Assembly (NCBI GenBank): GCA_025463765.1
Contig: JAODBC010000004.1
Coordinates: 62,001 to 126,000, forward strand
Length of the DNA stretch: 64,000 bases
DNA from: Subtercola sp.
GTDB lineage: Bacteria > Actinomycetota > Actinomycetes > Actinomycetales > Microbacteriaceae
Direction of reading: 5' to 3'
This document shows, piece by piece, positions 1-64,000 of the stretch. Below the pieces are notes generated by a model. It was not told where the DNA came from. It was given only the letters and a program-made list of their open reading frames with translations, and did not search any database. A program made the position numbers and the translations under genes. Positions within the stretch are counted from its first letter, which is position 1. Each line of letters begins with the position of its first letter.

Positions 1-252
1 TGCAGAACGAAATGCTCGGTAACGAGCGCGCTCATCAAAGCTGGCGGTACATTCGTCTCCGTCATGGTGGATGGTGGCCCTTCCTCAAATTGGTGTCGTC
101 TGGTGCGACAGTTGTGTAGTCATCAACCTAGGTCTGGATCTTCGCCTTCGCGTGGGGGCCGTGTGCCTAGGAGTAGCGGGGTCAGGTGCGGGGTGACGGT
201 GGGTGCGGCGGGGCCACGCCCCTTCATGAGCCAGGCTCGTAGGCTCGCCGCC

Positions 253-735
253 ATGCACAGAATCGATCCTCTCCTTCGTGCCTGGCTTGAATCCATCGAG
301 ACGGCACCTGTCTTTGTGCGCAGTCACAACTTCGAAGTGGTCGCCTCCAACCAGTTGGCGCGCGAGCTGACCGCAGCGTTCGATGTCGGCACTAATCTGC
401 TGCGTGCGACGTTCTTCGATCCGGCCGCCAGAGAATGGCTCCCGGAGTGGGCTGACGCAACAGGTCAGGTTGTTGCGCTGGTGCTGGATGAAGCCCGCGT
501 GGCGGCACCGAGGGCGGAGCTCCAGCGTCTTGTCGGTGAACTCGCGTCGAAGAGCGACCAGTTCGCCCAAGCACTGGCCGAGGGGCCGGTCGCGCTCACC
601 CCGGGTATGCCGATGGAGCTCGATCATCCACGGTGGGGACGACTGCGACTGTCTTTCCAGCAACTACGGCTTCCTGGCTCTGAAAGGCAAACCCTCGTCT
701 TGGTGAACGTCAGTGGTGGGTCATCGTCGAAATGA
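253..735 (+). pseudogene. C-terminal half of an MmyB-like XRE regulator, HTH lost
   Basis: The 160 residues from ATG 253 align by eye with the ligand-binding (MmyB-like) half of the two neighbouring regulators: a PVFVRSHNFEVVASNQLA block near residues 18-35, an LVGELASKSDQFA block and a C-terminal LSFQQLRLPGSERQTLVLV strand. Family members carry about 80 residues of helix-turn-helix before this, with a GLRREEVA-x-LAG motif. No frame of bases 1-252 encodes that motif, so the DNA-binding half has been lost. The open frame extends upstream to ATG 64, but that extension is not protein-like. It could be an expressed orphan sensor domain; decay is more likely. Confidence 0.6.
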
Positions 736-787
736 GCAGCGTCTGCTCTTGCGGTTCGTTATGGGACAAGCTGCTGAGTACTGACGG

Positions 788-1591
788 TTAGGTCAGGAGC
801 GATTTCAGCGCGCTCTCTTCCCTGCTGCCGGGACGTGCGAAGGTGGTGGTCAGCGCGAGTCGCGGATCGGTTCGGATGCTGAGGAGCTGCCATCTCAGGT
901 CGACTTGGCCGAACCCGTCGATGGTGTAGCTGCTTGTTCCGTGAGTGTACGTTTTCACGTCGTGACGCGCCCAGATACGCCGGAAGTCCGAGTCGGTTAG
1001 GGAGAGTTGGCCGACTATCTCGTGAAGGCGCGGGTCGTTTGAGTCGGTGCGTTCCCGGGTTGCCGCGAGCATCTCTGACGCCACCGCCTCCCACCCTCGA
1101 ACAGCAGCCTTGGCGGCGTCGGTGAATAGCGAGAGGATCAGGTTTCCGCCCGCTTCGTAGACTCCGGGTACGAGCTTGGCCGCAAGTGAGTTGGCAGCGA
1201 GAACGTCTTGGCATCCGTTTGTCACGTACGCGGCCGCATGGTTCCACCACGTAAGGAAGTCCAGGTCTGCGGCGTCGACATCGACGAGCTTCGGTGCGAA
1301 CGGGTGCGTCGCGGTCGGGCTGACCAAGCGTTGCAGATATGCCGTGGTCTGATCATCCAGCAGCAAAGCTTTCGCTATCGCATTGATGACCTGATCCGAC
1401 GGGTGGGCGTCTTTTCCTTGCTCGAGGCGCAAGTAGTAATCGCTGCTGATGCCGGCGAGCTGAGCAACTTCTTCCCGGCGCAAGCCGCTGACCCGCCGCC
1501 CGGCATCGACATACAGCCCGACGTCTTCGGGCTGCACGGTTTCCCGTCGGGCACGGAGAAACTCACCCACCGGGTTGTTGTCCATGCGCAC
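788..1591 (-). CDS. MmyB-like XRE transcriptional regulator
   Basis: This DNA-binding regulator combines an N-terminal XRE helix-turn-helix (GLRREEVAQLAGISSDYYL, about residues 36-55, followed by LEQGKD) with a C-terminal MmyB-type domain of about 160 residues. That domain is thought to bind a small or fatty-acyl ligand. GTG 1591 or ATG 1585 can start it. It is divergent from the next regulator across only about 40 bp, so the two probably share control of each other. Regulators of this family often sit beside a short-chain dehydrogenase or oxidoreductase that they repress; here an alpha/beta hydrolase and a broken SDR lie downstream. Family assignment is firm; the ligand and targets are unknown. 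Confidence 0.88.
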   Translation of the reverse strand: MRMDNNPVGEFLRARRETVQPEDVGLYVDAGRRVSGLRREEVAQLAGISSDYYLRLEQGKDAHPSDQVINAIAKALLLDDQTTAYLQRLVSPTATHPFAPKLVDVDAADLDFLTWWNHAAAYVTNGCQDVLAANSLAAKLVPGVYEAGGNLILSLFTDAAKAAVRGWEAVASEMLAATRERTDSNDPRLHEIVGQLSLTDSDFRRIWARHDVKTYTHGTSSYTIDGFGQVDLRWQLLSIRTDPRLALTTTFARPGSREESALKSLLT

Positions 1592-1632
1592 AGGCTATCG
1601 CTGCGCCAACCGTTCGCCCCTACGATCAAAGA

Positions 1633-2430
1633 ATGAGCGGTGATGGTCTTCTAGCGGGGTACCTCACCGCGCGCCGCCGGCTGGTGACCCCAGAGCAGGT
1701 CGGTCTTCCCGCGCCTACCACGCACCGCCGAGTTGCCGGGCTTCGCCGGGAGGAGGTCGCGATGCTCGCGGGAATCAGCAGCGACTACTACCTACGGATG
1801 GAACAGGGCCGCGAACTCAGCCCCTCGCCGGCGGTCATCGAGGGGTTGGTACGGGCGTTGCGCCTCGACGGGGATGCTGCACTGTACCTGCGTGAAATTG
1901 CTCGCCCTTCGCTTGGCGCGACGCGACAGTCAGACGCTTCGTTGAGCGAAACCACGATGGAACTCGTGGAGTCCATGCGGGGCATGCCGGTGTACGTGGC
2001 GACACGGTACCTCGACATTCTCTACGTGAATGAGTTGATTGATGGCATGGTGCCACGACTTCAGGTCGGTCAGAACATTGTGAAGATCATCTTCGAAGCT
2101 GACGGGCCCCGGAACGAGACCTGGCGGGCGATCGCGAACCGCGCCGTTGCTGCGTTCCGTTCCGGAATAGACCCCCTGGATAACAGCCCCGAGCTGCTTG
2201 CCTTGTTGGGCAGGTTGCACGAGCTCGATTACTTCACCGAATGCTGGGAACGACAAGACACGTTCGCCGCATCTGGGATGGCCATTCCGGCGTTTCACGT
2301 GACGGCAGGGATGCTGGCCCTTCGGCTGCTGACGTTCCGGATTCCCGGAACGGGCGGGCAGGTGCTCGGAATGTATGTCGCCGAGCCGGGTTCCGAGTCA
2401 GCAGGGAAGCTCGCCGGTCTCGCCAGCTGA
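1633..2430 (+). CDS. MmyB-like XRE transcriptional regulator
   Basis: This 265-residue protein has the same architecture as its divergent partner. An XRE helix-turn-helix (GLRREEVAMLAGISSDYYL, about residues 36-54, then MEQGRE) is followed by an MmyB-like ligand domain (PVYVATRYLDILYVNELIDG near 115-135). ATG 1633 starts it about 41 bp from the partner's start. It reads toward the alpha/beta hydrolase at 2547, from which it is separated by about 115 bp, so the hydrolase is a plausible target. With the fragment at 253 and the gene at 54071, the window holds four members of this family. Ligand and operator are not visible. Confidence 0.88.
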   Translation: MSGDGLLAGYLTARRRLVTPEQVGLPAPTTHRRVAGLRREEVAMLAGISSDYYLRMEQGRELSPSPAVIEGLVRALRLDGDAALYLREIARPSLGATRQSDASLSETTMELVESMRGMPVYVATRYLDILYVNELIDGMVPRLQVGQNIVKIIFEADGPRNETWRAIANRAVAAFRSGIDPLDNSPELLALLGRLHELDYFTECWERQDTFAASGMAIPAFHVTAGMLALRLLTFRIPGTGGQVLGMYVAEPGSESAGKLAGLAS

Positions 2431-2546
2431 CTGACTGTCATGTTCCTAGGTGCGCCGGGGCCACGTGCCCACCACTTGAGTGAACCTACCTTGGGCTCAG
2501 GCAGCCAATCGGTCGCCCAACCGTTCTCTCGCATTGGAGCACCGTC

Positions 2547-3386
2547 ATGTCTGCACCCACCAACCCGCCCGTCATCTTCATCCACGGCCTCTGGATCCAC
2601 TCCGACTCCTGGACCCCCTGGATCGACCTGTTCGACCAGCACGGCTACAACGCCGTTGCACCCGGCTGGCCCGGAGACGGCGAAACCGTCGAAGCAACCC
2701 GGGCGCACCCAGAAGCCCTCGACGGCGTCGGAATCGAAGCGATCTTCGACCACTACGCCGACCTCATCGATGGGATGCCGCAGAAGCCGATCGTGATCGG
2801 CCACTCCTTCGGCGGACTCATCGCCCAAGAACTCCTCGCCCACGACCTCGCCGTCGCAGCGGTCGCCATCGACCCCGCTCCGATCAAAGGCGTCAAAGCC
2901 CTTCCCTTCGCACAGCTGCGCTCCGGCTTCCCCATCCTGGGCAAACCGTCAAGCAAGAATCACACCGTCTCGCTCACCGGGGAACAGTTCCAGTACTCGT
3001 TCGGCAACGCCCTCAGCAAAGACGAATCCGATGCGCTGCACACCCGTTTCACAATCCCCGGCCCCGGCCGCCCGCTGTTCGAAGACGCGGCCGCGAACTT
3101 CTCTCGCACCTCCCCCGCCGCGGTCGACACCCACAAGACTCCGCGGGGACCGCTGTTGCTGACTTCGGGCTCGCTGGATCACACCGTTCCCGAGAAGGTC
3201 ACCCGAGAGGTTTTCGCTCTCTACACCAAGCACACCGACTCCGTCACCGACTTCCACGAGTTCGAAGGCCGCGGCCATTCCCTCGCGTTCGACTCCGGCT
3301 GGGCCGATGTCGCCGCTGACGTTCTCGCCTGGCTCGAGGAAAAAGTCATCCCCGGCACGGTCCTGAAGACGTCCGCCAACGCGTAA
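2547..3386 (+). CDS. Alpha/beta hydrolase
   Basis: This 279-residue soluble hydrolase has the alpha/beta fold. The oxyanion-hole HG motif is at residues 13-14 (FIHGLW), the nucleophile Ser87 is in GHSFGG, the acid is probably Asp211 in GSLDHTVP and the catalytic His is His244 in GRGHS. No signal peptide or membrane segment is present, so it acts in the cytoplasm. The substrate (ester, epoxide, lactone or haloalkane) cannot be read from the sequence. It follows an MmyB-like regulator on the same strand and ends before a strong hairpin at 3406-3440, which suggests a single-gene unit. Confidence 0.85.
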   Translation: MSAPTNPPVIFIHGLWIHSDSWTPWIDLFDQHGYNAVAPGWPGDGETVEATRAHPEALDGVGIEAIFDHYADLIDGMPQKPIVIGHSFGGLIAQELLAHDLAVAAVAIDPAPIKGVKALPFAQLRSGFPILGKPSSKNHTVSLTGEQFQYSFGNALSKDESDALHTRFTIPGPGRPLFEDAAANFSRTSPAAVDTHKTPRGPLLLTSGSLDHTVPEKVTREVFALYTKHTDSVTDFHEFEGRGHSLAFDSGWADVAADVLAWLEEKVIPGTVLKTSANA

Positions 3387-3405
3387 CATCACCTGTCTCA
3401 TTCCC

Positions 3406-3440
3406 AGGGGTGCCCGACCTGACCAGGCCAGGGCACCCCT
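3406..3440 (+). terminator. Hairpin after the alpha/beta hydrolase gene
   Basis: A perfect 10-bp inverted repeat (AGGGGTGCCC / GGGCACCCCT, loop 3416-3430) lies 20 bp after the hydrolase stop codon. There is no long T tract, as is common for terminators in GC-rich actinobacteria. The position and perfect stem make termination of the hydrolase transcript likely. Confidence 0.6.
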
Positions 3441-3484
3441 TAGCGCATCAACTATTGGCCAGCCTTTGGGCGGAGGAGCAAAAA

Positions 3485-3738
3485 TTGGATCTTCAACTTG
3501 CAGGAAAGACGGCCGTCGTCACCGGTGCCAGCAAAGGCATCGGCCTTGCGGTGACCACCGCCCTCGTGAACGAAGGCGTGAAAGTGATAGCCGGTTCACG
3601 GTCGTTATCAGCAGGACTAGAAGCTCTCGGCGACGCGCAGAAGTGGCCGACCTCGTCCTCCTCCTCGCGAGCCGCCGAGCCGGCAACATCACCGGCGCTG
3701 ACGTCCGCATCGGTGGGGGCCTGACAAAAGAACTATGA
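3485..3738 (+). pseudogene. Short-chain dehydrogenase with the central part deleted
   Basis: A TTG start with a good ribosome-binding site (GGAGGAG, 3470-3476) opens a typical SDR N-terminus (LAGKTAVVTGASKGIGLAV) carrying the TGxxxGIG cofactor motif. After about 45 residues the homology jumps to another frame and to the SDR C-terminus (LVLLLAS, then GNITGADVRIGGGL, ending 3738). The catalytic Ser-Tyr-Lys region, about 150 residues, is missing. This is an internal deletion with a frame change, so no active enzyme can be made. An SDR next to an MmyB-like regulator matches the usual context of that regulator family. Confidence 0.75.
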
Positions 3739-3978
3739 CCGCTCGGTCGGTTAGCGTATCGGGATGACGAACGCCGCGGTCGACGACGGGCACGGGAAAG
3801 ACCCGAAGGGGGTAGGTCGGCGCCGTTTCACGAGCTTCACATTAGGCCGTCTAAGACCTTGCCCAAGGGGCTCTTGGCCTTCGTGGGATGGGCAGGAACA
3901 TGACCTGCCGACTGGGTTCACAACAACCACTCCGTCGGGCCGAAGCAGAGAGTCTTGTCGTCAAGCGAAACATGACCA
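3739..3978. other. No intact gene; possible start of a lost TetR gene
   Basis: From ATG 3764 the first 20 or so codons (MTNAAVDDGHGKDPKGVGRR) resemble the basic N-terminal arm of a TetR regulator, and the preceding bases GACCGCTCGGTC resemble a TetR-type palindrome. No helix-turn-helix follows and the rest of the frame is not protein-like. I read it as a possible remnant only. Confidence 0.25.
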
Positions 3979-4542
3979 TCATGGCTCTGTTTGTGTCGAA
4001 GCGGGCGTCACGAGAAGTTGTGACGCTTCTTTTCCGATGATGATTCCCCATGTGCGCGCCAGGATGAGGTCATCATCCCGAAGCTGGTCGCTCTTCGTGA
4101 CCGCGAAGTTCTGCGGCGCTGAGACCCGGCGGCTCGCGCGATGACGAGCCGAACGGTCGATCTGAGCCGCGGCGCTGCCGCTCAGAATGGTCAGCACGTC
4201 GGCATGAGTTGAAAACGCCGCGAACAGCGGCGCGAGCACAGTCGCCGGGTCTGCGATCCACTCCCGAATTCCGAGGCCCGGTGCATCCGGTTCAAGCGTG
4301 ACATGTTTCAGTGGGTCATCAGCCCACTTCACCGCCTCTGCACGGCTGCTTGCTCTTGACATGCCATGAACATGAGTAGGGCCGCCCACGACCACGAGGT
4401 CGGCGAATTCGAGATCGGCGGGAGTGACCCTGTTCACGTTGAAGACCGTCACCTCATTGGCGTCAGCGAGACCATCCGCGATCGCGTCAGCAATCTGCCG
4501 AGTGTTGCCGAACATGGACTCGTACACAACGACTGCCTTCAT
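3979..4542 (-). CDS. Flavodoxin-like FMN protein
   Basis: This 187-residue protein begins with the flavodoxin strand and phosphate-binding loop VVYESMFGNTRQIADAI (residues 4-20) and has the second FMN loop region VVVGGPTHVHGM (about 51-62). It probably carries FMN and transfers electrons or acts as a small oxidoreductase. The C-terminal part (SGSAAAQIDRSARHRASR, then FAVTKSDQL) follows the pattern of actinobacterial flavodoxin-domain proteins in which a second short segment is fused to the fold. A sequence resembling the DosR box lies 51 bp before the ATG (4594-4607). If functional, it would place this gene in the dormancy regulon encoded 26 kb away. The electron partner is unknown. Confidence 0.8.
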   Translation of the reverse strand: MKAVVVYESMFGNTRQIADAIADGLADANEVTVFNVNRVTPADLEFADLVVVGGPTHVHGMSRASSRAEAVKWADDPLKHVTLEPDAPGLGIREWIADPATVLAPLFAAFSTHADVLTILSGSAAAQIDRSARHRASRRVSAPQNFAVTKSDQLRDDDLILARTWGIIIGKEASQLLVTPASTQTEP

Positions 4543-4593
4543 GGCCGCTCCTTTTCTTACTCCTATGCTCGCCGCCCATCCACAACCGGGCTA

Positions 4594-4607
4594 GAGCCTT
4601 TAGTCCC
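4594..4607 (-). promoter_or_regulatory. DosR-box-like site before the flavodoxin gene
   Basis: The minus strand reads GGGACTAAAGGCTC, close to the DosR half-palindrome GGGACTWWAGTCCC with two mismatches in the second half. It ends 51 bp upstream of the flavodoxin start, a normal activator position. This is inferred by motif only. Confidence 0.45.
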
Positions 4608-4681
4608 AGCGCCCAGGAGCAACCGCGTCTACTGCATCAGTGCACGCGGCGCGTCAGTTGTGATGGGCCGCATGGGGCTGC

Positions 4682-5023
4682 CTAGTTCCAGCGGTGCGTG
4701 TAGCCGGCGATCGGTTGAAGCGAGGCGAGCAGGTCACGACCCTGGGCGGTGAGTCGGTATCGAACGCCCACGGGCATCGTCGGGATGACGACGCGGTCGA
4801 CGAGGCCGGCGTGTTCGAGTTCGCGTAGACGCACGGCGAGCATCCGGCTGGTGAGGTCTCGAACAGACGTGTTGATCGCGGTGAAACGATCTGCGCCGCG
4901 TGCCATCGCGAGCAGGATTCCGCTCGACCAGCGTTTGCCGACGATTTCTAGCACCTGCGCCGCCTGGCGACACTCTTCGTCGTCGACGCGCTGCCAGTCG
5001 GAGAGTTTAACAGGAGTAGTCAC
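4682..5023 (-). CDS. HxlR-family transcriptional regulator
   Basis: This 113-residue winged-helix protein shows the HxlR signature: CRQAAQVLEIVGKRWSSGIL near residues 18-37, FTAINTSVRDLTSRMLAVRLRELE near 47-70, and the wing region VRYRLTAQGRDLL. Many HxlR proteins sense aldehydes, quinones or oxidants and repress a divergent oxidoreductase gene. That layout is seen here: the LLM-type oxidoreductase starts 49 bp away on the other strand. GTG 5023 is the start. One Cys (Cys18) precedes the HTH, where redox-sensing family members carry their reactive Cys; whether it is used is unknown. Confidence 0.85.
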   Translation of the reverse strand: MTTPVKLSDWQRVDDEECRQAAQVLEIVGKRWSSGILLAMARGADRFTAINTSVRDLTSRMLAVRLRELEHAGLVDRVVIPTMPVGVRYRLTAQGRDLLASLQPIAGYTHRWN

Positions 5024-5032
5024 TTACACATC

Positions 5033-5045
5033 GTAACCGAGTTAC
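5033..5045. promoter_or_regulatory. Candidate HxlR operator
   Basis: GTAACCGAGTTAC is a 5-bp inverted repeat (GTAAC/GTTAC) around a 3-bp centre, placed between the divergent HxlR and LLM oxidoreductase genes. GTAAC/GTTAC half-sites are typical of HxlR-family operators. Control of both genes is inferred. Confidence 0.45.
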
Positions 5046-5072
5046 CCGACGCTTGGGTGATTCCGATTTGTC

Positions 5073-5954
5073 ATGCACGCTCGGTGTATGCCTGATTACG
5101 GTCACACTCTTCGCTTCGGATCCTTCATTACTCCGATCAACGCGCCTCCTCGGCGCGCGGTCGACCTCGCGAAGGCCAGCGAAGATGCGGGCCTTGACCT
5201 AGTAACGTTCCAGGACCATTCGTACCAAGCCTCATTCCATGACACCTGGACGCTGCTGGCCTGGGTGGCAGCGCAGACGAGTCGCATCCATGTATCGGGC
5301 AATGTGATGAATGTCGCGCTCCGCCCACCGGCTGTGCTCGCGCGGGCTGCAGCGAGCCTCGACCTGCTCAGCAACGGCAGGGTCGCCCTCGGGCTTGGCG
5401 CAGGCTACTTCTGGGACGCTGTCGAATCCATGGGGGGCCGAAAGCTCTCTGTTCCCGACGGAATCACCGCGCTCGAGGAAGCCCTCGACGTCATTCAAGG
5501 GCTGTGGAACACCACTGATCGCGAACCACTGACAACCGGTGGAAAGTTTTACCGCGTACGGGGGGCTCAGCGTGGACCCTTATCGACCCGACCTATCCCC
5601 ATCTGGCTGGGCGCGTACAAGCCCCGAATGCAGCGGCTCATCGGACGGAAGGCCGACGGCTGGTTACCTGGGTTGCCGGCACTTCAACCCGGCGACTATG
5701 CACGGGGGAACGCGGTCATCGACGCCGCCGCGATCGCCGAAGGTCGCGACCCTCGCACGATTACACGGCTACTGAACGTCACCCCGAGCGAGACAGCGAA
5801 CGAACTCGCCCAACTCGCGCTCGTTGACGGTGTCAGCGTGTTCATTCTGCTGGGGGCAGACGACCCCGCCGTCATTCAGCGTTTCGCAGAGCGAATAGTT
5901 CCTGAAGTTCGAGAGCGGGTAGCGAAAGGGCGCGGGGTGCAAGCAGATGACTGA
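5073..5954 (+). CDS. LLM-class flavin-dependent oxidoreductase
   Basis: This 293-residue luciferase-like TIM-barrel oxidoreductase uses F420 or FMN. Supporting segments are LAKASEDAGLDLVTFQDH near residues 33-50, the RIHVSGNVMNVALRPPAVLARAAASLDLLS region near 72-101 and GLGAGYFWDAVESMGG, all standard for the actinobacterial F420-dependent subgroup. ATG 5073 or ATG 5088 can start it. Its 3' end overlaps the next gene, an FAD oxidase, by 8 bp, so the two are probably translated together. The divergent HxlR regulator is the likely repressor. The substrate is unknown. Confidence 0.85.
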   Translation: MHARCMPDYGHTLRFGSFITPINAPPRRAVDLAKASEDAGLDLVTFQDHSYQASFHDTWTLLAWVAAQTSRIHVSGNVMNVALRPPAVLARAAASLDLLSNGRVALGLGAGYFWDAVESMGGRKLSVPDGITALEEALDVIQGLWNTTDREPLTTGGKFYRVRGAQRGPLSTRPIPIWLGAYKPRMQRLIGRKADGWLPGLPALQPGDYARGNAVIDAAAIAEGRDPRTITRLLNVTPSETANELAQLALVDGVSVFILLGADDPAVIQRFAERIVPEVRERVAKGRGVQADD

Positions 5955-7329
5955 CTATGAACCTCGGCAGACACGACCTGCAGCACCGCAGCACACCCCG
6001 GCGATCGACGATGACGGGGTGCCTGCCAGTCTGGCCGCCCGGATGGTCAGGCCCGGCGACCCCAACTACCACCGGTTCACTGCGAGCTACCTCCGCTCCG
6101 GCGCCCCCGCCCTCGTACTGCGGCCGGAAACGCCGGCACAGGTGCAGGATTCCGTTCGATTCGCGCACACCCAGCGTGACGTTCCGCTCGGCATCTTCAG
6201 TGCGGGCCACGGCCTGTCAGGCAGGTCACTGAATCACGGCGGCCTCGTCATCGACGTGAGCGCCCTCAACCATGTCGAACCACTCGGCGGTCGGCTGGTC
6301 AGTGTCGGGCCCGGTGCTCGCTGGATCGATGTGGCACGCGTGCTGACACCCCTCCAGTTGGCAGTCACCAGCGGCGACTACGGCGGGGTCGGCGTTGGAG
6401 GGCTCGCCACTGCGGGGGGCATCGGGTGGTTCGCGCGCGAACACGGGCTGACCATCGATCACCTCCGCTCTGTCGATGTCGTGACCGCCGACGGTGAGCT
6501 CGTCCATGCGAGTAAAACCTCGAATGCGGAGCTGTTCTGGGCCATGCGCGGAGCTGGCCCGAATTTCGGCATCGCCGTGTCATTCGAGTTCGAGGCTAAG
6601 CCTGTTGCACAGATCGGCTTCGCGCAGCTCACCTTCGCCATCTCGAATGTTGCCTCTTTCATTGAACGATGGGGAGCAGCAGTCGAGGCATCCGACCGCT
6701 CCGTCAGCGCCACGGTCTTGCTCGGTGGCAGCAGACCCGGCCAGCTCAGTTACGCCATGGCGACCGTTGTCGTCGACTCCGCTGAACCCGACACTGTCAC
6801 TAGGCGACTGCAACCCATTCTGAAGGTGGACCGCCTCGCCAATCAGTCGATCACCCTGGCGACCTACGAAGAAGTGATGGGGGCATTCTTCGAAGAGGGC
6901 TCCGCTCAGCAAGGGCAAGGCGAGCCGCACGCGCACTCCGCCTTCGTGCGTCATTTAGACCCTCAGACGGCCTCAGGAATTGCAGCGTTCCTGTCTTCTG
7001 GTGCTACCTCCTTCTTCACCATGCGCTCGGTGGGGGCGGCTGTCTCTGACATCCCTGCCGACGACACCGCGTACGGCTGGCGTGATGCGAACTTCTCGCT
7101 CGTCGCGTTCGGATCAGCGAACTCCGGGATCGACGAGTGGTGGGACCACCTGCAACCTCACTTTGAGGGCCTGTACCTCAGCTTCGAATCTGACATCACG
7201 CCCGAGAGCCTCGCCAGAGCATTCCCCCCGGCGCACCTCGAGCGACTCCGAGAACTCAAGCGACGATATGACGCGACGGGTCTGTTTCGCGACAACTTCT
7301 TCATCGACCCGAAGGGCCGCCTCGGGTGA
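5947..7329 (+). CDS. Berberine-bridge-type FAD-linked oxidase
   Basis: This 460-residue enzyme has a PCMH/FAD_binding_4 domain (about residues 35-215) and a C-terminal BBE-type tail ending FRDNFFIDP. FAD should be attached to the His in SAGHGLSGRS (near residue 84). The second anchoring Cys of bicovalent BBE enzymes is not there: the corresponding stretch reads GDYGGVGVGG, with Tyr where Cys is expected. A single-covalent flavin is therefore predicted. Family members oxidise sugars, alcohols or phenolics with O2. It is translationally coupled to the LLM oxidoreductase and converges on the next gene with a 29-bp overlap of coding ends. Confidence 0.85.
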   Translation: MTDYEPRQTRPAAPQHTPAIDDDGVPASLAARMVRPGDPNYHRFTASYLRSGAPALVLRPETPAQVQDSVRFAHTQRDVPLGIFSAGHGLSGRSLNHGGLVIDVSALNHVEPLGGRLVSVGPGARWIDVARVLTPLQLAVTSGDYGGVGVGGLATAGGIGWFAREHGLTIDHLRSVDVVTADGELVHASKTSNAELFWAMRGAGPNFGIAVSFEFEAKPVAQIGFAQLTFAISNVASFIERWGAAVEASDRSVSATVLLGGSRPGQLSYAMATVVVDSAEPDTVTRRLQPILKVDRLANQSITLATYEEVMGAFFEEGSAQQGQGEPHAHSAFVRHLDPQTASGIAAFLSSGATSFFTMRSVGAAVSDIPADDTAYGWRDANFSLVAFGSANSGIDEWWDHLQPHFEGLYLSFESDITPESLARAFPPAHLERLRELKRRYDATGLFRDNFFIDPKGRLG

Positions 7330-8785
7330 GTCTCAGATTCTCGACCCACGGGGGGTCAACCATCGCGGCGGCGCGGCCGGCGATTCGGCCCGAGTAGAGC
7401 GCGGGGCCGAACATCGTGCCCTCGAGTCCGGCAGTTCCGTTGATGGAGCCGCCAGCCATTCCGGCCACCTCGCCCGCGGCGAATAGGCCCCCGATTGGCG
7501 AACCTGCTGCATCCACGACGCGGCAGGAGAGATCGGTGCGCACTCCCCCGAAGTTCTTCTGCGCCATCGGGAACAGCTGAACGGCCACTATGCCGCCCGG
7601 CCCCACGGGGATGAGCCCGCCCAGGTCACGCCCTGTCACCGGGTCTGTCTGGAGCCTTGACGAGATCGCATCATTGAATGCGGCGAGAGCAGCGGCGACG
7701 CGCTCGGGCGGAAGGCCTGCGCGTTCGGCGAACTCCGCCGAGGTGTCGGCCCTGATCACGTACTGAGACTCGTTCCAGAACTCCGCGGTGGTCACCGGGT
7801 TCGGTCCGGCTGGTCGAGCGTAGTGTTCGTTGTCGATCAAAAGAATCTGTGGGAGTTCGGAGGCGTCGAACACGTTCCAGCAGGTCTGTCCTGGTTGGGC
7901 AAGGAGGGCGTTGGTTCCCGAATGGCCGCCACGTTGCGATTCGTCGCAGAAGCGGTCGCCGTCACTATTGATCCATACCTCCGTTGTCGCCCCGCGGATG
8001 CCGAGTCCTCGTGAGCCTGTCGCATCCTGCGGGTCGGGGGTGCCTGTGGGGTAGACCCAGATGTTGGCCATCGACGAGAAGTCCGCACCGACCTGCCTCA
8101 GTAGCTCGTGGCCGGAACCGAGGGCAGTCTGGGCTCCACCGGTGAGAAAACGAGGCAGAGATCTGAGCCTGGCACTGTGCTGTTTCAGCATGCCACGGTT
8201 GTTGACGAAGCCGCCTGTCGCGATGATCACCGCGTTCGTAGAGAGTTCATCGAAGTCTGCTGAGCCGATGGTCTTGACACCCGTGATGCCGGTACCAGAG
8301 TCTCCCTGAACCAGCTCGACCACGTTGACGCCAGTGAGCACCGGCACTCCCAAGGCTCGCAGACGGTCGAGGAGAACAGTGACAATGCCCGGTCCGAAGG
8401 TGTCAGGTACGTGCCAGCGCGGTACCGAGTTGCCTTCAGCGAATTGTGGGGTACTCCACCGGATACCCATTCCCGAAAGCCACTGATGCACATCGAGAAA
8501 ACTGTCGCGGAGGTACGCTTCGGCCCACACGAGGTCGGCGCTGGGACCACCCATTCGTTGCCAGTCGGCCAACGCGATCTCAACTGTGTCGACGACACCG
8601 ATCGAATCTTGTTCTGGAGTGCCGACGATGCAGCAGGCCGCTCCACTCATCACCGAGGCACCGCCAATGGTCTCGTTCGAGTCGAGCACGATGGTTCGAG
8701 CTCCGTGCTCTGCACTTTCGACGGCCGCCGAAAGCCCGGCGACACCGGAACCGACAACCACTACGTCGTATTCAGCAATAACCAT
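7301..8785 (-). CDS. FAD-dependent oxidoreductase, fumarate reductase/ketosteroid dehydrogenase fold
   Basis: This 494-residue flavoprotein opens with the dinucleotide-binding motif VVVGSGVAGLSAAVESAEHG (near residues 8-27) and closes with GGLFAAGEVAGMAGGSINGTAGLEG, the FAD-binding end typical of the FAD_binding_2 family (fumarate reductase, 3-ketosteroid dehydrogenase, tricarballylate dehydrogenase). ATG 8785 is chosen because homology starts directly after it; the open frame extends further without conserved sequence. It is the last gene of the leftward ABC/hydrolase block, but a pair of palindromes just upstream suggests its own promoter. It probably oxidises or reduces an alpha,beta C-C bond of the imported substrate. 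Confidence 0.82.
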   Translation of the reverse strand: MVIAEYDVVVVGSGVAGLSAAVESAEHGARTIVLDSNETIGGASVMSGAACCIVGTPEQDSIGVVDTVEIALADWQRMGGPSADLVWAEAYLRDSFLDVHQWLSGMGIRWSTPQFAEGNSVPRWHVPDTFGPGIVTVLLDRLRALGVPVLTGVNVVELVQGDSGTGITGVKTIGSADFDELSTNAVIIATGGFVNNRGMLKQHSARLRSLPRFLTGGAQTALGSGHELLRQVGADFSSMANIWVYPTGTPDPQDATGSRGLGIRGATTEVWINSDGDRFCDESQRGGHSGTNALLAQPGQTCWNVFDASELPQILLIDNEHYARPAGPNPVTTAEFWNESQYVIRADTSAEFAERAGLPPERVAAALAAFNDAISSRLQTDPVTGRDLGGLIPVGPGGIVAVQLFPMAQKNFGGVRTDLSCRVVDAAGSPIGGLFAAGEVAGMAGGSINGTAGLEGTMFGPALYSGRIAGRAAAMVDPPWVENLRLTRGGPSGR

Positions 8786-8808
8786 GCCCGTTCTCCCTCT
8801 GATCGAAT

Positions 8809-8836
8809 GTTCGGTGCCGAACTGTTCGGTGCGAAC
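8809..8836. promoter_or_regulatory. Two adjacent palindromes before the flavoprotein gene
   Basis: GTTCGGTGCCGAAC (8809-8822) and GTTCGGTGCGAAC (8824-8836) are two near-identical palindromes 15 bp apart, 24 bp before the start codon on the minus strand. A third half-site GTTCG follows at 8838. The arrangement looks like a tandem operator for a dimeric regulator; which one is unknown. Confidence 0.5.
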
Positions 8837-8893
8837 TGTTCGACGCTGACACGGGCATCCAGTGACCACTTGAACAATGGATGCCCGCACACA

Positions 8894-9877
8894 CTACGGC
8901 GTGTAGAGCAAGCTGCTCGACGTGAGGTTGCCCGGGTTCTGGCCATACTGTGAGTAGAGTTTCAGCAATTCGTCGTACTTGTCGGCAGATACCTCGGTTG
9001 CCGCGTATTCACCCAGTGCCGCCACTGGGGGAACAGCGGTCGACAAGCCGGTGTTCGGTACGAACGAAGCCGCCTCCTGCTGGTTGCTCTGTGCGTAAGC
9101 GTACGACTCGAGCACTGCAGCCTGAAACGACGTCACGATTGCCGGGTTCGCCTTCAGATAGTCTTCTGCCCCGATAAAGATGGCACCGGGAGTGCCCGGC
9201 AGTGACTGCTTCGTGCTGACGTAGTTCAAGAGCTTGAGTCCGGGGTCTGCCAGTGCCTGAGCCAGAAACGGCTGTTGCAGAAGCCCCGTGTCTGCCGATC
9301 CATTTTTGACCGCGTCTGCTATCGAGGTGAGGGGAGTCTGCAAGATGGTCATGCTCTTGTAGTCGCCTCCGAACTTCGTCACAGTGTCGGCCTGCACCGG
9401 GTCGACCAGAGCCGACTGCGCCGCGATGGTCTTCGCTCCGGCGAGCGTCGCACCGGCATAGTCGCTTCGAACAATGAAGCCCTGGTACTGCCCGTCAGCC
9501 GTTGGCATGATATTGGCAGCCCCGACGACTTTGATGGGCAGACCCTGCTGCACGGCGGCCACGACCGGGGCAAAGCTGGCCATGCTGAACTGATTCTGCC
9601 CGCTGATGACCTGGGGAATGGCGACCGTACCGTTCGTCAGCACCGACAGCGTGACATCGAGCCCATGCTCGCTGAAGAACCCTTTGTTGACACCGAGGTA
9701 CATGGGCACGCTAGTGGCGGCTGAGGGGCTGACCGCGACGTTGATCTTCGTCAGAGTGCCACTGGCTCCGGCAGTGCCGGATGCCGAGCCGGCGTCGGCA
9801 ACCGAACTGGCGCAGCCGGTGAGAATGAGTGCCGCGGCCGCCAGTATCGCGGCGCCGGCTGAAATTCGATGCTTCAT
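8894..9877 (-). CDS. ABC transporter substrate-binding lipoprotein (NMT1/SsuA type)
   Basis: This 327-residue exported lipoprotein has a hydrophobic signal (residues 5-20) and the lipobox LTGC, so Cys22 would be lipidated. The mature part has the NMT1/SsuA-like binding fold: VPMYLGVNKGFFSEHGLDVTL near residues 57-77, then the SGQNQFSMASFAPVVAAVQQGLPIKVV region. Such proteins feed aliphatic sulfonate, nitrate, thiamine-precursor or aromatic carboxylate importers. It follows the ATPase gene after 114 bp and completes a full importer with two permeases. The ligand is presumably the substrate of the adjoining catabolic enzymes. Confidence 0.87.
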   Translation of the reverse strand: MKHRISAGAAILAAAALILTGCASSVADAGSASGTAGASGTLTKINVAVSPSAATSVPMYLGVNKGFFSEHGLDVTLSVLTNGTVAIPQVISGQNQFSMASFAPVVAAVQQGLPIKVVGAANIMPTADGQYQGFIVRSDYAGATLAGAKTIAAQSALVDPVQADTVTKFGGDYKSMTILQTPLTSIADAVKNGSADTGLLQQPFLAQALADPGLKLLNYVSTKQSLPGTPGAIFIGAEDYLKANPAIVTSFQAAVLESYAYAQSNQQEAASFVPNTGLSTAVPPVAALGEYAATEVSADKYDELLKLYSQYGQNPGNLTSSSLLYTP

Positions 9878-9991
9878 TGGATCTCCATTTCAAAGGGTGA
9901 GGTGCTGTGTGGTGAGCGATTTCGATGCGCCACAAGTGGGCGCGCCGGTGCACGCATTGCGACTGCAGTGCGCACGGTGCTGAGGTGCTGA

Positions 9992-10879
9992 CTACGCGGT
10001 CGGATCACCTACCGGGCGGCGTACCGCGGTCAGCACGGTGTTCCGGAGTTCGACGAACTCGGGAAGTGATTTGGTGACCAGCTGGTCACGATGCGTACCG
10101 AGTGCCACGTCGACGACCTGGCGAACGCTGGTGGGCGACCCACTCAACACGATTACTCGGTCTGACATGTATACGGCCTCGTCGATGTCGTGTGTCACGA
10201 CCACGATTGTCATTCTGTACTGCTTCTTCAGCGCCAGAATGAGGTCTTCGAGATCTGAGCGAGTTTGCGCGTCGACCGATGCGAATGGCTCGTCCATGAG
10301 TAGAGCATCCGGCTGGTATGCGATGGCCCTGGCGATCGCGACCCGCTGCTGCATGCCGCCTGACAGTTGCCAGGGGTAGTGCGTGCCGATGTCACCGAGC
10401 CCAACTGCGGCTAGCGCCTCAGAGGAGAGTCGCTTCTGCACCTCTTTGGCCAGCTTCTTGCGGCGCAGCGGCAGAGTGACGTTCTTCTCGACGGTCATCC
10501 ACGGCATGAGTGAGCGGCTGTAATCCTGAAAGACCAGCGCCAGACGTTCGGGTGGCGCGGTCACCGGGCTGCCATCGAAGTAGACCTCCCCTGACGTCGG
10601 GGGCATGAGCCCCGCAAGTGCGCGCAGCAGAGTCGTCTTGCCAGCGCCCGACGGCCCCACGATCGCCACGAATTCTTCGGGCGCGACATCGAAGCTGACG
10701 GAGGCGAGCACCTGCTTCACGACCCCTCGGTCAGTGGTGTACGACTTCGAGACGCCCCGAACCGACATGCGCGCCCCTGAATCGACGAGCCCTGTGGATG
10801 CGCCGGCATTCTGCAACCGGCCGGCCTGTGTCCGGGCGATGTGCTGGCTGGCTGGCTGGGCGGTGCGTGTGTCTCTCAT
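9992..10879 (-). CDS. ABC transporter ATP-binding protein (SsuB/TauB type)
   Basis: This 295-residue ATPase has Walker A GPSGAGKTT near residues 79-87, the Q-loop LVFQDYS, signature LSGGMQQRVAIARA, Walker B ALLMDEP and the H-loop VVTHDIDEA, as in nitrate/sulfonate/taurine importers. About 35 poorly conserved residues precede the domain, so a later start is possible. Its start overlaps the stop of the upstream permease gene (ATGA). It energises the importer formed by the two permeases and the binding protein at 8894. Confidence 0.9.
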   Translation of the reverse strand: MRDTRTAQPASQHIARTQAGRLQNAGASTGLVDSGARMSVRGVSKSYTTDRGVVKQVLASVSFDVAPEEFVAIVGPSGAGKTTLLRALAGLMPPTSGEVYFDGSPVTAPPERLALVFQDYSRSLMPWMTVEKNVTLPLRRKKLAKEVQKRLSSEALAAVGLGDIGTHYPWQLSGGMQQRVAIARAIAYQPDALLMDEPFASVDAQTRSDLEDLILALKKQYRMTIVVVTHDIDEAVYMSDRVIVLSGSPTSVRQVVDVALGTHRDQLVTKSLPEFVELRNTVLTAVRRPVGDPTA

Positions 10880-11808
10880 CGGTTGATTCCTTCATACATG
10901 GCCCGGTGCCAGCGCAGTACGCGCCGTTCGACGAGCTCGAAAATGACGTTGAGTAGATAGCCGATGATTCCCATCAGCACCAGGCCAGACCACATGCCGG
11001 TCAGGTCGAAGCCGGCCTGCGCCTTGAGCAGAAAGTTGCCGATACCGCTGGTAGAAACCACCATCTCTGTGGCAATCACCACGATCACCGCGATCGACAA
11101 CGAGACCTTCATTCCCGCCATGATCTGGGGCGAAGCACTCGGCAGGATGACCCGGAACAGCCGGTCACGAAACCGCAACCGGTACGAGAAAGCGGTGTCG
11201 CGAATGGTCAGATCCTGGCTCCGGATGCCGTCGGTCGTGTTGAGCAGAATCGGCCAGACCGCGCCGAAGATGACCAGTCCGATCTTCGTCTCGATGCCGA
11301 CTCCGAGGGCGATGACGAAAAGAGGAATCAACGCGAGCCCGGGAACCGCTCGCACGAATTCGATCACGGGCGCAAAGAACCGGTTCACTGCTGGCAGTAG
11401 CGCGAACAGCACGCCGAAGGTGATTCCGACCAGTGTCGCTGCCGCGTACCCCAGAACCAGGCTCAGTAACGTTGGCCAGATTTCTGCCGTGGCACCTCCG
11501 AGCAGCCAGGTGTGAACGAAGCGATCCCAGATTGTCGACAGCGGGGGGAAGTAGAACGACGATTTCTGCGCCGAAACGATCCACCACGCGGTGATGGCAA
11601 CCACCGGAATGATCAGGCCGACGAGAGGCAGCAGCATGCGCCGGGCGCGAGCGCCGCGTCGACGAGCATCGGGTTCGCGGTCGGGCTGGATCAGCAGACC
11701 GTCGGCGAGCGCATCACCGTCGTGACCTGGTTCAGCGTCGACCGTCTGCAGGTCATCCACCGCCCCACCTTCTTTCAGCAGGCCAATTCGAACCGACTGT
11801 GTGCTCAT
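10876..11808 (-). CDS. ABC transporter permease (SsuC/TauC type)
   Basis: This 310-residue integral membrane protein has about six hydrophobic helices starting near residue 58 after a polar N-terminal tail of some 55 residues. The BPD_transp_1 pattern is clear in EFVRAVPGLALIPLFVIALG and in the cytoplasmic EAA-like loop around FSYRLRFRDRLFRVILPSASPQ. It is flanked by ATGA overlaps with a second permease upstream and the ATPase downstream. The two permeases probably form a heterodimeric channel, which is less usual than the homodimer of SsuC systems. Confidence 0.88.
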   Translation of the reverse strand: MSTQSVRIGLLKEGGAVDDLQTVDAEPGHDGDALADGLLIQPDREPDARRRGARARRMLLPLVGLIIPVVAITAWWIVSAQKSSFYFPPLSTIWDRFVHTWLLGGATAEIWPTLLSLVLGYAAATLVGITFGVLFALLPAVNRFFAPVIEFVRAVPGLALIPLFVIALGVGIETKIGLVIFGAVWPILLNTTDGIRSQDLTIRDTAFSYRLRFRDRLFRVILPSASPQIMAGMKVSLSIAVIVVIATEMVVSTSGIGNFLLKAQAGFDLTGMWSGLVLMGIIGYLLNVIFELVERRVLRWHRAMYEGINR

Positions 11809-12662
11809 GAATTCGTTCCTCGACGAGACGGATGCCAGTACATTGCGCGCCGTTCGACGGCAGTGAAGATGCCGGTGACGATCAGGCCCAGAATGGCTGC
11901 CGTGATGAGATACACGAACGATGAGGCCGCCAGACCGTTCGCCTGCTTCACACCGATCTGATACCCGATGCCTGGCGCCGAGGCGATGATCTCTATTCCG
12001 ATCGCCACCAGGAGGCTCGCGATCGCGGCCAGCCTCAGGCCTGTGGCGAGGTACGGACTCGCCGTGGGTAGGTAGAGAAACCGCACGCGGTCTCGCCAGC
12101 GCACGCCGTAGGCCGAGAAGGTTTCACGGGCCACCGGTTCGACCGCCCGAATACCGTAGACCGCCTGCAGCAGCAACGGCCAGACACTCGCGAAGACGAT
12201 CAGAATGATTTTCATCTGATTCGTGGAGCCGTATAGCAAGACGGCGAGGGGCACGAGGATGATCGAGGGGATCGTTCGCATGAAGTCGACGGTGGGCGTG
12301 GTGAGCCGCCGCAAGAACGACGTCGACCCGATCAGCAGCCCCACCGGGATGGCGATGAGCACAGAGATCGTGAGCCCGATCGCCCAGCTGACCATTGTGT
12401 TGGCGATCGCGACCCAATACGCCTGCGTGGGAACCGTTTCGACAGCCGTCGACCAGAACACACCAAGCGTCGGCCACGAGTTCTGGCCGAAGGTGCCCGA
12501 GGTAGCTGCGATCTGCCACGCTGCGAGCACGAGAACGATCAGCAATACTATTTCGACCGCACGGCGAAGCGTTGAGGGCCTGCCGCCTGCCGAGGGGCGG
12601 CGCAACGGTGCGGTGCGGCCGCCACGCTGGTCGCGACGCGCTCCGACCGCGGGCGCGCTCAT
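11805..12662 (-). CDS. ABC transporter permease (SsuC/TauC type)
   Basis: This 285-residue permease has about six membrane helices and the family loop VDFMRTIPSIILVPLAVLLYG, with the EAA-type segment around FSAYGVRWRDRVRFLYLPTASP. ATG 12662 is chosen because it gives an ATGA overlap with the stop of the hydroxyacid oxidase gene; the frame continues upstream without conserved sequence. It pairs with the permease at 10876. The basic tail before the first helix (RRDQRGGR) fits a cytoplasmic N-terminus. Confidence 0.88.
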   Translation of the reverse strand: MSAPAVGARRDQRGGRTAPLRRPSAGGRPSTLRRAVEIVLLIVLVLAAWQIAATSGTFGQNSWPTLGVFWSTAVETVPTQAYWVAIANTMVSWAIGLTISVLIAIPVGLLIGSTSFLRRLTTPTVDFMRTIPSIILVPLAVLLYGSTNQMKIILIVFASVWPLLLQAVYGIRAVEPVARETFSAYGVRWRDRVRFLYLPTASPYLATGLRLAAIASLLVAIGIEIIASAPGIGYQIGVKQANGLAASSFVYLITAAILGLIVTGIFTAVERRAMYWHPSRRGTNS

Positions 12663-13789
12663 GGTTTCACACCGGGCTCGATGATGCACGTGCGCGTGAT
12701 GGACGAGCGAGCGATGTCTGCAACCGTCGGTGCGCCGATCATGCCCATCGTGCTGATCAATTGACGGCGGTAGAGCTCAAGCAGCTCGCCCAGGCCAGCG
12801 GCGCCTCCGACGGCAAGGCCCCAGACGACGGGGCGCCCCAGTAACACAGCGCGTGCGCCGAGGGCCAACGCTACGACGACCTCTGCGCCGTGACGGAATC
12901 CACCGTCTACGTAGACTTCGGTCGCCGTTCTGTCAGTGGCCGCCACGACCTCGGGCAGCGCATCTAATGTGCCCCTGGGAGTGTCGAGCGATCGACCGCC
13001 GTGGTTCGAGACGATTACCGCCTCGATGCCGTGATCGGCGGCGAGCGTGGCGTCTTCGCCGGTCATTATTCCCTTCAGAACTATCGGCAGTGCTGTCTGC
13101 TGTCGCAGCCAAGCCAGGTCTTTCCAGGTGAGCGAGGCATCATGATCCCACGCGCCCCCCGCGAGATGCGCTCCGCGCGGCATCACGTACATCGGCTTCT
13201 CATCTGCGACACTCTGCACTCCGGCGACCATCGAGGCCCCCAGTATGGGACGAACAGGGAGGTCCACGGTGATGCACAGGGCCGAACATCCGGTGGCCTC
13301 AGCGTTTGCGATCAAGCGGGCGGTCCGGTCGCGGTCGGCTCCCCAGTACATCTGGAACCAGGTGATGCCGCCGACGGCACGAACTTCTTCCAGACTCCGG
13401 CTCGAGCCTGCACTCAGCACCATGACCGTGTCGGCGTCGCGGGCGCCGATGGCCGTGCCGACCTCAGCTTCGGCGTGCGAGAGGATGTGCAGGCCAGACG
13501 GTCCGACGAGGACCGGCATCGAGACTTCGTGACCCAGAACAGTGGTCGAGGTGTCGATGCGGCTCACATCGACGAGCACGCGCGAACGCAGCGCCCAGCG
13601 AGTGTGCGCCGCAAGGTTCGCGGCAATCGAACGGCCTGCACCCGCGCCCTCCTGGATGAACGCCCGGGGCCCTGGCGCCCAGATCGCTTCAGCCGCGCGC
13701 TCGAAGTCGGCGACCTCGATGAAGCGTGATTGGTTGGTCGGCGACGGCGCCAGAGGCAACCCCGCCACCTCCGTCTGCAGAATATTCAT
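12659..13789 (-). CDS. FMN-dependent alpha-hydroxy-acid oxidase/dehydrogenase
   Basis: This 376-residue TIM-barrel flavoenzyme of the glycolate oxidase/lactate monooxygenase/mandelate dehydrogenase family oxidises an L-2-hydroxyacid to the 2-oxoacid. The active-site block VSNHGGRSLDTPRGTLDALPE carries the catalytic His and substrate-binding Arg; VDGGFRHGAEVVVALALGA is the FMN phosphate loop. ATG 13789 overlaps the upstream stop (TGATG); GTG 13792 is also possible. Its place between an FAH-family hydrolase and an importer suggests that the transported compound is, or becomes, a 2-hydroxyacid. Confidence 0.87.
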   Translation of the reverse strand: MNILQTEVAGLPLAPSPTNQSRFIEVADFERAAEAIWAPGPRAFIQEGAGAGRSIAANLAAHTRWALRSRVLVDVSRIDTSTTVLGHEVSMPVLVGPSGLHILSHAEAEVGTAIGARDADTVMVLSAGSSRSLEEVRAVGGITWFQMYWGADRDRTARLIANAEATGCSALCITVDLPVRPILGASMVAGVQSVADEKPMYVMPRGAHLAGGAWDHDASLTWKDLAWLRQQTALPIVLKGIMTGEDATLAADHGIEAVIVSNHGGRSLDTPRGTLDALPEVVAATDRTATEVYVDGGFRHGAEVVVALALGARAVLLGRPVVWGLAVGGAAGLGELLELYRRQLISTMGMIGAPTVADIARSSITRTCIIEPGVKP

Positions 13790-14697
13790 CACCGAATCTT
13801 CTCGTCGCGAATCGGCGTCTCGAGCACGCCGAGGCCCGTGATCTCCATGCGCACGACGTCGCCCTCGAAGAGAAAGACGGGTGGCGTCTGAAACGCGCCG
13901 CAGCCTGTCGTGGTTCCCGTCATGATCATGTCACCGGGCTGAAACTCGATGACTTTGCTGAAGTCTTCGATGAGCCCCGGAATGTCGACGATCATCTCGC
14001 TGCTGCTGCCCTCTTGACGCAGGTCGCCGTTCACCCAGCAGCGAAGCATCAGTTTGTGCGGGTCGGGGATTTCGTCTTTCGTCACAAGCCACGGTCCGGT
14101 TGGGGCTCCGGTGGGAATGCCCTTGGCCCGGGTGATCTGGGAGAACATCGGGTGCAGTGCCATGTCTTTGAAGGCCATGTCGCGAGCCGTCACATCGTTG
14201 CAGATCATGTAGCCGGCGATGTGGTCGTAGGCATCTTCGCGGGAAATGCGAAACCCACCACGGCCGATGACCACGGCAATCTCTGTCTCGTAGTCGAGTT
14301 GTTGGGTCTGCTGCGGCCTGACCAGTGCATCGTACGGGCCGATGACCGTATTCGATGGCTTGAAGATCAGTAGCGGTTCTGACGGAGAGGGCGAGCCCTT
14401 CTTGCCAGCCGCCTCATCGACGTGCGACTGATAGTTGCCGCCGGCGACGATGATCTTCGGCGGCTTCGGTACTGGGGGGCCCAGGCGCACCGAGTCGGCG
14501 GCGATCGTCTCGGTGACGTTCGGGAGGGCCGCCTCGATGATCGGCTGCAGAAAGTCGAGCATCGAGATGATGTCGTTCGTCGAGAGTTCGGTGAATCCCT
14601 GCGAGATCAGCAGTGGGCTGAGCGGAACGATCTGCCCGTTGTCGAGGAGAACGCCGGGTGCTTCTGCGCGAACTGCTCCGTAGCTGACGATTTTCAC
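13789..14697 (-). CDS. Fumarylacetoacetate hydrolase (FAH) family protein
   Basis: This 302-residue protein has the FAH fold C-terminally (about residues 85-300): the metal-binding region DYETEIAVVIGRGGFRIS supplies the acidic ligands, followed by AGYMICNDVTARDMAF and, near the end, FQPGDMIMTGTTTGCGAF. Members hydrolyse fumarylacetoacetate or fumarylpyruvate, or hydrate/decarboxylate oxo-dienoates in aromatic or sugar-acid breakdown. GTG 14697 is preferred: homology begins with KIVSYG directly after it and AGAAAGG lies upstream. It is the first gene of the leftward operon, divergent from a GntR regulator. Confidence 0.85.
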   Translation of the reverse strand: MKIVSYGAVRAEAPGVLLDNGQIVPLSPLLISQGFTELSTNDIISMLDFLQPIIEAALPNVTETIAADSVRLGPPVPKPPKIIVAGGNYQSHVDEAAGKKGSPSPSEPLLIFKPSNTVIGPYDALVRPQQTQQLDYETEIAVVIGRGGFRISREDAYDHIAGYMICNDVTARDMAFKDMALHPMFSQITRAKGIPTGAPTGPWLVTKDEIPDPHKLMLRCWVNGDLRQEGSSSEMIVDIPGLIEDFSKVIEFQPGDMIMTGTTTGCGAFQTPPVFLFEGDVVRMEITGLGVLETPIRDEKIR

Positions 14698-14786
14698 GGG
14701 TGTGCCTTTCTTCCGGGCACTCGCGCTGACTAGGGTCAGCCTCGGTGCCACACTGCATTCGAACTGATGCCATCCTACAGACACCA

Positions 14787-14814
14787 GAGATATATTTGGG
14801 TTATTTCAAGTCAA
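14787..14814 (-). promoter_or_regulatory. Promoter of the FAH-oxidase-ABC operon with AGAGATAT element
   Basis: On the minus strand TTGACT (14814-14809) and TATCTC (14792-14787) are spaced by 16 bp, a plausible sigma-70-type -35/-10 pair about 90 bp before the GTG at 14697. The -10 sits in the 8-mer AGAGATAT (plus strand, 14786-14793), which recurs in two other promoters of this catabolic block. Confidence 0.45.
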
Positions 14815-14885
14815 AAAAGTTTTCCGACGATTTGGAACCGACTCGCTGATATTCTGCTGAGACATTTATCGTGAGGAAGTTAGCC

Positions 14886-15587
14886 GTGGAGCGACGAAGA
14901 ACCATAGAGCTCGCGCCCAAACCCGTGGCCGCCGAAAAACTGCTCTCACTGACAGATCAGGTCTACGAGCGAGTCAAGCAGGAGATCATCGAAACCACGT
15001 GGCGTCCCGGTTCGATTCTGCTCGAGCCCGAGCTGGCTGCACTGTACGGGGTATCGAAGACGCCCGTGCGCGAGGCCCTGCGGCTTCTGGTGCAAGAAGA
15101 CTGGGTCGTCATCCTGCCTCGAAAGGGCTACCTCGTCAGACCCCTACGACTCGGGGATATCAGCGAGATCTTCAATTTGCGCCTCATGATCGAGCCTGCA
15201 CTCTTTGCCGACACAGCTCGTAATGGCGGAGCGGTCGCCGTCTCCACTCTTACCTCGCGGCTGGCCGAACAGCGCGCTGCGGAGGGCAATCTCGATGCCT
15301 CGCTCGACGCGGCGCGGTTGTTTCATCTCGCGGGGGCCCAATTGGCACGAAACCGCCGCGCCGAAAACATTCTCGAACGGCTGCTTGCCGAGGTGCGCAG
15401 GCTGCACCACCTGATGCCCGACGTCGAATCGCACATCACCTCGTCTGTAGAAATCGACGCACACGGCGCAATTCTTCAGGCGATCGAGCAGCGTGACGAG
15501 GCGGCAGCATCAGAGCTGATGCGCGAACACTTGGCCGAGGTGGCACGCACGATGCTCGACGCTTTTTCGGTCATCCGCATCGACTGA
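14886..15587 (+). CDS. GntR-family regulator, FCD (FadR) subfamily
   Basis: This 233-residue regulator has an N-terminal winged helix (VYERVKQEIIETTWRPGSIL through YGVSKTPVREALRLLVQEDWV, about residues 27-75) and a C-terminal all-helical FCD ligand domain (FNLRLMIEPALF onward, with metal-site-type His in LFHLAG, HHLM and DAHGAIL). GTG 14886 is preferred over GTG 14871 because AGGAAG lies 6 bp before it. It diverges from the FAH operon and probably represses the catabolic block until a carboxylic acid inducer binds. Confidence 0.88.
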   Translation: MERRRTIELAPKPVAAEKLLSLTDQVYERVKQEIIETTWRPGSILLEPELAALYGVSKTPVREALRLLVQEDWVVILPRKGYLVRPLRLGDISEIFNLRLMIEPALFADTARNGGAVAVSTLTSRLAEQRAAEGNLDASLDAARLFHLAGAQLARNRRAENILERLLAEVRRLHHLMPDVESHITSSVEIDAHGAILQAIEQRDEAAASELMREHLAEVARTMLDAFSVIRID

Positions 15588-15635
15588 TCGGGCCACCGCC
15601 GACTCGGGCATTGCGGGTATCCCTTCGCAGATGGG

Positions 15636-17327
15636 TCAGGCGACCGGACTAGCGGTCGCGGTCGCTATCTCAGCGAGTCCGCACGCGAATATGGTCTCGA
15701 GGGCGGCTTGCAGGACCACCACACTGCCTGTCTCATCTCGCGCGATGTAGGCGACGTGACCGTCGGGCCGGATGATCGCGGCCCCGTTTTCTCCCACGTC
15801 GTAACGTTGGGCGAGAGCGTCATCTGCCGCGGCGAAATCTCGTGAACCCAGTCGCAGAATGTGCAGAGCGGTTGGATGGGTGGCGAGCAAGGCTTCGGCG
15901 GCGCCGATCCACTGCTCACCGCGCGGGCCGACAACGAGACTGAGTCGGCCTTCGAAGAGGTCGTGCGTCGATCTCTCGCCGGAAGCCGTCAGAACCCGAG
16001 CATGCGGAGCGCGGGCACCGAGGGTGATGGCCTCGAACGAGGGCCGGGCATCCGCAACCGCCGGAGTCGATGCCGATGCCGATACCGATGCCGATGCCGG
16101 CACATAGGTGAACCCGAGGTCTTGCTCGATGGGATCGATGTGACCCGCTTGCTCAGCCACCAGCCGTGCTATTTCAGGCCTATCGTCTGCTGCGAGCGCT
16201 CTCTTGAGGGCGATCATGCGCTTCTGGTTACTGGTCGACCAGTCAGCATTCGAGCGGGCGACGGGCTGACGCTCGCTCTGGTAGCTGTCGAGCAGCGATT
16301 CGGGCGCCACACCCGTCAGTACCCAGGCCAGTTTGAAGACGAGGTTGTGAATGTCGGCGAAGCCAGTGTTGATGCCGAATCCGCCTGTGGGTGGCAGGGA
16401 GTGCGCCGCGTCGCCGGCGAAGAAGACCCGGTCGGCGCGGTACGTGTCGAGCACGTCGGCGCTGATGCGGAACGTCGCGCTCGACACCACGTCGACCGCG
16501 AGGTCGGGGTCCCCCACCGCGATGCGGATCAGCTGCACCGCCTGCTCATCAGTCAACGCGTCGGGCCGATCTGCTGAAGCGGGCCGCTGCACGATCGTCA
16601 CCCAGCGGTTCTGCCGGCCAGCGGGCGCGATTCCCACCAGCGAGTCACCCCCCGTCTGCGTGTAGTACATGATCGCCGGGCGGTGCGCCGTGAACGCGCT
16701 CAGATCGCCGTGCCAGTACACGCTCTGCCAGTACGGCGCGGGCCTGTCATCGCCGAACGTGAGCCCGAGCATGGACCGTACCCGACTGCCCACTCCATCT
16801 GCGGCAATCAGATACGACGAATGGATGCTCTGCAGGGCCCCGTCGGGCCCTACGACATTCGCGATCACACCATCAGCCACGTTCTCGACGCCGGTCACCT
16901 CGTAGCCGCGATGCACCGATACCCCAGTAGATTCTCGTGCGACCTGCTCATCGAGCACTTCTTCGAGCTGGTCTTGGGCGACGCGGTAGCGCTCTGCGCT
17001 GGCCCACGAGACGTTCTCTTCCGATGCTGCGGGAGTTCGGGCGATCTCGTCGCCGCTGAGGGTCGACGTGTAGATGAAGCGGTGCGTCTCGCCGGGCATC
17101 GAACGAGCGCGAAGCGCGTCGTCGAGACCCCAGACGCGTGCGAGTTCGCTGGCGCGCAGACGAATACCCCGGGCCTTCGGATGGTGACCCCGCTCGGGCT
17201 TGCGTTCGAGTACCACACCCGTGAGGCCAGATCGATTGAGTAGGAGGGCACCGGCCAGCCCTACTGGTCCGGCACCCACGACGATCACGTCGACATGGGT
17301 CGGCAAGAGTTTGCGCGGGTGTGTCAT
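15636..17327 (-). CDS. FAD-dependent aromatic hydroxylase (PheA/TfdB family)
   Basis: This 563-residue flavin monooxygenase has the FAD motif VIVVGAGPVGLAGALLLNRSG near residues 14-34, the DG motif YLIAADGVGSRVRS, the GD motif RVFFAGDAAHSLPPTGGFGI and a C-terminal thioredoxin-like domain from about 450. It should hydroxylate a phenolic or other ring with NAD(P)H and O2. ATG 17327 gives an ATGA overlap with the upstream stop. An inserted linker of alternating Ser-Ala (SVSASAST, coded by GCCGAT/GCCGATGCC repeats at 16069-16099) separates the two parts and may be variable between strains. It is the last gene of the dehydratase operon. Confidence 0.87.
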   Translation of the reverse strand: MTHPRKLLPTHVDVIVVGAGPVGLAGALLLNRSGLTGVVLERKPERGHHPKARGIRLRASELARVWGLDDALRARSMPGETHRFIYTSTLSGDEIARTPAASEENVSWASAERYRVAQDQLEEVLDEQVARESTGVSVHRGYEVTGVENVADGVIANVVGPDGALQSIHSSYLIAADGVGSRVRSMLGLTFGDDRPAPYWQSVYWHGDLSAFTAHRPAIMYYTQTGGDSLVGIAPAGRQNRWVTIVQRPASADRPDALTDEQAVQLIRIAVGDPDLAVDVVSSATFRISADVLDTYRADRVFFAGDAAHSLPPTGGFGINTGFADIHNLVFKLAWVLTGVAPESLLDSYQSERQPVARSNADWSTSNQKRMIALKRALAADDRPEIARLVAEQAGHIDPIEQDLGFTYVPASASVSASASTPAVADARPSFEAITLGARAPHARVLTASGERSTHDLFEGRLSLVVGPRGEQWIGAAEALLATHPTALHILRLGSRDFAAADDALAQRYDVGENGAAIIRPDGHVAYIARDETGSVVVLQAALETIFACGLAEIATATASPVA

Positions 17328-18220
17328 GTGCTGAAATCTCCCTGGGGTATCGGGGCGCACACGGTGCGCCAGAGCTCATCGGGCCGATCGAGTATTTCGC
17401 GTTCGTCGGCAGAGGGGTTGTACTCGAGCCCGATCATGCCCGCGTAGCCGCCGCGGAAGAGCGCATCGAGGGTCTCGCGAATGGCGATCGTGCCGCTGCC
17501 GGGGCGCCCACGACCAGGGTTATCGGCAATCTGTACGTGCCGCACGAGATCGGCGTGCTCAGCCGCAAAAGCCACGGGGTCGGTACCCGACTTCGCCACA
17601 TGGTACAAATCGGCCAGCAGACCGATGTTGCCATGCTTTGAGAGAGCCCGCGCGCCGCGCGTGACTGCCACTGCATCGGCAGGATCGGTGAGCAAGTAGT
17701 TCGGATGGTCGAGGCGATTCAACTGTTCGACAACCACCCCTGCACCCACGTCGTACGCCTGGTCGGCGAGCACAGCCAGGCGTTCTGTCAGCCTACTCAG
17801 AACGGTTGCATCATCTCCCCTTGCACGGCTCTGCGACCCGGCCGCCCGGTGGTGAATTGCTCGATCCCCGACGAGCACATTGAGGTGCTGAGTTCCTGCA
17901 CGGGCCGCCACATGGAGGACGGAATACCAGTTGTTCCAGAACGCGGCGTCGGCGCCCACCACGCCCGCGAGACCCCGGCCGCCGTGCCGCGCGTCTCCTT
18001 CACAGACGTTGAGCAAGATGAGCTGAGCACCGCCGGCCTCGAGCGACCGGGCGAGGTCGTCGATCTCGCCCGCGGTGGCGACTTCGTCATTCCAGGGCCA
18101 CCAGGATTCGACGAACTCGAAGCCCAGCCGTCGGGCGATGAACGGCCGCTCGAGTAAAGGTACGTCGGCGAGGAGAATCGACATCGACAGCGAGAACGGA
18201 TGCCCGACCGGCACGCTCAC
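17324..18220 (-). CDS. Hydroxypyruvate isomerase-like TIM-barrel protein
   Basis: This 298-residue protein has the AP-endonuclease-2/xylose-isomerase barrel. It has the Hyi-type signatures GFEFVESWWPWND near residues 33-45, VVVEQLNRLDHPNYLL with the catalytic/metal Glu, LLADLYHVAKSG and VRHVQIADNPGRGRPGSG, and ends with YAGMIGLEYNPSA. Hydroxypyruvate isomerase interconverts hydroxypyruvate and tartronate semialdehyde; the related OtnI acts on 2-oxo-tetronates. GTG 18220 overlaps the upstream stop (GTGA). Together with the beta-hydroxyacid dehydrogenase next to it, this points to a C3/C4 sugar-acid branch. Confidence 0.83.
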   Translation of the reverse strand: MSVPVGHPFSLSMSILLADVPLLERPFIARRLGFEFVESWWPWNDEVATAGEIDDLARSLEAGGAQLILLNVCEGDARHGGRGLAGVVGADAAFWNNWYSVLHVAARAGTQHLNVLVGDRAIHHRAAGSQSRARGDDATVLSRLTERLAVLADQAYDVGAGVVVEQLNRLDHPNYLLTDPADAVAVTRGARALSKHGNIGLLADLYHVAKSGTDPVAFAAEHADLVRHVQIADNPGRGRPGSGTIAIRETLDALFRGGYAGMIGLEYNPSADEREILDRPDELWRTVCAPIPQGDFST

Positions 18221-19260
18221 GTGAGCCTTCCCGCCACTGCTGCTTCCGCCGCTGGCGGGGCCGGGGGCAATCGGGCCGCCGCGACCACTCCATAATCAGT
18301 AACTGCGGCTTTGTCGTACAACCTGACGAGAGCAGCCGGGTCTGAGCCGCCCAGGCCGAGGTGTATCGCCTCGCTGAACATCGTCTGGGCCATGGGAAGC
18401 AACCGCGCGGCGATACCCGCCTCGCTGAACGCCGTCGCGATGAGCTCCTGAACGTGGATCAACCCAGCGATGCTCGCGCCCCGATTGGTGAAGTCGCCGC
18501 GGAGGGCAAGCGGAAGCTCACGATCGAGCATCGTGCTGGCCCCCCAGCCCGCGCCGAGCACGGCGACCGCCACGTCGGGCTGAATGCCGGAACCAGCGAG
18601 AAGGGCTCCGGCCTCGGCCGCAGCCGCCATGTGCACGCTGACCAGCAGTTGGTTCACGAGCTTGAGAGCAAGCCCGGAGCCGACAGCCCCGGTGACGTAA
18701 ACCTCACGCGCATACGCCGCGCAAAGTCGGCGTATGCGTTGCTCGACGTTCTCGACGTTCTCGACGTTCTCAGCCGCGGAGTCAGCCGCGCTTGCGTGCG
18801 CTACTTCATCAGCACCGGCCATGACTACCAGCGACCCGGCTTCGGCGCCCTCCGGGCCGCCGGTGACGGGTGCGTCGACGAAGCGAGCCCCGCGACCGAT
18901 CGAGACGCGAGAGATTCTGCGTGCCAAGTCGGGGCTGAAAGTGCCGTGCTCGATGAAGGTCTGGCCGGCCTGACAATGGGTGACGAGGCCGAATCCGCCG
19001 TCTCCGTCACAGTCTGGGAACGACGCGCCGAGATAGACCTGCGCGACGGCCGAGTCATCGAGCAGGCAACCGATGACAACCTCGCACTGGTCGCTCAGCT
19101 CAAGGAGATCGTTGGTGCACTCGGCTCCCGCGGCGACCAATTCTGCGACCTTCGCCGGCGTTCGGGCGAACACCAGCACGCCGTGGCCGTGCTGCAAGAG
19201 TCTGCGCACCATCTGCGATCCCATCACCCCGGCACCGACGAATCCGATCGGCGCAGTCAT
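18217..19260 (-). CDS. NAD(P)-binding beta-hydroxyacid dehydrogenase (HIBADH/tartronate semialdehyde reductase family)
   Basis: This 347-residue dehydrogenase has the Rossmann motif IGFVGAGVMGSQMVRRLLQHG at its N-terminus, the substrate motif DAPVTGGPEGAEAGSL and the catalytic Lys segment GSGLALKLVNQLLVSVHMAAAAEA. The family reduces tartronate semialdehyde or oxidises 3-hydroxyisobutyrate-like acids. It is about 50 residues longer than usual, partly because of an insertion containing the tripeptide repeat ENVENVENV coded by a 9-bp tandem repeat. ATG 19260 is chosen for its ATGA overlap with the dehydratase stop. Its neighbour, an Hyi-like isomerase, is the classic partner of a tartronate semialdehyde reductase. 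Confidence 0.83.
   Translation of the reverse strand: MTAPIGFVGAGVMGSQMVRRLLQHGHGVLVFARTPAKVAELVAAGAECTNDLLELSDQCEVVIGCLLDDSAVAQVYLGASFPDCDGDGGFGLVTHCQAGQTFIEHGTFSPDLARRISRVSIGRGARFVDAPVTGGPEGAEAGSLVVMAGADEVAHASAADSAAENVENVENVEQRIRRLCAAYAREVYVTGAVGSGLALKLVNQLLVSVHMAAAAEAGALLAGSGIQPDVAVAVLGAGWGASTMLDRELPLALRGDFTNRGASIAGLIHVQELIATAFSEAGIAARLLPMAQTMFSEAIHLGLGGSDPAALVRLYDKAAVTDYGVVAAARLPPAPPAAEAAVAGRLT
18745..18771. repeat. Three tandem copies of GACGTTCTC
   Basis: The 9-bp unit occurs at 18745, 18754 and 18763 without mismatch. On the coding (minus) strand it gives Glu-Asn-Val three times within the dehydrogenase. The unit is a multiple of three, so copy changes would keep the frame. Confidence 0.9.
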
Positions 19261-21128
19261 GACACGTCGCCCGGCCGGGTGAGGAGAGCGGGCTGATCGT
19301 TCTGGCCAGCACGTGCAAAATCGGCACGCAAGAATTCGAAGTCGCATCCCTCATCCGGCTGGAGAACGTACCGTTCGTGCAGCCAAGCAAATCCCCTGGG
19401 GTGCACAATCGAGGTCGTCTCGGCGCGCGAGGTCACCGAGGGGTTGTCACCCCCTTGTGCCCGTTGCACCAACTCATCGCTGCCCACGAGCAGGTCGACG
19501 CGACCCGCGGCGACATCCACCTCGATGACGTCACCGTCGCGAACCAGAGCTAGTGGTCCGCCCACAGAGGCTTCGGGAGTGACGTGCACGATCACGGTGC
19601 CGGTTGCGGTGCCGCTCATGCGAGCATCCGTGATTCTCAGCATGTCGGTGACACCGGCGCGCGCCAGCTTCGCCGGAATCGGAATGTGCCCGACCTCGGG
19701 CATGCCCATTGCACCACGCACACCGACTCCGCGCAGAATCAGGATGCTCGATGCATCGACATCCAAAGCCGCATCGTCGATGCGGGCGTTGACGTCGGCA
19801 ACCCCATCGAACACCACAGCCCTACCGCGGTGCGTACGGAGCGACGCCGATGCAGCACTCGTCTTGAGCACCGCTCCACCCGGAGCGAGGCTGCCGGTGA
19901 GCAGGGCGAGGCCGCCGCCGTTCGGGGCGACCGGGTCTGCGAGGGTGTGGAGCGCACCCGGTGCGGATGGGGCAGCTGGATCTTCTGCCACCAGCGGTGC
20001 GGGCGCGCCTTTCGATCCGAGATTGCGGGCACCGGATGACCGGGCCGGCGTGACTACAGCTCTGCGGTTCTCGAGTTCCGCTGTCCATGAGGCACCCGAC
20101 ACGGTCGGGCACGACGTGTCGAGCAGCGGGGCCAGTTCGCGAATCACGGCGGGCACACCGCCGGAACGTTCGAGATCTGCGAGCAGGTACCGCCCAGAAG
20201 GCCGAACGTCGGCGAGGAGAGGAGTCGATGCGGCCCAGCCGCGCATGGTCTCGACGGTGAGAGTGATTCCCGCGCGCCCCGCCAGGGCGACGAGGTGGAT
20301 CACCGCATTGGTCGACCCCCCGAGCGCGCAGACGACGCGAAAGGCGTTCTCGAGAGCGGCGAGGGTGACGAGCGAGGAGGGCCGGGCATCCCGAGCCACG
20401 ACATCGACGATAAGTTCGCCCGCGCGCTCTGCGAGAGCATTCTGGGCTGCGCTGCTTGCCGGCAACAGGGTGGCACCGGGCACCGCGAAGCCTAGTATCT
20501 CGGCGATGGACGCCATCGTTGTCGCTGTACCGAGTACATTGCAGGTGCCAACACCGACATTCAGGTCGCCTTCGAGCTTCAGCCACTCGTCGTCGCCCAG
20601 CCGCCCGATGCGGCGCTCATCGATGAGGGGCCAGACGTCGTCGATCGTCATCGGTGCGTCGTGCCAGCACGAGGTGGGCCTGGGGCCCGCCGTCACCATC
20701 ACCGCGGGTTTGTCTGCGCTGATAGCGCCCATTAGCTGCGCCGGAACGGTCTTGTCGCAGCCGGCAAGCAAGACGACGCCGTCGATGGGTGAAGAGGAGA
20801 TCATCTCCTCCACGTCCATCGACATCAAGTTGCGCAGATACAGGCTGGTTGGGCGGGAGAAAGGCTCGCTGAGGGAGATCGTAGGAAATTCAAGGCCTAG
20901 ACCGCCCCGTCGTGCGATACCGAGCTTGACTGCGGCGGCAAGCGTTTTGAGGCCGGCGTTGCAGGGGTTGAGCTCACTCCAGCTGTTACAAATGCCGATG
21001 ACGGGGCGGCGGCGCACCTCGTCAGCACCGAAACCCTCGCCTCGCAGAAAGGCGCGGTGCAGCAAACCGTCAGGGCCCTCGTCGGCGAAGAGAGATCCAC
21101 CACCGCGAACAAGGTCACGTTGCGACAT
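19257..21128 (-). CDS. IlvD/Edd-family dehydratase, sugar-acid type
   Basis: This 623-residue Fe-S dehydratase removes water from a 2,3-dihydroxy acid. Cys56, Cys124 and Cys196 (in SELNPCN, LAGCDK and VGTCNV) match the three cluster ligands of the IlvD/Edd family, and Lys126 next to Cys124 matches the carbamylated Lys of the sugar-acid branch (arabinonate/xylonate type). The spacing fits those enzymes better than a biosynthetic DHAD. A low-complexity Ala/Pro stretch around residues 375-420 makes it longer than usual. ATG 21128 has a strong ribosome-binding site (GGAGG). It leads an operon with an HIBADH-like dehydrogenase, an Hyi-like isomerase and an aromatic hydroxylase. Confidence 0.87.
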   Translation of the reverse strand: MSQRDLVRGGGSLFADEGPDGLLHRAFLRGEGFGADEVRRRPVIGICNSWSELNPCNAGLKTLAAAVKLGIARRGGLGLEFPTISLSEPFSRPTSLYLRNLMSMDVEEMISSSPIDGVVLLAGCDKTVPAQLMGAISADKPAVMVTAGPRPTSCWHDAPMTIDDVWPLIDERRIGRLGDDEWLKLEGDLNVGVGTCNVLGTATTMASIAEILGFAVPGATLLPASSAAQNALAERAGELIVDVVARDARPSSLVTLAALENAFRVVCALGGSTNAVIHLVALAGRAGITLTVETMRGWAASTPLLADVRPSGRYLLADLERSGGVPAVIRELAPLLDTSCPTVSGASWTAELENRRAVVTPARSSGARNLGSKGAPAPLVAEDPAAPSAPGALHTLADPVAPNGGGLALLTGSLAPGGAVLKTSAASASLRTHRGRAVVFDGVADVNARIDDAALDVDASSILILRGVGVRGAMGMPEVGHIPIPAKLARAGVTDMLRITDARMSGTATGTVIVHVTPEASVGGPLALVRDGDVIEVDVAAGRVDLLVGSDELVQRAQGGDNPSVTSRAETTSIVHPRGFAWLHERYVLQPDEGCDFEFLRADFARAGQNDQPALLTRPGDVS

Positions 21129-21196
21129 TATGCCTCCTGATGACCCTTCGACGCTGGAGAGGACGCATGCCTTCGGGCTTCTCATACACTATAGAA

Positions 21197-21204
21197 ATAT
21201 CTCT
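21197..21204. promoter_or_regulatory. AGAGATAT element in the dehydratase promoter
   Basis: ATATCTCT on the plus strand (AGAGATAT on the minus strand) lies about 70 bp before the dehydratase start in an AT-rich patch (21188-21212) that also holds a TATAGT -10 candidate. The same 8-mer occurs at 14786 and 26002, in the other two promoters of the catabolic block, so it may be a shared operator. Confidence 0.4.
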
Positions 21205-21299
21205 AGAATGTCGAATAAGGGATGTCACCTTCGCACCGGCCATGTTGTGCAGCACCAGCATGCCTGCCGAAACGTCCCACCCGCCCGGGCCAGCCGGGA

Positions 21300-22034
21300 T
21301 CACTCTGCAACCTGGTCGGTTTCGGGGGCCAACCCGAAGAACAGCCCCATCAAGTCGGGATGGCGCTCGATCTCGCTCGCTGTACCCGTGAGCACCACCC
21401 TCCCGGCGCTCATCACGGTCACCGTATCGGCAAGGCTCAGCCCGAACCGAACATTCTGCTCGACCATGAGTACAGTCACTCCCGCCTCATTCATTGCCCG
21501 CGTGCTTTCGTAGATAACGCCTCGGCTGAGTGGGTCGAGCCCGAGAGTGGGCTCATCCAGCAGTACCACCTGCGGCTCGAGCATCATCGCTCGAGCAAAC
21601 TCGACCATGCGACGCTGCCCGCCCGAGAGCCCGCCGGCTCGGTGCGATGCTCGCTTGCCGATGATCGGAAACATTCCCGCAAGCTCGTCGTAGCGCGCGT
21701 CGAGCCGTTTCTTGCTGGCTCGCGCAACATAGGCGCCCATCATGACGTTCTGCCTGACGGTCAGCCCGGCGAACAGCCCGTGCCTCTGCGGCACCTGCAC
21801 GACACCGAACTTCACTATCTCTGCAGGAGACTTACCTACGAGGTCGAGACCGTTGACAACGATTGAACCGAGGCGCGGGCGCAGAATTCCGCTGACGGTC
21901 TTCAACACGGTCGATTTGCCGGCACCGTTCGGGCCGATGATGCAGTTGATCGTGCCAGGCTCGACGTTCAGTTCGAAGGCCGACAGAATGTCGAGGCCGC
22001 CGTATCCACCGCACACACCCGCGAGCGTGATCAT
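21300..22034 (-). CDS. Branched-chain-type ABC transporter ATPase (LivF-like)
   Basis: This 244-residue ATPase carries Walker A GPNGAGKST (near residues 34-42), Q-loop VVQVPQRHGLF, signature GLSGGQRRMVEFARAMM, Walker B VVLLDEPTLGLDP and H-loop-region MVEQN, the LivF form in which the H-loop His is replaced as usual for this family. Its ATG overlaps the stop of the fused LivM-LivG gene. With the fused ATPase it forms the nucleotide-binding pair of the importer at 21.3-26 kb. Confidence 0.9.
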   Translation of the reverse strand: MITLAGVCGGYGGLDILSAFELNVEPGTINCIIGPNGAGKSTVLKTVSGILRPRLGSIVVNGLDLVGKSPAEIVKFGVVQVPQRHGLFAGLTVRQNVMMGAYVARASKKRLDARYDELAGMFPIIGKRASHRAGGLSGGQRRMVEFARAMMLEPQVVLLDEPTLGLDPLSRGVIYESTRAMNEAGVTVLMVEQNVRFGLSLADTVTVMSAGRVVLTGTASEIERHPDLMGLFFGLAPETDQVAE

Positions 22035-23866
22035 GATTTCACCTTTCCGATGCCGAGTGCCGCTGGTTCGCCGAGATACGCATCGACGACTACGGCGTTG
22101 CCTGTCAATTCGGCAACGGTGCCCTCGGCGACGACCTCGCCGTCTGCCATCACGAACACGTTGTCGCAGAGCTCGGCGATGAACGCCAGGTCATGTTCGA
22201 CGAGCAGAATCGCGATGCCCTGCCCGTTCAAATTGCGGATGATCGCTGTCAACCGCTCGGTTAGCGCCGGGCTTATGCCTGCAGCAGGCTCGTCGAGCAT
22301 GACGAGTACAGGGTCGAGGCTTAGAATCTGAGCCAACTCGACGAGTTTTCGCTGCCCGTAACTCAGATCAGAGGGGCTGATGTCGGCGAAGCCGGCCAAC
22401 CCGAATTGGGCGAGAACGTCGAGCGCCTGATCGCGCTCATCGCCCGACATGCGAGGTAAGAACAGTCTCGTCAGCGAGAACCGGCGCTCAGGAGCCACGA
22501 CGTTCTCGATGACCGACAGCGAGTCGAACAGTCGGGGCAATTGATAGGTACGTGCCAACCCGGCGTGAGCGCGGCGAGCACGCGAGGCGCGCTCTATCGA
22601 TGTTCCGGCCAGCGCGACGGTGCCGGCCTTGGGCGTCACCGTGCCGTCAATGAGATTGAAGAGGGTGGTCTTACCCGAACCATTCGGGCCGATCAACCCG
22701 GTGACGCTACCGGCACCCACCCTCAGGCTGACATCGTTGACAGCCTTCACGCCACCGAACGATTTCGTCAGGCCGCTCACCTTCAGAGCGTCCCCAGCCA
22801 TCGCGCTTGCCCCTCTCTCCCCTGCCACTTGGGTTCGAGCGCTGGCACCACTCGAACTCGAGCCGCGGGCGATGCGCAGAGCACCCATCCGAGCGGTGTT
22901 GTGCAGCGCCTCTGAGATGCTCGGAATAAGGCCCTTCGGTAAGAAAAGCACCACCAGAACAAGAATGCCTGCGAAGAACAGAAGCCGGAACGAACCCGCA
23001 TTTGGCCCACCGAAGCTCGTGGTAGTGAGCTCCGACAACGGTTCGATGATGAACGCTCCAAGAACTGGGCCCCAGATCGTTCCCCGGCCGCCGAGCAGAG
23101 CGGCCAGCACCATCAGCACGCTGGCGACGATGTCGAACATGCCGGCGGGCGTGATGAAGGAGATGTAGTAGGCGTAGATTCCGCCCGCCACTCCGATGAA
23201 GATGCTGCCGAGCACGAACGCGATCATCTTGTAGGCCGCGGCATTGATACCGATGCCGGACGCCTTGTCTTCGTCGTCTTTTATTGCGAAGAGTCCGGTA
23301 CCGAGTTTGCTGCGCCTAATGAGAACGGAGACGGCGATGGCGGCAAGCAGCACCACCAACAGCGAATAGTAGAACGGCCAGTCTTGGTAGGCGATGTTCC
23401 ACATCGGCAGCGGCATGGCGAGGCCCGAGCTGCCTCCGGTGACCGACTTCCAGTTGCGCGCAATCAGGCCGAACAATTGGAGGGCTGCGAACGTCACGAT
23501 GACGAAGTACATTCCGCGTGTGCGCCGTGTCACCAGGCTGAGTAGCGCCGCGGCGACTCCCGCCGTGACTCCTCCCACCAGGCAACCGATGAAGGGAGGA
23601 ACCCCAAAATCGGCCACCAGGATGCCCGCCGTGTACGCACCGAGGCCGGTGAAGAGGCTGCTACCCAGCGAGATGTAGCCCGCGTAGCCGCCCATGATGT
23701 TCCAGCCGCTGGCACCGATAGCCAGAATGAAGGTCAAGATGAGCATGTTCTGCACGTACAGGTTGTCAGAGAGTACTGGGTACGCCGCCAAAGCCAGCAC
23801 TCCGATGAGCAGGGCGAGGAGCCTGCTCGAGCGTTTCGCCGAACCGCGTAGGAGGGCGCGTTTCAT
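22031..23866 (-). CDS. Fused ABC permease-ATPase (LivM-LivG)
   Basis: This 611-residue protein is a natural fusion. Residues about 15-330 form a LivM permease with roughly nine hydrophobic segments and the NIMGGYAGYISLG block; residues about 365-605 form a LivG ATPase with Walker A GPNGSGKTT, signature DLSYGQRKLVELAQIL (Tyr replacing Gly after Ser), Walker B VMLDEPAAGI and LVEHDL. A Ser/Ala-rich linker joins them. ATG 23866 overlaps the LivH stop (ATGA); the much longer open frame upstream only shadows livH. The fusion fixes permease and ATPase in equal number. Confidence 0.9.
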   Translation of the reverse strand: MKRALLRGSAKRSSRLLALLIGVLALAAYPVLSDNLYVQNMLILTFILAIGASGWNIMGGYAGYISLGSSLFTGLGAYTAGILVADFGVPPFIGCLVGGVTAGVAAALLSLVTRRTRGMYFVIVTFAALQLFGLIARNWKSVTGGSSGLAMPLPMWNIAYQDWPFYYSLLVVLLAAIAVSVLIRRSKLGTGLFAIKDDEDKASGIGINAAAYKMIAFVLGSIFIGVAGGIYAYYISFITPAGMFDIVASVLMVLAALLGGRGTIWGPVLGAFIIEPLSELTTTSFGGPNAGSFRLLFFAGILVLVVLFLPKGLIPSISEALHNTARMGALRIARGSSSSGASARTQVAGERGASAMAGDALKVSGLTKSFGGVKAVNDVSLRVGAGSVTGLIGPNGSGKTTLFNLIDGTVTPKAGTVALAGTSIERASRARRAHAGLARTYQLPRLFDSLSVIENVVAPERRFSLTRLFLPRMSGDERDQALDVLAQFGLAGFADISPSDLSYGQRKLVELAQILSLDPVLVMLDEPAAGISPALTERLTAIIRNLNGQGIAILLVEHDLAFIAELCDNVFVMADGEVVAEGTVAELTGNAVVVDAYLGEPAALGIGKVKS

Positions 23867-24744
23867 GAACTCACATCTTCTCTGCTGTGAAGGGCGAACA
23901 GCCCCTGCGGTCGGACGGTCAAAACGACCAGGATCAGAATGAACGGAACAGCTGTCGACCACTGCACCGAGACGTAATTCGAAGTCAGCGCCTCGGCTAC
24001 GCCGAGAACGAGTCCACCGGCGACGACACCCGGAATACTTCCGAGACCGCCGAGAATGACGACGCTCAGCGTCAGGCCGATCCAACCGTCTTGCGAATCG
24101 GGCACGAACTGGTAGAGAAAGCTGAGCGCAGCTCCGCCGAACGCTGTCGTGGCAATGGAGATCGCAAAGATCCACGTACCCACTCGGGCCGGTTCTACTC
24201 CGATGAGGCGCGCACCCTCGGGATTCTCCGAAGCTGCCGTGATGGCATGACCGAGCCAGGTGCGCTTGATGATGAAGGCGAGCCCCGCAGTAATGACCAC
24301 AGCGAAAATGCACGCATACAGCTGCGCCTTCGGAATTGCGATCGAACCGATATGGACAGCCTGATTGAAGTAGTCCGGAGTCGTTGTGGCAGGCTCTGGC
24401 CCCCAGATCAGGGCGGTGACCGCCTCGAGAATCAGGGCGAGCGCGAAGGTGGCGACGATGGCCAGGCCCGCGTCGATGCGCTGAGCCCGCTCGATGATTC
24501 CCTTGTAGAGAATCACCCCCAGCAACCCCATGACCGGGGCCACGATGAAGGCCCCGATCAGCGGGTCGATGCCCGCGTATGTCCAGAGCGAATACGTCAG
24601 GTAGGCCGAGAGAATGAGAAACGCACCCTGAGCCATATTGACGATCTTCATCACCCCGAAGACCAAGGTCAGCCCGGTCGACATGAGCGCATACACGCCG
24701 CCGATGAGCAGACCGAACACCAGGGTCTGGATGAGCGCAGCCAT
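23863..24744 (-). CDS. Branched-chain-type ABC permease (LivH-like)
   Basis: This 293-residue membrane protein has about eight hydrophobic helices. Its LivH features are LLIGGVYALMSTGLTLVFGVMKIVNMAQGAF near the N-terminus, a cytoplasmic segment around IGVEPARVGTWIFAISI, and VVILGGLGSIPGVVAGGLVLG near the C-terminus. ATG 24744 overlaps the binding-protein stop (TGATG). It pairs with the permease half of the LivM-LivG fusion to form the import channel. Confidence 0.9.
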   Translation of the reverse strand: MAALIQTLVFGLLIGGVYALMSTGLTLVFGVMKIVNMAQGAFLILSAYLTYSLWTYAGIDPLIGAFIVAPVMGLLGVILYKGIIERAQRIDAGLAIVATFALALILEAVTALIWGPEPATTTPDYFNQAVHIGSIAIPKAQLYACIFAVVITAGLAFIIKRTWLGHAITAASENPEGARLIGVEPARVGTWIFAISIATTAFGGAALSFLYQFVPDSQDGWIGLTLSVVILGGLGSIPGVVAGGLVLGVAEALTSNYVSVQWSTAVPFILILVVLTVRPQGLFALHSREDVSS

Positions 24745-25979
24745 CACTGCTGCCAGGCCGGTTTCGGGCTGATGACGGTGGTCGTCGTGGCTGCTTCTTC
24801 AGGCAACGTGATCTGCAGCACGTTGCCCTGCAGCTGACCGAGCAGAAGCGTTCCGTCTGGCACTCCCGTCGCATCCCACTTCAGCGGGCCCACGATGGTT
24901 TGAACGGTGTTGGCGTGCAACCAGTTCGCCAACGCGGTCTGGTCGAGACTGCCCACAGCCTTCACGGCCGCTTCGAGCACTTGGCCCGCGGTGTACGAGT
25001 TCGCCGCATCTTCTGAGGGTGCCTCGCCGAACTTCTGGGTGTACCCCGTCACGAAGTCTGCGTTACCGGCATACTTGGCGTTCGGGCTCCAGCCCACGGC
25101 AGTGAAGATGCCGTCTGAGTTGCTGCCGCCGACGGCCGCAGGAAACGCCGGATCAGCGGGTGCCTGGGTCTGGAAGAAGAACTTCGGGTTGTAGTTCAGC
25201 TTTTCAAGCGAACGAACGAATTGAACCCCGTCATCGGTGACGGCGCCCTGGATGATCATCTGCGGCGCTGACTGAGCTACAGCCGATGCGATCGGGTCGA
25301 AGGTCGCAGTGGTGGGCGAGTACGTCTGGTTGTACACCGTCCGGATTCCCAACGCCTCGAATTTCTGACGAAAGATGTCGACCGCGGGGGCCGCGCTCGG
25401 GTCGTCCTGGGTGACATACGCAGCTGTCATGGGGCGCTCGGAGGCAGGCAGTGCAGTGATGTACTGCACAAAGCGGTCGGGCAGTGCATCCGTCGTCGCC
25501 GGCTGCGCAAGAAACAGCTTTGTGAAACCCCGAGTAAAGAGATCTGAGTTGCCCCCTGAGGGCTCGACGTAGAGCATGTTCTGACGCTCGGCCACGGCAG
25601 ACGCTGGCGCATTCAACAGCGATGAGAAGGTGCCGAGCAGCAGAGGAACTTTGTCTTGACTGATCAGCTTGTTGTAATTCGCAACGACGGCGTTTTCGTC
25701 GAAGCCGTCATCGAGAACGTCGAGCGACACCTGCTTGCCCAGCAGACCACCACTTGCGTTCACGTCGGCTGCCCACTGTTGGTAGCCCTGGTAGCCCGCC
25801 TTTGCCACGTCAGCAACCGCCCCCGATAAGGGCAACGACATGCCGACGACCAGGGAGTCTGAGGCGTTCGCACTCGAGCTGGCACTGCCAGCCGAGGTTG
25901 AACATGCCGATGCAGCGAGTAGCACGGCACTAGAGAGTGCGGCGGCGAAGAGAAGACGTCGTCGTTGACGGATATTCAT
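24744..25979 (-). CDS. ABC transporter substrate-binding lipoprotein (LivK/Leu-Ile-Val type)
   Basis: This 411-residue exported lipoprotein has a twin-basic N-terminus (RQRRR), a hydrophobic stretch, and a lipobox-like AASAC. The Peripla_BP_6 fold is clear in MSLPLSGAVADVAKAGYQGYQQW and NASGGLLGKQVSLDVLDDGFD. In actinobacterial catabolic loci such proteins often bind aromatic acids or amides rather than amino acids. ATG 25979 has an excellent ribosome-binding site (AAAGGAGGG). It heads the importer operon and is divergent from a two-component system, which may report the presence of its ligand. Confidence 0.87.
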   Translation of the reverse strand: MNIRQRRRLLFAAALSSAVLLAASACSTSAGSASSSANASDSLVVGMSLPLSGAVADVAKAGYQGYQQWAADVNASGGLLGKQVSLDVLDDGFDENAVVANYNKLISQDKVPLLLGTFSSLLNAPASAVAERQNMLYVEPSGGNSDLFTRGFTKLFLAQPATTDALPDRFVQYITALPASERPMTAAYVTQDDPSAAPAVDIFRQKFEALGIRTVYNQTYSPTTATFDPIASAVAQSAPQMIIQGAVTDDGVQFVRSLEKLNYNPKFFFQTQAPADPAFPAAVGGSNSDGIFTAVGWSPNAKYAGNADFVTGYTQKFGEAPSEDAANSYTAGQVLEAAVKAVGSLDQTALANWLHANTVQTIVGPLKWDATGVPDGTLLLGQLQGNVLQITLPEEAATTTTVISPKPAWQQ

Positions 25980-26002
25980 GAACCCTCCTTTGGGATGCCT
26001 AA

Positions 26003-26032
26003 GAGATATCAGCAAGATTCTGTTATAGTCAA
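26003..26032 (-). promoter_or_regulatory. Promoter of the LivKHMGF-type operon with AGAGATAT element
   Basis: On the minus strand TTGACT (26032-26027) and TATCTC (26008-26003) are 18 bp apart and about 23 bp before the start codon at 25979. The -10 region lies within AGAGATAT (plus strand 26002-26009), the same element as in the FAH-operon promoter, where the -35 is also TTGACT. Confidence 0.5.
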
Positions 26033-26086
26033 CGCAACTCAGAGGCCCGCGCAGTCAAATGCGTGAGTTTGTATAGAGAGGTACAG

Positions 26087-26800
26087 ATGAGCGCGGTAGA
26101 TGTTCGATTTCACATGAACGCAACCTTGCTGATTGTTGAAGACGACGAGCAGATGGGCGGCCTTCTGCAACGTGGCTTTCGCGACGAGGGTCACACCGTG
26201 GTGTTGCTGCGTACCGCCAAAGACGCCCTTGCCGCACTCGAGCGCACGACCTTCGACGCGGCGGCCATCGACGTGATGCTGCCACGGATGACCGGATTCG
26301 AACTCTGTCGTCGCATCCGTTCCTCGGGCACGACGATGCCAGTAATTCTCATCACAGCACGAGGCGCCGTCGAAGATCGCATTACGGGCCTCGATGCCGG
26401 TGCCGACGACTATCTCGTCAAACCGTTTGCCTTCGCTGAACTCAGCGCGCGCATGCGCGCCCACCTCAGACGGGAGATGAGCGCGAGGCGACCGTTACAG
26501 AGTGGGGGTGTCGTGCTTGACACCGACGCCGTACGGGCCACTGTCGATGGCCGCTTACTGCCGCTGAGCATGAAGGAGTTCGCCCTGCTGCGACTGCTCA
26601 TGTCGAGGCCCAGACAGACCGTATCGCGACTTGAGATACTGGAAGAGGTGTGGGGATCGTCACACTACTTCGATCCCACATTGGTCGATCAGTACATCCG
26701 CTACTTGCGAAAAAAAATGCAGGCGCACGAGTGCTCGCTGCGCATTCTGACCATACGTGGCGCTGGCTACCAGCTCGATTCGTCGCCCGCACCGCCATGA
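26087..26800 (+). CDS. OmpR-family response regulator
   Basis: This 237-residue two-domain regulator has a receiver domain with acidic residues Glu18-Asp19-Asp20, phospho-acceptor Asp62 (AAIDVMLP), Thr90 and Lys112 (VKPF), then a winged-helix output domain from about 140 ending RGAGYQLDSS. ATG 26087 is preferred, since AGAGG lies a few bases before it; GTG 26063 and ATG 26114 are alternatives. It is divergent from the branched-chain-type importer and overlaps the kinase gene (ATGA). Control of that importer is the simplest hypothesis. Confidence 0.9.
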   Translation: MSAVDVRFHMNATLLIVEDDEQMGGLLQRGFRDEGHTVVLLRTAKDALAALERTTFDAAAIDVMLPRMTGFELCRRIRSSGTTMPVILITARGAVEDRITGLDAGADDYLVKPFAFAELSARMRAHLRREMSARRPLQSGGVVLDTDAVRATVDGRLLPLSMKEFALLRLLMSRPRQTVSRLEILEEVWGSSHYFDPTLVDQYIRYLRKKMQAHECSLRILTIRGAGYQLDSSPAPP

Positions 26801-28173
26801 TGCTCTGGCTGGCGATGTCGATTCGGCTGCGCGTCGCGGTGGGCACGACCCTCGTAGCCTGTTTACTGCTGGTGGTGATCGGCCTAGCCGTGCACGCGAG
26901 TGTCGCCGCGATCACGACGCGCTCAGAAGAGTCGCTTGCGGCGAGCGACCTGGCTCCGTATGTCGCCGACCTGCGCGCCAACCCGCACGGCAGCCCCGAT
27001 CAACCCGCACCCGGAGTGCTGGTGCTTGTCGAAGATCCGCTCGGCGTGCCTCGCATCACCTCCGTAACTCCTGAGGTACAGAACGCCGTGCAAGAGGCGC
27101 CGCAGGGAGACGGCACGTTCTCCATTGCACCGGGGGAATCGACCTATATGGTCGTGAGTGAAACGGTGCAGACCGACTCTGGTCTGTGGCGACTCTGGGC
27201 TGTGCGTAACGGCGCAGCGAACAGCCTGACAATTGCCGGGATCGATCAGTTGATGGTCGCAGTACTCACCCTCGCCCTTCTCGTTATCGGTACCTGCGCC
27301 TGGCTGCTCGCCACGCTCGCGCTGAGGCCGGTGGGTCGCATGCGGCGTTCGGCCGAACTGCTCGGCGCGAGAGGGGAAGGCGAACTGCCTAGAGGCAGAG
27401 CCAACGACGAACTCTCTGCTCTTGCGGTGACACTCAATTCGTTTCTGCATCGGGTTCGCGATACGTCTGATCGGGAGCGGGCCATGATCTCGGCAGCGAG
27501 CCACGAGATCAGAACCCCTATCGCGGTGATTGCGACACAACTCGAACTCATGCATCGAGGCTTCGGAAACGCGGATGCCCTGGAAGCCGAGATCATCGCA
27601 ACCGAAGCGACTGTTACTCGCCTGAATAGTCTCGCTTCGAATCTGCTCGAGCTTTCACGGCTCGACGCGACAATGCATCTCGACCACAGCATTCCTCACG
27701 AATCCGCTACTGCTGACGAGCTTCTGACCGAGTTGATGTTCGCGGTCGATCGTGCACGTACCCTCGCCCCCAGACAGAGAACAGCGGTCGAATTCAGTGT
27801 GGATGTGCAAGTACCCGGTGCCCGTTACTGGCTCTCATCGTGCTCCTTCGGCCGAATTCTCGACAACCTGATCTCTAATTCGCTGCGGTCGACCGAGACC
27901 GGCGGTCAGATCTCCATCCACTTCGGGCAGACACCCGAACAGCTCGAACTGACCGTCGAGGACTCGGGAACAGGCATCCCCGAAGAATTTCTGCCGCGAA
28001 TCTTCGACCGATTCTCGCAAGCAGAAGAGGTGCAGTCGTCGACCAGACCCGGCAGCGGCCTCGGCCTGGCACTTGTGGCTGCCACCGTCGACCGTGGCCA
28101 CGGAACGATCACTCTTTCGAATCGTCAGCCCGCTGGAGTGACCGCGCGGGTTTCTCTCGATCTCCTGCCCTGA
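26797..28173 (+). CDS. Membrane sensor histidine kinase
   Basis: This 458-residue kinase has a first membrane helix near residues 11-33, an extracytoplasmic sensor of about 115 residues, a second helix near 152-177, a HAMP linker, the H-box ISAASHEIRTPIAV with His236, and a HATPase domain with an N-box (LISNSLRSTE), a DSGTGIPEEFLPRIFDRFSQ box and a GSGLGLALV box. It phosphorylates the partner regulator, whose stop codon overlaps its start. The short sensor domain has no motif I recognise. Several upstream in-frame starts lie inside the regulator gene and are not credible. Confidence 0.9.
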   Translation: MMLWLAMSIRLRVAVGTTLVACLLLVVIGLAVHASVAAITTRSEESLAASDLAPYVADLRANPHGSPDQPAPGVLVLVEDPLGVPRITSVTPEVQNAVQEAPQGDGTFSIAPGESTYMVVSETVQTDSGLWRLWAVRNGAANSLTIAGIDQLMVAVLTLALLVIGTCAWLLATLALRPVGRMRRSAELLGARGEGELPRGRANDELSALAVTLNSFLHRVRDTSDRERAMISAASHEIRTPIAVIATQLELMHRGFGNADALEAEIIATEATVTRLNSLASNLLELSRLDATMHLDHSIPHESATADELLTELMFAVDRARTLAPRQRTAVEFSVDVQVPGARYWLSSCSFGRILDNLISNSLRSTETGGQISIHFGQTPEQLELTVEDSGTGIPEEFLPRIFDRFSQAEEVQSSTRPGSGLGLALVAATVDRGHGTITLSNRQPAGVTARVSLDLLP

Positions 28174-28255
28174 AAGCGCAACGGCTCAATGGGACCGAAA
28201 GTGAAAGCCGTTACCAGGTTCGTCCGCGAAACCGGGTGTCGCGCCCCTATCAAAG

Positions 28256-28269
28256 GGGACCTTCGACTC
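28256..28269 (+). promoter_or_regulatory. DosR-box-like site before the Acg-type nitroreductase
   Basis: GGGACCTTCGACTC matches the DosR consensus GGGACTTTnGnCCC at 10 of 12 fixed positions and ends 27 bp before ATG 28297. The mycobacterial homologue acg is a known DosR target, which raises the prior. Confidence 0.5.
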
Positions 28270-28296
28270 TGCCCGGCAGGCCGCGCGTCGGCCACC

Positions 28297-29505
28297 ATGA
28301 TCTTCATGGGAGCTAGAAGACATCGTGGCAGAAAAATCGTGCTGATCAGTGTCGCGTCGCTGGTCGGCGGACTGGCGATCGTGCTTGTCGTCGTTCTGGC
28401 GATCGGTGGACTGTTTGTGCCGGCGAACTACCTGCAACCCTGGAGCAAAGAGTACGCACAGCAGTTCTCTGATCCGCGGATGCAGGTCGCGGCGCAGGCC
28501 CTTCTGGCGCCGAGCAGCCACAACATGCAGCCATGGACCGTACGGCTCGATCCGTCAAACCCCGCGGTGCTCTATCTGTACGCCGACCCGTCACGGCTCA
28601 CCCCCGCCGTCGACCCGGATGCCCGCCAGACGATGCTCTCGCAGGGCACCTTCTTGACCTACCTACGTGTTTCGGCCGCACATCTCGGATATGACAGCGC
28701 CTTCACACTATTTCCGCAGGGTGCCTACGATGAGGCGAATCTCGCCACGAGCATGCACACCGACCCGGTTGCGAAAATCACGCTGACAAAATCTGTGTCG
28801 ACACAATCGACCGACTTCGGTTCGCTCTTTTTGTCAGACACCAACCGGAGCCCATATACGCCCACTCCCGTGACAGCAGATCAATCGGCTGCGCTCAGCG
28901 CTCTCGCCACCGGGTCAGGCGCGACTCTGAGCATCTACGACCAGCCGAAAGACGTGGCTGCATTTGCGGCGTTCGGCACCGAAGGCACTCTTATCGAGAC
29001 GCAGTATCAGGCCGCGACGAAAGAATCGGATGCGCTGTTCTACGCAACCGAATCGGCTAAGAACACGGCACGGTCGGGTTTCGCGGTCGAGGGGCAGGGC
29101 ACCAGCGGGTTCATGAAGTATCTGCTTCAAGGCATGATCACGATCGACCCTGGCCTGAATGACGACGCGACAGGTGCCACCAGGGCGATCGATTCAACTA
29201 CGGCCGCTGTCGCGCACACCCCCGACTACGCCCTCATCAGCACCGCGGGGAACACTCGCACCGAGCAGGTCTCTGCAGGAATCCTCTACGGTGAATTCTC
29301 GCTTCGAGCCCGCACGCTCGGCCTGGTGATGCAGCCGCTCAGCCAGGTGCTCCAGGAGTACCCGTCGATGGCCGCGCCTTACAACGCTATTCGGGCCGAA
29401 TACGCACCCGACGGGCAGACCATCCAGATGATGGTGCGACTCGGAACGAGCACCACCGACTACCCGCAGACTATGCGGCGGGACGTCAACAGCCTCCTAG
29501 GCTGA
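28297..29505 (+). CDS. Acg-family FMN-binding nitroreductase-like protein, membrane-anchored
   Basis: The protein of about 400 residues has one strong hydrophobic helix (IVLISVASLVGGLAIVLVVVLAIGG, roughly residues 13-37) and then an Acg-type nitroreductase fold with the diagnostic LLAPSSHNMQPW near residue 70 and SAGILYGEFSLRARTLGLVMQPLSQ near 330-355. In mycobacteria Acg (Rv2032) sequesters FMN and belongs to the DosR dormancy regulon. ATG 28297 or 28306 is likelier than the ATG at 28189 because a DosR-like box lies between. The membrane anchor is unusual for this family. It sits between the kinase gene and universal stress protein genes. Confidence 0.8.
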   Translation: MIFMGARRHRGRKIVLISVASLVGGLAIVLVVVLAIGGLFVPANYLQPWSKEYAQQFSDPRMQVAAQALLAPSSHNMQPWTVRLDPSNPAVLYLYADPSRLTPAVDPDARQTMLSQGTFLTYLRVSAAHLGYDSAFTLFPQGAYDEANLATSMHTDPVAKITLTKSVSTQSTDFGSLFLSDTNRSPYTPTPVTADQSAALSALATGSGATLSIYDQPKDVAAFAAFGTEGTLIETQYQAATKESDALFYATESAKNTARSGFAVEGQGTSGFMKYLLQGMITIDPGLNDDATGATRAIDSTTAAVAHTPDYALISTAGNTRTEQVSAGILYGEFSLRARTLGLVMQPLSQVLQEYPSMAAPYNAIRAEYAPDGQTIQMMVRLGTSTTDYPQTMRRDVNSLLG

Positions 29506-29518
29506 ACACCTCGACCGC

Positions 29519-29826
29519 TCACAGATTAGGCCCGCTTTGCGGTCCGATGACGATGGTCGGCGCAGGCAGGCTGGTGAGAACACCGTGGCTTGTTGACCCG
29601 AGCAGTAGCCGGCGCGGGCCATGCTCCTGGTTGCTGCCGATGACAAGTAATGAAGCCGACTGAGCCTCGCTCAGAAGTGACGCCTCAGACGCCGCAAACA
29701 GCCCAGCGGCCTTGGCATTTTAGCGGCCTTGGCATTTTCGGAGAGAACCGTGGTGCGCTTCCCGGCTCGCGCCGGGAACGCAGGGGAAAGCGATACTGAG
29801 GGGGTGAGCTGAGCAGAGGAGTTCAT
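29519..29826 (-). pseudogene. Universal stress protein C-terminal remnant, frameshifted by a 17-bp duplication
   Basis: Read leftward, the sequence encodes VLSENAKAA, then, in another frame, GLFAASEASLLSEAQSASLL and VIGSNQEHGPRRLLLGSTSHGVL, the ATP-loop end of a UspA domain, stopping at 29519. The two frames join perfectly if one copy of an exact 17-bp tandem duplication (29705-29738) is removed. The upstream half of the protein is also missing. It lies directly downstream of an intact tandem Usp gene, so it may be a decayed paralogue. Confidence 0.75.
29705..29738. repeat. Exact 17-bp tandem duplication
   Basis: AGCGGCCTTGGCATTTT occurs at 29705-29721 and again at 29722-29738. Seventeen is not a multiple of three, so the duplication shifts the frame of the Usp remnant. 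Confidence 0.95.
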
Positions 29827-29854
29827 GGTCTGGCTCCGTGAAAGACGTGGCCGG

Positions 29855-30718
29855 TCATCGGACGGCCCTCGCGATTGCGGGAGCGTCGATTGCAACGATC
29901 GCGGTCGGTGCGGTGAGGTTCAGTAGCACGTCGTGCACGGTATGCCCGAGTACTCGGCCTGTGGCTGCTTCTGTGCGGCTTTGCCCGAGAACCAGCAGGA
30001 GCGCTGATGCGGATGTTTCAATCAGGCCTTCTGCGGTTGGACGGCGGATGCTTCGCGTTCTGGTGGTGAGGTCTGGTTCGGTTGCGCGCACGAAGGCTCC
30101 GGCAGCGGCCAGGATTTTGTCTGCCCGAAGAGATTCCAGCATCGACCGATTCGCGTGAGCCGTGAATGTTTCATCAGCCAGGTCGGGCAGGGTCCAGCAG
30201 TGCACGATGCTCAGTTTGCTCCCCGTCGATACCGCTTCGCGCGCTGCGAAGACGAGTGCTGCCCGGTCGAGTTCGGCGCTCTTGATACCGACGACGATGC
30301 CGGTATGGGAGCTTCTGCCCGAACCGGAGGGGACGAAGATGACGGGGCAGTGTGCTGCGGCGGCGAGCTGAATGAACTTCGAGCCAAAGATTCTTCCCTG
30401 CACGAAGCCTGTCTTGTGTGTACCCATCACAATCGAGGATGCGCCGGACGTCGATTCGATCAGCTCGGTGAGGGCGTCACCGACGCGTAGCTGCGTTGAC
30501 ACCGTGACGTGTGGAGAAGCAAGGCGCGCGGAGGCAGCGTGTTCGGCAAGTCGTGTTGATGCGCCTGCAGCGGTGCGGGCGTTCTCCGAATCTGCGATCG
30601 TCATGACATGGGTGAGTACCACGTCGCCGCGATCCGCGCCGCTATGATCGAGCGCCCATGATGTCGCGGCCCGGCTGGGCGCCGACTCGTTGATACCGAC
30701 GATGATTTTGCCGCTCAT
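29855..30718 (-). CDS. Universal stress protein, tandem UspA domains
   Basis: This 287-residue cytoplasmic protein has two UspA folds. Domain 1 (residues 1-135) starts IIVGINESAPSRAATSWAL and has IVMGTHKTGFVQGRIFGS; domain 2 (about 142-280) starts GIVVGIKSAELDRAALVFA and ends with a partly degenerate LVLGQSRTEAATGRVLGHT loop. Usp proteins bind ATP or AMP and are raised during hypoxia and stasis. It is divergent from the devS-like gene, with a DosR-box-like sequence between them at 30797-30810, so it is a likely member of the same regulon. Confidence 0.88.
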   Translation of the reverse strand: MSGKIIVGINESAPSRAATSWALDHSGADRGDVVLTHVMTIADSENARTAAGASTRLAEHAASARLASPHVTVSTQLRVGDALTELIESTSGASSIVMGTHKTGFVQGRIFGSKFIQLAAAAHCPVIFVPSGSGRSSHTGIVVGIKSAELDRAALVFAAREAVSTGSKLSIVHCWTLPDLADETFTAHANRSMLESLRADKILAAAGAFVRATEPDLTTRTRSIRRPTAEGLIETSASALLLVLGQSRTEAATGRVLGHTVHDVLLNLTAPTAIVAIDAPAIARAVR

Positions 30719-30796
30719 GATTGCTTTCTTTGTTAGGACGTGGCTCGTTGTGGTTCTGACCTGTTCCAGCGTGACAGTCTCCGCCCGGCGGTTGCA

Positions 30797-30810
30797 GAGT
30801 CTTTGGTCCT
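30797..30810. promoter_or_regulatory. DosR-box-like site between usp and devS
   Basis: GAGTCTTTGGTCCT resembles GGGACTTTnGnCCC (mismatches at positions 2, 4 and 14). It lies 78 bp from the usp start and 106 bp from the devS start and could serve both. Confidence 0.4.
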
Positions 30811-30916
30811 GATCTTGGCCCTGGAAGTCGCGTCCGGCCGCTGTACACTCTGACTACCGGGGTTGGTCGTGGGCAACGAACCGCGGTGTGAGTCAGCTAT
30901 CCGAGGCGGTACCTGC

Positions 30917-32617
30917 ATGACTGGTGATGAGTTTCTTTCCTTTCCCGATGCGCAGCGTGGGGAACTCGACCAAGCCATCACCGATCTCGTCGATAAGGCC
31001 AGAGACGTACTCTCGACCCAGGGCCGGTTGCGAGCTTTGTTGCGTGCAAATCAGGCGGTGGTCGAACAGCTTGATCTTCCGGTGGTCCTCGAGCGGATCG
31101 TCGCAGCCGCTGTGGAACTGGTGGGTGCACAGTACGGGGCGCTGGGTGTACTGTCGCCGCACGGGGGCCTTGAACAGTTCATCAACGTGGGGATGACAGC
31201 TGAGGACATTCATGCGATCGGCCACCTGCCCGAAGGACATGGGCTGTTAGGTGCGCTGATCGATGACCCTCGCCCCATCCGACTGGAGCAGCTCTCCGAT
31301 GACGCCCGCTCCTCTGGGTTCCCGGCGGGGCACCCGCCGATGGGTAGTTTTCTCGGGGTACCGGTGCGGGTGCGCTCAGAGGTGTACGGCAACTTGTACC
31401 TCTCGAATCAGTCGTCGGGAAAGTTCAGCGCGGAAGACGAGCAACTCGTCACGGCGCTGGCGGCAACAGCCGGAGTCGCGATCGAGAATGCCCGCCTTTA
31501 CGCTGAGACACGGCGCCGCCAACGATGGTCAGCAGCATCGGCTGAGATCACCTCCGCATTGCTGTCCTCTGAAGACACTGACCTGATCACGTTGGTGGCC
31601 AGCCGCGTTCTTCCTTTGGCTGAGGCAGATCTCGTCTTCGTGCTTGTGCAAGGCGACCAGCCAGAGACCCTGATTTTCGATACGGTGGCTGGTACTGAAT
31701 CGAAAGTCTGCACTGGCCAGACACTCTCGATTTCGGCATCCCCGCTCGGCGCTGTTCTCGAAGGCGGTCAACCACGACTGTTCAACGCCGCCGAGCTGGA
31801 ACTGGAAATCTCTACAGATCTGCGCGCCGGTCCGACCATGGTGATCCCGCTGTTCACCGATGGTCTGGCAACGGGTCTTCTCATTGTCATCCGGAGCGCC
31901 GACAAACTCCCGTTCATTTCAAGCGACCTCGAATTGGCGGCAGATTTCGCTGGCCAGGCGAGTCTGGCGATGGAGCTGGCCAGAGCTCGCGCTGATCGCC
32001 AACGCACGGTGCTGCTTGAAGACCGCGCCCGAATAGCACGCGACCTGCACGATCACGTCATCCAGCAGATCTTCGCAACCGGTCTTGAGCTGCAAAGCGT
32101 TGCGAGCGGCCTCCGGTCCCGCTCCAACGTTGACCGAATAATTCAGTCGGTGGCGAACCTCGATTCGAGTATCGCCCAGATACGCACCATTATCTTTGCG
32201 CTCTCTGGCCGCCCGGCCAACACGGATCAAACCATGCGGCACCGGATGCTCGACCTTATCAATGAGCTCGGCGCCGGCTTCGCCGACACCCCCCAGATCA
32301 CCTTCGCAGGCCCCGTCGACCTGATCGTCACCGACGAATTGGCCGACGATGTCGTCGCCGTGTGCCGAGAAGCGCTCACGAACATTGCCAAGCACGCCTC
32401 AGCGACGAATTCCAGCATCAAGCTGCACGTCCTCGGAGACGAAGTAGAGGTGATCGTTAGTGACGACGGAATCGGAATCCCGGCCGATGGCAGGCAGAGC
32501 GGGCTGAGCAATCTACATAAACGGGCAACTGACCGCGGGGGTTCGTTCACCGTCACCTCCGTGCCAGGCGCCACCACCCTCTGCTGGCGTGTGCCACTTC
32601 CAGATCTGGAAAGCTGA
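30917..32617 (+). CDS. devS: DevS/DosS-type heme GAF sensor histidine kinase
   Basis: This 566-residue soluble kinase has GAF domain 1 (about 48-195), GAF domain 2 (about 215-360), the HisKA_3 box RIARDLHDHVIQQIF with His378, and a HATPase domain with NIAKHA and DDGIGIP. In GAF-1, His139 (GHPPM) and Tyr161 (NLYLSN) sit at the same spacing as the proximal heme ligand His149 and Tyr171 of M. tuberculosis DosS. The residue matching Glu87 of DosS is Gly77, as in DosT, suggesting direct oxygen sensing through an open heme channel. ATG 30917 is preferred over the earlier in-frame start. The response regulator follows after 2 bp. Confidence 0.9.
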   Translation: MTGDEFLSFPDAQRGELDQAITDLVDKARDVLSTQGRLRALLRANQAVVEQLDLPVVLERIVAAAVELVGAQYGALGVLSPHGGLEQFINVGMTAEDIHAIGHLPEGHGLLGALIDDPRPIRLEQLSDDARSSGFPAGHPPMGSFLGVPVRVRSEVYGNLYLSNQSSGKFSAEDEQLVTALAATAGVAIENARLYAETRRRQRWSAASAEITSALLSSEDTDLITLVASRVLPLAEADLVFVLVQGDQPETLIFDTVAGTESKVCTGQTLSISASPLGAVLEGGQPRLFNAAELELEISTDLRAGPTMVIPLFTDGLATGLLIVIRSADKLPFISSDLELAADFAGQASLAMELARARADRQRTVLLEDRARIARDLHDHVIQQIFATGLELQSVASGLRSRSNVDRIIQSVANLDSSIAQIRTIIFALSGRPANTDQTMRHRMLDLINELGAGFADTPQITFAGPVDLIVTDELADDVVAVCREALTNIAKHASATNSSIKLHVLGDEVEVIVSDDGIGIPADGRQSGLSNLHKRATDRGGSFTVTSVPGATTLCWRVPLPDLES

Positions 32618-32619
32618 AC

Positions 32620-33258
32620 GTGATCCGAGTTTTTCTGTTGGACGACCACGAGTTGGTTCGTCGAGGTATCGCCGCGCTGCTTGACGCTGAACCGGATATT
32701 GAGGTCATCGGCGAAGCCGGAACCACCGCGCAGGCACGGACTCGCATCGCAGCGACCTTGCCCGATATCGCTGTTCTCGACGTGCAGCTGCCCGACGGTA
32801 ACGGTATCGACCTGTGCCGTGACCTGCGGTCCGAGCATCCTGACCTCCGCTGTCTGATGCTGACAGCGTTCGATGACGACGACGCAATCGCCGCGGCAGT
32901 CATCGCCGGCGCGGCCGGCTACGTGCTGAAAGACATTAGAGGCAGCGGGCTGATCGAATCGATCCGGGCCGTTGCTGCCGGCCGGGTGCTACTGAGCCGT
33001 ACCGTGACCAGACGGGTGGTTCAGCGGCTGCAATCAACAGCTGACAGTGATCCGAGGCTCGGGTCACTGAATCCTCGCGAACGTCAGGTGCTCACGCTCA
33101 TCTCTGACGGTCTCACCAATCGGGAAATCGGTGTCGAACTTTCGTTGGCTGAGAAGACAGTGAAGAACTACGTCTCCGGCCTGCTCAGCAAACTCGGGCT
33201 GCAACGGCGAACTCAAGCCGCGATCTTCGATCTGGAAACTCGCGCCCGAGATGCGTGA
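32620..33258 (+). CDS. devR: DevR/DosR-type NarL-family response regulator
   Basis: This 212-residue regulator has receiver residues Asp8, Asp9, Asp54, Thr82 and Lys104, which fall at exactly the DosR positions, and a LuxR-type helix-turn-helix near 150-205 whose recognition region LAEKTVKNYVSGLLSKLG is nearly identical to DosR (KTVKNYVS contacts the GGGAC half-site). This supports the GGGACTTT-type boxes seen around it as its targets. GTG 32620 starts two bases after the kinase stop, so the pair is co-translated. It should activate redox, energy and stress genes under hypoxia, NO or CO. Confidence 0.92.
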   Translation: MIRVFLLDDHELVRRGIAALLDAEPDIEVIGEAGTTAQARTRIAATLPDIAVLDVQLPDGNGIDLCRDLRSEHPDLRCLMLTAFDDDDAIAAAVIAGAAGYVLKDIRGSGLIESIRAVAAGRVLLSRTVTRRVVQRLQSTADSDPRLGSLNPRERQVLTLISDGLTNREIGVELSLAEKTVKNYVSGLLSKLGLQRRTQAAIFDLETRARDA

Positions 33259-33281
33259 ATGGCAGTCTGCCGCCGAGTCGA

Positions 33282-33947
33282 TCAGGGTAAGACAGGTTCG
33301 TTCTCACAACGGCTGTAGAACGAAATCAACGCTTTACGGTTGCTTGTCGCGGCAGATCTGACCCACGGCCGGTCGTTCATGAACGCGTTCTCTGGGGTGA
33401 GAATCACGATCGCCGTCTCGGGGCCGCGGCCACCCCAGCCGGTCTGCTCACTCAGCACGGTGAAAACGCCGTGCGGTAGAACCTGTTGAAGCGCGTCGAT
33501 CATCGCGTTGAGGCTGGGGTGGGGCTGCTCGAAGAGAGCGAGTTCCACGCAGTTACGAGCAGCCAGCGCGGCCGCCACATTCTCGGCCACCGTTTCAGGG
33601 TCGCACGAAGGCGCACTGACGATCAGGGCGGTACCGACCGGCGTTGCAGTGCTGAGCACCAACTGGCCGAGGATGACTGCGGTGCTGCTTTCGCCTGCTT
33701 CGCTGAAGCTGTGCGCGAAGCTCCCGAACTGAGCAGCCGCCATCTCGCCGTCGGAATGCGCTCGGATCAGCTCGGCAACTCGACGGAAGGTCGCCTCGAG
33801 GTGAAACGCGGAACTTTGCCGCCAGATCGCCTCCGTGTCATCGTCTAACGCAAAGAGCGTGGGAAACGCGTCGGCGGGGCGGGGCAGACTGCTCGCTTTA
33901 CGCAGCCTGGTCTCACGGGTCGGGCGGAGATTCGTTGCAGTTGTCAT
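33282..33947 (-). CDS. Hypothetical protein
   Basis: This 221-residue soluble protein has no family I can name. It has no signal or membrane segment; the central region (SSTAVILGQLVLSTATPVGTALIVSAPSCD) looks like an alpha/beta core and the C-terminus is polar. ATG 33947 is chosen over an upstream GTG for lack of conserved-looking sequence before it. It converges on devR with a 23-bp gap and no DosR-like site is visible before it. The coding pattern is typical of the region, so it is probably real. Confidence 0.6.
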   Translation of the reverse strand: MTTATNLRPTRETRLRKASSLPRPADAFPTLFALDDDTEAIWRQSSAFHLEATFRRVAELIRAHSDGEMAAAQFGSFAHSFSEAGESSTAVILGQLVLSTATPVGTALIVSAPSCDPETVAENVAAALAARNCVELALFEQPHPSLNAMIDALQQVLPHGVFTVLSEQTGWGGRGPETAIVILTPENAFMNDRPWVRSAATSNRKALISFYSRCENEPVLP

Positions 33948-34000
33948 AGGAATCACTCTCGGTCTCACGGTCGAACAGGAAATACGGTCTGCGCGCCCGG

Positions 34001-34222
34001 TCAGGCGTGCGGGATACCGGCGGTTAGTCCACCGTCGATAACGAACTCCGAGCCGGTCGAGTAGGCCGATTCGTCGCTGGCAAGAAAGAGCACAAGGCGA
34101 GATTTCATGGCGACGTAGGCGTGCAGCCCGGCGCCGCCGCGAAGCCCCTCGACTGAGGGGGTGTTGATGATCCCCCGGGCGTCGCCACTGATGAGGGCGA
34201 CTTTTCCTAGAACACGATCCAT
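34001..34222 (-). pseudogene. Short-chain dehydrogenase reduced to its two ends
   Basis: From ATG 34222 the frame gives an SDR start (DRVLGKVALISGDARGI) and jumps after 18 residues to the far end (an SVEGLRGGAGLHAYVAMKSR segment, then LVLFLASDESAYSTGSEFVI and DGGLTAGIPHA), typical of 3-alpha/20-beta-hydroxysteroid-dehydrogenase-like SDRs. Roughly 170 residues, including the catalytic Tyr, are absent. The glycine motif is also damaged. The fusion is in frame, but the product could not bind cofactor and catalyse. Confidence 0.75.
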
Positions 34223-34284
34223 GACTGACCCCCGGGTTTCTGGCGGCGCTACGCCGACGAACACCATGATGACAAAGTCGGGTG

Positions 34285-34319
34285 CTCAGATTACAGGGCC
34301 GTTGGTCCTGTCATCTGAG
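34285..34319. promoter_or_regulatory. Long inverted repeat with weak DosR-box similarity
   Basis: A 16-bp inverted repeat with two mismatches and a 3-base loop (34285-34300 / 34304-34319) lies between the two divergent pseudogenes. Its centre GGGCCGTTGGTCCT (34296-34309) resembles the DosR box weakly. It may be a surviving shared control site or a hairpin. Confidence 0.35.
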
Positions 34320-34405
34320 CTGCGCCCCGCAAGCCGGCCGTGCGGTGGCCTTCCAGGTGACCTTGTGCCCTACCCGTCAGTACCGAGTAAAGGGATGCTC
34401 AAGGC

Positions 34406-35144
34406 ATGACAAAGACACTGGAAAAGGTAGAAGCTCCCGGGTCAGACCATGACGTTTCGTCTGCACCACTACCGGCGCGGAGCACCCGAACTACTGCACG
34501 TCTTGTCGTCGGACTGTTCCAACGCCCACGGAGGTTCTGGTCGCTGTGCCTGCGTGCGGCGTCTGTCGAACAGACCTGCAGGTGATCGATGGCGAACTGC
34601 CGACTCATTGCGATCACGTGGTCCCCCGCCATCAGGTCGTCGGACGGGTGACCGCGATCGGCTCAGCCGTGCAGTCATTAACGCCGAACAGCTGAGCATT
34701 CCTGAAGCGTTCGCCTACCTGCTTCCAGCAGACACAGACCCGGTGAAGACCGCTCTCCTGCTCTGCGCCGGCGCCTCTTTCGTTGGCGACGCGGACTCGA
34801 AACCTCCGGTGCAACTGGATTCGGCGATCATTTTCGCCCCCGCCGGCGAAATAGTCAGCCAGGCTTTTGCCGCGACGACCCGCGGCGGAACCGTCGTCAT
34901 CGCGGGCATGCACCTGTCCGACATTCCGACGCTCAACTACGACAACAGCCTGTTCTATGAACGAGACCTTCGAACGGTGACCGCCAACACCCGCGCAGAC
35001 GGAATGGCATTCCTCCGAATCGCGCGCAACCTCGCGCTCTCTCCGCACGTCACCACGTACCCGTTCGAGTCCGTCGACGTGGCGCTTGACGATCTTCGAA
35101 GCGGCAGTGCGTCGGGGTCGCTCGTCATCACCGTCAGCGAGTGA
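34406..35144 (+). pseudogene. Zinc alcohol dehydrogenase (AdhA-like), fragmented
   Basis: Three frames carry parts of one gene. ATG 34406 opens a short frame; from 34531 another frame gives [20 protein letters not shown] and [15 protein letters not shown], the catalytic-zinc start of a medium-chain dehydrogenase; from about 34680 a third gives the C-terminal half (IIFAPAGEIVSQAFAATTRG, MHLSDIPTLNYDNSLFYERD, TVTANTRADG) to 35144. The middle, with structural zinc and much of the Rossmann fold, is missing. The intact homologues I know are AdhA-type dehydrogenases, often near aldehyde dehydrogenase genes, as here. Confidence 0.75.
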
Positions 35145-35166
35145 GACCGGCCCCTTCAGAACTGAG

Positions 35167-35192
35167 TCCGGCTCGCCCGCAGGCGAGCCGGA
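35167..35192. terminator. Perfect 11-bp hairpin between convergent genes
   Basis: TCCGGCTCGCC and GGCGAGCCGGA (loop CGCA) form a perfect stem between the alcohol dehydrogenase pseudogene and the aldehyde dehydrogenase stop codon, so it can serve both directions. Confidence 0.65.
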
Positions 35193-35202
35193 TCGGTCAA
35201 CG

Positions 35203-36798
35203 TCAGACGAAGAAGCCGAGCGGCTCGGGATCGTGGTTGTCGAGTACGTTCTTGACCTCCTGGTAGTTGCGGAGGGTCTGCTGGTCGGTCTCGCGGCCAT
35301 ACCCTGACTGCTTGTACCCGCCGAAGCCCGCTCCGGCCGGGTACTGGTGGTAGGTGTTGACCCAGACACGACCGGCCCGGATGTCCTGGCTGGCCTTGAA
35401 GGTGATGTCAGTGTCTCGGCTCCACACGCCTGAGCCGAGCCCGTATATGGTGTCGTTGGCGATCGTGATCGCGTCATCGTAGTCAGCGAACGGGGCCACC
35501 GTGACGACGGGGCCGAAGATCTCCTCTTGGAAGACGCGCATGTCGTTCGAGCCCTGGAAGACGGTCGGCTCGATGAAGTAGCCGCCCGCGAGGTCACCGC
35601 CGAGTTCTGCCCGGGCACCGCCAGCGAGTACTTTGCAGCCCTCCTGCGGCCCGAGAGTGAGGTAGTCGGAGATCTTCTCGAGCTGGTCGGCGCTGTTCTG
35701 AGGCCCCATCTCGGTTTCGGTGTCGAGCGGGTCGCCGACCTTGATTCTCTTCACGCGGGAGACGGCGTCGTCGAGGAACCCGTTTGTCATCAGGTCTTCT
35801 TGAAGTAACGCGCGCGACGGGCAGGAGCAGATCTCGCCCTTGTTGAGCGCGAACATCGTGAATCCCTCGATGGCTTTGCGGTAGTAGTCGTCGTGTTCCC
35901 GGGCGACGTCGTCGAAGAACAGGTTCGGCGACTTCCCGCCGAGCTCCATGGTCGACGGAATGATGTTCTTGATCGCGTACTGCATGATCTGCCGGCCCGT
36001 CGCGGTCGACCCGGTGAACGCGACCTTACCGACGCCTTCGTGTTCGACGAGGTGCTGACCCAGCGTCGAACCACTGCCGTTCACGACATTGATGGTGCCC
36101 GGCGGCAGCAGATCCTGAATCAACTCCATCACGTACAAGATCGAGATCGGTGTCGCGCTGGCAGGCTTCAGCACGACAGTGTTGCCGGCGGCCAGCGCGG
36201 GGGCGAGTTTCCACGCGGCCATCAGAATGGGAAAGTTCCACGGGATGATCTGGGCGACGACACCGATCGGCTCATAGAAGTGGTACGAGACGAGGTTGTT
36301 CGAGAGCTTCTTGATCGTTCCTTCCTGCGTGCGAATGGCCGCGGCGAAGTACCGGAAGTGATCGATCGCCAGCGGGATGTCGGCGGCGAGGGTCTCTCGT
36401 ACAGGTTTGCCGTTCTCCCACGACTCCATCACGGCGATGTCTTCCAGGTGCTGCTCGAGCCGGTCGGCGATAGCGTTCAGAACCGCTGCCCGCTCGGCCG
36501 TCGTCGTCACCGACCAGGTGCTGAAGGCACGCTGTGCAGACCAGACAGCGAGATCGACGTCAGCGAGACCCGAATGCGCATACTCGGCGATGGGCAACCC
36601 GGTCGCAGGGGCCAGATCTTCGGCGTACTCGCCGTTGATCGGCTTGACCCAGTCACCGCCGATGAAGTTGTCGTACCTGCTCTTCAGCGGCACGATGCTT
36701 CCTGCGCTACCGGGTCGGGTGTACACCGTGCCTACCTTGCCGAGCGGTCGGGGGTCGGCCTCAGTGCCGCTGATGTTCGGTTCTGCCAGGAGTGTCAT
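35203..36798 (-). CDS. Aldehyde dehydrogenase (AldB/ExaC type)
   Basis: This 531-residue NAD(P)-dependent enzyme oxidises aldehydes to acids. The nucleophile is Cys324 in [12 protein letters not shown], the general base Glu285 in MELGGKSPN, the oxyanion Asn in IIPWNFP, and the cofactor motif is FTGSTATGR (about 261-269). The N-terminal 40 residues are longer than usual. It lies 58 bp after pntB on the same strand, so it may be the last gene of the transhydrogenase operon and, through the divergent box at 39848, under DevR. It would pair with the alcohol dehydrogenase at 39931 in fermentative or ethanol metabolism. Confidence 0.92.
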
Positions 36799-36856
36799 TG
36801 CTCTCTTCTTTCTTCAGGGTTCGGGTGCAGCGGTCGCCGGAGTGGCGGCGGCACGA

Positions 36857-38275
36857 TCAGGTGGTGACGTATTGCTTCACGGAGAGGGTGATGTCGCCGA
36901 GCGCCTTTTTGGCGTCGTCGAACAGCATTCCGGTCTGCGGCAGCGAGAACAGTTCGTTCGGGATGCCGGCGTAGCCGGGACTCATGGATCGTTTGACGAC
37001 GACGACCGATTTGGCGTGGTCGACGTCGAGAATGGGCATGCCCGAGACGGCGTTACCGGGGCGACGGGCGGCCGGGTTGGTGACGTCGTTCGCGCCCACG
37101 ACCAACGCCACGTCGCAGGTGTCGAAAGCCGGGTTGGCCTCTTCGAGTTGCAGCATTTGGGTGTACGGCACGTTCGCCTCGGCGAGCAGGACATTCATGT
37201 GTCCGGGCATCCGGCCTGCCACCGGGTGGATGGCGTATTTCACGTCAATGCCGTGATCGGTGAGCAGCTTCGCGAGCTCGGCGACCTCATGCTGGGCTTG
37301 GGATGCCGCGAGACCGTAGCCCGGCACGATGATCACGTGGCGGGCGTACGCCAGCTGCAACCCGACGTCATCGGCCGTCACTTCGCGAACGTTGGCGGTG
37401 GTAGAGGTGCCAGGCGTGACCTCGGCACCGTCGCCGGTTCCGAAGCCGCCGAGCATGATGGTGAGCACCGAGCGATTCATCGCCTTGGCCATCTGCAGGG
37501 TGAGAATCGTGCCCGCAGCACCCACCAGCGCGCCGGCGATAATCATCGCCTGATTGTCGATCACGAAGCCGGCCATCGCAACAGCGAGCCCGGTGAAAGC
37601 ATTCAGCAGTGAGACCACGACCGGGGCATCCGCCCCGCCAATCGGAAGCACCATGAGTACGCCGAACAGTACCGATGCGATGAGCACGACGAGAAGCAGC
37701 GGCCACGACGCGGGCAGAAGTATGGTGGCCGCCCCGGCACCGAGTGCGATGAGCACCACGACGACGTTCAGCACGCGGGCGCCTGGGAATTGGATCGGCT
37801 GGCCAGGAATGACGCCTTGCAGTTTGCCAGCTGCGATGAGAGAGCCGGAGAGGCTCACCGAGCCGATGATGACGTCGAGCACGACCGGAACACTGGTGGT
37901 CGGGGTGAGTCCGGCCGATACGTCTCGGCTGAGGAAGTCGGCGAACGCTATCGCCGCGGCGGCCCCGCCGCCCACGGCGTTGAATAGGCTGACGAGCTGC
38001 GGAATGTCAGTCATCTTCACCGACCGGGAGCGCACGATGCCGAACCCTCCGCCGAGGATCACGCCCGCCGCTAAGGCAATCCAGCCGAGCGGGTGGGAGT
38101 TAGAGAGGGCGATGGCGTAGACCAGCGTCGCACCGACAGCGATGATCATGCCGCCGGCCGAGATGAGGTTGCCGCGGCGAGCAGTTCTGGGGGTCCTCAT
38201 CTGATGCAGACCGACCACAAAGAACACGGCTGCTGCCAGGTAAAACACTCCCACGATGAATGCGAACGGAGTCAT
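36857..38275 (-). CDS. pntB: NAD(P) transhydrogenase beta subunit
   Basis: This 472-residue membrane protein has about eight or nine helices over the first 270 residues, then the NADP-binding domain III (VIIVPGYGLAASQAQHEVAEL near 300-320, ALVVGANDVTNPAA and RSMSPGYAGIPNELF). It couples proton movement to hydride transfer between NADH and NADP+. ATG 38275 overlaps the stop of pntAB. With the separate PntAA and PntAB chains it forms the three-subunit transhydrogenase found in many actinobacteria. Confidence 0.95.
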   Translation of the reverse strand: MTPFAFIVGVFYLAAAVFFVVGLHQMRTPRTARRGNLISAGGMIIAVGATLVYAIALSNSHPLGWIALAAGVILGGGFGIVRSRSVKMTDIPQLVSLFNAVGGGAAAAIAFADFLSRDVSAGLTPTTSVPVVLDVIIGSVSLSGSLIAAGKLQGVIPGQPIQFPGARVLNVVVVLIALGAGAATILLPASWPLLLVVLIASVLFGVLMVLPIGGADAPVVVSLLNAFTGLAVAMAGFVIDNQAMIIAGALVGAAGTILTLQMAKAMNRSVLTIMLGGFGTGDGAEVTPGTSTTANVREVTADDVGLQLAYARHVIIVPGYGLAASQAQHEVAELAKLLTDHGIDVKYAIHPVAGRMPGHMNVLLAEANVPYTQMLQLEEANPAFDTCDVALVVGANDVTNPAARRPGNAVSGMPILDVDHAKSVVVVKRSMSPGYAGIPNELFSLPQTGMLFDDAKKALGDITLSVKQYVTT

Positions 38276-38613
38276 GAGCTCTTCCCTGGCTTGATCGCTG
38301 CCGGTACCGATGCGGTCAAAGATGGTGGTGCCGCAGCGGGCGTGAACATGCGCAGCATGCGGTCGGTGACGACGTACCCGCCGAAAACGTTGGCAGAAGC
38401 GAACAGTGCCGCGATAAAGGTCAGGATGTACCCGGCGGGAGTGTTCGCTGCTGCGGCAATGGCGATCGCCCCGGCGATTACCACACCATGGATGGCATTC
38501 GCGCCCGACATCATCGGGGTGTGCAGGGTCGAAGGGATCTTACTGATCACCTCGAACCCGACAAGCAGGCTGAGCACGAAGATGGCCAGGTTGCTGAACA
38601 GTGTCTCGGTCAT
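38272..38613 (-). CDS. pntAB: NAD(P) transhydrogenase alpha subunit, membrane part
   Basis: This 113-residue membrane subunit has three to four helices, with FEVISKIPSTLHTPMMSGANAIHGVV in the middle and FGGYVVTDRMLRMF near the end, both standard for PntAB. ATG 38613 overlaps the PntAA stop; the longer open frame upstream only shadows pntAA. A Pro/Ala-rich tail follows the last helix. It forms domain II of the proton-translocating transhydrogenase with PntB. Confidence 0.93.
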   Translation of the reverse strand: MTETLFSNLAIFVLSLLVGFEVISKIPSTLHTPMMSGANAIHGVVIAGAIAIAAAANTPAGYILTFIAALFASANVFGGYVVTDRMLRMFTPAAAPPSLTASVPAAIKPGKSS

Positions 38614-39770
38614 GCGTTCACGCTCTCTGCGAGTTGACGGGCCTGAAGTTGGGCATTGACGATCTTGCCGTCGTGACAGACCAGCACGGCGGCATGAATG
38701 TCGCTGGCGAGATCGACCTGTAACTGGTTGTCGGTGACGAAGGAGTCGAGCAGTGCCTGGATGTTGCGGGCGTACATCGCCGAGGCAGAGGTCGGCAACT
38801 CGGCAGCCAGATCGCCGGCGCCGATGACACACACTCCGCCGGCGGTCGTCACCGTTTCTCGATCGACCGACCCGTAGACGTTGCCGCCGAGATCGCTCGC
38901 CGCCAGGTCGATGCATACCGAGCCTGATTTCAGCGCTGCGAGGGTGTCTGCCGACACCAGTAGCGGCGGTGTGCGGCCGGGCACTTTAGCTGTCGTGATG
39001 ATGATGTCGAACGCCACCAGCTCCGCGGCCAGTTCCGACTGCTGTTCCACTTGCTCCTCGGGCGAAAGCGCCCTCGCGTAACCCCCGGCTGCGGCGCCTT
39101 CGGCGATGCTCGAGGTGAGAAACCGGGCTCCGAGAGACTCGACCTCACCCCGAGAAGCCGGTCTGACGTCGTAGCCGGTCACGACGGCGCCAAGGCGCTT
39201 AGCGGTGCCGATCGCCTGCAGGCCGGCGACGCCGGTGCCGATGACGATCACGTTCGCCGGCCGGGCCGTGCCCGACGCGGTGATCATCATCGGCAGATAC
39301 CGGGCGAAGCTATCGGCGGCCACGATAGCCGCTTTGTACCCGGCCGCGCTCGCTTGAGAGCTGAGTGCATCCATCGATTGCGCACGACTCAGCGTTCGCG
39401 GCAGCAGTTCGAACGCGGCCACCGTGACGCGGGCCCCGGTGAGCGCTGCGACCAGTGCAGGGTCATTCAGAGGGTCGAGTAGACCGAGCAGAAGCTGGCC
39501 GGCGCGCAGCCGGGCGACGGTGTCGGCATCGGGTGCGTGAACAACGGCGAGCACATCGCACCGATCAATGATCTCGGTGCGCGAGGCGAGAGAGGCGCCG
39601 GCTTGCTGGTACGCGCTGTCGGGAAAGCGAGCCTCTGCCCCGGCACCGGATTCGATCAGCACGTCGTGATCCGCCTTCGTGAGCCGGGTGACCGTCTCAG
39701 GGTCGAGAGCGACCCGCCGTTCGCCGGCTGCTGTCTCTTTCAGAACGCCGATCGTAAGGTTCTTCGTCAT
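38610..39770 (-). CDS. pntAA: NAD(P) transhydrogenase alpha subunit, NAD-binding part
   Basis: This 386-residue soluble domain I starts IGVLKETAAGERRVALDPETV (shared with alanine dehydrogenase), has the SMDALSSQA segment and the NAD motif VIVIGTGVAGLQAIGTAKRLG near 173-193, and IIITTAKVPGRTPPLLV. It binds NAD(H) and hands hydride to PntB. It heads the pntAA-pntAB-pntB(-aldehyde dehydrogenase) operon; its start is 160 bp from the divergent adhP gene, and two DosR-box-like sites lie between. Hypoxic control of NADPH/NADH balance is the inferred role. Confidence 0.95.
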   Translation of the reverse strand: MTKNLTIGVLKETAAGERRVALDPETVTRLTKADHDVLIESGAGAEARFPDSAYQQAGASLASRTEIIDRCDVLAVVHAPDADTVARLRAGQLLLGLLDPLNDPALVAALTGARVTVAAFELLPRTLSRAQSMDALSSQASAAGYKAAIVAADSFARYLPMMITASGTARPANVIVIGTGVAGLQAIGTAKRLGAVVTGYDVRPASRGEVESLGARFLTSSIAEGAAAGGYARALSPEEQVEQQSELAAELVAFDIIITTAKVPGRTPPLLVSADTLAALKSGSVCIDLAASDLGGNVYGSVDRETVTTAGGVCVIGAGDLAAELPTSASAMYARNIQALLDSFVTDNQLQVDLASDIHAAVLVCHDGKIVNAQLQARQLAESVNA

Positions 39771-39806
39771 ACCACTGAGATTGCGCCTGCCTGATAGCCC
39801 GAACCA

Positions 39807-39861
39807 GTGCCGAAGGTCCTGTGTAAGTGTCGGCGCCTGCGCCGAGAGGGACTTTTGGCAC
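39807..39861. promoter_or_regulatory. Two DosR-box-like sites between pntAA and adhP
   Basis: GGGACTTTTGGCAC (39848-39861) matches the DosR consensus GGGACTTTnGnCCC at 11 of 12 fixed positions. A weaker second copy, AGGACCTTCGGCAC on the minus strand, lies at 39807-39820. The strong box is 69 bp before adhP and 77 bp before pntAA, so one site may drive both directions. Confidence 0.65.
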
Positions 39862-39930
39862 TAGTCCGTCTGCGGTGGTGCCGCGAAGCTGATCGTGTAC
39901 CTAGCCGCGTGCCATCAGAAAGGTTCCATC

Positions 39931-40941
39931 ATGAAAGCCGCCGTCGTCACAGAATTCAATGCTCCCCTCGAGATCGAGGAACTCGACATTCCAACACCTG
40001 GGGTGGGCGAAGTGCTGATCCGGTTGGAGACCTGTGGGCTGTGCCACACCGACATCCACGCTGCACACGGCGACTGGCCGGTCAAACCCACCCTCCCGTT
40101 CATTCCCGGCCACGAAGGTGTGGGCATCGTCGAAGCGCTCGGCGCGAACGTCACTACCCGAACGATCGGCGAGAGAGTCGCCATTCCGTGGCTCGGGTTC
40201 GCATGCGGCGAGTGTCGGTACTGCATCGACGGGCGTGAGACGCTCTGCGAACAGCAGCAGAACAGCGGCTACTCCGTCAACGGTGCATTCGCGGAGTACG
40301 CCGTCGCCAGCGCCCGGTTCGTGATCCCGGTACCCGACGGCATCAGCGCTCTGGATGCTGCGCCTCTCACCTGCGCCGGCGTGACCACCTACAAGGCCCT
40401 GAAAGTGGCCAATATCATGCCCACAGAGAATGTCGCCGTCTTCGGCATCGGTGGCCTCGGCCACCTCGCCGTGCAGTACGCCCGCATCATGGGCGGAACA
40501 GTGATCGGCGTCGATATCGAAGACGAGAAACTCGCTCTCGCGAGCGAGCTGGGTGCCGCGTTCACGGTGAACGCCGCGAAGGTCGACCCTGTCGAAACGA
40601 TCGCAGGGTTCGGCGGCGCTGACGTCGCTGTGGTGCTGGCCGCGTCACCGAGAGTGTTCGAGCAGGCTTTCGCCTCGCTCAAGCGCGGCGGGCGGCTGAT
40701 CTGCGTCGCACTTCCAGCGGAAGGCACGATGAGCATCCCCATTTTCGAGACCGTGCTGAAAGGCATCTCGATCATCGGCTCGATCGTCGGCACCCGGCAA
40801 GACGTTGCCGAAGTCTTCGCCCTGCATCTCGCGGGGAGAACAAAGGTGATCGCCGAGACGCGCACGCTCGAGCAGGTCAACGCCGCCATGGCTGAAGTGC
40901 TCTCCAGCACGGTGCCGGCCCGGCTCGTCTTCCAGTTCTAA
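39931..40941 (+). CDS. adhP: Zinc-dependent alcohol dehydrogenase AdhP
   Basis: This 336-residue medium-chain dehydrogenase matches AdhP in length and motifs. The catalytic zinc is held by Cys35 (CGLCH), His61 (GHEG) and Cys148 (TCAG); the structural zinc by Cys92, Cys95, Cys98 and Cys106; the NAD site is VAVFGIGGLGHLAVQYAR near 168-185. It interconverts primary alcohols and aldehydes. ATG 39931 follows AGAAAGG. It leads a rightward run (PNPOx-like protein, SDR) behind a strong DosR-like box and should work with the nearby aldehyde dehydrogenase and transhydrogenase to balance reductant. Confidence 0.93.
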   Translation: MKAAVVTEFNAPLEIEELDIPTPGVGEVLIRLETCGLCHTDIHAAHGDWPVKPTLPFIPGHEGVGIVEALGANVTTRTIGERVAIPWLGFACGECRYCIDGRETLCEQQQNSGYSVNGAFAEYAVASARFVIPVPDGISALDAAPLTCAGVTTYKALKVANIMPTENVAVFGIGGLGHLAVQYARIMGGTVIGVDIEDEKLALASELGAAFTVNAAKVDPVETIAGFGGADVAVVLAASPRVFEQAFASLKRGGRLICVALPAEGTMSIPIFETVLKGISIIGSIVGTRQDVAEVFALHLAGRTKVIAETRTLEQVNAAMAEVLSSTVPARLVFQF

Positions 40942-40972
40942 GAACGACGCGCACAAAGAAAAGGGATACGAA

Positions 40973-41431
40973 ATGGTCATGATTACAGAAGACCTCGATG
41001 AGTGGTCTCCACAGGGTCCCGTCACTGAACTCTCTGTTGAGCATTGCTGGAAGCTGCTTGACGGTTCGACGTTCGGGCACCTGGGAGTGAGCGTCGACAA
41101 CCAGCCAGAGATATTTCCCGTCAACTACGTCGCCGACGGCAGATCCATCGTCTTCAGAACAGCCAGAGGCACAAAACTCCGAGACCTGATCGCCAATAGC
41201 TCTGTCGTTTTCGAGGCAGACGCGCAACTGGAAAACGGTGCGTGGAGCGTGACGGTGAAAGGCATTGCCGAGGTGCTCGGCGCTGATGCGCCAGTAGCTA
41301 ATGAGGTTGATGTGATGCTGCCCCAATGGGTTCCCACCGCGGAATTCATCTACGTCCGCATCACTCCCACCGATATCCGGGGCCGCCAATTCGAGCGGCA
41401 GCTTCGCCTCGTTATCCGCCCAGCCGCCTAG
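40973..41431 (+). CDS. PNPOx-fold flavin-binding protein
   Basis: This 152-residue small beta-barrel protein is of the pyridoxamine 5'-phosphate oxidase-like family (LDGSTFGHLGVSVDNQPEIFPVNYVAD near 29-55, then IVFRTARGTKLRDLI). Such proteins bind FMN or F420 and include several DosR-regulon members in mycobacteria. It follows adhP by 31 bp and is probably in the same transcript. Substrate or redox role unknown; a flavin or F420 reductase or sequestering function is possible. Confidence 0.85.
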   Translation: MVMITEDLDEWSPQGPVTELSVEHCWKLLDGSTFGHLGVSVDNQPEIFPVNYVADGRSIVFRTARGTKLRDLIANSSVVFEADAQLENGAWSVTVKGIAEVLGADAPVANEVDVMLPQWVPTAEFIYVRITPTDIRGRQFERQLRLVIRPAA

Positions 41432-41494
41432 CTCTGTTCCGCCGATTTCTCCAAACCACTCCAGACCCTATTGCGAAAGACAGGAAGATTTCTC

Positions 41495-42250
41495 ATGGCC
41501 ACATATGATGTTGCAGCACGGTCCGCTATTGTCACGGGAGGCGGCTCGGGTATCGGCCGGGCAGTTGCTCTGCTGCTGGCCGCGAACGGCGCCGACGTAC
41601 TCGTTACCGACGTCAATCACGAAGGTGTCGCAGCTGTCGTGGATGAAATCGTTGCCGCCGGGGGTACCGCCTCGATGCTGGTCGGAGACGTCACCGACCC
41701 CGAGTTCGCCAAAGCCAGCGTCGACGCAGCGAACGCCCTGGCGCCGCTGCGCATAGCGGTGAACAACGCAGGCATTGGCGGCGAGTCGGCAACCATCGGC
41801 GATTACCCGCTCGAGAGTTGGCGCCGAGTGATCGAGATCAACCTCAACGCCGTGTTTTACGGGCTGAAGTACCAGCTGCCGGCGATCGGCGCGCATGGGG
41901 GCGGCTCTGTCGTGAACATGGCATCGATCCTAGGCTCTGTCGGCTTCGCCACATCGTCGGCGTACGTCACCGCCAAGCACGGACTGCTCGGCCTCACGCA
42001 GAACGCAGCACTCGAGTACGCCGACCAGAAGGTGCGCGTCACCGCCGTCGGTCCAGGTTTCATCCACACCCCGCTCATCGACGCGAACCTCGACACAGCC
42101 ACGCAAGACTTTCTTGTCACCAAGCATCCTCTTGGCCGGCTTGGCGAGCCGACCGAGGTCGCTGCGCTGGTCGCTTTCCTCGCCTCAGACGCGGCATCTT
42201 TCATCACGGGCAGCTACCACCTGATCGACGGCGGCTACATCGCCCAGTAA
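41495..42250 (+). CDS. Short-chain dehydrogenase/reductase
   Basis: This 251-residue classical SDR has the cofactor motif TGGGSGIGRA near residues 14-23, NNAG, the catalytic Ser (NMASILGS) and YVTAK for Tyr-Lys, and ends ITGSYHLIDGGYIAQ. Complete length and all motifs indicate an active NAD(P)-dependent oxidoreductase. ATG 41495 follows CAGGAAG; the upstream in-frame start lacks conserved sequence. It is 63 bp after the PNPOx-like gene and likely the last gene of the adhP transcript. It contrasts with the ruined SDR at 34001. Confidence 0.9.
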   Translation: MATYDVAARSAIVTGGGSGIGRAVALLLAANGADVLVTDVNHEGVAAVVDEIVAAGGTASMLVGDVTDPEFAKASVDAANALAPLRIAVNNAGIGGESATIGDYPLESWRRVIEINLNAVFYGLKYQLPAIGAHGGGSVVNMASILGSVGFATSSAYVTAKHGLLGLTQNAALEYADQKVRVTAVGPGFIHTPLIDANLDTATQDFLVTKHPLGRLGEPTEVAALVAFLASDAASFITGSYHLIDGGYIAQ

Positions 42251-42254
42251 CAAG

Positions 42255-42734
42255 CTACGCCAGCAACACGGCATCCTTGCTGCCCCTGACGCGGGTGCCG
42301 TTCATCCATTGGTGAGATGAAACATTGACTTTGACCGGCCACCGCAGCTCGACGAAGATCCACACCATCATCCCGAACCCGCCGACTGCACACCACAAAA
42401 GGCTCTGTGCCCGCATTGTTTGAAGCGAGACCGCGCCTGCGAGTTGTGTGCCGCCGACGATGATGCCAAGGATCAAACCTGGGATGAGGTAGGAGCCGAA
42501 CGGGGTATCGGCGAGATAGCCGACAGGGGCCGCGCCACCGTTCGCGAACACGCCCAGGCATCCTCCCGCAAATGAAGACACCGCACCGAAATACAACAGC
42601 CCCAGAAGAACCCGACGAGTCACAAGCGACCGGCGAATGAGCCGCGAGTTCGGTCGCCCGGTGCACAGGTGCTGCGGAATCGCTGCAGGAGTTGGACTCG
42701 GCAGTGGTGCAGAATTTTGCTCGGTCTGGCTCAT
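42255..42734 (-). CDS. Small membrane protein next to a double DosR-like site
   Basis: This 159-residue protein has a polar N-terminus (about 50 residues) followed by hydrophobic segments LLGLLYFGAVSSFAGGCLGVFA, YLIPGLILGIIVGGTQLAGAV and LLWCAVGGFGMMVWIFVEL, so three membrane helices. I do not recognise the family. ATG 42734 is chosen because the open frame above it is only shadow sequence. A near-consensus DosR box ends 34 bp before the start, so it is a likely regulon member. It converges on the SDR gene with a 4-bp gap. Confidence 0.65.
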   Translation of the reverse strand: MSQTEQNSAPLPSPTPAAIPQHLCTGRPNSRLIRRSLVTRRVLLGLLYFGAVSSFAGGCLGVFANGGAAPVGYLADTPFGSYLIPGLILGIIVGGTQLAGAVSLQTMRAQSLLWCAVGGFGMMVWIFVELRWPVKVNVSSHQWMNGTRVRGSKDAVLLA

Positions 42735-42768
42735 CTGCCCACTCTTCCCGAGTCGACCTCCATCGGGC

Positions 42769-42815
42769 AGGCCGAAAGTCCCGATCGTTCCGGGCCAACT
42801 GGTGACCAAAGACCC
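42769..42815. promoter_or_regulatory. Pair of DosR-box-like sites between membrane protein and usp
   Basis: On the minus strand GGGACTTTCGGCCT (42782-42769) matches 11 of 12 fixed consensus positions, and GGGTCTTTGGTCAC (42815-42802) matches 10. Starts of the two boxes are 33 bp apart, about three helical turns, as in tandem DosR promoters. They lie between divergent genes starting at 42734 and 42851. Confidence 0.65.
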
Positions 42816-42850
42816 TGTTTGTCGGCCGCGCGCGGTGGAAGCATCGAGGC

Positions 42851-43441
42851 ATGAACAACACACTGCACGCATCCTCGGCCAGGTTCGAGGCCGCCTCGGC
42901 CGCCTCGAACGACAGCCGTATTGTCGATTTCGGGGTCGACGGCACCGGCGTTGCCGTGGCCGAGTACGACCATTCAACCGCCACCACCACTGAGCCCGGC
43001 ATCCCTGCGGTTCGGCCGCGCACTACCCGAATCGTTGTCGGCCTCGACGGGTCGGAGGCCTCGCTCGATGCTTTCCGCCGAGCGGTGCGCATCGCCGACG
43101 GGCTGAATGCCACCGTGCAAACCGTGGTCGCCTGGCATAACCCCACCAGCGTCGGCACCGCCGGCTACAGCGACTGGACGGCGAAGGCTGACGCCGAGGA
43201 TATTCTCGCATCGGCATCCGAAACGCTTTTCGGCGACAACCCGCCAGAATGGCTGAACGAAACCGTACGCGAGGGCTACCCCGCCCAGGTTCTCATCGAA
43301 GAGAGCAAGGGCGCTGAGATGCTCGTCGTTGGCAGCCGTGGTCACGGTGGTTTCGCCGGGCTGCTGCTCGGGTCGGTGAGCACCGCGTGTGCTGAGCATG
43401 CGCACTGCCCGGTCCTCGTCATGCACACCCCGAGCCGATGA
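42851..43441 (+). CDS. Universal stress protein (single UspA domain)
   Basis: This 196-residue protein has an unusual 58-residue N-terminal extension followed by one UspA domain: TRIVVGLDGSEASLDAFRRAV near 59-79 and the ATP-binding loop LVVGSRGHGGFAGLLLGSVS near 158-177, which is complete (G-2x-G-9x-G-S). ATP binding is therefore likely. It overlaps the next small gene (ATGA) and has two DosR-like boxes upstream. The role is inferred as a hypoxia/stasis protein. Confidence 0.9.
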   Translation: MNNTLHASSARFEAASAASNDSRIVDFGVDGTGVAVAEYDHSTATTTEPGIPAVRPRTTRIVVGLDGSEASLDAFRRAVRIADGLNATVQTVVAWHNPTSVGTAGYSDWTAKADAEDILASASETLFGDNPPEWLNETVREGYPAQVLIEESKGAEMLVVGSRGHGGFAGLLLGSVSTACAEHAHCPVLVMHTPSR

Positions 43442-43782
43442 CAACCGGGGCTGACGGGCAGCTGGCGACGCTGATCTATGGCAATGACAGCACCGTCACC
43501 GCGTTCGACGCACGTGCGCTTTTGCACTTACAACTCGTGATCGGCGCGAAGTTGCGCCGCAAAGAGAGCTTCTTCCTCTCGTGGACCCAGAAAGACGTTC
43601 TCGGCCGCCCGAGCACCTCACTCTGGTTGGACTGCGCGATCCCGCTGCAATTCGACTACCCCCACGGCCGACCAGAATCTGTCAACCGGGCCTGGATCGA
43701 CGCTTTGACCAAATCAGCGAACGGCGGCTCCGGACTCTTCCTCGTCGAAGAACCTGCGAGCGATCTGGCGCGCAGCTCGTAA
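43438..43782 (+). CDS. Small protein of the Microbacteriaceae DUF7882-like type
   Basis: This 114-residue protein has LATLIYGNDSTVTAFDARALLHLQLVIGAKLRR followed by ESFFLSWTQ and SLWLDCAIPLQFDY. I recognise this as the short protein common in Microbacteriaceae that older annotations wrongly label ATP-dependent DNA ligase; it has no ligase motif. Function unknown. Its start overlaps the Usp stop, so it is translated with a DevR-type stress gene, which is the only clue to role. Confidence 0.75.
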   Translation: MTTGADGQLATLIYGNDSTVTAFDARALLHLQLVIGAKLRRKESFFLSWTQKDVLGRPSTSLWLDCAIPLQFDYPHGRPESVNRAWIDALTKSANGGSGLFLVEEPASDLARSS

Positions 43783-43797
43783 CGCAGCCGACGACAG

Positions 43798-43829
43798 AGA
43801 AAGGGCCGCTCAGCACGGTCCCTCTTTCT
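43798..43829. terminator. Hairpin between convergent genes
   Basis: AGAAAGGGCCG (43798-43808) can pair with CGGTCCCTCTTTCT (43816-43829) with a 3-base bulge. Read rightward it ends in TTTCT, read leftward in TTTCT as well, so it can end both the usp operon and the exporter operon. Confidence 0.55.
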
Positions 43830-43847
43830 GACGTAGCCTTCGCGTGG

Positions 43848-44567
43848 TCAGACCGCCTCGAGCGTGAGGGGCTGCACGGGCGAGTCGTGGCGAGTCGCGA
43901 CGCCGTCCACCATGACGTAATAGGTGTCGAAGCGCTGCAACTGCAGTTCGTCGTGGGTCACCAAGACCGTCGCCGTGTTCTGCTCTGCCGTCAGCCGGGT
44001 GATGAGGTTCAGGATGCTCGTTCCCCTCGCCTGGTCGAGAGAACTCGTAGGTTCATCGATCACCAGCACCGTCGGCCGGTTCATCAGAGCACGGGCGATG
44101 TTGACGCGCTGCCGCTCCCCGCCCGAGAGCATCGCGGGAAACTTGTGTGCCTGCGCCTCCACACCCACCGACGCCAATAGGTCCAGGGCACGCGAGCGGC
44201 CGTCGCCCCGAGCATCCGTTCTGCGCGTGCGAGCACCGAGCCTTTCCATAACGAGCAGTTGCTCGATGGCTGTCAGTGCGGGCAGCAGGTTCGACTGCTG
44301 AAAGACGATTCCGAGGTGATCTCGGCGCAACTGGGCACGCTGTTTCAGCGAGAGCGTCGTCACGTCGACGTCGTCGATCAGCACAGACCCTGAGTCGGGC
44401 CGGATGAGCGTGGAGATCACTGCGAGCAGGCTCGACTTGCCCGAACCCGATGGCCCCGTGATTCCGACCACGCTCCCCCGGTCGACGTCGAGCGTCACAT
44501 CGTCGACGGCAACGACCCTGCTGGCGCCGTCGGGGTAGGTCAGGGTGACGTTCGAGAGGGCGATCAT
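43848..44567 (-). CDS. ABC exporter ATPase (MacB/LolD type)
   Basis: This 239-residue ATPase has Walker A GPSGSGKSS near residues 40-48, Q-loop IVFQQSNLLPAL, signature MLSGGERQRVNIARALMNRP, Walker B VLVIDEPTSSLD and H-loop LVTHDE. Sequence type and the FtsX-like partner place it in the MacB/LolD/DevA class, which uses mechanical force to extrude lipoproteins, peptides or lipids rather than import. ATGA overlap with the permease gene. A perfect DosR-like box precedes the operon. Confidence 0.9.
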   Translation of the reverse strand: MIALSNVTLTYPDGASRVVAVDDVTLDVDRGSVVGITGPSGSGKSSLLAVISTLIRPDSGSVLIDDVDVTTLSLKQRAQLRRDHLGIVFQQSNLLPALTAIEQLLVMERLGARTRRTDARGDGRSRALDLLASVGVEAQAHKFPAMLSGGERQRVNIARALMNRPTVLVIDEPTSSLDQARGTSILNLITRLTAEQNTATVLVTHDELQLQRFDTYYVMVDGVATRHDSPVQPLTLEAV

Positions 44568-45634
44568 CGGTTACTTCCCAGAGCGGTCAGAGGGTCGGCG
44601 TGGGTCACCGAACGAAGGGCAAAGGCTGCGCCGAGAAGCCCGAGCGCGATCATCGCGACGGCCGGGGCGAGCGTGGTGTACCAGGCGAGGATGAACGGCA
44701 GAACCCCGCCCACGGCCAGTCCGAACAGGGCAGTGGCTCCGATGCCCACGCCGACTCCCACGACGAGCACGAGGGCGGCCTGTCCGAGCGAGTCGAACAC
44801 GAGCATCCGGTTCGATGCACCCAGTGCTTTCAGAATCGCGACATCGGGCTGCCGTTGCATGCCCCATACCGTGAAGAAGGCGCCGACGACCAAGGCTGAG
44901 ATGCCGAACAGCATCGCGACCATCAGCAGGAGCGAGCCGATCTCTGAGCGAAAGGCGGCGAGAGCCGTCAACGAACCAAACAGGCTCTGCGAGCTAGTGT
45001 GCGCTGCCTGATCTGCCGCGGCGAAGCTCGAATCGGCGCCGTCGACGGCGAGAACGGTCGCGAATGCTCCGGGGGTGCCCGTTGCCGCGGCGATACTGTG
45101 CCAGTCGGCCAACGAGACCCAGGCCACGGCCGTGTGCGAATACCAGCTATCAGCCGTGACCGCGTCGACGATGTAGTCGGCACTGCCGAGCGTCACGGTT
45201 TCTCCTGCCACGGCGTGTAGGGCCGATGCGGCCGTCGCCGGCAGGGTGATGTGGCCGGCCTCGGCTGGCACCGCTTTATCGAAGGAGGTGTCAGCACCGA
45301 AGACCGCGACCGCGGCCTGCCTCGAACCGGAATAGATCTTCACTTGGCTGATGCCGAGCGGGTGCACAGCGCTTACCCCGGCTGCTTTCGACCAGGTGGC
45401 GGCTTGCTCCGCCGTGATCGTCGAATCGGAGTAGCTCAGGCTATTGCCGTCGGCGGGAGCGGAGAATACGACCCTGTCAGCGGGTAGCGCCAGTACGGCC
45501 GAGATGTTCTGGTTGGCGAGGCCCGCGGTCAGCCCCGCGAGAAACCCGACCAGCACCGTGATGAGTGCTACGACGGCGGCAATGAGCACAAATCGGCCCT
45601 TCGCGAACCTCAGATCACGCAGTGCAACGTACAT
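44564..45634 (-). CDS. ABC exporter permease, FtsX/DevC type
   Basis: This 356-residue permease has one N-terminal helix (FVLIAAVVALITVLVGFLAGLTAG, about 15-38), an extracytoplasmic domain of some 190 residues and three C-terminal helices from about 235, including MVAMLFGISALVVGAFFTVWGM and the cytoplasmic motif DVAILKALGASNRML. This is the FtsX/MacB_PCD topology. The gene heads a two-gene operon with the ATPase. GGGACTTTCGGCCC on the minus strand lies 88 bp before its start, so expression under hypoxia or NO is predicted. The cargo is unknown. Confidence 0.88.
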   Translation of the reverse strand: MYVALRDLRFAKGRFVLIAAVVALITVLVGFLAGLTAGLANQNISAVLALPADRVVFSAPADGNSLSYSDSTITAEQAATWSKAAGVSAVHPLGISQVKIYSGSRQAAVAVFGADTSFDKAVPAEAGHITLPATAASALHAVAGETVTLGSADYIVDAVTADSWYSHTAVAWVSLADWHSIAAATGTPGAFATVLAVDGADSSFAAADQAAHTSSQSLFGSLTALAAFRSEIGSLLLMVAMLFGISALVVGAFFTVWGMQRQPDVAILKALGASNRMLVFDSLGQAALVLVVGVGVGIGATALFGLAVGGVLPFILAWYTTLAPAVAMIALGLLGAAFALRSVTHADPLTALGSNR

Positions 45635-46034
45635 TCGAACCGGCCTTCACTGACGAGCCTCTGCACAACCCGGGCGTCGGTATCGTGTGCGTTCAGCATC
45701 TCGCATGGCTCTCGTCGCTGGTGGGCCGAAAGTCCCAAGGCCGCAATATGGTGCGCCAGAGGTTCCCTCGCCGTGGAACGAGGCTGCGGGTGACCTCACG
45801 GCTGAAGAAGTCGGCTCACGACGCGATGTGAGTGCCGGCTGAGACCAAGGCCAGAATCGACAGAATAGGCGGCCTCATCGTATTAGCTGCGTCGCCGGTG
45901 AGGCAGAGATCTCCCTGGGCGCGGTTCTCGTCAGCGAGTGAGACCCAGAGCCCCAATGCGTTCGTCGCGGATGCACGCCGCCAATGCCTTGCTCGCGAGA
46001 AACGCCTCGGTCGCTCCTGTGCACCGCGGGCGAG
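45635..46034. other. 400-bp non-coding stretch with one DosR-like site
   Basis: No convincing gene. It holds the DosR-like box at 45723-45736, and the rest is GC-rich sequence without a ribosome-binding site or conserved protein. The 5' side serves the exporter operon; the other side lies after the aldolase stop codon. Confidence 0.6.
45723..45736 (-). promoter_or_regulatory. DosR-box-like site before the MacB-type exporter
   Basis: The minus strand reads GGGACTTTCGGCCC, which fits GGGACTTTnGnCCC at every fixed position, the best match in the window. It ends 88 bp before the permease start codon. Confidence 0.65.
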
Positions 46035-46886
46035 TCAACGCGCAAAGCCGGTGGCGGGCGCGGGCTGCCGAGTGTAGCGCGTCGACCCGGCGACAGCGGT
46101 CGTGGCCGCGGCGACGGCCTGCTCGCAGATTTTGCGGAACGCCATCACGTCGAGGCCAAGGCACAGCACGCCGATGTCTTCTTCCAGGGCGGTTGCGCAC
46201 GCCTCGGCGGTCGGGTCGATGATCGGCCCGCCCAGCAGCACCACCCCATGGGCACGGGCCGCCGCCTTGACCCGAACCAGGGCATCCTGAATCGCGGCGC
46301 TGCCGTGCAGGCTCGCGTTCGCCCCCTCGCCGAGAGCGTACGACAGCTCGCCGGCGGCGAAGACGATCACGCGCACCTGTTCGAGCGCGCAGATCTCCTC
46401 GATGTTCGTCAGCGCATCGACCGTCTCGATCATCGGAATCAGAAACAGTCCGGCATCGCTGATCGCCGCATACTCGCTGAAGCTACTGAGCGCATACCCG
46501 GCCGCGCGGTACGCTGGGCAGATGCCGCGCCTACCGTTCGGCGGGTACGTCAGCGCATCGACCATGTTCGTCACATCGGCGGCCGTGCGCACCATCGGAA
46601 TCACGATCGCCTCAGCGCCGGCCTCGAGGGCGCGCCGTGCAGACGTCGTATCGTCGGGCTCCGGCACCCGCACGATGGTTGCGAGCCCTACACCGTCGGC
46701 AGTACGAACGGTGTCTTCGAGCGCACGAGGGTTCAGCCCGCTGTGCTCGCTATCGATCCAGACGTAGTCGAGCCCGGTACGACCCATCACCTCGATGAGC
46801 GTGTGGTCGCCCGTGAAGCACTGCATTCCGATCGGCACCTCATGATTGTCGATCATGGCCATGAGTCGTTGGGGCATAGCGAACAT
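46035..46886 (-). CDS. HpcH/HpaI-family aldolase/citrate lyase
   Basis: This 283-residue TIM-barrel protein is a class II pyruvate-type aldolase. TGLDYVWIDSEHS near 37-49, the metal-site Glu/Asp pattern around FLIPMIETVDALTN, and a Gly-rich stretch near GANASLHGSAAIQD follow the family, which cleaves 2-keto-3-deoxy or 4-hydroxy-2-oxo acids to pyruvate and an aldehyde. ATG 46886 has AAAGGAG upstream. It is the last gene of a leftward cluster with a VOC protein and an aromatic-acid transporter. The final product step of a ring-cleavage or sugar-acid route is inferred. Confidence 0.85.
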   Translation of the reverse strand: MFAMPQRLMAMIDNHEVPIGMQCFTGDHTLIEVMGRTGLDYVWIDSEHSGLNPRALEDTVRTADGVGLATIVRVPEPDDTTSARRALEAGAEAIVIPMVRTAADVTNMVDALTYPPNGRRGICPAYRAAGYALSSFSEYAAISDAGLFLIPMIETVDALTNIEEICALEQVRVIVFAAGELSYALGEGANASLHGSAAIQDALVRVKAAARAHGVVLLGGPIIDPTAEACATALEEDIGVLCLGLDVMAFRKICEQAVAAATTAVAGSTRYTRQPAPATGFAR

Positions 46887-46938
46887 TGAAGGCTCCTTTG
46901 AGGGTGAACGGATGATCGGGGCGCAGTGCGACCGAAGC

Positions 46939-47385
46939 TCAGTGATCGACGTGCTGCTCTTGGAAGGGCACCGCGGCGAATCCCCCGGCGGGCGCGGTGA
47001 ACAGCCGGATCACGACGCCATCGGGGGTCGTGATCTCGAGCGAGCGACCCGTACGGCGTTGTTTCACCGGCGAGTGCTCTGCACCCAGTGCTTCGACGTG
47101 CTGAAACCAGGCCTCGAGCGCGTCATCGTCGGCAACCTCGAACGTGACGGGGTCGTAGCCGACCGGTACCGCATACTGCGGGGTCGCGAGCCTCAATTCG
47201 AGCATCCCCGCGAACGCGGGTAGAGCGAGTATGACGCCGAACAGCGCCCCCGATGCGTCATGATGGTCGAATCGAGGCTCGTGGCGGGCACCCAAGACGC
47301 TCTCGAACCAGTCGATTCCCGACTCGAGCGAGCTGACTACGAAGGTCAGGTGGTGCAGCCCGCTGACAGCTGGCCGATCAGGCAT
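46939..47385 (-). CDS. VOC-superfamily (glyoxalase/dioxygenase) protein
   Basis: This 148-residue protein has two beta-alpha-beta-beta-beta modules. GLHHLTFVVSSLESGIDWF (His near 12), a metal-type Glu in MLELRLATPQ and the C-terminal GRSLEITTPDGVVIRLF suggest an active metal site, as in glyoxalases and extradiol dioxygenases. It overlaps the transporter gene by 8 bp and precedes the aldolase, so it probably catalyses a ring-cleaving or isomerising step in this pathway. Confidence 0.8.
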   Translation of the reverse strand: MPDRPAVSGLHHLTFVVSSLESGIDWFESVLGARHEPRFDHHDASGALFGVILALPAFAGMLELRLATPQYAVPVGYDPVTFEVADDDALEAWFQHVEALGAEHSPVKQRRTGRSLEITTPDGVVIRLFTAPAGGFAAVPFQEQHVDH

Positions 47386-48760
47386 GCGCCACCGCGACGG
47401 CCGGCACAGTCGCGACTCGGCGACGGCGCAACACCACCAGGCCCATCACGAGCATCGCCAGCGCGGCCAGCACCGAGACGACTCCGATCACGACGAAGAC
47501 GACAGGGGTGGCCACTCCGGCGGCGAGAAGCACACCGCCGATGACCGGGCCGAGAATGGCGCCCAGGCGGGCGATGCCCATTGCCGAACCGACACCCGTC
47601 GCGCGCAGCGCATCGCTGTAGAACGTTGCGCAGAGGCCGACAGTGCAGAGTTGGGCGCCGATGGCGAAGAACCCGGCGAGAAACGTCGTCACGAGCAGAC
47701 CCGGCGCTGAGTGCGCCGCCTGACCGATGGCGACGATAGCTATCGCACCGAGCAGGTACCCCGCCACGATCGTCGTGGTCGGTCTTGCACGAACGAAGCG
47801 GCCGAGAACGATACTGCCGACGATCGACCCGAGGTTGAGCATCACGGCGCCGAGAATGCCGGTGCGAACATCCAGGCCGTTCTGCACGGCGATGATCGGA
47901 ATCCAGTTGGTCAGGAAGTAGGTCATCAGCAGGCTGAGCAGCAGAATCACCCAGAGCACGAGCGTGCCGACCGCGCGACCCTGCGTAAAGAGGCTCGGCA
48001 GCGGGGCCCTCGACTCGGCCGCCGCAGGCTCGATGGTCGCGGCGAGGTCTTCTGGCAGGCGCAGGCGCTTCAGCACCCGGGCGAGCGCACTCTTGTCGCT
48101 GCGCATCGACAGGAATCGCACCGACTCGGGGATGGCGAACACGATGATGGGAATGAGGATGACCGGCACAAGACCGCCGAGCCAGAACACGCTCGCCCAG
48201 CCGGAGGCGGGGATGAGAACCGTCGAGAGAAGACCGCCGACGACGGCCCCGAGCGGAAACCCGCAGAACATGAGCGCGACGGTGGCTGCACGACGGCGAA
48301 CCGGCGCATACTCCGACGTCAGCGATATGACGCTCGGCAAAGCCCCGCCCAGCCCGAGGCCGGTAATGAACCGCACGATGAAAAGAGTGGTCGTCGAGTC
48401 GGTGAACGGGGTCGCAAGCGAGCCGATGGCGACGATCGCGACGGAGATCAGCAGTGCAGGCTTGCGACCGAACCGGTCGCCCACGAGACCAAAGACGATG
48501 GCGCCGACCAGGCCGCCGAAGAGGCCGATGCCGAAGATCGGGCCGAAGTCGGCGACATTCGAACCGAACTGTTGCGCGATCGGGGTGGCCGCGAGCGCGA
48601 TGACCTGGGTGTCGAAACCGTCGACCATGGCGATGACGGCGCAGACCCCGATGATGAGAATCTGAAAACGGCCGATCGAACGGCCTTCGAGCAGTGAGTC
48701 GAAACTTCGAGTGATTCGCGAGCCTATGGCCGTGGTGTATTCAGAACCGGTGCTGCTCAT
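47378..48760 (-). CDS. MFS transporter, aromatic acid:H+ symporter (AAHS) type
   Basis: This 460-residue permease has about 12 hydrophobic helices. The AAHS signatures are visible: AMVDGFDTQVIALAATPI in helix 1 and the loop GDRFGRKPALLISV between helices 2 and 3, both used by 4-hydroxybenzoate and related carriers. ATG 48760 has AAGGAGG. It leads the VOC-aldolase operon, so the imported substrate is probably an aromatic or related carboxylate. A CCTAG-centred palindrome lies about 70 bp upstream. Confidence 0.9.
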   Translation of the reverse strand: MSSTGSEYTTAIGSRITRSFDSLLEGRSIGRFQILIIGVCAVIAMVDGFDTQVIALAATPIAQQFGSNVADFGPIFGIGLFGGLVGAIVFGLVGDRFGRKPALLISVAIVAIGSLATPFTDSTTTLFIVRFITGLGLGGALPSVISLTSEYAPVRRRAATVALMFCGFPLGAVVGGLLSTVLIPASGWASVFWLGGLVPVILIPIIVFAIPESVRFLSMRSDKSALARVLKRLRLPEDLAATIEPAAAESRAPLPSLFTQGRAVGTLVLWVILLLSLLMTYFLTNWIPIIAVQNGLDVRTGILGAVMLNLGSIVGSIVLGRFVRARPTTTIVAGYLLGAIAIVAIGQAAHSAPGLLVTTFLAGFFAIGAQLCTVGLCATFYSDALRATGVGSAMGIARLGAILGPVIGGVLLAAGVATPVVFVVIGVVSVLAALAMLVMGLVVLRRRRVATVPAVAVAHA

Positions 48761-48822
48761 GGATCCTCCTTGATGCAGGGCAGTGACATCGTCGACGACG
48801 GTGTCACGCTCAAGAATAGTAT

Positions 48823-48839
48823 TAATTGTCCTAGTGTCA
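48823..48839. promoter_or_regulatory. Candidate GntR operator before the MFS gene
   Basis: The segment begins ATTG and ends CAAT around CCTAG (48830-48834), an imperfect palindrome. CCTAG in related context recurs (minus strand) at 49370-49366 before the HbpS gene and 50715-50711 before the cupin gene, flanking the GntR regulator. A shared operator is inferred. Confidence 0.35.
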
Positions 48840-48896
48840 ATGTCTCTTGGTGAATTAGAGACCGAAGCGGGTTGCACCAGTGGTGGCCACGATCTG

Positions 48897-49325
48897 TCAC
48901 TCGCCGGGGTCAGCCGTGAGACCAGCCGCGATGATGCCCGCCAGCCCACATGCTTCGTCGGCATCGGGCAGAGCGCCACTTACTCCGACGGCGCCCACGA
49001 TGGCTCCTATTTCGTCGCGTACCAGCACACCTCCGGCCACGGGAACCAGCTCGCCGTCGGCAAGCGCGATGATCGAGGAGAAGAACTGCGGATGAGCGTC
49101 GGCACGACCGGCAAGGGCGCGACTTCCGACGCCCATGTTCAAAGCTCCCATCGCCTTTGCCCGAGCGATCTTCTCCCGCAGCAGGCTGGAGCCGTCTTCA
49201 CGCGCGAAAGCAACCAGCTGACCTCCGGCGTCGAGCACTGCCACGGTCATCGGTGGCAACGAGCCGCTTCGAGCGTGGTCGAGGGCGGTGTGAACAACGG
49301 TTTGGGCGAGATCGAGCGTGAGCAA
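48897..49325 (-). CDS. GlcG/HbpS-family protein
   Basis: This 142-residue protein has the HbpS/GlcG pattern: AVLDAGGQLVAFAREDGSSLL near 29-49, KAMGALNMGVGSRAL, and VPVAGGVLVRDEIGAIVGAVGVSGALPDADE near 93-122. Members bind heme or cobalamin or occur as accessory subunits in glycolate and aromatic catabolic operons. A TTG start at 49325 seems required. It lies between the transporter and the divergent GntR regulator. Confidence 0.83.
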   Translation of the reverse strand: MLTLDLAQTVVHTALDHARSGSLPPMTVAVLDAGGQLVAFAREDGSSLLREKIARAKAMGALNMGVGSRALAGRADAHPQFFSSIIALADGELVPVAGGVLVRDEIGAIVGAVGVSGALPDADEACGLAGIIAAGLTADPGE

Positions 49326-49400
49326 TGTCGGTGTCCAATCGGTGGAATGTGTAATGTTTTAGTGACTAGGTGTGTTAGCGGTGCGTGAGAGGTCGGATTC

Positions 49401-50132
49401 GTGTCCCAGATGGTCACAGACGGTTCGTATCGTCGCAATCGAATGAGCGCTGCAGACGAAGTCGTCAAAGACATCCGCGCTCAGATCTTGTCGCGGCGGC
49501 TCGAACGGGGAACGCGTCTTCCTTCAGAGAAGGAGCTGGCGACGCACTACGATGTGAGCGCCCCGACGATTCGCGAGGCCATCCGTGCACTGAGCGCGAC
49601 CAGTCTCGTTGAAGCTCGCCACGGCTCCGGCACGTACGTGACGGCCGACGGGTCGGCACTCGTTTCTTCTGCCCTGGCCGCGGTGGTCGAGCTCGAAGAG
49701 ATCGATCTGCTCAGCGTTCTCGACGTCTCCGAAGCGTTCTACGTGAAGGCGGCCGCCACCGCGGTGAGTGAAGCGACCACCGACGAGCTGCGGACCCTGC
49801 GACAGGCGGCCGAAGTGTTCGCCGAGCCCATGGCATCCACTGACTTCGCCGCGGCCCTTCGCACGTTTCTCACCCGACTCGTCGAACTGTCGCACAACAA
49901 ACTGCTCATCTCGATCTCCGTCTTTCTCATCGAATCGCAGATCGCTCTCGCCCAAGGTGCTGTCGAACGTCGCCCAGAGGCATGGGAGCAGATCGCCGGC
50001 CACCTCGTCGACGAGAGGCTGGCGATCGTCGACGCCCTCGAGAAGAGAGACGCCGACGCCGCCCAGACTGCCGTGGCGATCTACATGAGACGCGGGTCAG
50101 AGCTCGTGCGGGCGCACGCCAGCGCACCCTAG
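49401..50132 (+). CDS. GntR-family regulator, FCD subfamily
   Basis: This 243-residue regulator has an N-terminal winged helix (DEVVKDIRAQILSRRLERGTRLPSEKELATHY and VSAPTIREAIRALSATSLVE) and a helical FCD ligand domain from about 95. GTG 49401 is the apparent start. Genes on both sides (HbpS, transporter, VOC, aldolase leftward; cupin from the other end) form its probable targets. Its 3' end overlaps the convergent cupin gene by 4 bp. Repression relieved by a pathway acid is the usual mode for this family. Confidence 0.88.
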   Translation: MSQMVTDGSYRRNRMSAADEVVKDIRAQILSRRLERGTRLPSEKELATHYDVSAPTIREAIRALSATSLVEARHGSGTYVTADGSALVSSALAAVVELEEIDLLSVLDVSEAFYVKAAATAVSEATTDELRTLRQAAEVFAEPMASTDFAAALRTFLTRLVELSHNKLLISISVFLIESQIALAQGAVERRPEAWEQIAGHLVDERLAIVDALEKRDADAAQTAVAIYMRRGSELVRAHASAP

Positions 50133-50665
50133 ACCGGGGTCGCGTCTATCATCGTTCCGACGAGCAGCGCGGGCTGGTCAGAGCGATTGCTCCAGGCGTG
50201 GTTCGTACCGCGGATGACCACCGAATCGCCCGGAGTCATCTTCACCTCGTCGACATCTGTCACCAAATAGATCTCCCCGATCACGCAGGTGATGCAGTCG
50301 AGAGTGTCTGTGCGGTGCATGCTCGGGTGCCTGGCCATGTCAGCGGCGGTCGGCGCGTACTTCTGCTCAACCAGCTTGTTCAGGTTGGTGAGCTCGGATT
50401 TGTGCTCCTCAGCGTCTTTGCGGTCGGGCGGAATCTCGAGGGCACGGTAGAGCATGCCGCCCGGAGCGGGTTCGCGCCGAGCGATGCCGACCGAGCGGTC
50501 ACCCTCGACCGAGTTGTCGGGGGGTGACTCCTCGGTCGCCCAAAGCGTCGCCCGCCAGTAAAAGCCCTCCTTCGACTGCACACTCGACGGGTCTGGCTCG
50601 GTCGAGAGTACGGCCGAACGGCCGGCCGAATCGGCTCCGACAACGTAACGATTCCATCTGGCCAT
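50129..50665 (-). CDS. Cupin-domain protein
   Basis: This 178-residue protein has a C-terminal cupin: RTDTLDCITCVIGEIYLVTD, then MTPGDSVVIRGTNHAWSNRSDQPALLVG, where the His in NHAWSN and the PGD turn match the second cupin motif. The first motif lacks the usual HxH, so metal binding is uncertain. The N-terminal half (ARREPAPGGMLYRALEIPPD) resembles small actinobacterial proteins near aromatic pathways. ATG 50665 has AAGGAGA. It probably belongs to the GntR-controlled cluster. Confidence 0.75.
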   Translation of the reverse strand: MARWNRYVVGADSAGRSAVLSTEPDPSSVQSKEGFYWRATLWATEESPPDNSVEGDRSVGIARREPAPGGMLYRALEIPPDRKDAEEHKSELTNLNKLVEQKYAPTAADMARHPSMHRTDTLDCITCVIGEIYLVTDVDEVKMTPGDSVVIRGTNHAWSNRSDQPALLVGTMIDATPV

Positions 50666-50847
50666 CGATATCTCCTTTGATCGTGTTGGCGATGACGCCA
50701 CACATTCACTCTAGGTGAAGAGAGACCAAGTTATCAAGACACCAAATGACTTTTGCCTGAACCTCCTTTTCAGCGCACAGCGATACTTCAGACGTCGCCG
50801 CGTAGCAGAAGTGGCGCCGGAGCTTTTCGGTCGACCTGAGCCGCGAA

Positions 50848-51183
50848 TCAGTTCGCGAACACCCAGACGAGAGCCGTTGCGTTCACTGCTGCGGTGATCG
50901 CCGGGCCGATAGTCTTCAACAGGTCGTGACTCCGCCCGCCGATCACTGCGTCGAGAAGTTGCACGCAGATCATGCACACTGCGGCGGCTTCGATGAAACC
51001 GGTATTCCCCGTGAAGGGGCCTGCCAGAGCGACCACAACGAGCGCCATACTTCGCGACAGTGCATACGACGATGGCAGTCTTCCAGAGGGACTGGCACTG
51101 CGAAGACCCGCTGCCGCGTAGCCGAGACTGACGAGCGCGCTGACGATTGTGAGCACGCTACAGATCCATATCGCAGTCGTCAT
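50848..51183 (-). CDS. Small four-helix membrane protein
   Basis: This 111-residue protein has four hydrophobic segments (IWICSVLTIVSALVSLGYAAAG, MALVVVALAGPFTG, FIEAAAVCMICVQLLDAVIGG, IGPAITAAVNATALVWVFA). I do not recognise a named family or a conserved motif with a clear role. It stands alone, with no operon partner; the 3' end is followed by non-coding sequence toward the cupin gene. Confidence 0.6.
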   Translation of the reverse strand: MTTAIWICSVLTIVSALVSLGYAAAGLRSASPSGRLPSSYALSRSMALVVVALAGPFTGNTGFIEAAAVCMICVQLLDAVIGGRSHDLLKTIGPAITAAVNATALVWVFAN

Positions 51184-51507
51184 GGCAAGACCCTACCGCG
51201 ATTGACGACTTACTGATCGTTCGTTTCTCTCGATTACTGCCTCCCATTTGCCACTGCTGAGACACCGCTCCTCGCCAGCGGCGCGGATGGAGTCGCTGCC
51301 AAGAGGCACCGACGTGGACCGCACAAAGTGGGCGACTACTGAGAAGTTGTCGAAAATTGGGCAGAGCGAATTTCTGCCAGCCCCCGCCCCTTAGATGGGA
51401 ACTGGCCAGGTCGCATGATCTACGCCATGGGTGACCAAGACCGAGCGTCCGTCGTAGCGTTTGACGAGTGTCCATCCGCCGACATCGTTTTTTCCTGCCG
51501 TGACTGT
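51184..51507. other. Non-coding stretch, nothing recognised
   Basis: No protein-like frame, RNA gene or clear repeat is visible. It separates the small membrane protein from the broken SDR. Confidence 0.5.
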
Positions 51508-52401
51508 TCAGTTATGGCTGCGCAGTTCGTGTTCCGTTTTCTTGTACACCAGGTCTTGGGCGTCACGGTCGCGGGATTTCTCGGAGGATTTTTTGAGCTG
51601 GGCGGAGCTGTAGTAGCCGCCGGTGGCGGTCGCGAGGACGGGATCGGCCAATAGCCGCACGCAGCCGCGTGATCCTTTCTCCGGGGGTCCGATGAACGGA
51701 TTCGTCAGCGCCTGGATGATTTTGATGGGCCCGCCGGCTTTGGTGCCGAGAGTGGTTTTGACGGCGCCCGGGCTGACGGCGTTGAACGTGACGCCTTGAC
51801 CTTCATGCCGGCGAGCTTGGGCGTAGGTGTACATCAGCGCCAACAGTTTGGCGTCACCGTAGGCCTGGATCTGTTTATACTTGCCGGGCTAACTCCAGTC
51901 GACGAGAGGGTTGCCGCGCGACTCGAGCACCGCCGTCATGTTTACGACGCGCGAGGGCAAGGCGAGAGCGTCAGCACCCTTCCGGAGCAAATCGAGAAGC
52001 CCTTCGGTCAGTGACGCTAGCGCGACATGGTTGATGGCAATGGTCCGCTCGAACCCATCGGGCGACAGCACCTTGCTGGCGAACGCGGCGCCGGCGTTAT
52101 TGACCAACCCGTTCAGGCCATCCGGGCTGACTTCGTGCACTGTGTCGACCAACTGCCGGGCGCCGGCAAGCGAGGCCAGGTCTCCGGCCAGGGGAACGTA
52201 GTTGCCCCTTCCGTTGCCGCTGCTAGCCATCAGGTCTACCGCCTGTCGGGCATAGTCGGCGCGTCGTGCATGCACCAGAACCGTTGCGCCGCTGTTGCCG
52301 GCGCTGAGCGCGGTCTCGTAACCGATGCCGCCCTTGGCGCCGGTGACGAGTACAGTTTGACCGTCGAGCCGGCCAGCGAATTGAGCGTCGAACGTGCTCA
52401 C
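51508..52401 (-). pseudogene. Short-chain dehydrogenase interrupted by one amber codon
   Basis: From ATG 52401 a full-length SDR is readable: TVLVTGAKGGIGYETAL, GLVNNAGAAF, SRVVNMTAVL, then after TAG (51891-51889) the same frame continues KYKQIQAYGDAKLLALMYTYA with the catalytic Tyr-Lys (YGDAK) and PGAVKTTLG, ending 51508. Only this one in-frame stop separates the halves. The upstream peptide ends before the active-site Tyr, so without readthrough or reversion the enzyme is inactive. The type is the retinol dehydrogenase-like SDR of about 300 residues. Confidence 0.8.
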
Positions 52402-52468
52402 TTGTTTCTCCTATCGGACGAATCGTCGATGGTGGAGGGCGTCGATGCGACGTCCTCGCGTGTGCGGC

Positions 52469-52777
52469 TCACGAGGCGGGGGCGGCGTCTGGGACACCCT
52501 CGACCAAGCTGAAACGGGCATCCATGCCGACACCACGAACCTCGATCAATTCCTGGTACTCAGGCGAGTTGTACCAGTCGAGGGCCGCCTGGCGGTCAGG
52601 GAACCGCATGATCGCCCCCTTCGAGAGCAGGGGGTCGCCGTCGAGAATCTGCCAGTCGCCTCCGGCGACGGGCTCGGCTCCGTACTTCGTCGCTGTCTTG
52701 CCGGCGTGGGCGGCGTACTTGTAGCGGTAAACCTCAGGGTCTTTGATCGTGAACTCGACGACTAGGTATGCGCTCAT
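52469..52777 (-). CDS. DUF1330 family protein
   Basis: This 102-residue protein is of the ferredoxin-like dimeric alpha-beta barrel type: SAYLVVEFTIKDPEVYRYKYAAHAGKTATKYGAEPVA, then MRFPDRQAALDWYNSPEYQEL. DUF1330 proteins are small oxidoreductase- or monooxygenase-like proteins of unknown substrate. ATG 52777 is preferred over an upstream in-frame start. It is divergent from a TetR regulator, and a strong palindrome lies between the two. Confidence 0.85.
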   Translation of the reverse strand: MSAYLVVEFTIKDPEVYRYKYAAHAGKTATKYGAEPVAGGDWQILDGDPLLSKGAIMRFPDRQAALDWYNSPEYQELIEVRGVGMDARFSLVEGVPDAAPAS

Positions 52778-52817
52778 GGTGATACTCCTCAGTTGTTGTT
52801 GCAATCGGCGGTGCCGA

Positions 52818-52841
52818 ATACTGGGTTACGTAGCTCAGTAT
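52818..52841. promoter_or_regulatory. 24-bp palindrome, candidate TetR operator
   Basis: A 24-bp palindrome with 10 of 12 base pairs matched, outer arms ATACTG and CAGTAT and centre TACGTA, lies between the divergent DUF1330 and TetR genes, 41 bp and 50 bp from their starts. Size and symmetry are typical of TetR operators. Confidence 0.65.
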
Positions 52842-52890
52842 GAGACTAGCCGAATGGGTTGTCAAACTCAGAAAGTGCTAATATTGCGAG

Positions 52891-53505
52891 ATGGTGAACG
52901 AGACGACTGACCGCCCAAAACTCACCGCTAAGGGAGCACGAACCCGAAACCGGATCGTGCGAGAAGCGGCCGCTCTGATGCATGAGCGTGGGGTCGCAGG
53001 CGCAACTTTGGAAGACGTCAAGGTGGCCGCGGAAGTCAGCGGTTCGCAGATGTACCACTACTTCCCCGACAAGAACGAGCTGGTACAAGCGGTCATCGAC
53101 TACCAAGCAGACACCATTGTCACGCACCACCAACAGGCCCTGAGCAGCGGGAACGGAATCCAGGAGTGGCGAAACATGCTGATCGCCGGCGCGAGCGACG
53201 GCCTGATCGGGGGGTGCCCACTCGGCTCACTCGTTGGCCAACTAGCCGAAAGCGACCCGGAAGCCCGGACACACATCGCGACAGGGTTCGACCAGTGGGC
53301 CGCCACTATCAGCCACGGTTTCAGGTCACTCCATGCCGACGGGAAGCTCCAGTCCGATATCGATCCCGATGACCTCGCGACTACCTTTCTCGCCGTCCTT
53401 GAAGGCGGGCTTTTGCTCTCCCAGGCGGAGCGCAGCTCCCGCCCGTACGAGACCGCGGTCAACACCCTCCTTGCCCTCACCATCGGCAGTGACGTCTCCG
53501 CCTAA
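52891..53505 (+). CDS. TetR-family transcriptional regulator
   Basis: This 204-residue regulator has the TetR N-terminal helix-turn-helix (RNRIVREAAALMHERGVAGATLEDVKVAAEVSGSQMYHYFPDKNEL, about residues 19-63, containing GATLEDV and MYHYFPDK) and a helical ligand domain with GGCPLGSLVGQLAESDPEAR as in TetR_C_11/16-like members. It probably represses the divergent DUF1330 gene (and the broken SDR after it) and itself through the palindrome at 52818. Inducer unknown. Confidence 0.9.
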   Translation: MVNETTDRPKLTAKGARTRNRIVREAAALMHERGVAGATLEDVKVAAEVSGSQMYHYFPDKNELVQAVIDYQADTIVTHHQQALSSGNGIQEWRNMLIAGASDGLIGGCPLGSLVGQLAESDPEARTHIATGFDQWAATISHGFRSLHADGKLQSDIDPDDLATTFLAVLEGGLLLSQAERSSRPYETAVNTLLALTIGSDVSA

Positions 53506-53544
53506 CCGCGGTGCACACAAAAATCACAGATTGGAAGTATCCTC

Positions 53545-53952
53545 ATGGCGACGTTCCCGGCTCCCCGCGAAGGCATCGTTCTCACCAACTTCATCGTCTC
53601 AGCCGACGTCGAACGCTCAGCACGGTTCTACTCCGACGTTCTCGGAGGGGAGATCGTGATGAGCGGAACACCGACCATCGTCCAACTCGCAAACTCGTGG
53701 ATCATCATCAACGAAGGCGGCGGACCAACCGACGACAAACCAACCGTCACCCTCCAGGTACCAACAGACCCCGATCTCGTCAGCGCCTTCCTCAACATCC
53801 GCGTCGCAAATGTTCAGGACATCTACGAAACATGGTCGGCTCGCGGCGCACAATTCCTCACTCCGCCCATCGATCGCGGCGCTGAGATCCGTTGCTATGT
53901 GCGTGATCCAGACGGGCATCTCATCGAGGTCGGACAAGCAGTCGATCGATGA
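53545..53952 (+). CDS. VOC-superfamily protein
   Basis: This 135-residue protein is glyoxalase/bleomycin-resistance-like, with two modules: NFIVSADVERSARFYSDVLGGEIVM near 15-39 and a C-terminal RCYVRDPDGHLIEVGQ. The usual first-strand His is replaced (TNFIVS), so only part of the metal site is present and a binding rather than enzymatic role is possible. It follows the TetR gene by 39 bp and is probably co-transcribed. Confidence 0.8.
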   Translation: MATFPAPREGIVLTNFIVSADVERSARFYSDVLGGEIVMSGTPTIVQLANSWIIINEGGGPTDDKPTVTLQVPTDPDLVSAFLNIRVANVQDIYETWSARGAQFLTPPIDRGAEIRCYVRDPDGHLIEVGQAVDR

Positions 53953-54070
53953 CGGTCGGTCGCCACGAAAGTAAAGAAAAGTCGCAGAACGCTTGGCCGG
54001 GATTTGACCAACGAACTACGGGATGCTGACAAATCTGTCCGTTGTCCGCTGGCCGCCGTGGCCTTGTCGT

Positions 54071-54949
54071 CTACCCGTGTTGGTGCTTCGGTTTGAGGGA
54101 CTGTTTCTCGGGGCTCGCCGGCGCTACAGCGTCGGCCGCCAACGTAGAGAGAAGGCGAAGCGCTTGCGCCGTGCCGGTGCCTGTACCCGCGTGGTAGATG
54201 ACGAGCGTCTGTCCGGCGCTGCCTGCGACTTCGAATTTGTCGTAGGTGAGCTGCAGTTCGCCGACGCTGGGATGTTGCATGATGTGTAGTCCGCCGCCGG
54301 ATTGTGGACGCACGTCGTGACGCGGCCAGAGCCTGGCAAAGGCCGGGCTTTTGACTGACAGCTCGCCGACTAGTTCGGTGAGCCGGAGGTCTTCGACGTC
54401 GGGTCCGACCATCGCACGCAACGCAGCGACGAGAGTCACGACTTTGGTCTCCCAATCCGGCAGCAGATCGTGCACGGCAGTGTCGAGAAAGGTGGAGCGG
54501 AGCACGTTCATGCCGGGTTCGAACATCGGTGACAGAGCTCGGGCCATCGCGTTGGAGGCGATCACCTCAAGCAGTGGGTCATGGACATAGGCGGGCGTTT
54601 CCGTCCACGAGTCGAGCAACTGCTGCACACTAGGCCGAACACGTTCCGCACGTCGTCCCGCACGACTCTTGCCCTGCTTGGGGCTGGCCAGCAGAAAAAG
54701 GTGCGTGCGTGCGTCGTCGTCGAGATTAAGTGCACGGGCGACGGCTTCGAGCACTTGGGTGGATGGGTGCTGATCGCGACCTTGCTCGAGTCGGGTGTAG
54801 TACTCGGTGCTGATTCCGGCGAGCATCGCGAGCTCGTCGCGGCGAAGCCCGGTCACGCGCCGCCGCCCGTGGTCAACCAGGCCCACGTCTTCTGGCCGCA
54901 CGTGTTCGCGTCGTGCACGCAGATAGTCGCCAATGAGGTTCACGGTCAT
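54071..54949 (-). CDS. MmyB-like XRE transcriptional regulator
   Basis: This 292-residue regulator has an XRE helix-turn-helix (GLRRDELAMLAGISTEYYTRLEQGRD, about residues 35-60) and an MmyB-like ligand domain (RVRPSVQQLLDSWTETPAYVHD through LTYDKFEVAGSAGQTLVIY). It is divergent from an SDR gene at 55093, exactly the arrangement seen for members that repress an SDR. This is the complete version of the architecture left as a fragment at 253. Confidence 0.9.
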   Translation of the reverse strand: MTVNLIGDYLRARREHVRPEDVGLVDHGRRRVTGLRRDELAMLAGISTEYYTRLEQGRDQHPSTQVLEAVARALNLDDDARTHLFLLASPKQGKSRAGRRAERVRPSVQQLLDSWTETPAYVHDPLLEVIASNAMARALSPMFEPGMNVLRSTFLDTAVHDLLPDWETKVVTLVAALRAMVGPDVEDLRLTELVGELSVKSPAFARLWPRHDVRPQSGGGLHIMQHPSVGELQLTYDKFEVAGSAGQTLVIYHAGTGTGTAQALRLLSTLAADAVAPASPEKQSLKPKHQHG

Positions 54950-54986
54950 TCCCTAACCGTAGGCACTCGACGGGATTCGTGGGTAT

Positions 54987-55012
54987 CCCTGGCAGGGGTG
55001 GTCTAACCAGGG
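54987..55012. promoter_or_regulatory. Candidate operator between MmyB-like regulator and SDR
   Basis: CCCTGG (54987-54992) and CCAGGG (55007-55012) form an inverted repeat around a 14-bp centre in the intergenic region, 37 bp from the regulator start and 80 bp from the SDR start. Function is inferred from position. Confidence 0.35.
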
Positions 55013-55092
55013 CAATCGCTAACCTTCCCGATCGGTCGAACACTTGGCCTATGGGGCGGAACGACCGCTTGCATCAAGCAGAAGGAAACATC

Positions 55093-55935
55093 ATGGCTCA
55101 GCGCACCTGGTTCATCACCGGAGTAAACAGTGGCTTCGGCCGCGCAATGACCGAGCAACTCCTCGGACGAGACGACCGCGTCGCCGGTACCGTGCGCAAC
55201 ATTGAGACAGTGCAGGACCTTACAGAGAAGTACGGCAAGAACTTCTGGGTTGCGTCGCTTGACCTGACGAGAACGTCTGACATCCGTCCCGTCGTCGACA
55301 AGGCTTTTGCAAACCTCGGCACGGTCGATGTGGTCATCAACAACGCCGGGTACGGCCTGTTCGGTGCGGCCGAGGAACTCACCGACGAGCAGGTCGAGGA
55401 TGCCATCGACACCAACCTCCTCGGGTCGATTCAGGTGATCCGCGCTGCACTGCCGCACCTTCGCTCTCAGGGCGGCGGCCGGATCATCCAGATCTCGACG
55501 TTCGGCGGCCAAGCCGCCCTGCCCGGCGGATCGATGTATCACGCCACGAAGTGGGGAATCGAAGGTTTCGTCGATGCTGTGGGCCAGGAGGTCGGCCCGC
55601 TCGGGATCGGTGTCACGATCGTCGAGCCCGGCGGCGCCCGCACCGAGTTCCGGTACGGCAGCGCCAAACTCGGCCCCGCGATCGACGCCTACGCTGCTTC
55701 CCCGGCATCCTTCGCGCGGAAGATGATCGAAAGCGGCACACAGCTGTCCCCCGGCGACCCGGCAAAGATGGCCTCCGCGATCATCGCCAGCGCCGATCAG
55801 AACCCGGCGCCGAAGCGCATCGTGCTGGGCACGGACTCCTACAACATGATCACCGGCGCCCTGACCGCCCGCCTCGCAGACGTGCAAACGCAGAAGGACT
55901 CCGCCTCCGCTACCGACTTTCCCGCCGGCGAATGA
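55093..55935 (+). CDS. Short-chain dehydrogenase/reductase
   Basis: This 280-residue SDR has TGVNSGFGRAM near residues 10-20, NNAGYGLFG, the catalytic Ser in IQISTFGGQ, Tyr-Lys in YHATKWGIEGF, and PGGARTEF. The C-terminal extension and GxNSGFG-type cofactor loop place it with the SDR subfamily often adjacent to MmyB-like regulators. ATG 55093 follows AGAAGGAAAC. It is coupled (ATGA) to an ABM-domain gene and then a second SDR, so the three form one operon. Confidence 0.9.
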   Translation: MAQRTWFITGVNSGFGRAMTEQLLGRDDRVAGTVRNIETVQDLTEKYGKNFWVASLDLTRTSDIRPVVDKAFANLGTVDVVINNAGYGLFGAAEELTDEQVEDAIDTNLLGSIQVIRAALPHLRSQGGGRIIQISTFGGQAALPGGSMYHATKWGIEGFVDAVGQEVGPLGIGVTIVEPGGARTEFRYGSAKLGPAIDAYAASPASFARKMIESGTQLSPGDPAKMASAIIASADQNPAPKRIVLGTDSYNMITGALTARLADVQTQKDSASATDFPAGE

Positions 55936-56255
55936 TGATCGTCGCCCAACTCGAATACAGCTACCATCCTGCGGACGAGGAGCAGATGCGTTCACTCGTT
56001 CCCGCGGTGGAAGCATTCGCCCGCGGCTTCGACGGCTGCGACAGCTTTCAGCTGTCGTTCGCGGTCGATCGCCCGGGCATACTGCTCGGGGCCGAGGTGT
56101 GGCGCGATGCCCCCGCCCTGAACGCCCACGTCGCCATCGCGCACGATGCTGCCGAGCTCGCCCCGTGGCACACTCTCGTTACGGGGATGAGCATGACGCT
56201 GTTCACTGCGACGCAACTGACGCTGGCAGAACTGCGAACTGGGGTGCCGGTATGA
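55932..56255 (+). CDS. Antibiotic biosynthesis monooxygenase (ABM) domain protein
   Basis: This 107-residue dimeric alpha-beta barrel protein (MIVAQLEYSYHPADEEQMRSLV, CDSFQLSFAVDRPGILLGAEVWRD, LNAHVAIAHDAAELAPW) is of the ABM family, which contains cofactor-free monooxygenases acting on quinols as well as non-enzymatic members. Start ATG 55932 or 55935 overlaps the SDR stop, and its own stop overlaps the next SDR start. The tight coupling suggests joint action on one substrate with the two SDRs. Confidence 0.8.
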   Translation: MMIVAQLEYSYHPADEEQMRSLVPAVEAFARGFDGCDSFQLSFAVDRPGILLGAEVWRDAPALNAHVAIAHDAAELAPWHTLVTGMSMTLFTATQLTLAELRTGVPV

Positions 56256-57016
56256 CCAGCCAGGTTAGCACCGCTGTCGTCATTGGCGGGTCGCAGGGAA
56301 TCGGGTATGCGATAGCCCGCGATCTCGCGAAGGCCGGCCACCGGGTCGCGATCCTCGGCACCCGCGGCCACGCCGCCGGGGACTCGATCGCGGCTGGGCT
56401 TGGCACGGGCCACATTTACTTGCAGTGCGATGTTGCCGACGAAGCACAGGTCGAAGCGATCTTCGACGAGATTGCTGATCGGCTCGGCCCGACCGCGGTT
56501 TTGATCAATAACGCCGGGGTGGGTTCGTCGGCCGATGTTGCCGCCCTCGAGCAGTCCGACTGGGACAGCTTCTTCGGAGTCGACCTCAAAGGCTCTTGGC
56601 TGACAGCAAAATTCGCCGTCCCGCAGATGCGCGGGATCGGTGGTGGGTGCATCGTCAACATCTCTTCGATCCACGCCACCCTCACCCGCGCCGGAATGTT
56701 CCCCTATGCAGCAGCGAAGGCGGGCATCCTCGGTCTCACCCGATCGTTGGCACTGGATCTCGCCGTCGACCAGGTCCGCGTCAACGCCGTCTCCCCCGGA
56801 TACATCCGCACCCCACCCATCGAGAACCTCTACAACTCCCAGCCCGACCCTGCAGCAGCATGGGCACGCCTAGAAGAAGTTCACCCGCTCGGCCGCATCG
56901 GTACTCCCGAAGAAGTAGCAGCAGTCGTGGCGTTCCTTGCCTCACCAGCGGCCAGTTTCGTCACAGGCGCGACCTGGAACGTCGACGGAGGCCTCAGCAT
57001 CCGCTTCGCCAACTAG
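56252..57016 (+). CDS. Short-chain dehydrogenase/reductase
   Basis: This 254-residue classical SDR has VVIGGSQGIGYAIARDLAKAG near residues 9-29, NNAGVGS, Ser in VNISSIHATL, Tyr-Lys in YAAAKAGILGL, and the end FVTGATWNVDGGL. All catalytic residues are present. ATG 56252 overlaps the ABM gene stop (ATGA). It is the last gene of the SDR-ABM-SDR operon under the divergent MmyB-like regulator. Confidence 0.92.
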   Translation: MTSQVSTAVVIGGSQGIGYAIARDLAKAGHRVAILGTRGHAAGDSIAAGLGTGHIYLQCDVADEAQVEAIFDEIADRLGPTAVLINNAGVGSSADVAALEQSDWDSFFGVDLKGSWLTAKFAVPQMRGIGGGCIVNISSIHATLTRAGMFPYAAAKAGILGLTRSLALDLAVDQVRVNAVSPGYIRTPPIENLYNSQPDPAAAWARLEEVHPLGRIGTPEEVAAVVAFLASPAASFVTGATWNVDGGLSIRFAN

Positions 57017-57477
57017 GGGTATCCATTCTGGGTAACTTCAACGGCGTGGCTGTCCGCGACCTCGTGTTCGATATCGCCAGGGCATTTCAAGCGCCTAAGC
57101 ACTCGTCCCGGTTAGAGGATAGCCAAAGGCAGCGAACCTCGATTGTGAGCGCTATACTGATTGTCGGTGGTCAGGCGAGGCCGATGAGGCCGCGGTTCGT
57201 CCCGGGTTGAGCGAGGAGAGCGCCTCGACGCATAGCGTCGTTGCGTGCTTGGCATACCGCGTAGACCAACAGCAGGCCGTTCATCGAGATGACAACTTCT
57301 TCGGTGGGCTCGTTACCGCAGCGATCGAACATACATTCAAGCTCCCTCATCAGCGGAGAGCTGAAATGCTTCGAGTCTCGCCTCATAGTGGCGCGCGTTT
57401 CAGCCCAGATTGAGAACTAAAAAGATCCTGTTCCGTTGAAGGTCCCGTTCGCGGTTCTGGTCCGTTAGCGTCGAATC
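57017..57477. other. Non-coding stretch at the edge of a degraded region
   Basis: A 71-codon leftward frame (57386-57171) exists but has no family resemblance or ribosome-binding site. Otherwise nothing recognisable. From here to the tRNA gene, coding density drops. Confidence 0.5.
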
Positions 57478-57936
57478 ATGGTCGATGCTGCGGAATACCT
57501 CAGGACGGTAGTGAGAGTGTTTCCCGACTATGCTGACACCGTTTTGTGGTTTGCGCCTGGGCCTGTGTCGTACGAGGAATCGCATCTCACCGAGGGACTC
57601 GTCGCTGAGATGGTGAAGTGGGAAGCGACGTATTACGCCAATCTCACCGACCTCTTCGAGTGGCATGCGGAAGCTGATCTTCTCGCCTTCGACGAAGAAG
57701 GATTGAGGTTAGCGAATCGCCTAGCCGAGGAGCTCGGCGACGCGGTCGAGGTGGACTACCTCAACCACCGCGAGGGTGTACCTACGCCTGTGAGGGTGCA
57801 TGGAACAGAGAATGGAACCAATGCGGCCGCGAGAGCTGCCTTCGTGAAGATGGCACGAAACGCAAAAGTGGAGCACGAAAGCCGCTCGCAGATTCCGCCT
57901 GACGGTGAAGTGCGCTTGAGGTTCGGTCCGCGGTGA
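57478..57936 (+). CDS. Hypothetical acidic protein
   Basis: This 152-residue soluble protein is rich in Glu and Asp, with an N-terminal helical half (MVKWEATYYANLTDLFEWHAEADLL near 43-67) and a LAEELGDAVEVDYLNH segment. No family recognised. The frame ends with a polar tail and no partner genes are close. The coding character is reasonable, but it may be specific to this lineage. Confidence 0.5.
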   Translation: MVDAAEYLRTVVRVFPDYADTVLWFAPGPVSYEESHLTEGLVAEMVKWEATYYANLTDLFEWHAEADLLAFDEEGLRLANRLAEELGDAVEVDYLNHREGVPTPVRVHGTENGTNAAARAAFVKMARNAKVEHESRSQIPPDGEVRLRFGPR

Positions 57937-58034
57937 CCAACGGATCGCGCACATACGGCCCAAAGTGATCCCGGTTGTTGTCCGGGAAATGACCTGGTCT
58001 GTCATTGAGCTGCCAGCGGCGACATAGTGGACTG

Positions 58035-58205
58035 ATGCGCGTTGCTCGGATTGTCTTGATAGTCATGCTCGCTCTCATTGCCCTGAGTTCGACGGCCTAT
58101 CTGATTCTGGCTCTGGTAGTGGATTACAACCTCTTCGCGGCTCATACGTGTCCAGCAGAAGGTGTGTGTCCCACACCACCGCGTCGGCTTTGGCTACCGT
58201 GGTGA
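58035..58205 (+). CDS. Small single-helix membrane protein, doubtful
   Basis: This 56-residue frame has one strong hydrophobic helix (IVLIVMLALIALSSTAYLILALVV, residues 6-29) and a short Cys-containing tail. There is no clear ribosome-binding site or known relative. It may be the start of a longer protein lost by frameshift. Confidence 0.35.
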   Translation: MRVARIVLIVMLALIALSSTAYLILALVVDYNLFAAHTCPAEGVCPTPPRRLWLPW

Positions 58206-58311
58206 CACGCCCATGCTGCTCCCGCGCGGAGCGGTGCCGTCTGTCGCTCTGCGAACGCTAGCGGAACCGTTAGAGCAGCCGATCAGCGACGAAATTCGAT
58301 CAGGAGAACTG

Positions 58312-58789
58312 ATGCCTCAGCGAACGTACCCGAGCCCAACGAACCTGCCAGGTGGTGTGCCGGACGCCGACCGGGTCGTACTGCACACAGCCGATGCGCT
58401 GATCGCGATCAAGAACGTGCAGGTGTATCCGAATGGGGTGAGCTTCGATTTGTGGGCGTTGTGCAGCACTTCGGTGAAGCCTGCAGAGCTGGGAATGTTC
58501 GCAAGCCCCAACGGGACTCCGGGCGATGGTGGGCTCGGCGTCGACGTGCTCCAACGAACGGGCGACGTCGAGGTGTCGCGAGGAGCAAGCATCCAAGGCG
58601 GGAAGTGACACGCGGCCGATCGTCACTCTATTCGCGCCGCTGGAATTCGTATCAGACCGTCAAGCGACCACCCGGATCCGGATCACATGGCCAGAACTCG
58701 AGATCGATGAGAGTTACGAGCTACCACCGGACGCAATTCGGAACGCTCGCGACCGTGCGATCACCTTTACCTCCGGCGCCACTCGATAG
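58312..58789 (+). pseudogene. Hypothetical protein gene broken by a frameshift
   Basis: ATG 58312 with AGGAG upstream opens a frame (NLPGGVPDADRVVLHTADALIA, VYPNGVSFDLWALCST) that stops at 58608, but the family-like C-terminal half (TLFAPLEFVSDRQATT, then ITWPELEIDESYELPPDAIRNA) continues in another frame to 58789. Proteins of this shape occur in actinobacteria with both parts in one chain and have no known function. One indel around 58530-58600 would explain the break; a sequencing error is the alternative. Confidence 0.6.
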
Positions 58790-59484
58790 CAGCCACCTCG
58801 GAACAGAATGGACCAGCCTCCTACGCAGTCCATCGTGTTCCTGAGAGGGTCCGGCATCTTTAACGTGGTTACTGTTTTAGACGTTTTGGCTGCTCGAGCT
58901 GGAGTCGGTTCCGGTCAACTTTCGCCTGTCGGGCACTTCATTGTGGGACCGATGCGCCTCATAATGAGGCATGCCCGATTTGGATGGACTTCGCGAACTG
59001 CGACGCGCTGCAATGCACCTGCTGTCGGAGGTTCACGAGGAATCGCCGCTCTGGAGCACCGGAGGTTAGCCGTGAGCTACTTCGCGATGTCACGCGCTGG
59101 TCGAGTAAAGGAGTGGACGGAGGTGTTGAGGTAGTCAGAACCGATGCAACCGGCGGGCTCGATGCGGGCGTCTGGATCGACGTTCTGCAGTCGTTCGCTT
59201 GAGCGCCGTCGATCGGCCAAGACCCGCTGTCGAAAGCAGACCTGGAGTACCGAATCGCGACGACAGATATGTCGCAGATCCAGCGCACGTTTGTGTTTCA
59301 CGGCGATGACCAACACTGGCGTCAAGGATGCCGTTCATCTTCCCGCACACGGCGTTAATGCGACCGGGCGCAAGCTCCGTTTCCGACAGGAGACCAATTC
59401 GCTGGACTGGACTAGTCTCCGGGGTGCGCCAAGAGGTCGATAACGAACGCCTCGCATCGTGCCCGAAGTCCCGGTTCGCGACCG
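58790..59484. other. Degraded stretch with short gene fragments
   Basis: A 32-residue frame from ATG 58971 (MPDLDGLRELRRAAMHLLSE) looks like a protein N-terminus but stops at 59069, and protein-like sequence (EVSRELLRDVTRWSSKGVDG) follows in another frame to 59202. A perfect palindrome GCCTCATAATGAGGC (58956-58970) lies directly before that ATG. I see no intact gene. Confidence 0.45.
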
Positions 59485-60132
59485 TCAGCGTGATTGGGCG
59501 GCGAAGGCCGCGAGGACGTCGTGGATCTTGTCCTGGTTCATAAGGGATATACCGCCAAAACGACGGCGGAGAGCAACCGTGAGGAGCCTGCCGCGGGAGA
59601 GCGATAGCTTCGCAACCGCGATGGTTGCGCGACCTTGCGTCATGCTGCCCGTCTCCATCGACAATATCTCCGCCCACTGAATGGTGAGGATCGGGGTTGC
59701 TGAGTCAAATTGCCACACCGAAAGACCGTTCGAGTCAGAAGACAGGAGGTATGACTTCGGTTTCGATGGCCCGGACCCCAGAGCGCGAAGGCTACTGATG
59801 AGTTCTCGATTGCTTCCCGCGCCCGGCATTATCAGGGCGTTGGGGCAACTGCTTCGTACTGTGGCAAGTGCTATTCGATCATGGCGTGCAATGCGGATGA
59901 CGCTCGGGGCCACGACGCACCCGATCACCGTGCCGAGCACACCGTAAACAATTCCCAAGCCAGCCCAACCTGGGATGTTCCCGTCGCCGGGCCCCGCGAC
60001 CGCGCCAAGGGATCCCGCAATCAGCACAGCAACACCTGTAATGGCCAGAACCACGAAAACAACAGACGTGTGGACTACCCGAGGTGGAACAATCTGCGAC
60101 GATGCGCCGCGCGCGCCGTTGGAGTTCGTCAT
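59485..60132 (-). CDS. Hypothetical two-helix membrane protein
   Basis: This 215-residue protein has two hydrophobic segments near its N-terminus (VVFVVLAITGVAVLIAGSLGAV, about 23-45, and WAGLGIVYGVLGTVIGCVVAPSV, about 57-79) followed by a soluble region of about 130 residues with alternating strands (SVWQFDSATPILTIQWAEILSM). The tail resembles a membrane-tethered PH-like or bPH domain, but I would not assign it. ATG 60132 is chosen because sequence above it is not protein-like. Confidence 0.55.
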   Translation of the reverse strand: MTNSNGARGASSQIVPPRVVHTSVVFVVLAITGVAVLIAGSLGAVAGPGDGNIPGWAGLGIVYGVLGTVIGCVVAPSVIRIARHDRIALATVRSSCPNALIMPGAGSNRELISSLRALGSGPSKPKSYLLSSDSNGLSVWQFDSATPILTIQWAEILSMETGSMTQGRATIAVAKLSLSRGRLLTVALRRRFGGISLMNQDKIHDVLAAFAAQSR

Positions 60133-60269
60133 CGGTCTCCCCACACACTGTCCTAATAGACGACAATCAGCGTACGACCTTTGGTCGAGACTGGGGCACC
60201 TCAGCGTGACCCCTACGTCTTTTCCACTGAAGAGTCCCGTCCCGCTCAAGGATGCTCTTGACGCATCAC

Positions 60270-60878
60270 TCAGCGAGCATCCTGGCGTCGAGCGCTGACC
60301 GCCGCTTGCGGCCGCTGGCCTGCAGTTCTCCGCACATACGATTCGAGCACGTCGAAGCCGGCACCGCCCAGCTCCATGCTGATCGAGTCCACAGGCCATA
60401 GGTACGCTGGTGTGACCGCATGCGCGAACTTCTCGAGCACAGGGCCCTCGAAGAACCCGACAAGCAGTACACCACCGGGCTTGATCACGCGACCGAACTC
60501 CCGCAAGGGAACCTGGATTTCGCCCGGCTCGTAGTGAATGAGCGAATACCACGACAGAACCCCACCGACCGAACTGGTGCGAGCATCAATGGACTCGAGA
60601 CCTTCGACGGCGAAGTCCGCGGCAGGGTAAGCATTCGCGGCGTGGGCAATGAACTCAGGCACTAGATCTATGCCCCGAGCGGTCATACCCCGCTGGGTCA
60701 GAAAATTCGTCCAATGACCCGGGCCGCAACCCGCATCGATAATGTCGCCATCAACCTCGTTGGCCCACGCAGACACGATCTGCAAGTCCGACGGATGAAC
60801 CGAACTCATCGAGCCCAACAGGTCGATGTACTCCGCCGCTCTGCTGGAATACGCGGCGCGACTCGCTTCGTTAGGCAC
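60270..60878 (-). CDS. SAM-dependent methyltransferase, class I
   Basis: This 202-residue soluble protein has motif I IIDAGCGPGHWTNFL (about residues 46-60), the acidic residue in ARGIDLVPEF, motif post-I around FAVEGLESID, and motif III-like VIKPGGVLLVGFFEG. These define a class I methyltransferase of the Methyltransf_11/25 type. GTG 60878 is the start. The substrate cannot be inferred and neighbours are unrelated. Confidence 0.85.
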   Translation of the reverse strand: MPNEASRAAYSSRAAEYIDLLGSMSSVHPSDLQIVSAWANEVDGDIIDAGCGPGHWTNFLTQRGMTARGIDLVPEFIAHAANAYPAADFAVEGLESIDARTSSVGGVLSWYSLIHYEPGEIQVPLREFGRVIKPGGVLLVGFFEGPVLEKFAHAVTPAYLWPVDSISMELGGAGFDVLESYVRRTAGQRPQAAVSARRQDAR

Positions 60879-61310
60879 GCGGTCAAGTCTAAGCAGTCTG
60901 AATCAAGCGGACCGTAGGACGGTCGACCAGCACGCTTGGAACCGCCATGGGTCGATAACGGGTCCCTGAAATCGTCTCCAAGCGCGCCGTGATCAAGCCG
61001 TCACGGTGATCCTCCTGCAAGTTGACACAGCCAGTCACTTGTGACTTCTATGACGGGCCTCGGAGAAATTCCGCAGCCCCGGATTGTCTGGAGCGCAATC
61101 GAGTCGCAGCAGCTTAGCTCCACGATCGGCCGCCGTGCCAGTAACCCAATCGAGTAATTGCTACCCAAGACGCGCGCCGTGAATGAGTCGTTGTGCATCA
61201 GCGATGTCAGCTTCTCCGCCGATTTCAACATCCAGCGCACCCATGTTCATGGAATGAACCTAGAGGGCCAGATCATCCAAGAGCGACCGTCGAGTATTCT
61301 GCCATCGGCG
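60879..61310. other. 432-bp stretch without a confident gene
   Basis: A 79-codon leftward frame (61240-61001) begins MRWMLKSAEKLTSLMHNDSF but has no recognised family. The rest is non-coding. It separates two leftward genes. Confidence 0.45.
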
Positions 61311-61823
61311 TCAAACCTTGGTGGCTGGGTTTTCCGGTTGTTTGAATTCGATCCAAGCATCGGGCGGGATATGTGGTTTGCCAGGTACGGGGCGATGTTC
61401 CAACGCCCACGCGGTTCCTACGAGCGAAGTTACGACATGCGGCCAAAAACGAGCCGCGGCAATATTCTCGTCCTGAAACGCGATCGCCCAGCCGCCCGGG
61501 TGGCTGCGCAGCACTTGCTGAGCGGCGTGGCGGCCAACTCCCGTACGTCGTGCGGCCCGGACGATGAAGAGCTCGCCCAGCGTGCGCGAGGCTCCGGCAA
61601 TGCCGCGGACGAGAACGAAGCCTGCGAGGTGGTTATCGTCGAAGATCAGGTGTGCGGTTCGGTCAGAATCATTGAGGTACGACTCGAGGCGAGCAGTTTT
61701 GAACCTGCCATCGGAGCCGGGATAGGTTCCACGGAACTGTGAAAAGTCGTGCTGACAAAGTTGCCACAGTTGTCGAAGCGCTGGCAGAAGGGCGTCGTCG
61801 ACGATCTTGAGAGTGACAACCAT
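61311..61823 (-). CDS. GNAT-family N-acetyltransferase
   Basis: This 170-residue protein has the GNAT core: LIFDDNHLAGFVLVRG (strands 2-4), LGELFIVRAARRTGVGRHAAQQVL with the acetyl-CoA pyrophosphate loop RRTGVGRHA, and GWAIAFQDENIAAARFWP (the NxxAxxFw motif). ATG 61823 is preferred over an upstream in-frame start. Target amine unknown; isolated gene. Confidence 0.82.
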   Translation of the reverse strand: MVVTLKIVDDALLPALRQLWQLCQHDFSQFRGTYPGSDGRFKTARLESYLNDSDRTAHLIFDDNHLAGFVLVRGIAGASRTLGELFIVRAARRTGVGRHAAQQVLRSHPGGWAIAFQDENIAAARFWPHVVTSLVGTAWALEHRPVPGKPHIPPDAWIEFKQPENPATKV

Positions 61824-62022
61824 ATAAACAATTCTCTCTCGTGCCCGATCCGTTTCAGCGGGGCAAGATGTCCGGCAGAGCAAATTTGACCTCGCCTAGC
61901 TAAGTAGCGTCCTCAAAATCCGAAATCGGTTTGCCGAATGTGCTGTTGTGTTTCAGCGCAGACGGCGTATGTTCGAAAGAGGTAGAGGCGCTGATTTCGC
62001 CGCTCTGGGGAGAAGAATCACA

Positions 62023-62223
62023 ATGAATGTCTTGATCGGTGCGGTGAGTGTCGGAGCGATCGGGGTCGCCGTCATTCTGGTTGGCATGTTTTCCACATTG
62101 ACAAGGCACAACTCAGCGGCCCGACGAGCGGACGAGTTGCAGGCAACTGATCCGCGACTCGCAGACGAGCTTCGCCACGTCCAGCTAGGAATCGATCGCG
62201 GGAACGGCCGACGCGTTTTCTGA
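62023..62223 (+). CDS. Small membrane protein
   Basis: This 66-residue protein has one N-terminal helix (NVLIGAVSVGAIGVAVILVGMFS) and a charged cytoplasmic tail (RRADELQATDPRLADELRHV). GGAGAAG lies about 9 bp before ATG 62023. The sequence ends shortly before the truncated acetyltransferase gene. Function unknown. Confidence 0.5.
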   Translation: MNVLIGAVSVGAIGVAVILVGMFSTLTRHNSAARRADELQATDPRLADELRHVQLGIDRGNGRRVF

Positions 62224-62277
62224 ATGCCCCCCAGTCCGACGGGGCGGGCAATCGTGGGTTTCATTGAGTCTCAGAGC

Positions 62278-62562
62278 ATGGATCTTCTCGATGTCTGGCC
62301 GCTATTCGGGCTGACCCTCACTAGTCCCCGATTGACGTTGCGGATCGTTCGAGATGACGATATTCCAGCGCTGCTCGAGGCGGCGTATCCGGGTATCCAC
62401 GATCTGGCACGAATGCCGTTCATGGTGCCATGGACCGATGCCGAGCCGGATCAGATGCGCCGCGACTTCGCCCGCCGTCAGTGGCGGCAACAAATCTCGG
62501 TTCAACCGGGCAACTGGGTTGTGAGATCGCGTTCCCCGCACGCCAGTCATTCCGCGAATTAG
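62278..62562 (+). pseudogene. Truncated GNAT acetyltransferase (RimJ/RimL type)
   Basis: The 94 residues contain only the first third of a RimJ-like acetyltransferase: LTSPRLTLRIVRDDDIPALLEAA and MPFMVPWTDAEPDQMRRDFARRQWRQQ. The acetyl-CoA-binding core (about 100 residues) is replaced by an unrelated end (VVRSRSPHASHSAN). This is a 3' deletion, so no active enzyme is expected. Confidence 0.65.
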
Positions 62563-62588
62563 AGCGTAGGTCGTCGAGGTTGTTGGCT

Positions 62589-62672
62589 TTAGTTGTGGCC
62601 GAGGAATAGTGCGGCGATGAGTAGCGCGATGATCACGGTGTTGAATGCAAAGACAGGCTCAATACGACTCAT
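62589..62672 (-). CDS. Possible 27-residue hydrophobic peptide
   Basis: ATG 62672 opens MSRIEPVFAFNTVIIALLIA and ALFLGHN before TAA at 62589: one charged start and a single membrane-spanning segment. GAGGG lies immediately before the ATG, too close for a normal ribosome-binding site. It may be a small membrane peptide or the tail of a deleted gene. Confidence 0.25.
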   Translation of the reverse strand: MSRIEPVFAFNTVIIALLIAALFLGHN

Positions 62673-62744
62673 CCCTCAACCATCGACCGGAGAAGTGTCA
62701 GTACCAAACACCCCAGCAATATCAGAGATCTATCGACTCACAAC

Positions 62745-62770
62745 TGTCAGGGATGTCTTGAGACATGACA
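62745..62770. repeat. Nested inverted repeat before tRNA-Glu terminator
   Basis: ATGTCT-TG-AGACAT (62753-62766) is a perfect inverted repeat, flanked by TGTCA (62745-62749) and TGACA (62766-62770). Ends of IS481-like elements in actinobacteria look similar; no transposase is present, so it would be a solo remnant. Confidence 0.35.
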
Positions 62771-62806
62771 CCCCTTTTCAAGCCAATTGGCTCAGCCCAG
62801 AAAAAT

Positions 62807-62839
62807 GCCCGGTTCCCCTTGTCTGCAAGGGAACCGGGC
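62807..62839 (-). terminator. Rho-independent terminator of tRNA-Glu
   Basis: A 14-bp stem (15 and 14 nt arms with one bulged base, loop TCTG at 62822-62825) lies 27 bp past the tRNA 3' end and is followed on the minus strand by ATTTTT (complement of 62801-62806). This is a classical intrinsic terminator. Confidence 0.85.
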
Positions 62840-62865
62840 CGCTAGCTCGTTAGCTAACACTGTTG

Positions 62866-62938
62866 TGACCCCAACCGGATTCGAACCGGTGTTACCGCCG
62901 TGAGAGGGCGATGTCCTAGGCCGCTAAACGATGGGGCC
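62866..62938 (-). tRNA. tRNA-Glu (anticodon CTC)
   Basis: The 73-nt cloverleaf reads 5' GGCCCCA acceptor (62938-62932) pairing with TGGGGTC, discriminator A at 62866, anticodon loop CTCTCAC giving CTC, and T-arm ACCGG-TTCGAAT-CCGGT. The 3' CCA is not encoded. It decodes GAG. tRNA genes are frequent integration sites, and the gene-poor stretch 57-62.8 kb lies on its 3' side. Confidence 0.95.
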
Positions 62939-63035
62939 GATTAGACAACTTAACGAGTATGCCATACGTTCGAGGGGCTGCGCCAATTGACGGCGGCGGC
63001 GGGCGTCAATGGTGAGCGTGCGAGGGGTCGAGGGT

Positions 63036-63530
63036 ATGAGCATCCGTTTTGCCAAGGTCAGCGTGGGGCTGGCAATCGCGGTGTTGGCGGCGACCGCGGT
63101 TACCGGATGCTCGTCGAGCGACAGCTGCGCAGACGGGCGTACGGGCAGCAGCTGTGGGGCTCCGGCGACCAGCCCGGCGACCGGCGGGGCAACAAGCGCT
63201 GCGACCGGCACCGCGACAAGCACCCCGGCGAGCACAGGAGGCAGCAGCGTGATCGCACCGATCATCATCAACTTCTTCGACGGCACCGCCCAATTCGCTA
63301 CCGTGGGCCTGGGCAACGTCGTGGTGATCAATACGAGCCCGAGCGCGGTCACGTCGTTCACGGGAGACGTCGGCGAGCCGACGATCGCGAAGTTCGTGCC
63401 GGGTCACACCGACGGAAGCGCGACGTTCAACCCGGGCATCCAGCCGCTCGCGGTCGGTGCGACAACGGTCACCATCACCGACACCGAGACGAGCCGATTC
63501 GTGACCCTCGATCTGACCGTCACGCCCTGA
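63036..63530 (+). CDS. Putative lipoprotein
   Basis: This 164-residue exported protein has a signal peptide (VSVGLAIAVLAATAV) and the lipobox VTGC, so Cys25 is probably lipidated. A Ser/Thr/Ala/Gly-rich linker (ATSPATGGATSAATGTATST) follows and a beta-rich C-terminal domain of about 90 residues (FATVGLGNVVVINTSPSAV, TTVTITDTETSRFVTLDLTV) with Ig-like character. ATG 63036 is preferred to 63009. Function unknown. Confidence 0.65.
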   Translation: MSIRFAKVSVGLAIAVLAATAVTGCSSSDSCADGRTGSSCGAPATSPATGGATSAATGTATSTPASTGGSSVIAPIIINFFDGTAQFATVGLGNVVVINTSPSAVTSFTGDVGEPTIAKFVPGHTDGSATFNPGIQPLAVGATTVTITDTETSRFVTLDLTVTP

Positions 63531-63614
63531 CCCCCCGCTCGAAAGTGAGCCCATTGCGGCGAGCTCGCCTCGTCGAAATCCGTCGACACGAAGGCCGTTC
63601 GGCCGCCCCCGGGT

Positions 63615-63725
63615 GGATTCGCCGACCACGCCACTTCGCGCGCAGCTTTCTTCACGCGCAGCTTGCGGGGCGCCTACGGCATGACGCCCACAGAGTGGCG
63701 CCGCGACGAGCGGCGAGAACTATGA
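63615..63725 (+). pseudogene. AraC-family HTH C-terminal fragment
   Basis: The frame reads GFADHATSRAAFFTRSLRGA then YGMTPTEWRRDERREL and stop, matching the second helix-turn-helix of AraC regulators (GF-x-D-x-S-x-FxRxFRRxxGxTPxxWRR). Nothing upstream supplies the rest of the domain. It overlaps the end of the VOC gene on the other strand. Confidence 0.6.
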
Positions 63726-64000
63726 CTGAGGCGGCGGCTTGATCGGGCTCGTGAGGGCGATGTAGTTGCCGCAGGTGTCGTCGAGCACGGCCATGTCGAC
63801 CCCGCCCGCCGGGGTGGGCGGCTGGATGAACGTGACACCCTTTGCCCGCAACTCGTCGTAGACGCGGCCGAGGTCGTTGACGGCGAATGACGTGAAGGCC
63901 ATCGAGTCGGCGCGCAGGGCGGCTTTGAAGGTCGCGGCCGCCGGATGCGCGTCGGGTTCGAGCAGCAGTTCGACGCCGTCGGGGTGCTCGGGCGAGACGA
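63720..64000 (-). CDS. VOC-superfamily protein, 5' end beyond the window
   Basis: About 93 C-terminal residues are present: SPEHPDGVELLLEPDAHPAA, FKAALRADSMAFTSFAVNDL, then MAVLDDTCGNYIALTSPI. The GVELLLEP and GNYIALT strands follow the glyoxalase-like pattern of proteins that sequester or convert small hydrophobic compounds. The start lies to the right of position 64000. The stop is TAG at 63722-63720. Confidence 0.75.
   Translation of the reverse strand, partial: VSPEHPDGVELLLEPDAHPAAATFKAALRADSMAFTSFAVNDLGRVYDELRAKGVTFIQPPTPAGGVDMAVLDDTCGNYIALTSPIKPPPQS

Follow-up and report, generated by a model that had tools for sequence, protein, structure and literature searches.

The window analysed here, a stretch of 64,000 nucleotides of Subtercola sp. 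DNA, contains on its minus strand a two-gene exporter, comprising (i) an HrtB-like heme exporter permease of the FtsX family (44564–45634; 356 amino acids) and (ii) an HrtA-like ATPase (43848–44567; 239 amino acids), whose gene overlaps that of the permease by 4 bases. Ahead of the permease gene, a motif scan of the window located a DevR/DosR-type box, GGGACTTTCGGCCC, at 45723–45736 on the minus strand, which shows 0 mismatches to the pattern GGGACTTTNGNCCC and spans −102 to −89 relative to the permease ATG, with 88 bases in between. A preliminary description of this DNA had reported both a site that fits a DosR-like pattern at all fixed positions and its placement before a two-gene FtsX-type exporter, and our analysis confirmed the two statements. 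Apart from a 301-aa plus-strand ORF (45984), which runs antisense to an aldolase gene (46035–46886), the other ORFs that overlap 45635–46034 encode 94 aa or fewer, and the end of the aldolase gene faces the box. The exporter is likely the sole user of the box among the genes around 45635–46034.

Searched against solved structures with phmmer, the permease matched C. diphtheriae HrtB across residues 1–354 (7w78_B, E 3.2e-65), with all other matches at E 0.44 or worse, and the identity to this closest solved relative is ~40%. In a Foldseek search with a permease model of middling quality (pLDDT 73.9, pTM 0.57), HrtBA chains, titled "Heme exporter," occupied ranks 1 to 4 (best E 2.7e-27), as compared with 2.5e-15 for LolCDE and 8.1e-14 for MacB. 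Glu231 of the permease aligns with Glu219 of C. diphtheriae HrtB, which a review gives as the axial heme ligand (PMC11442138), and a glutamate occupies this position in all 50 aligned homologues. The ATPase matched the HrtA chain 7w7a_A at E 3.9e-45 and an ATPase of another system better, at E 4e-50; other ABC ATPases match it about as well as HrtA or better. None of the NCBIfam models matched the permease, and the matches of the ATPase to the NCBIfam LolD and DevA models were far under their cut-offs. MacB combines ATPase and permease in one chain and works with a MacA-type partner; a membrane-fusion partner of this type was not found among the neighbouring proteins scanned, from 30863 to 48979. 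The MacB/DevC class, to which the preliminary description had assigned the exporter, was not borne out and was set aside, since HrtB is far the stronger match in both the sequence and the fold searches. Judged by kinship, the exporter is of the HrtBA type, and its substrate is most likely heme.

Two adjacent plus-strand genes, 12–15 kb from the box, encode a DevS/DosT-like sensor kinase (30863–32617), with GAF, HisKA_3, and HATPase domains, and a DevR/DosR-like response regulator (32620–33258). Among solved structures, the kinase matched the GAF-A domains of DosT (E 1e-43) and DevS (E 4.7e-40), and the regulator aligns with M. tuberculosis DevR across residues 1–208 (E 1.3e-69), with Asp54 and the EKTVKNYVS stretch (from residue 178) kept. 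The gas sensors DosS and DosT have a proximal heme histidine (His149 and His147, respectively) and a distal tyrosine (Tyr171 and Tyr169, respectively) (PMC4082495). In the window kinase, where the heme-pocket residues were located from the alignment and from the intervals between the DosT residue numbers (85, 147, 169), the proximal histidine (His157) and the distal tyrosine (Tyr179) are kept, and Gly95 stands where DosS has Glu87, as in DosT. Taken together, the heme-pocket residues and the kinship of DevR indicate that the window encodes a DevRS pair built like a gas sensor.

These two genes belong to a DosR-type cluster. A gene for a universal stress protein with two Usp stretches (29855–30718, minus strand) adjoins devS, and the remainder of the cluster includes an aldehyde dehydrogenase and a three-gene NAD(P) transhydrogenase (35203–39770, minus strand; order unchanged in S. 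boreus), an AdhP-like alcohol dehydrogenase (39931–40941, plus strand), another universal stress protein (42851–43441, plus strand), a PPOX protein, an SDR, and a DUF7882 protein. Further boxes are found here as well. A second box with one mismatch, GGGACTTTTGGCAC (39848–39861, plus strand), is located at −83 to −70 relative to the probable AdhP start codon (ATG, 39931), and a third, GGGACTTTCGGCCT (42769–42782, minus strand), also with one mismatch, precedes the universal stress protein gene at 42851. A weaker fourth box with two mismatches (42802–42815, minus strand) begins 33 bases past the third, at −49 to −36 relative to the start codon (ATG, 42851), and by itself means little, as the window holds nine sites with ≤2 mismatches against 5.4 expected. 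In S. boreus, a DUF7882 gene (L070:6554–6953) has a one-mismatch box ∼85 bases ahead of its match, while the window DUF7882 gene comes after that of the universal stress protein; DUF7882 may be part of the DevR regulon. A nitroreductase-like protein with a weak Pfam match, encoded at 28189–29505 in the window, remains close to the cluster in S. boreus and is encoded close to the exporter in S. vilae.

The exporter box is the one perfect GGGACTTTNGNCCC match in the window's assembly (4,318,105 bases in 118 contigs, 88.4% complete). Under an order-1 Markov model fitted to the window sequence, 0.006 perfect sites are expected by chance in the window and 0.42 in the genome, so that a single perfect site somewhere in the genome is unremarkable; it is the location of this one that is remarkable. 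Across the genome, sites with ≤1 mismatch number eight, versus 15 for a reversed-pattern control, and three of these eight cluster inside 5.9 kb of the window. Two of the other five are the arms of a terminator-like hairpin on contig C27 (66935–66978; L129:4936–4979), where two box-like sites face each other. This double site was rejected as a DevR target, being an inverted repeat between convergent ORFs (−33.2 kcal/mol, z −6.0), and it calls for caution in motif scans here. An Rfam search of the window returned one tRNA and nothing else.

Among 12 genomes of the genus, orthologues of the permease occur in S. vilae (85%), in S. boreus (83%, copy a), and in a further genome, G006 (74% over residues 2–307); S. 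boreus also has a second copy, b (60%). The S. vilae exporter is preceded at −100 by a perfect box, and S. boreus copy a, likewise at −100, by a box with one mismatch, GGGACCTTCGGCCC, so that a box with an intact exporter is found in three of the 12 genomes. The S. vilae and S. boreus genomes encode a DevS as well. There is no box ahead of copy b, and G006 has only two sites before its exporter, each with two mismatches. Each of the 167 14-mers in the 180 bases ahead of the window ATG was compared with the S. vilae and S. boreus copy a sequences at offsets up to 5 bases from its own; the box was the best conserved (27 of 28 letters across both comparisons, versus a median of 14), and the best block besides it was the ribosome-site region (23 of 28). 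Most other upstream DNA of the exporter has diverged across the three Subtercola species, and the genes upstream differ as well, being an aldolase gene in the window, tRNA-Val and an AhpC/TSA gene in S. vilae, and a GAF-domain gene in S. boreus. The last of these (L120:8943–9722), located directly upstream of the box copy on the same strand, combines a weak GAF match with a LuxR-like C-terminal end. The G006 exporter (L072:17795–19273) has its permease, up to about residue 307, fused in frame into the ATPase at the Walker A region and is probably a broken pump. A tree built from 50 permeases unites the three box copies in a single clade (100/96), which is joined by G006 (99/96) and next by Cryobacterium (81/92); copy b of S. 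boreus (L128, C3:232000–246000) falls together with a genome of another genus (98/93), a placement suggestive of transfer. We found no −10 element common to all cluster promoters. The hexamer (C/G)AT(C/G)(C/G)T, which is present 22 bases downstream of the box in the three exporter promoters, was dropped as a shared element because it is missing from the AdhP and stress-protein promoters.

Exporter loci other than the box copies were assembled in two overlapping sets, each made up of the best-scoring loci of its search rather than of a random draw. The first comprises 46 loci (one Cryobacterium, four Plantibacter, two Dietzia, S. boreus copy b, and 38 further genomes of the family), and the second comprises 56 (28 from the family and 28 from the order). 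A box with ≤2 mismatches was absent within 400 bases ahead of the exporter in all 46 loci of the first set, and none of the 56 in the second had a box before the exporter. In 43 of the 46, a ChrS-like kinase and a NarL-type regulator are encoded upstream, divergent from the exporter; the loci without such a pair are L156, L166, and L167, of which the last two have permeases that are just 34–36% identical, and at L163 the pair is 1.6 kb from the exporter. In the second set, a divergent kinase is present at 55 loci (the exception is L198), and a repeat of the scan without the Dietzia ORF query and with direction checked again gave 55 of 56. In the kinase, four to six hydrophobic segments precede the HisKA_3 and HATPase domains; ChrS has six transmembrane helices (PMC11442138). 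Corynebacterial hrtBA operons respond to heme via the heme-sensing ChrSA (PMC11442138, PMC7337898), and the divergent hrtBA operon is given as the sole known target of C. glutamicum ChrA (PMC7337898). We call the pairs ChrSA-like on account of their domains, hydrophobic segments, and divergent position, and presumably they sense heme. The preliminary description had proposed a search for the same box before orthologous exporters in related genomes, with its absence counting against the idea; the box is present in S. vilae and S. boreus and absent outside the Subtercola box clade. As nearly all of the box-less loci carry a divergent ChrSA-like pair instead, we read the absence as a lineage-specific change of regulator.

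No ChrSA-like pair is found beside the exporter in the window, in S. vilae, or at S. boreus copy a. Within the genus, S. boreus alone has a close ChrS (51%), next to copy b, and thus carries the exporter once with a box and once with a ChrSA-like pair; other matches are at 33–35%. The S. vilae genome (100% complete) has no ChrS match, and the window's assembly has a weak partial one (35% over residues 145–393). The absence of ChrS is weak evidence in the window's assembly, since the latter is 88.4% complete, and stronger evidence in S. vilae. Further, DevS and the exporter occur together in 16 genomes of the family outside the genus; the upstream regions of 14 of these were examined, and none contained a box, whereas 13 had the kinase, showing that the presence of DevR alone does not bring the box.

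Across 299 genomes of the Microbacteriaceae, the perfect box occurs at 107 sites in 70 genomes, and DevS, called at E ≤ 1e-60, occurs in 95. Perfect boxes are present in 51 of the 95 genomes with DevS, versus 19 of the 204 without it (Fisher p 3e-16, with genomes counted as independent despite their kinship). Moreover, a DevS gene is found no more than 20 kb away from 34 of the 107 perfect sites, and six of these 34 lie 76–150 bases ahead of the DevS match start. Chance sites do occur, as in the 19 box-bearing genomes without DevS and in G005, which has a perfect site and no DevS match. In Streptomyces, the OsdR consensus is AGGGCCGATCGGCCCT, and the OsdR site of SCO2347, a prediction of the same paper, is AGGGCCGAAAGTCCCG (PMC5069765); the other strand of the exporter box, GGGCCGAAAGTCCC, is contained letter for letter in this predicted site. 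Seven perfect boxes were counted in one genome of the family, G208 (L078, L079, L080), with four packed into 5 kb of contig C13; the exporter had no match in this genome at E ≤ 1e-30. G208 is well suited to defining the DevR regulon of the family.

We regard the box, with a probability of about 0.7, as a DevR-binding site that drives a two-gene HrtBA-type heme exporter. From the sequence we infer that DevR binds here, and that it acts as an activator rather than as a repressor. When oxygen is scarce, or NO or CO is present, the DevS GAF domain with its heme would exit its oxygen-bound off state, and DevS would phosphorylate DevR; phosphorylated DevR would then bind the exporter box and recruit polymerase, so that the pump would be made under hypoxia. 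HrtB would take up heme, its predicted substrate, from the membrane via the conserved glutamate, and HrtA would drive release to the outside. A likely purpose would be the disposal of surplus heme (perhaps porphyrin) once aerobic cytochromes are no longer built. The simplest account of the origin would be a single event in one Subtercola lineage, in which the exporter lost its ChrSA-like pair and came under DevR. We incline, by a little over even odds, to the broader view that DevRS took over a heme exporter from ChrSA in this lineage and that heme expulsion there may be anticipatory, set off by low oxygen or NO and not triggered by heme.

DevR might bind as proposed and the pump still carry something else, such as a porphyrin precursor, a lipid, an antibiotic, or a peptide. 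FtsX-type pumps have varied substrates, and ∼40% identity to the closest solved relative leaves room for one. We nevertheless consider another substrate rather unlikely, in view of (i) the conservation of the heme-ligand glutamate in all 50 homologues, (ii) the ChrSA-like neighbours at most other loci, and (iii) the porphyrin bound in the crystal of the solved relative, as given in the structure titles. A heme-type exporter that is still mainly heme-controlled by a regulator encoded elsewhere, with the DevR box as a minor second input, appears unlikely to a somewhat greater degree. Known hrtBA operons are indeed heme-responsive (PMC11442138, PMC7337898), and either the weak kinase match in the window's assembly or the S. 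boreus GAF-domain gene with a LuxR-like end could be looked to for such a regulator; set against this, S. vilae has no ChrS match and the window's assembly no close one, and the top upstream block besides the box is the ribosome-site region, at 23 of 28 letters.

We see a slim likelihood that the box has no function and matches by chance or as a relic, retained through shared ancestry. The expected 0.42 perfect sites per genome, the restriction to three genomes, and the lack of a genome-wide excess of sites with ≤1 mismatch (8 versus 15) would all fit such a match, but the box tops the upstream 14-mers in conservation where most of the surrounding DNA has diverged, and it is located in a DevRS cluster with further boxes. 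It is scarcely credible that the box acts in the transcript, within a hairpin or terminator, instead of serving as a protein site: the look-alike pair on contig C27 is such an element (z −6.0), but the window box has a promoter position and folds no better than shuffles (z 0.37), and a hairpin was set aside for this reason.

The DosR/DevR pathway is best known for the metabolic shift at low oxygen. If DevR control of the exporter is true, the dormancy pathway would have a new output in heme efflux, linking heme disposal to gas sensing by a heme-bearing kinase, and Subtercola would provide an environmental, non-mycobacterial model for the fate of heme once respiration stops. It would also represent the replacement of one NarL-family two-component system by another on the same operon, with the old pair gone and a new operator in its stead. 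The parts are of known kinds, and the combination of a heme exporter with a DevR box appears new. In the open-access full-text literature, with subscription papers mostly outside it, we found none linking DosR with a heme exporter, or hrtB and heme with a dormancy regulon. Nor did the open-access literature yield any paper joining DosR, an ABC transporter, and Microbacteriaceae; among the matches listed, there was no Subtercola with DosR/DevR and no HrtBA with hypoxia or DosR.

Compared with known systems, the exporter shares with MacB/DevC the broad FtsX permease superfamily, but it differs from MacB in its unfused ATPase, in having no membrane-fusion partner seen, and in a fold match much weaker than that to HrtB. 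With C. diphtheriae HrtBA (PDB 7w78–7w7d), it has in common the FtsX-type permease with a separate ATPase, a permease alignment from end to end, and the heme-ligand glutamate. The corynebacterial HrtBA exporters are ChrSA-controlled, by a pair divergent from hrtBA in C. glutamicum (PMC11442138, PMC7337898), whereas the window exporter has a DevR box and no ChrSA pair. Similarly, the ChrSA-HrtBA-like modules of the Microbacteriaceae and Dietzia contain an orthologous exporter (permease 33–67% identical), but are adjoined by a divergent membrane kinase and a NarL-type regulator and have no DevR box. The main text of the OsdR paper does not contain the term "ABC transporter" (PMC5069765). The window cluster resembles the mycobacterial DevRS/DosRST and Streptomyces OsdKR regulons in its DevS and DevR relatives, its box, and its universal stress protein, alcohol dehydrogenase, PPOX, and nitroreductase-like genes; in addition, it contains a heme-type exporter.
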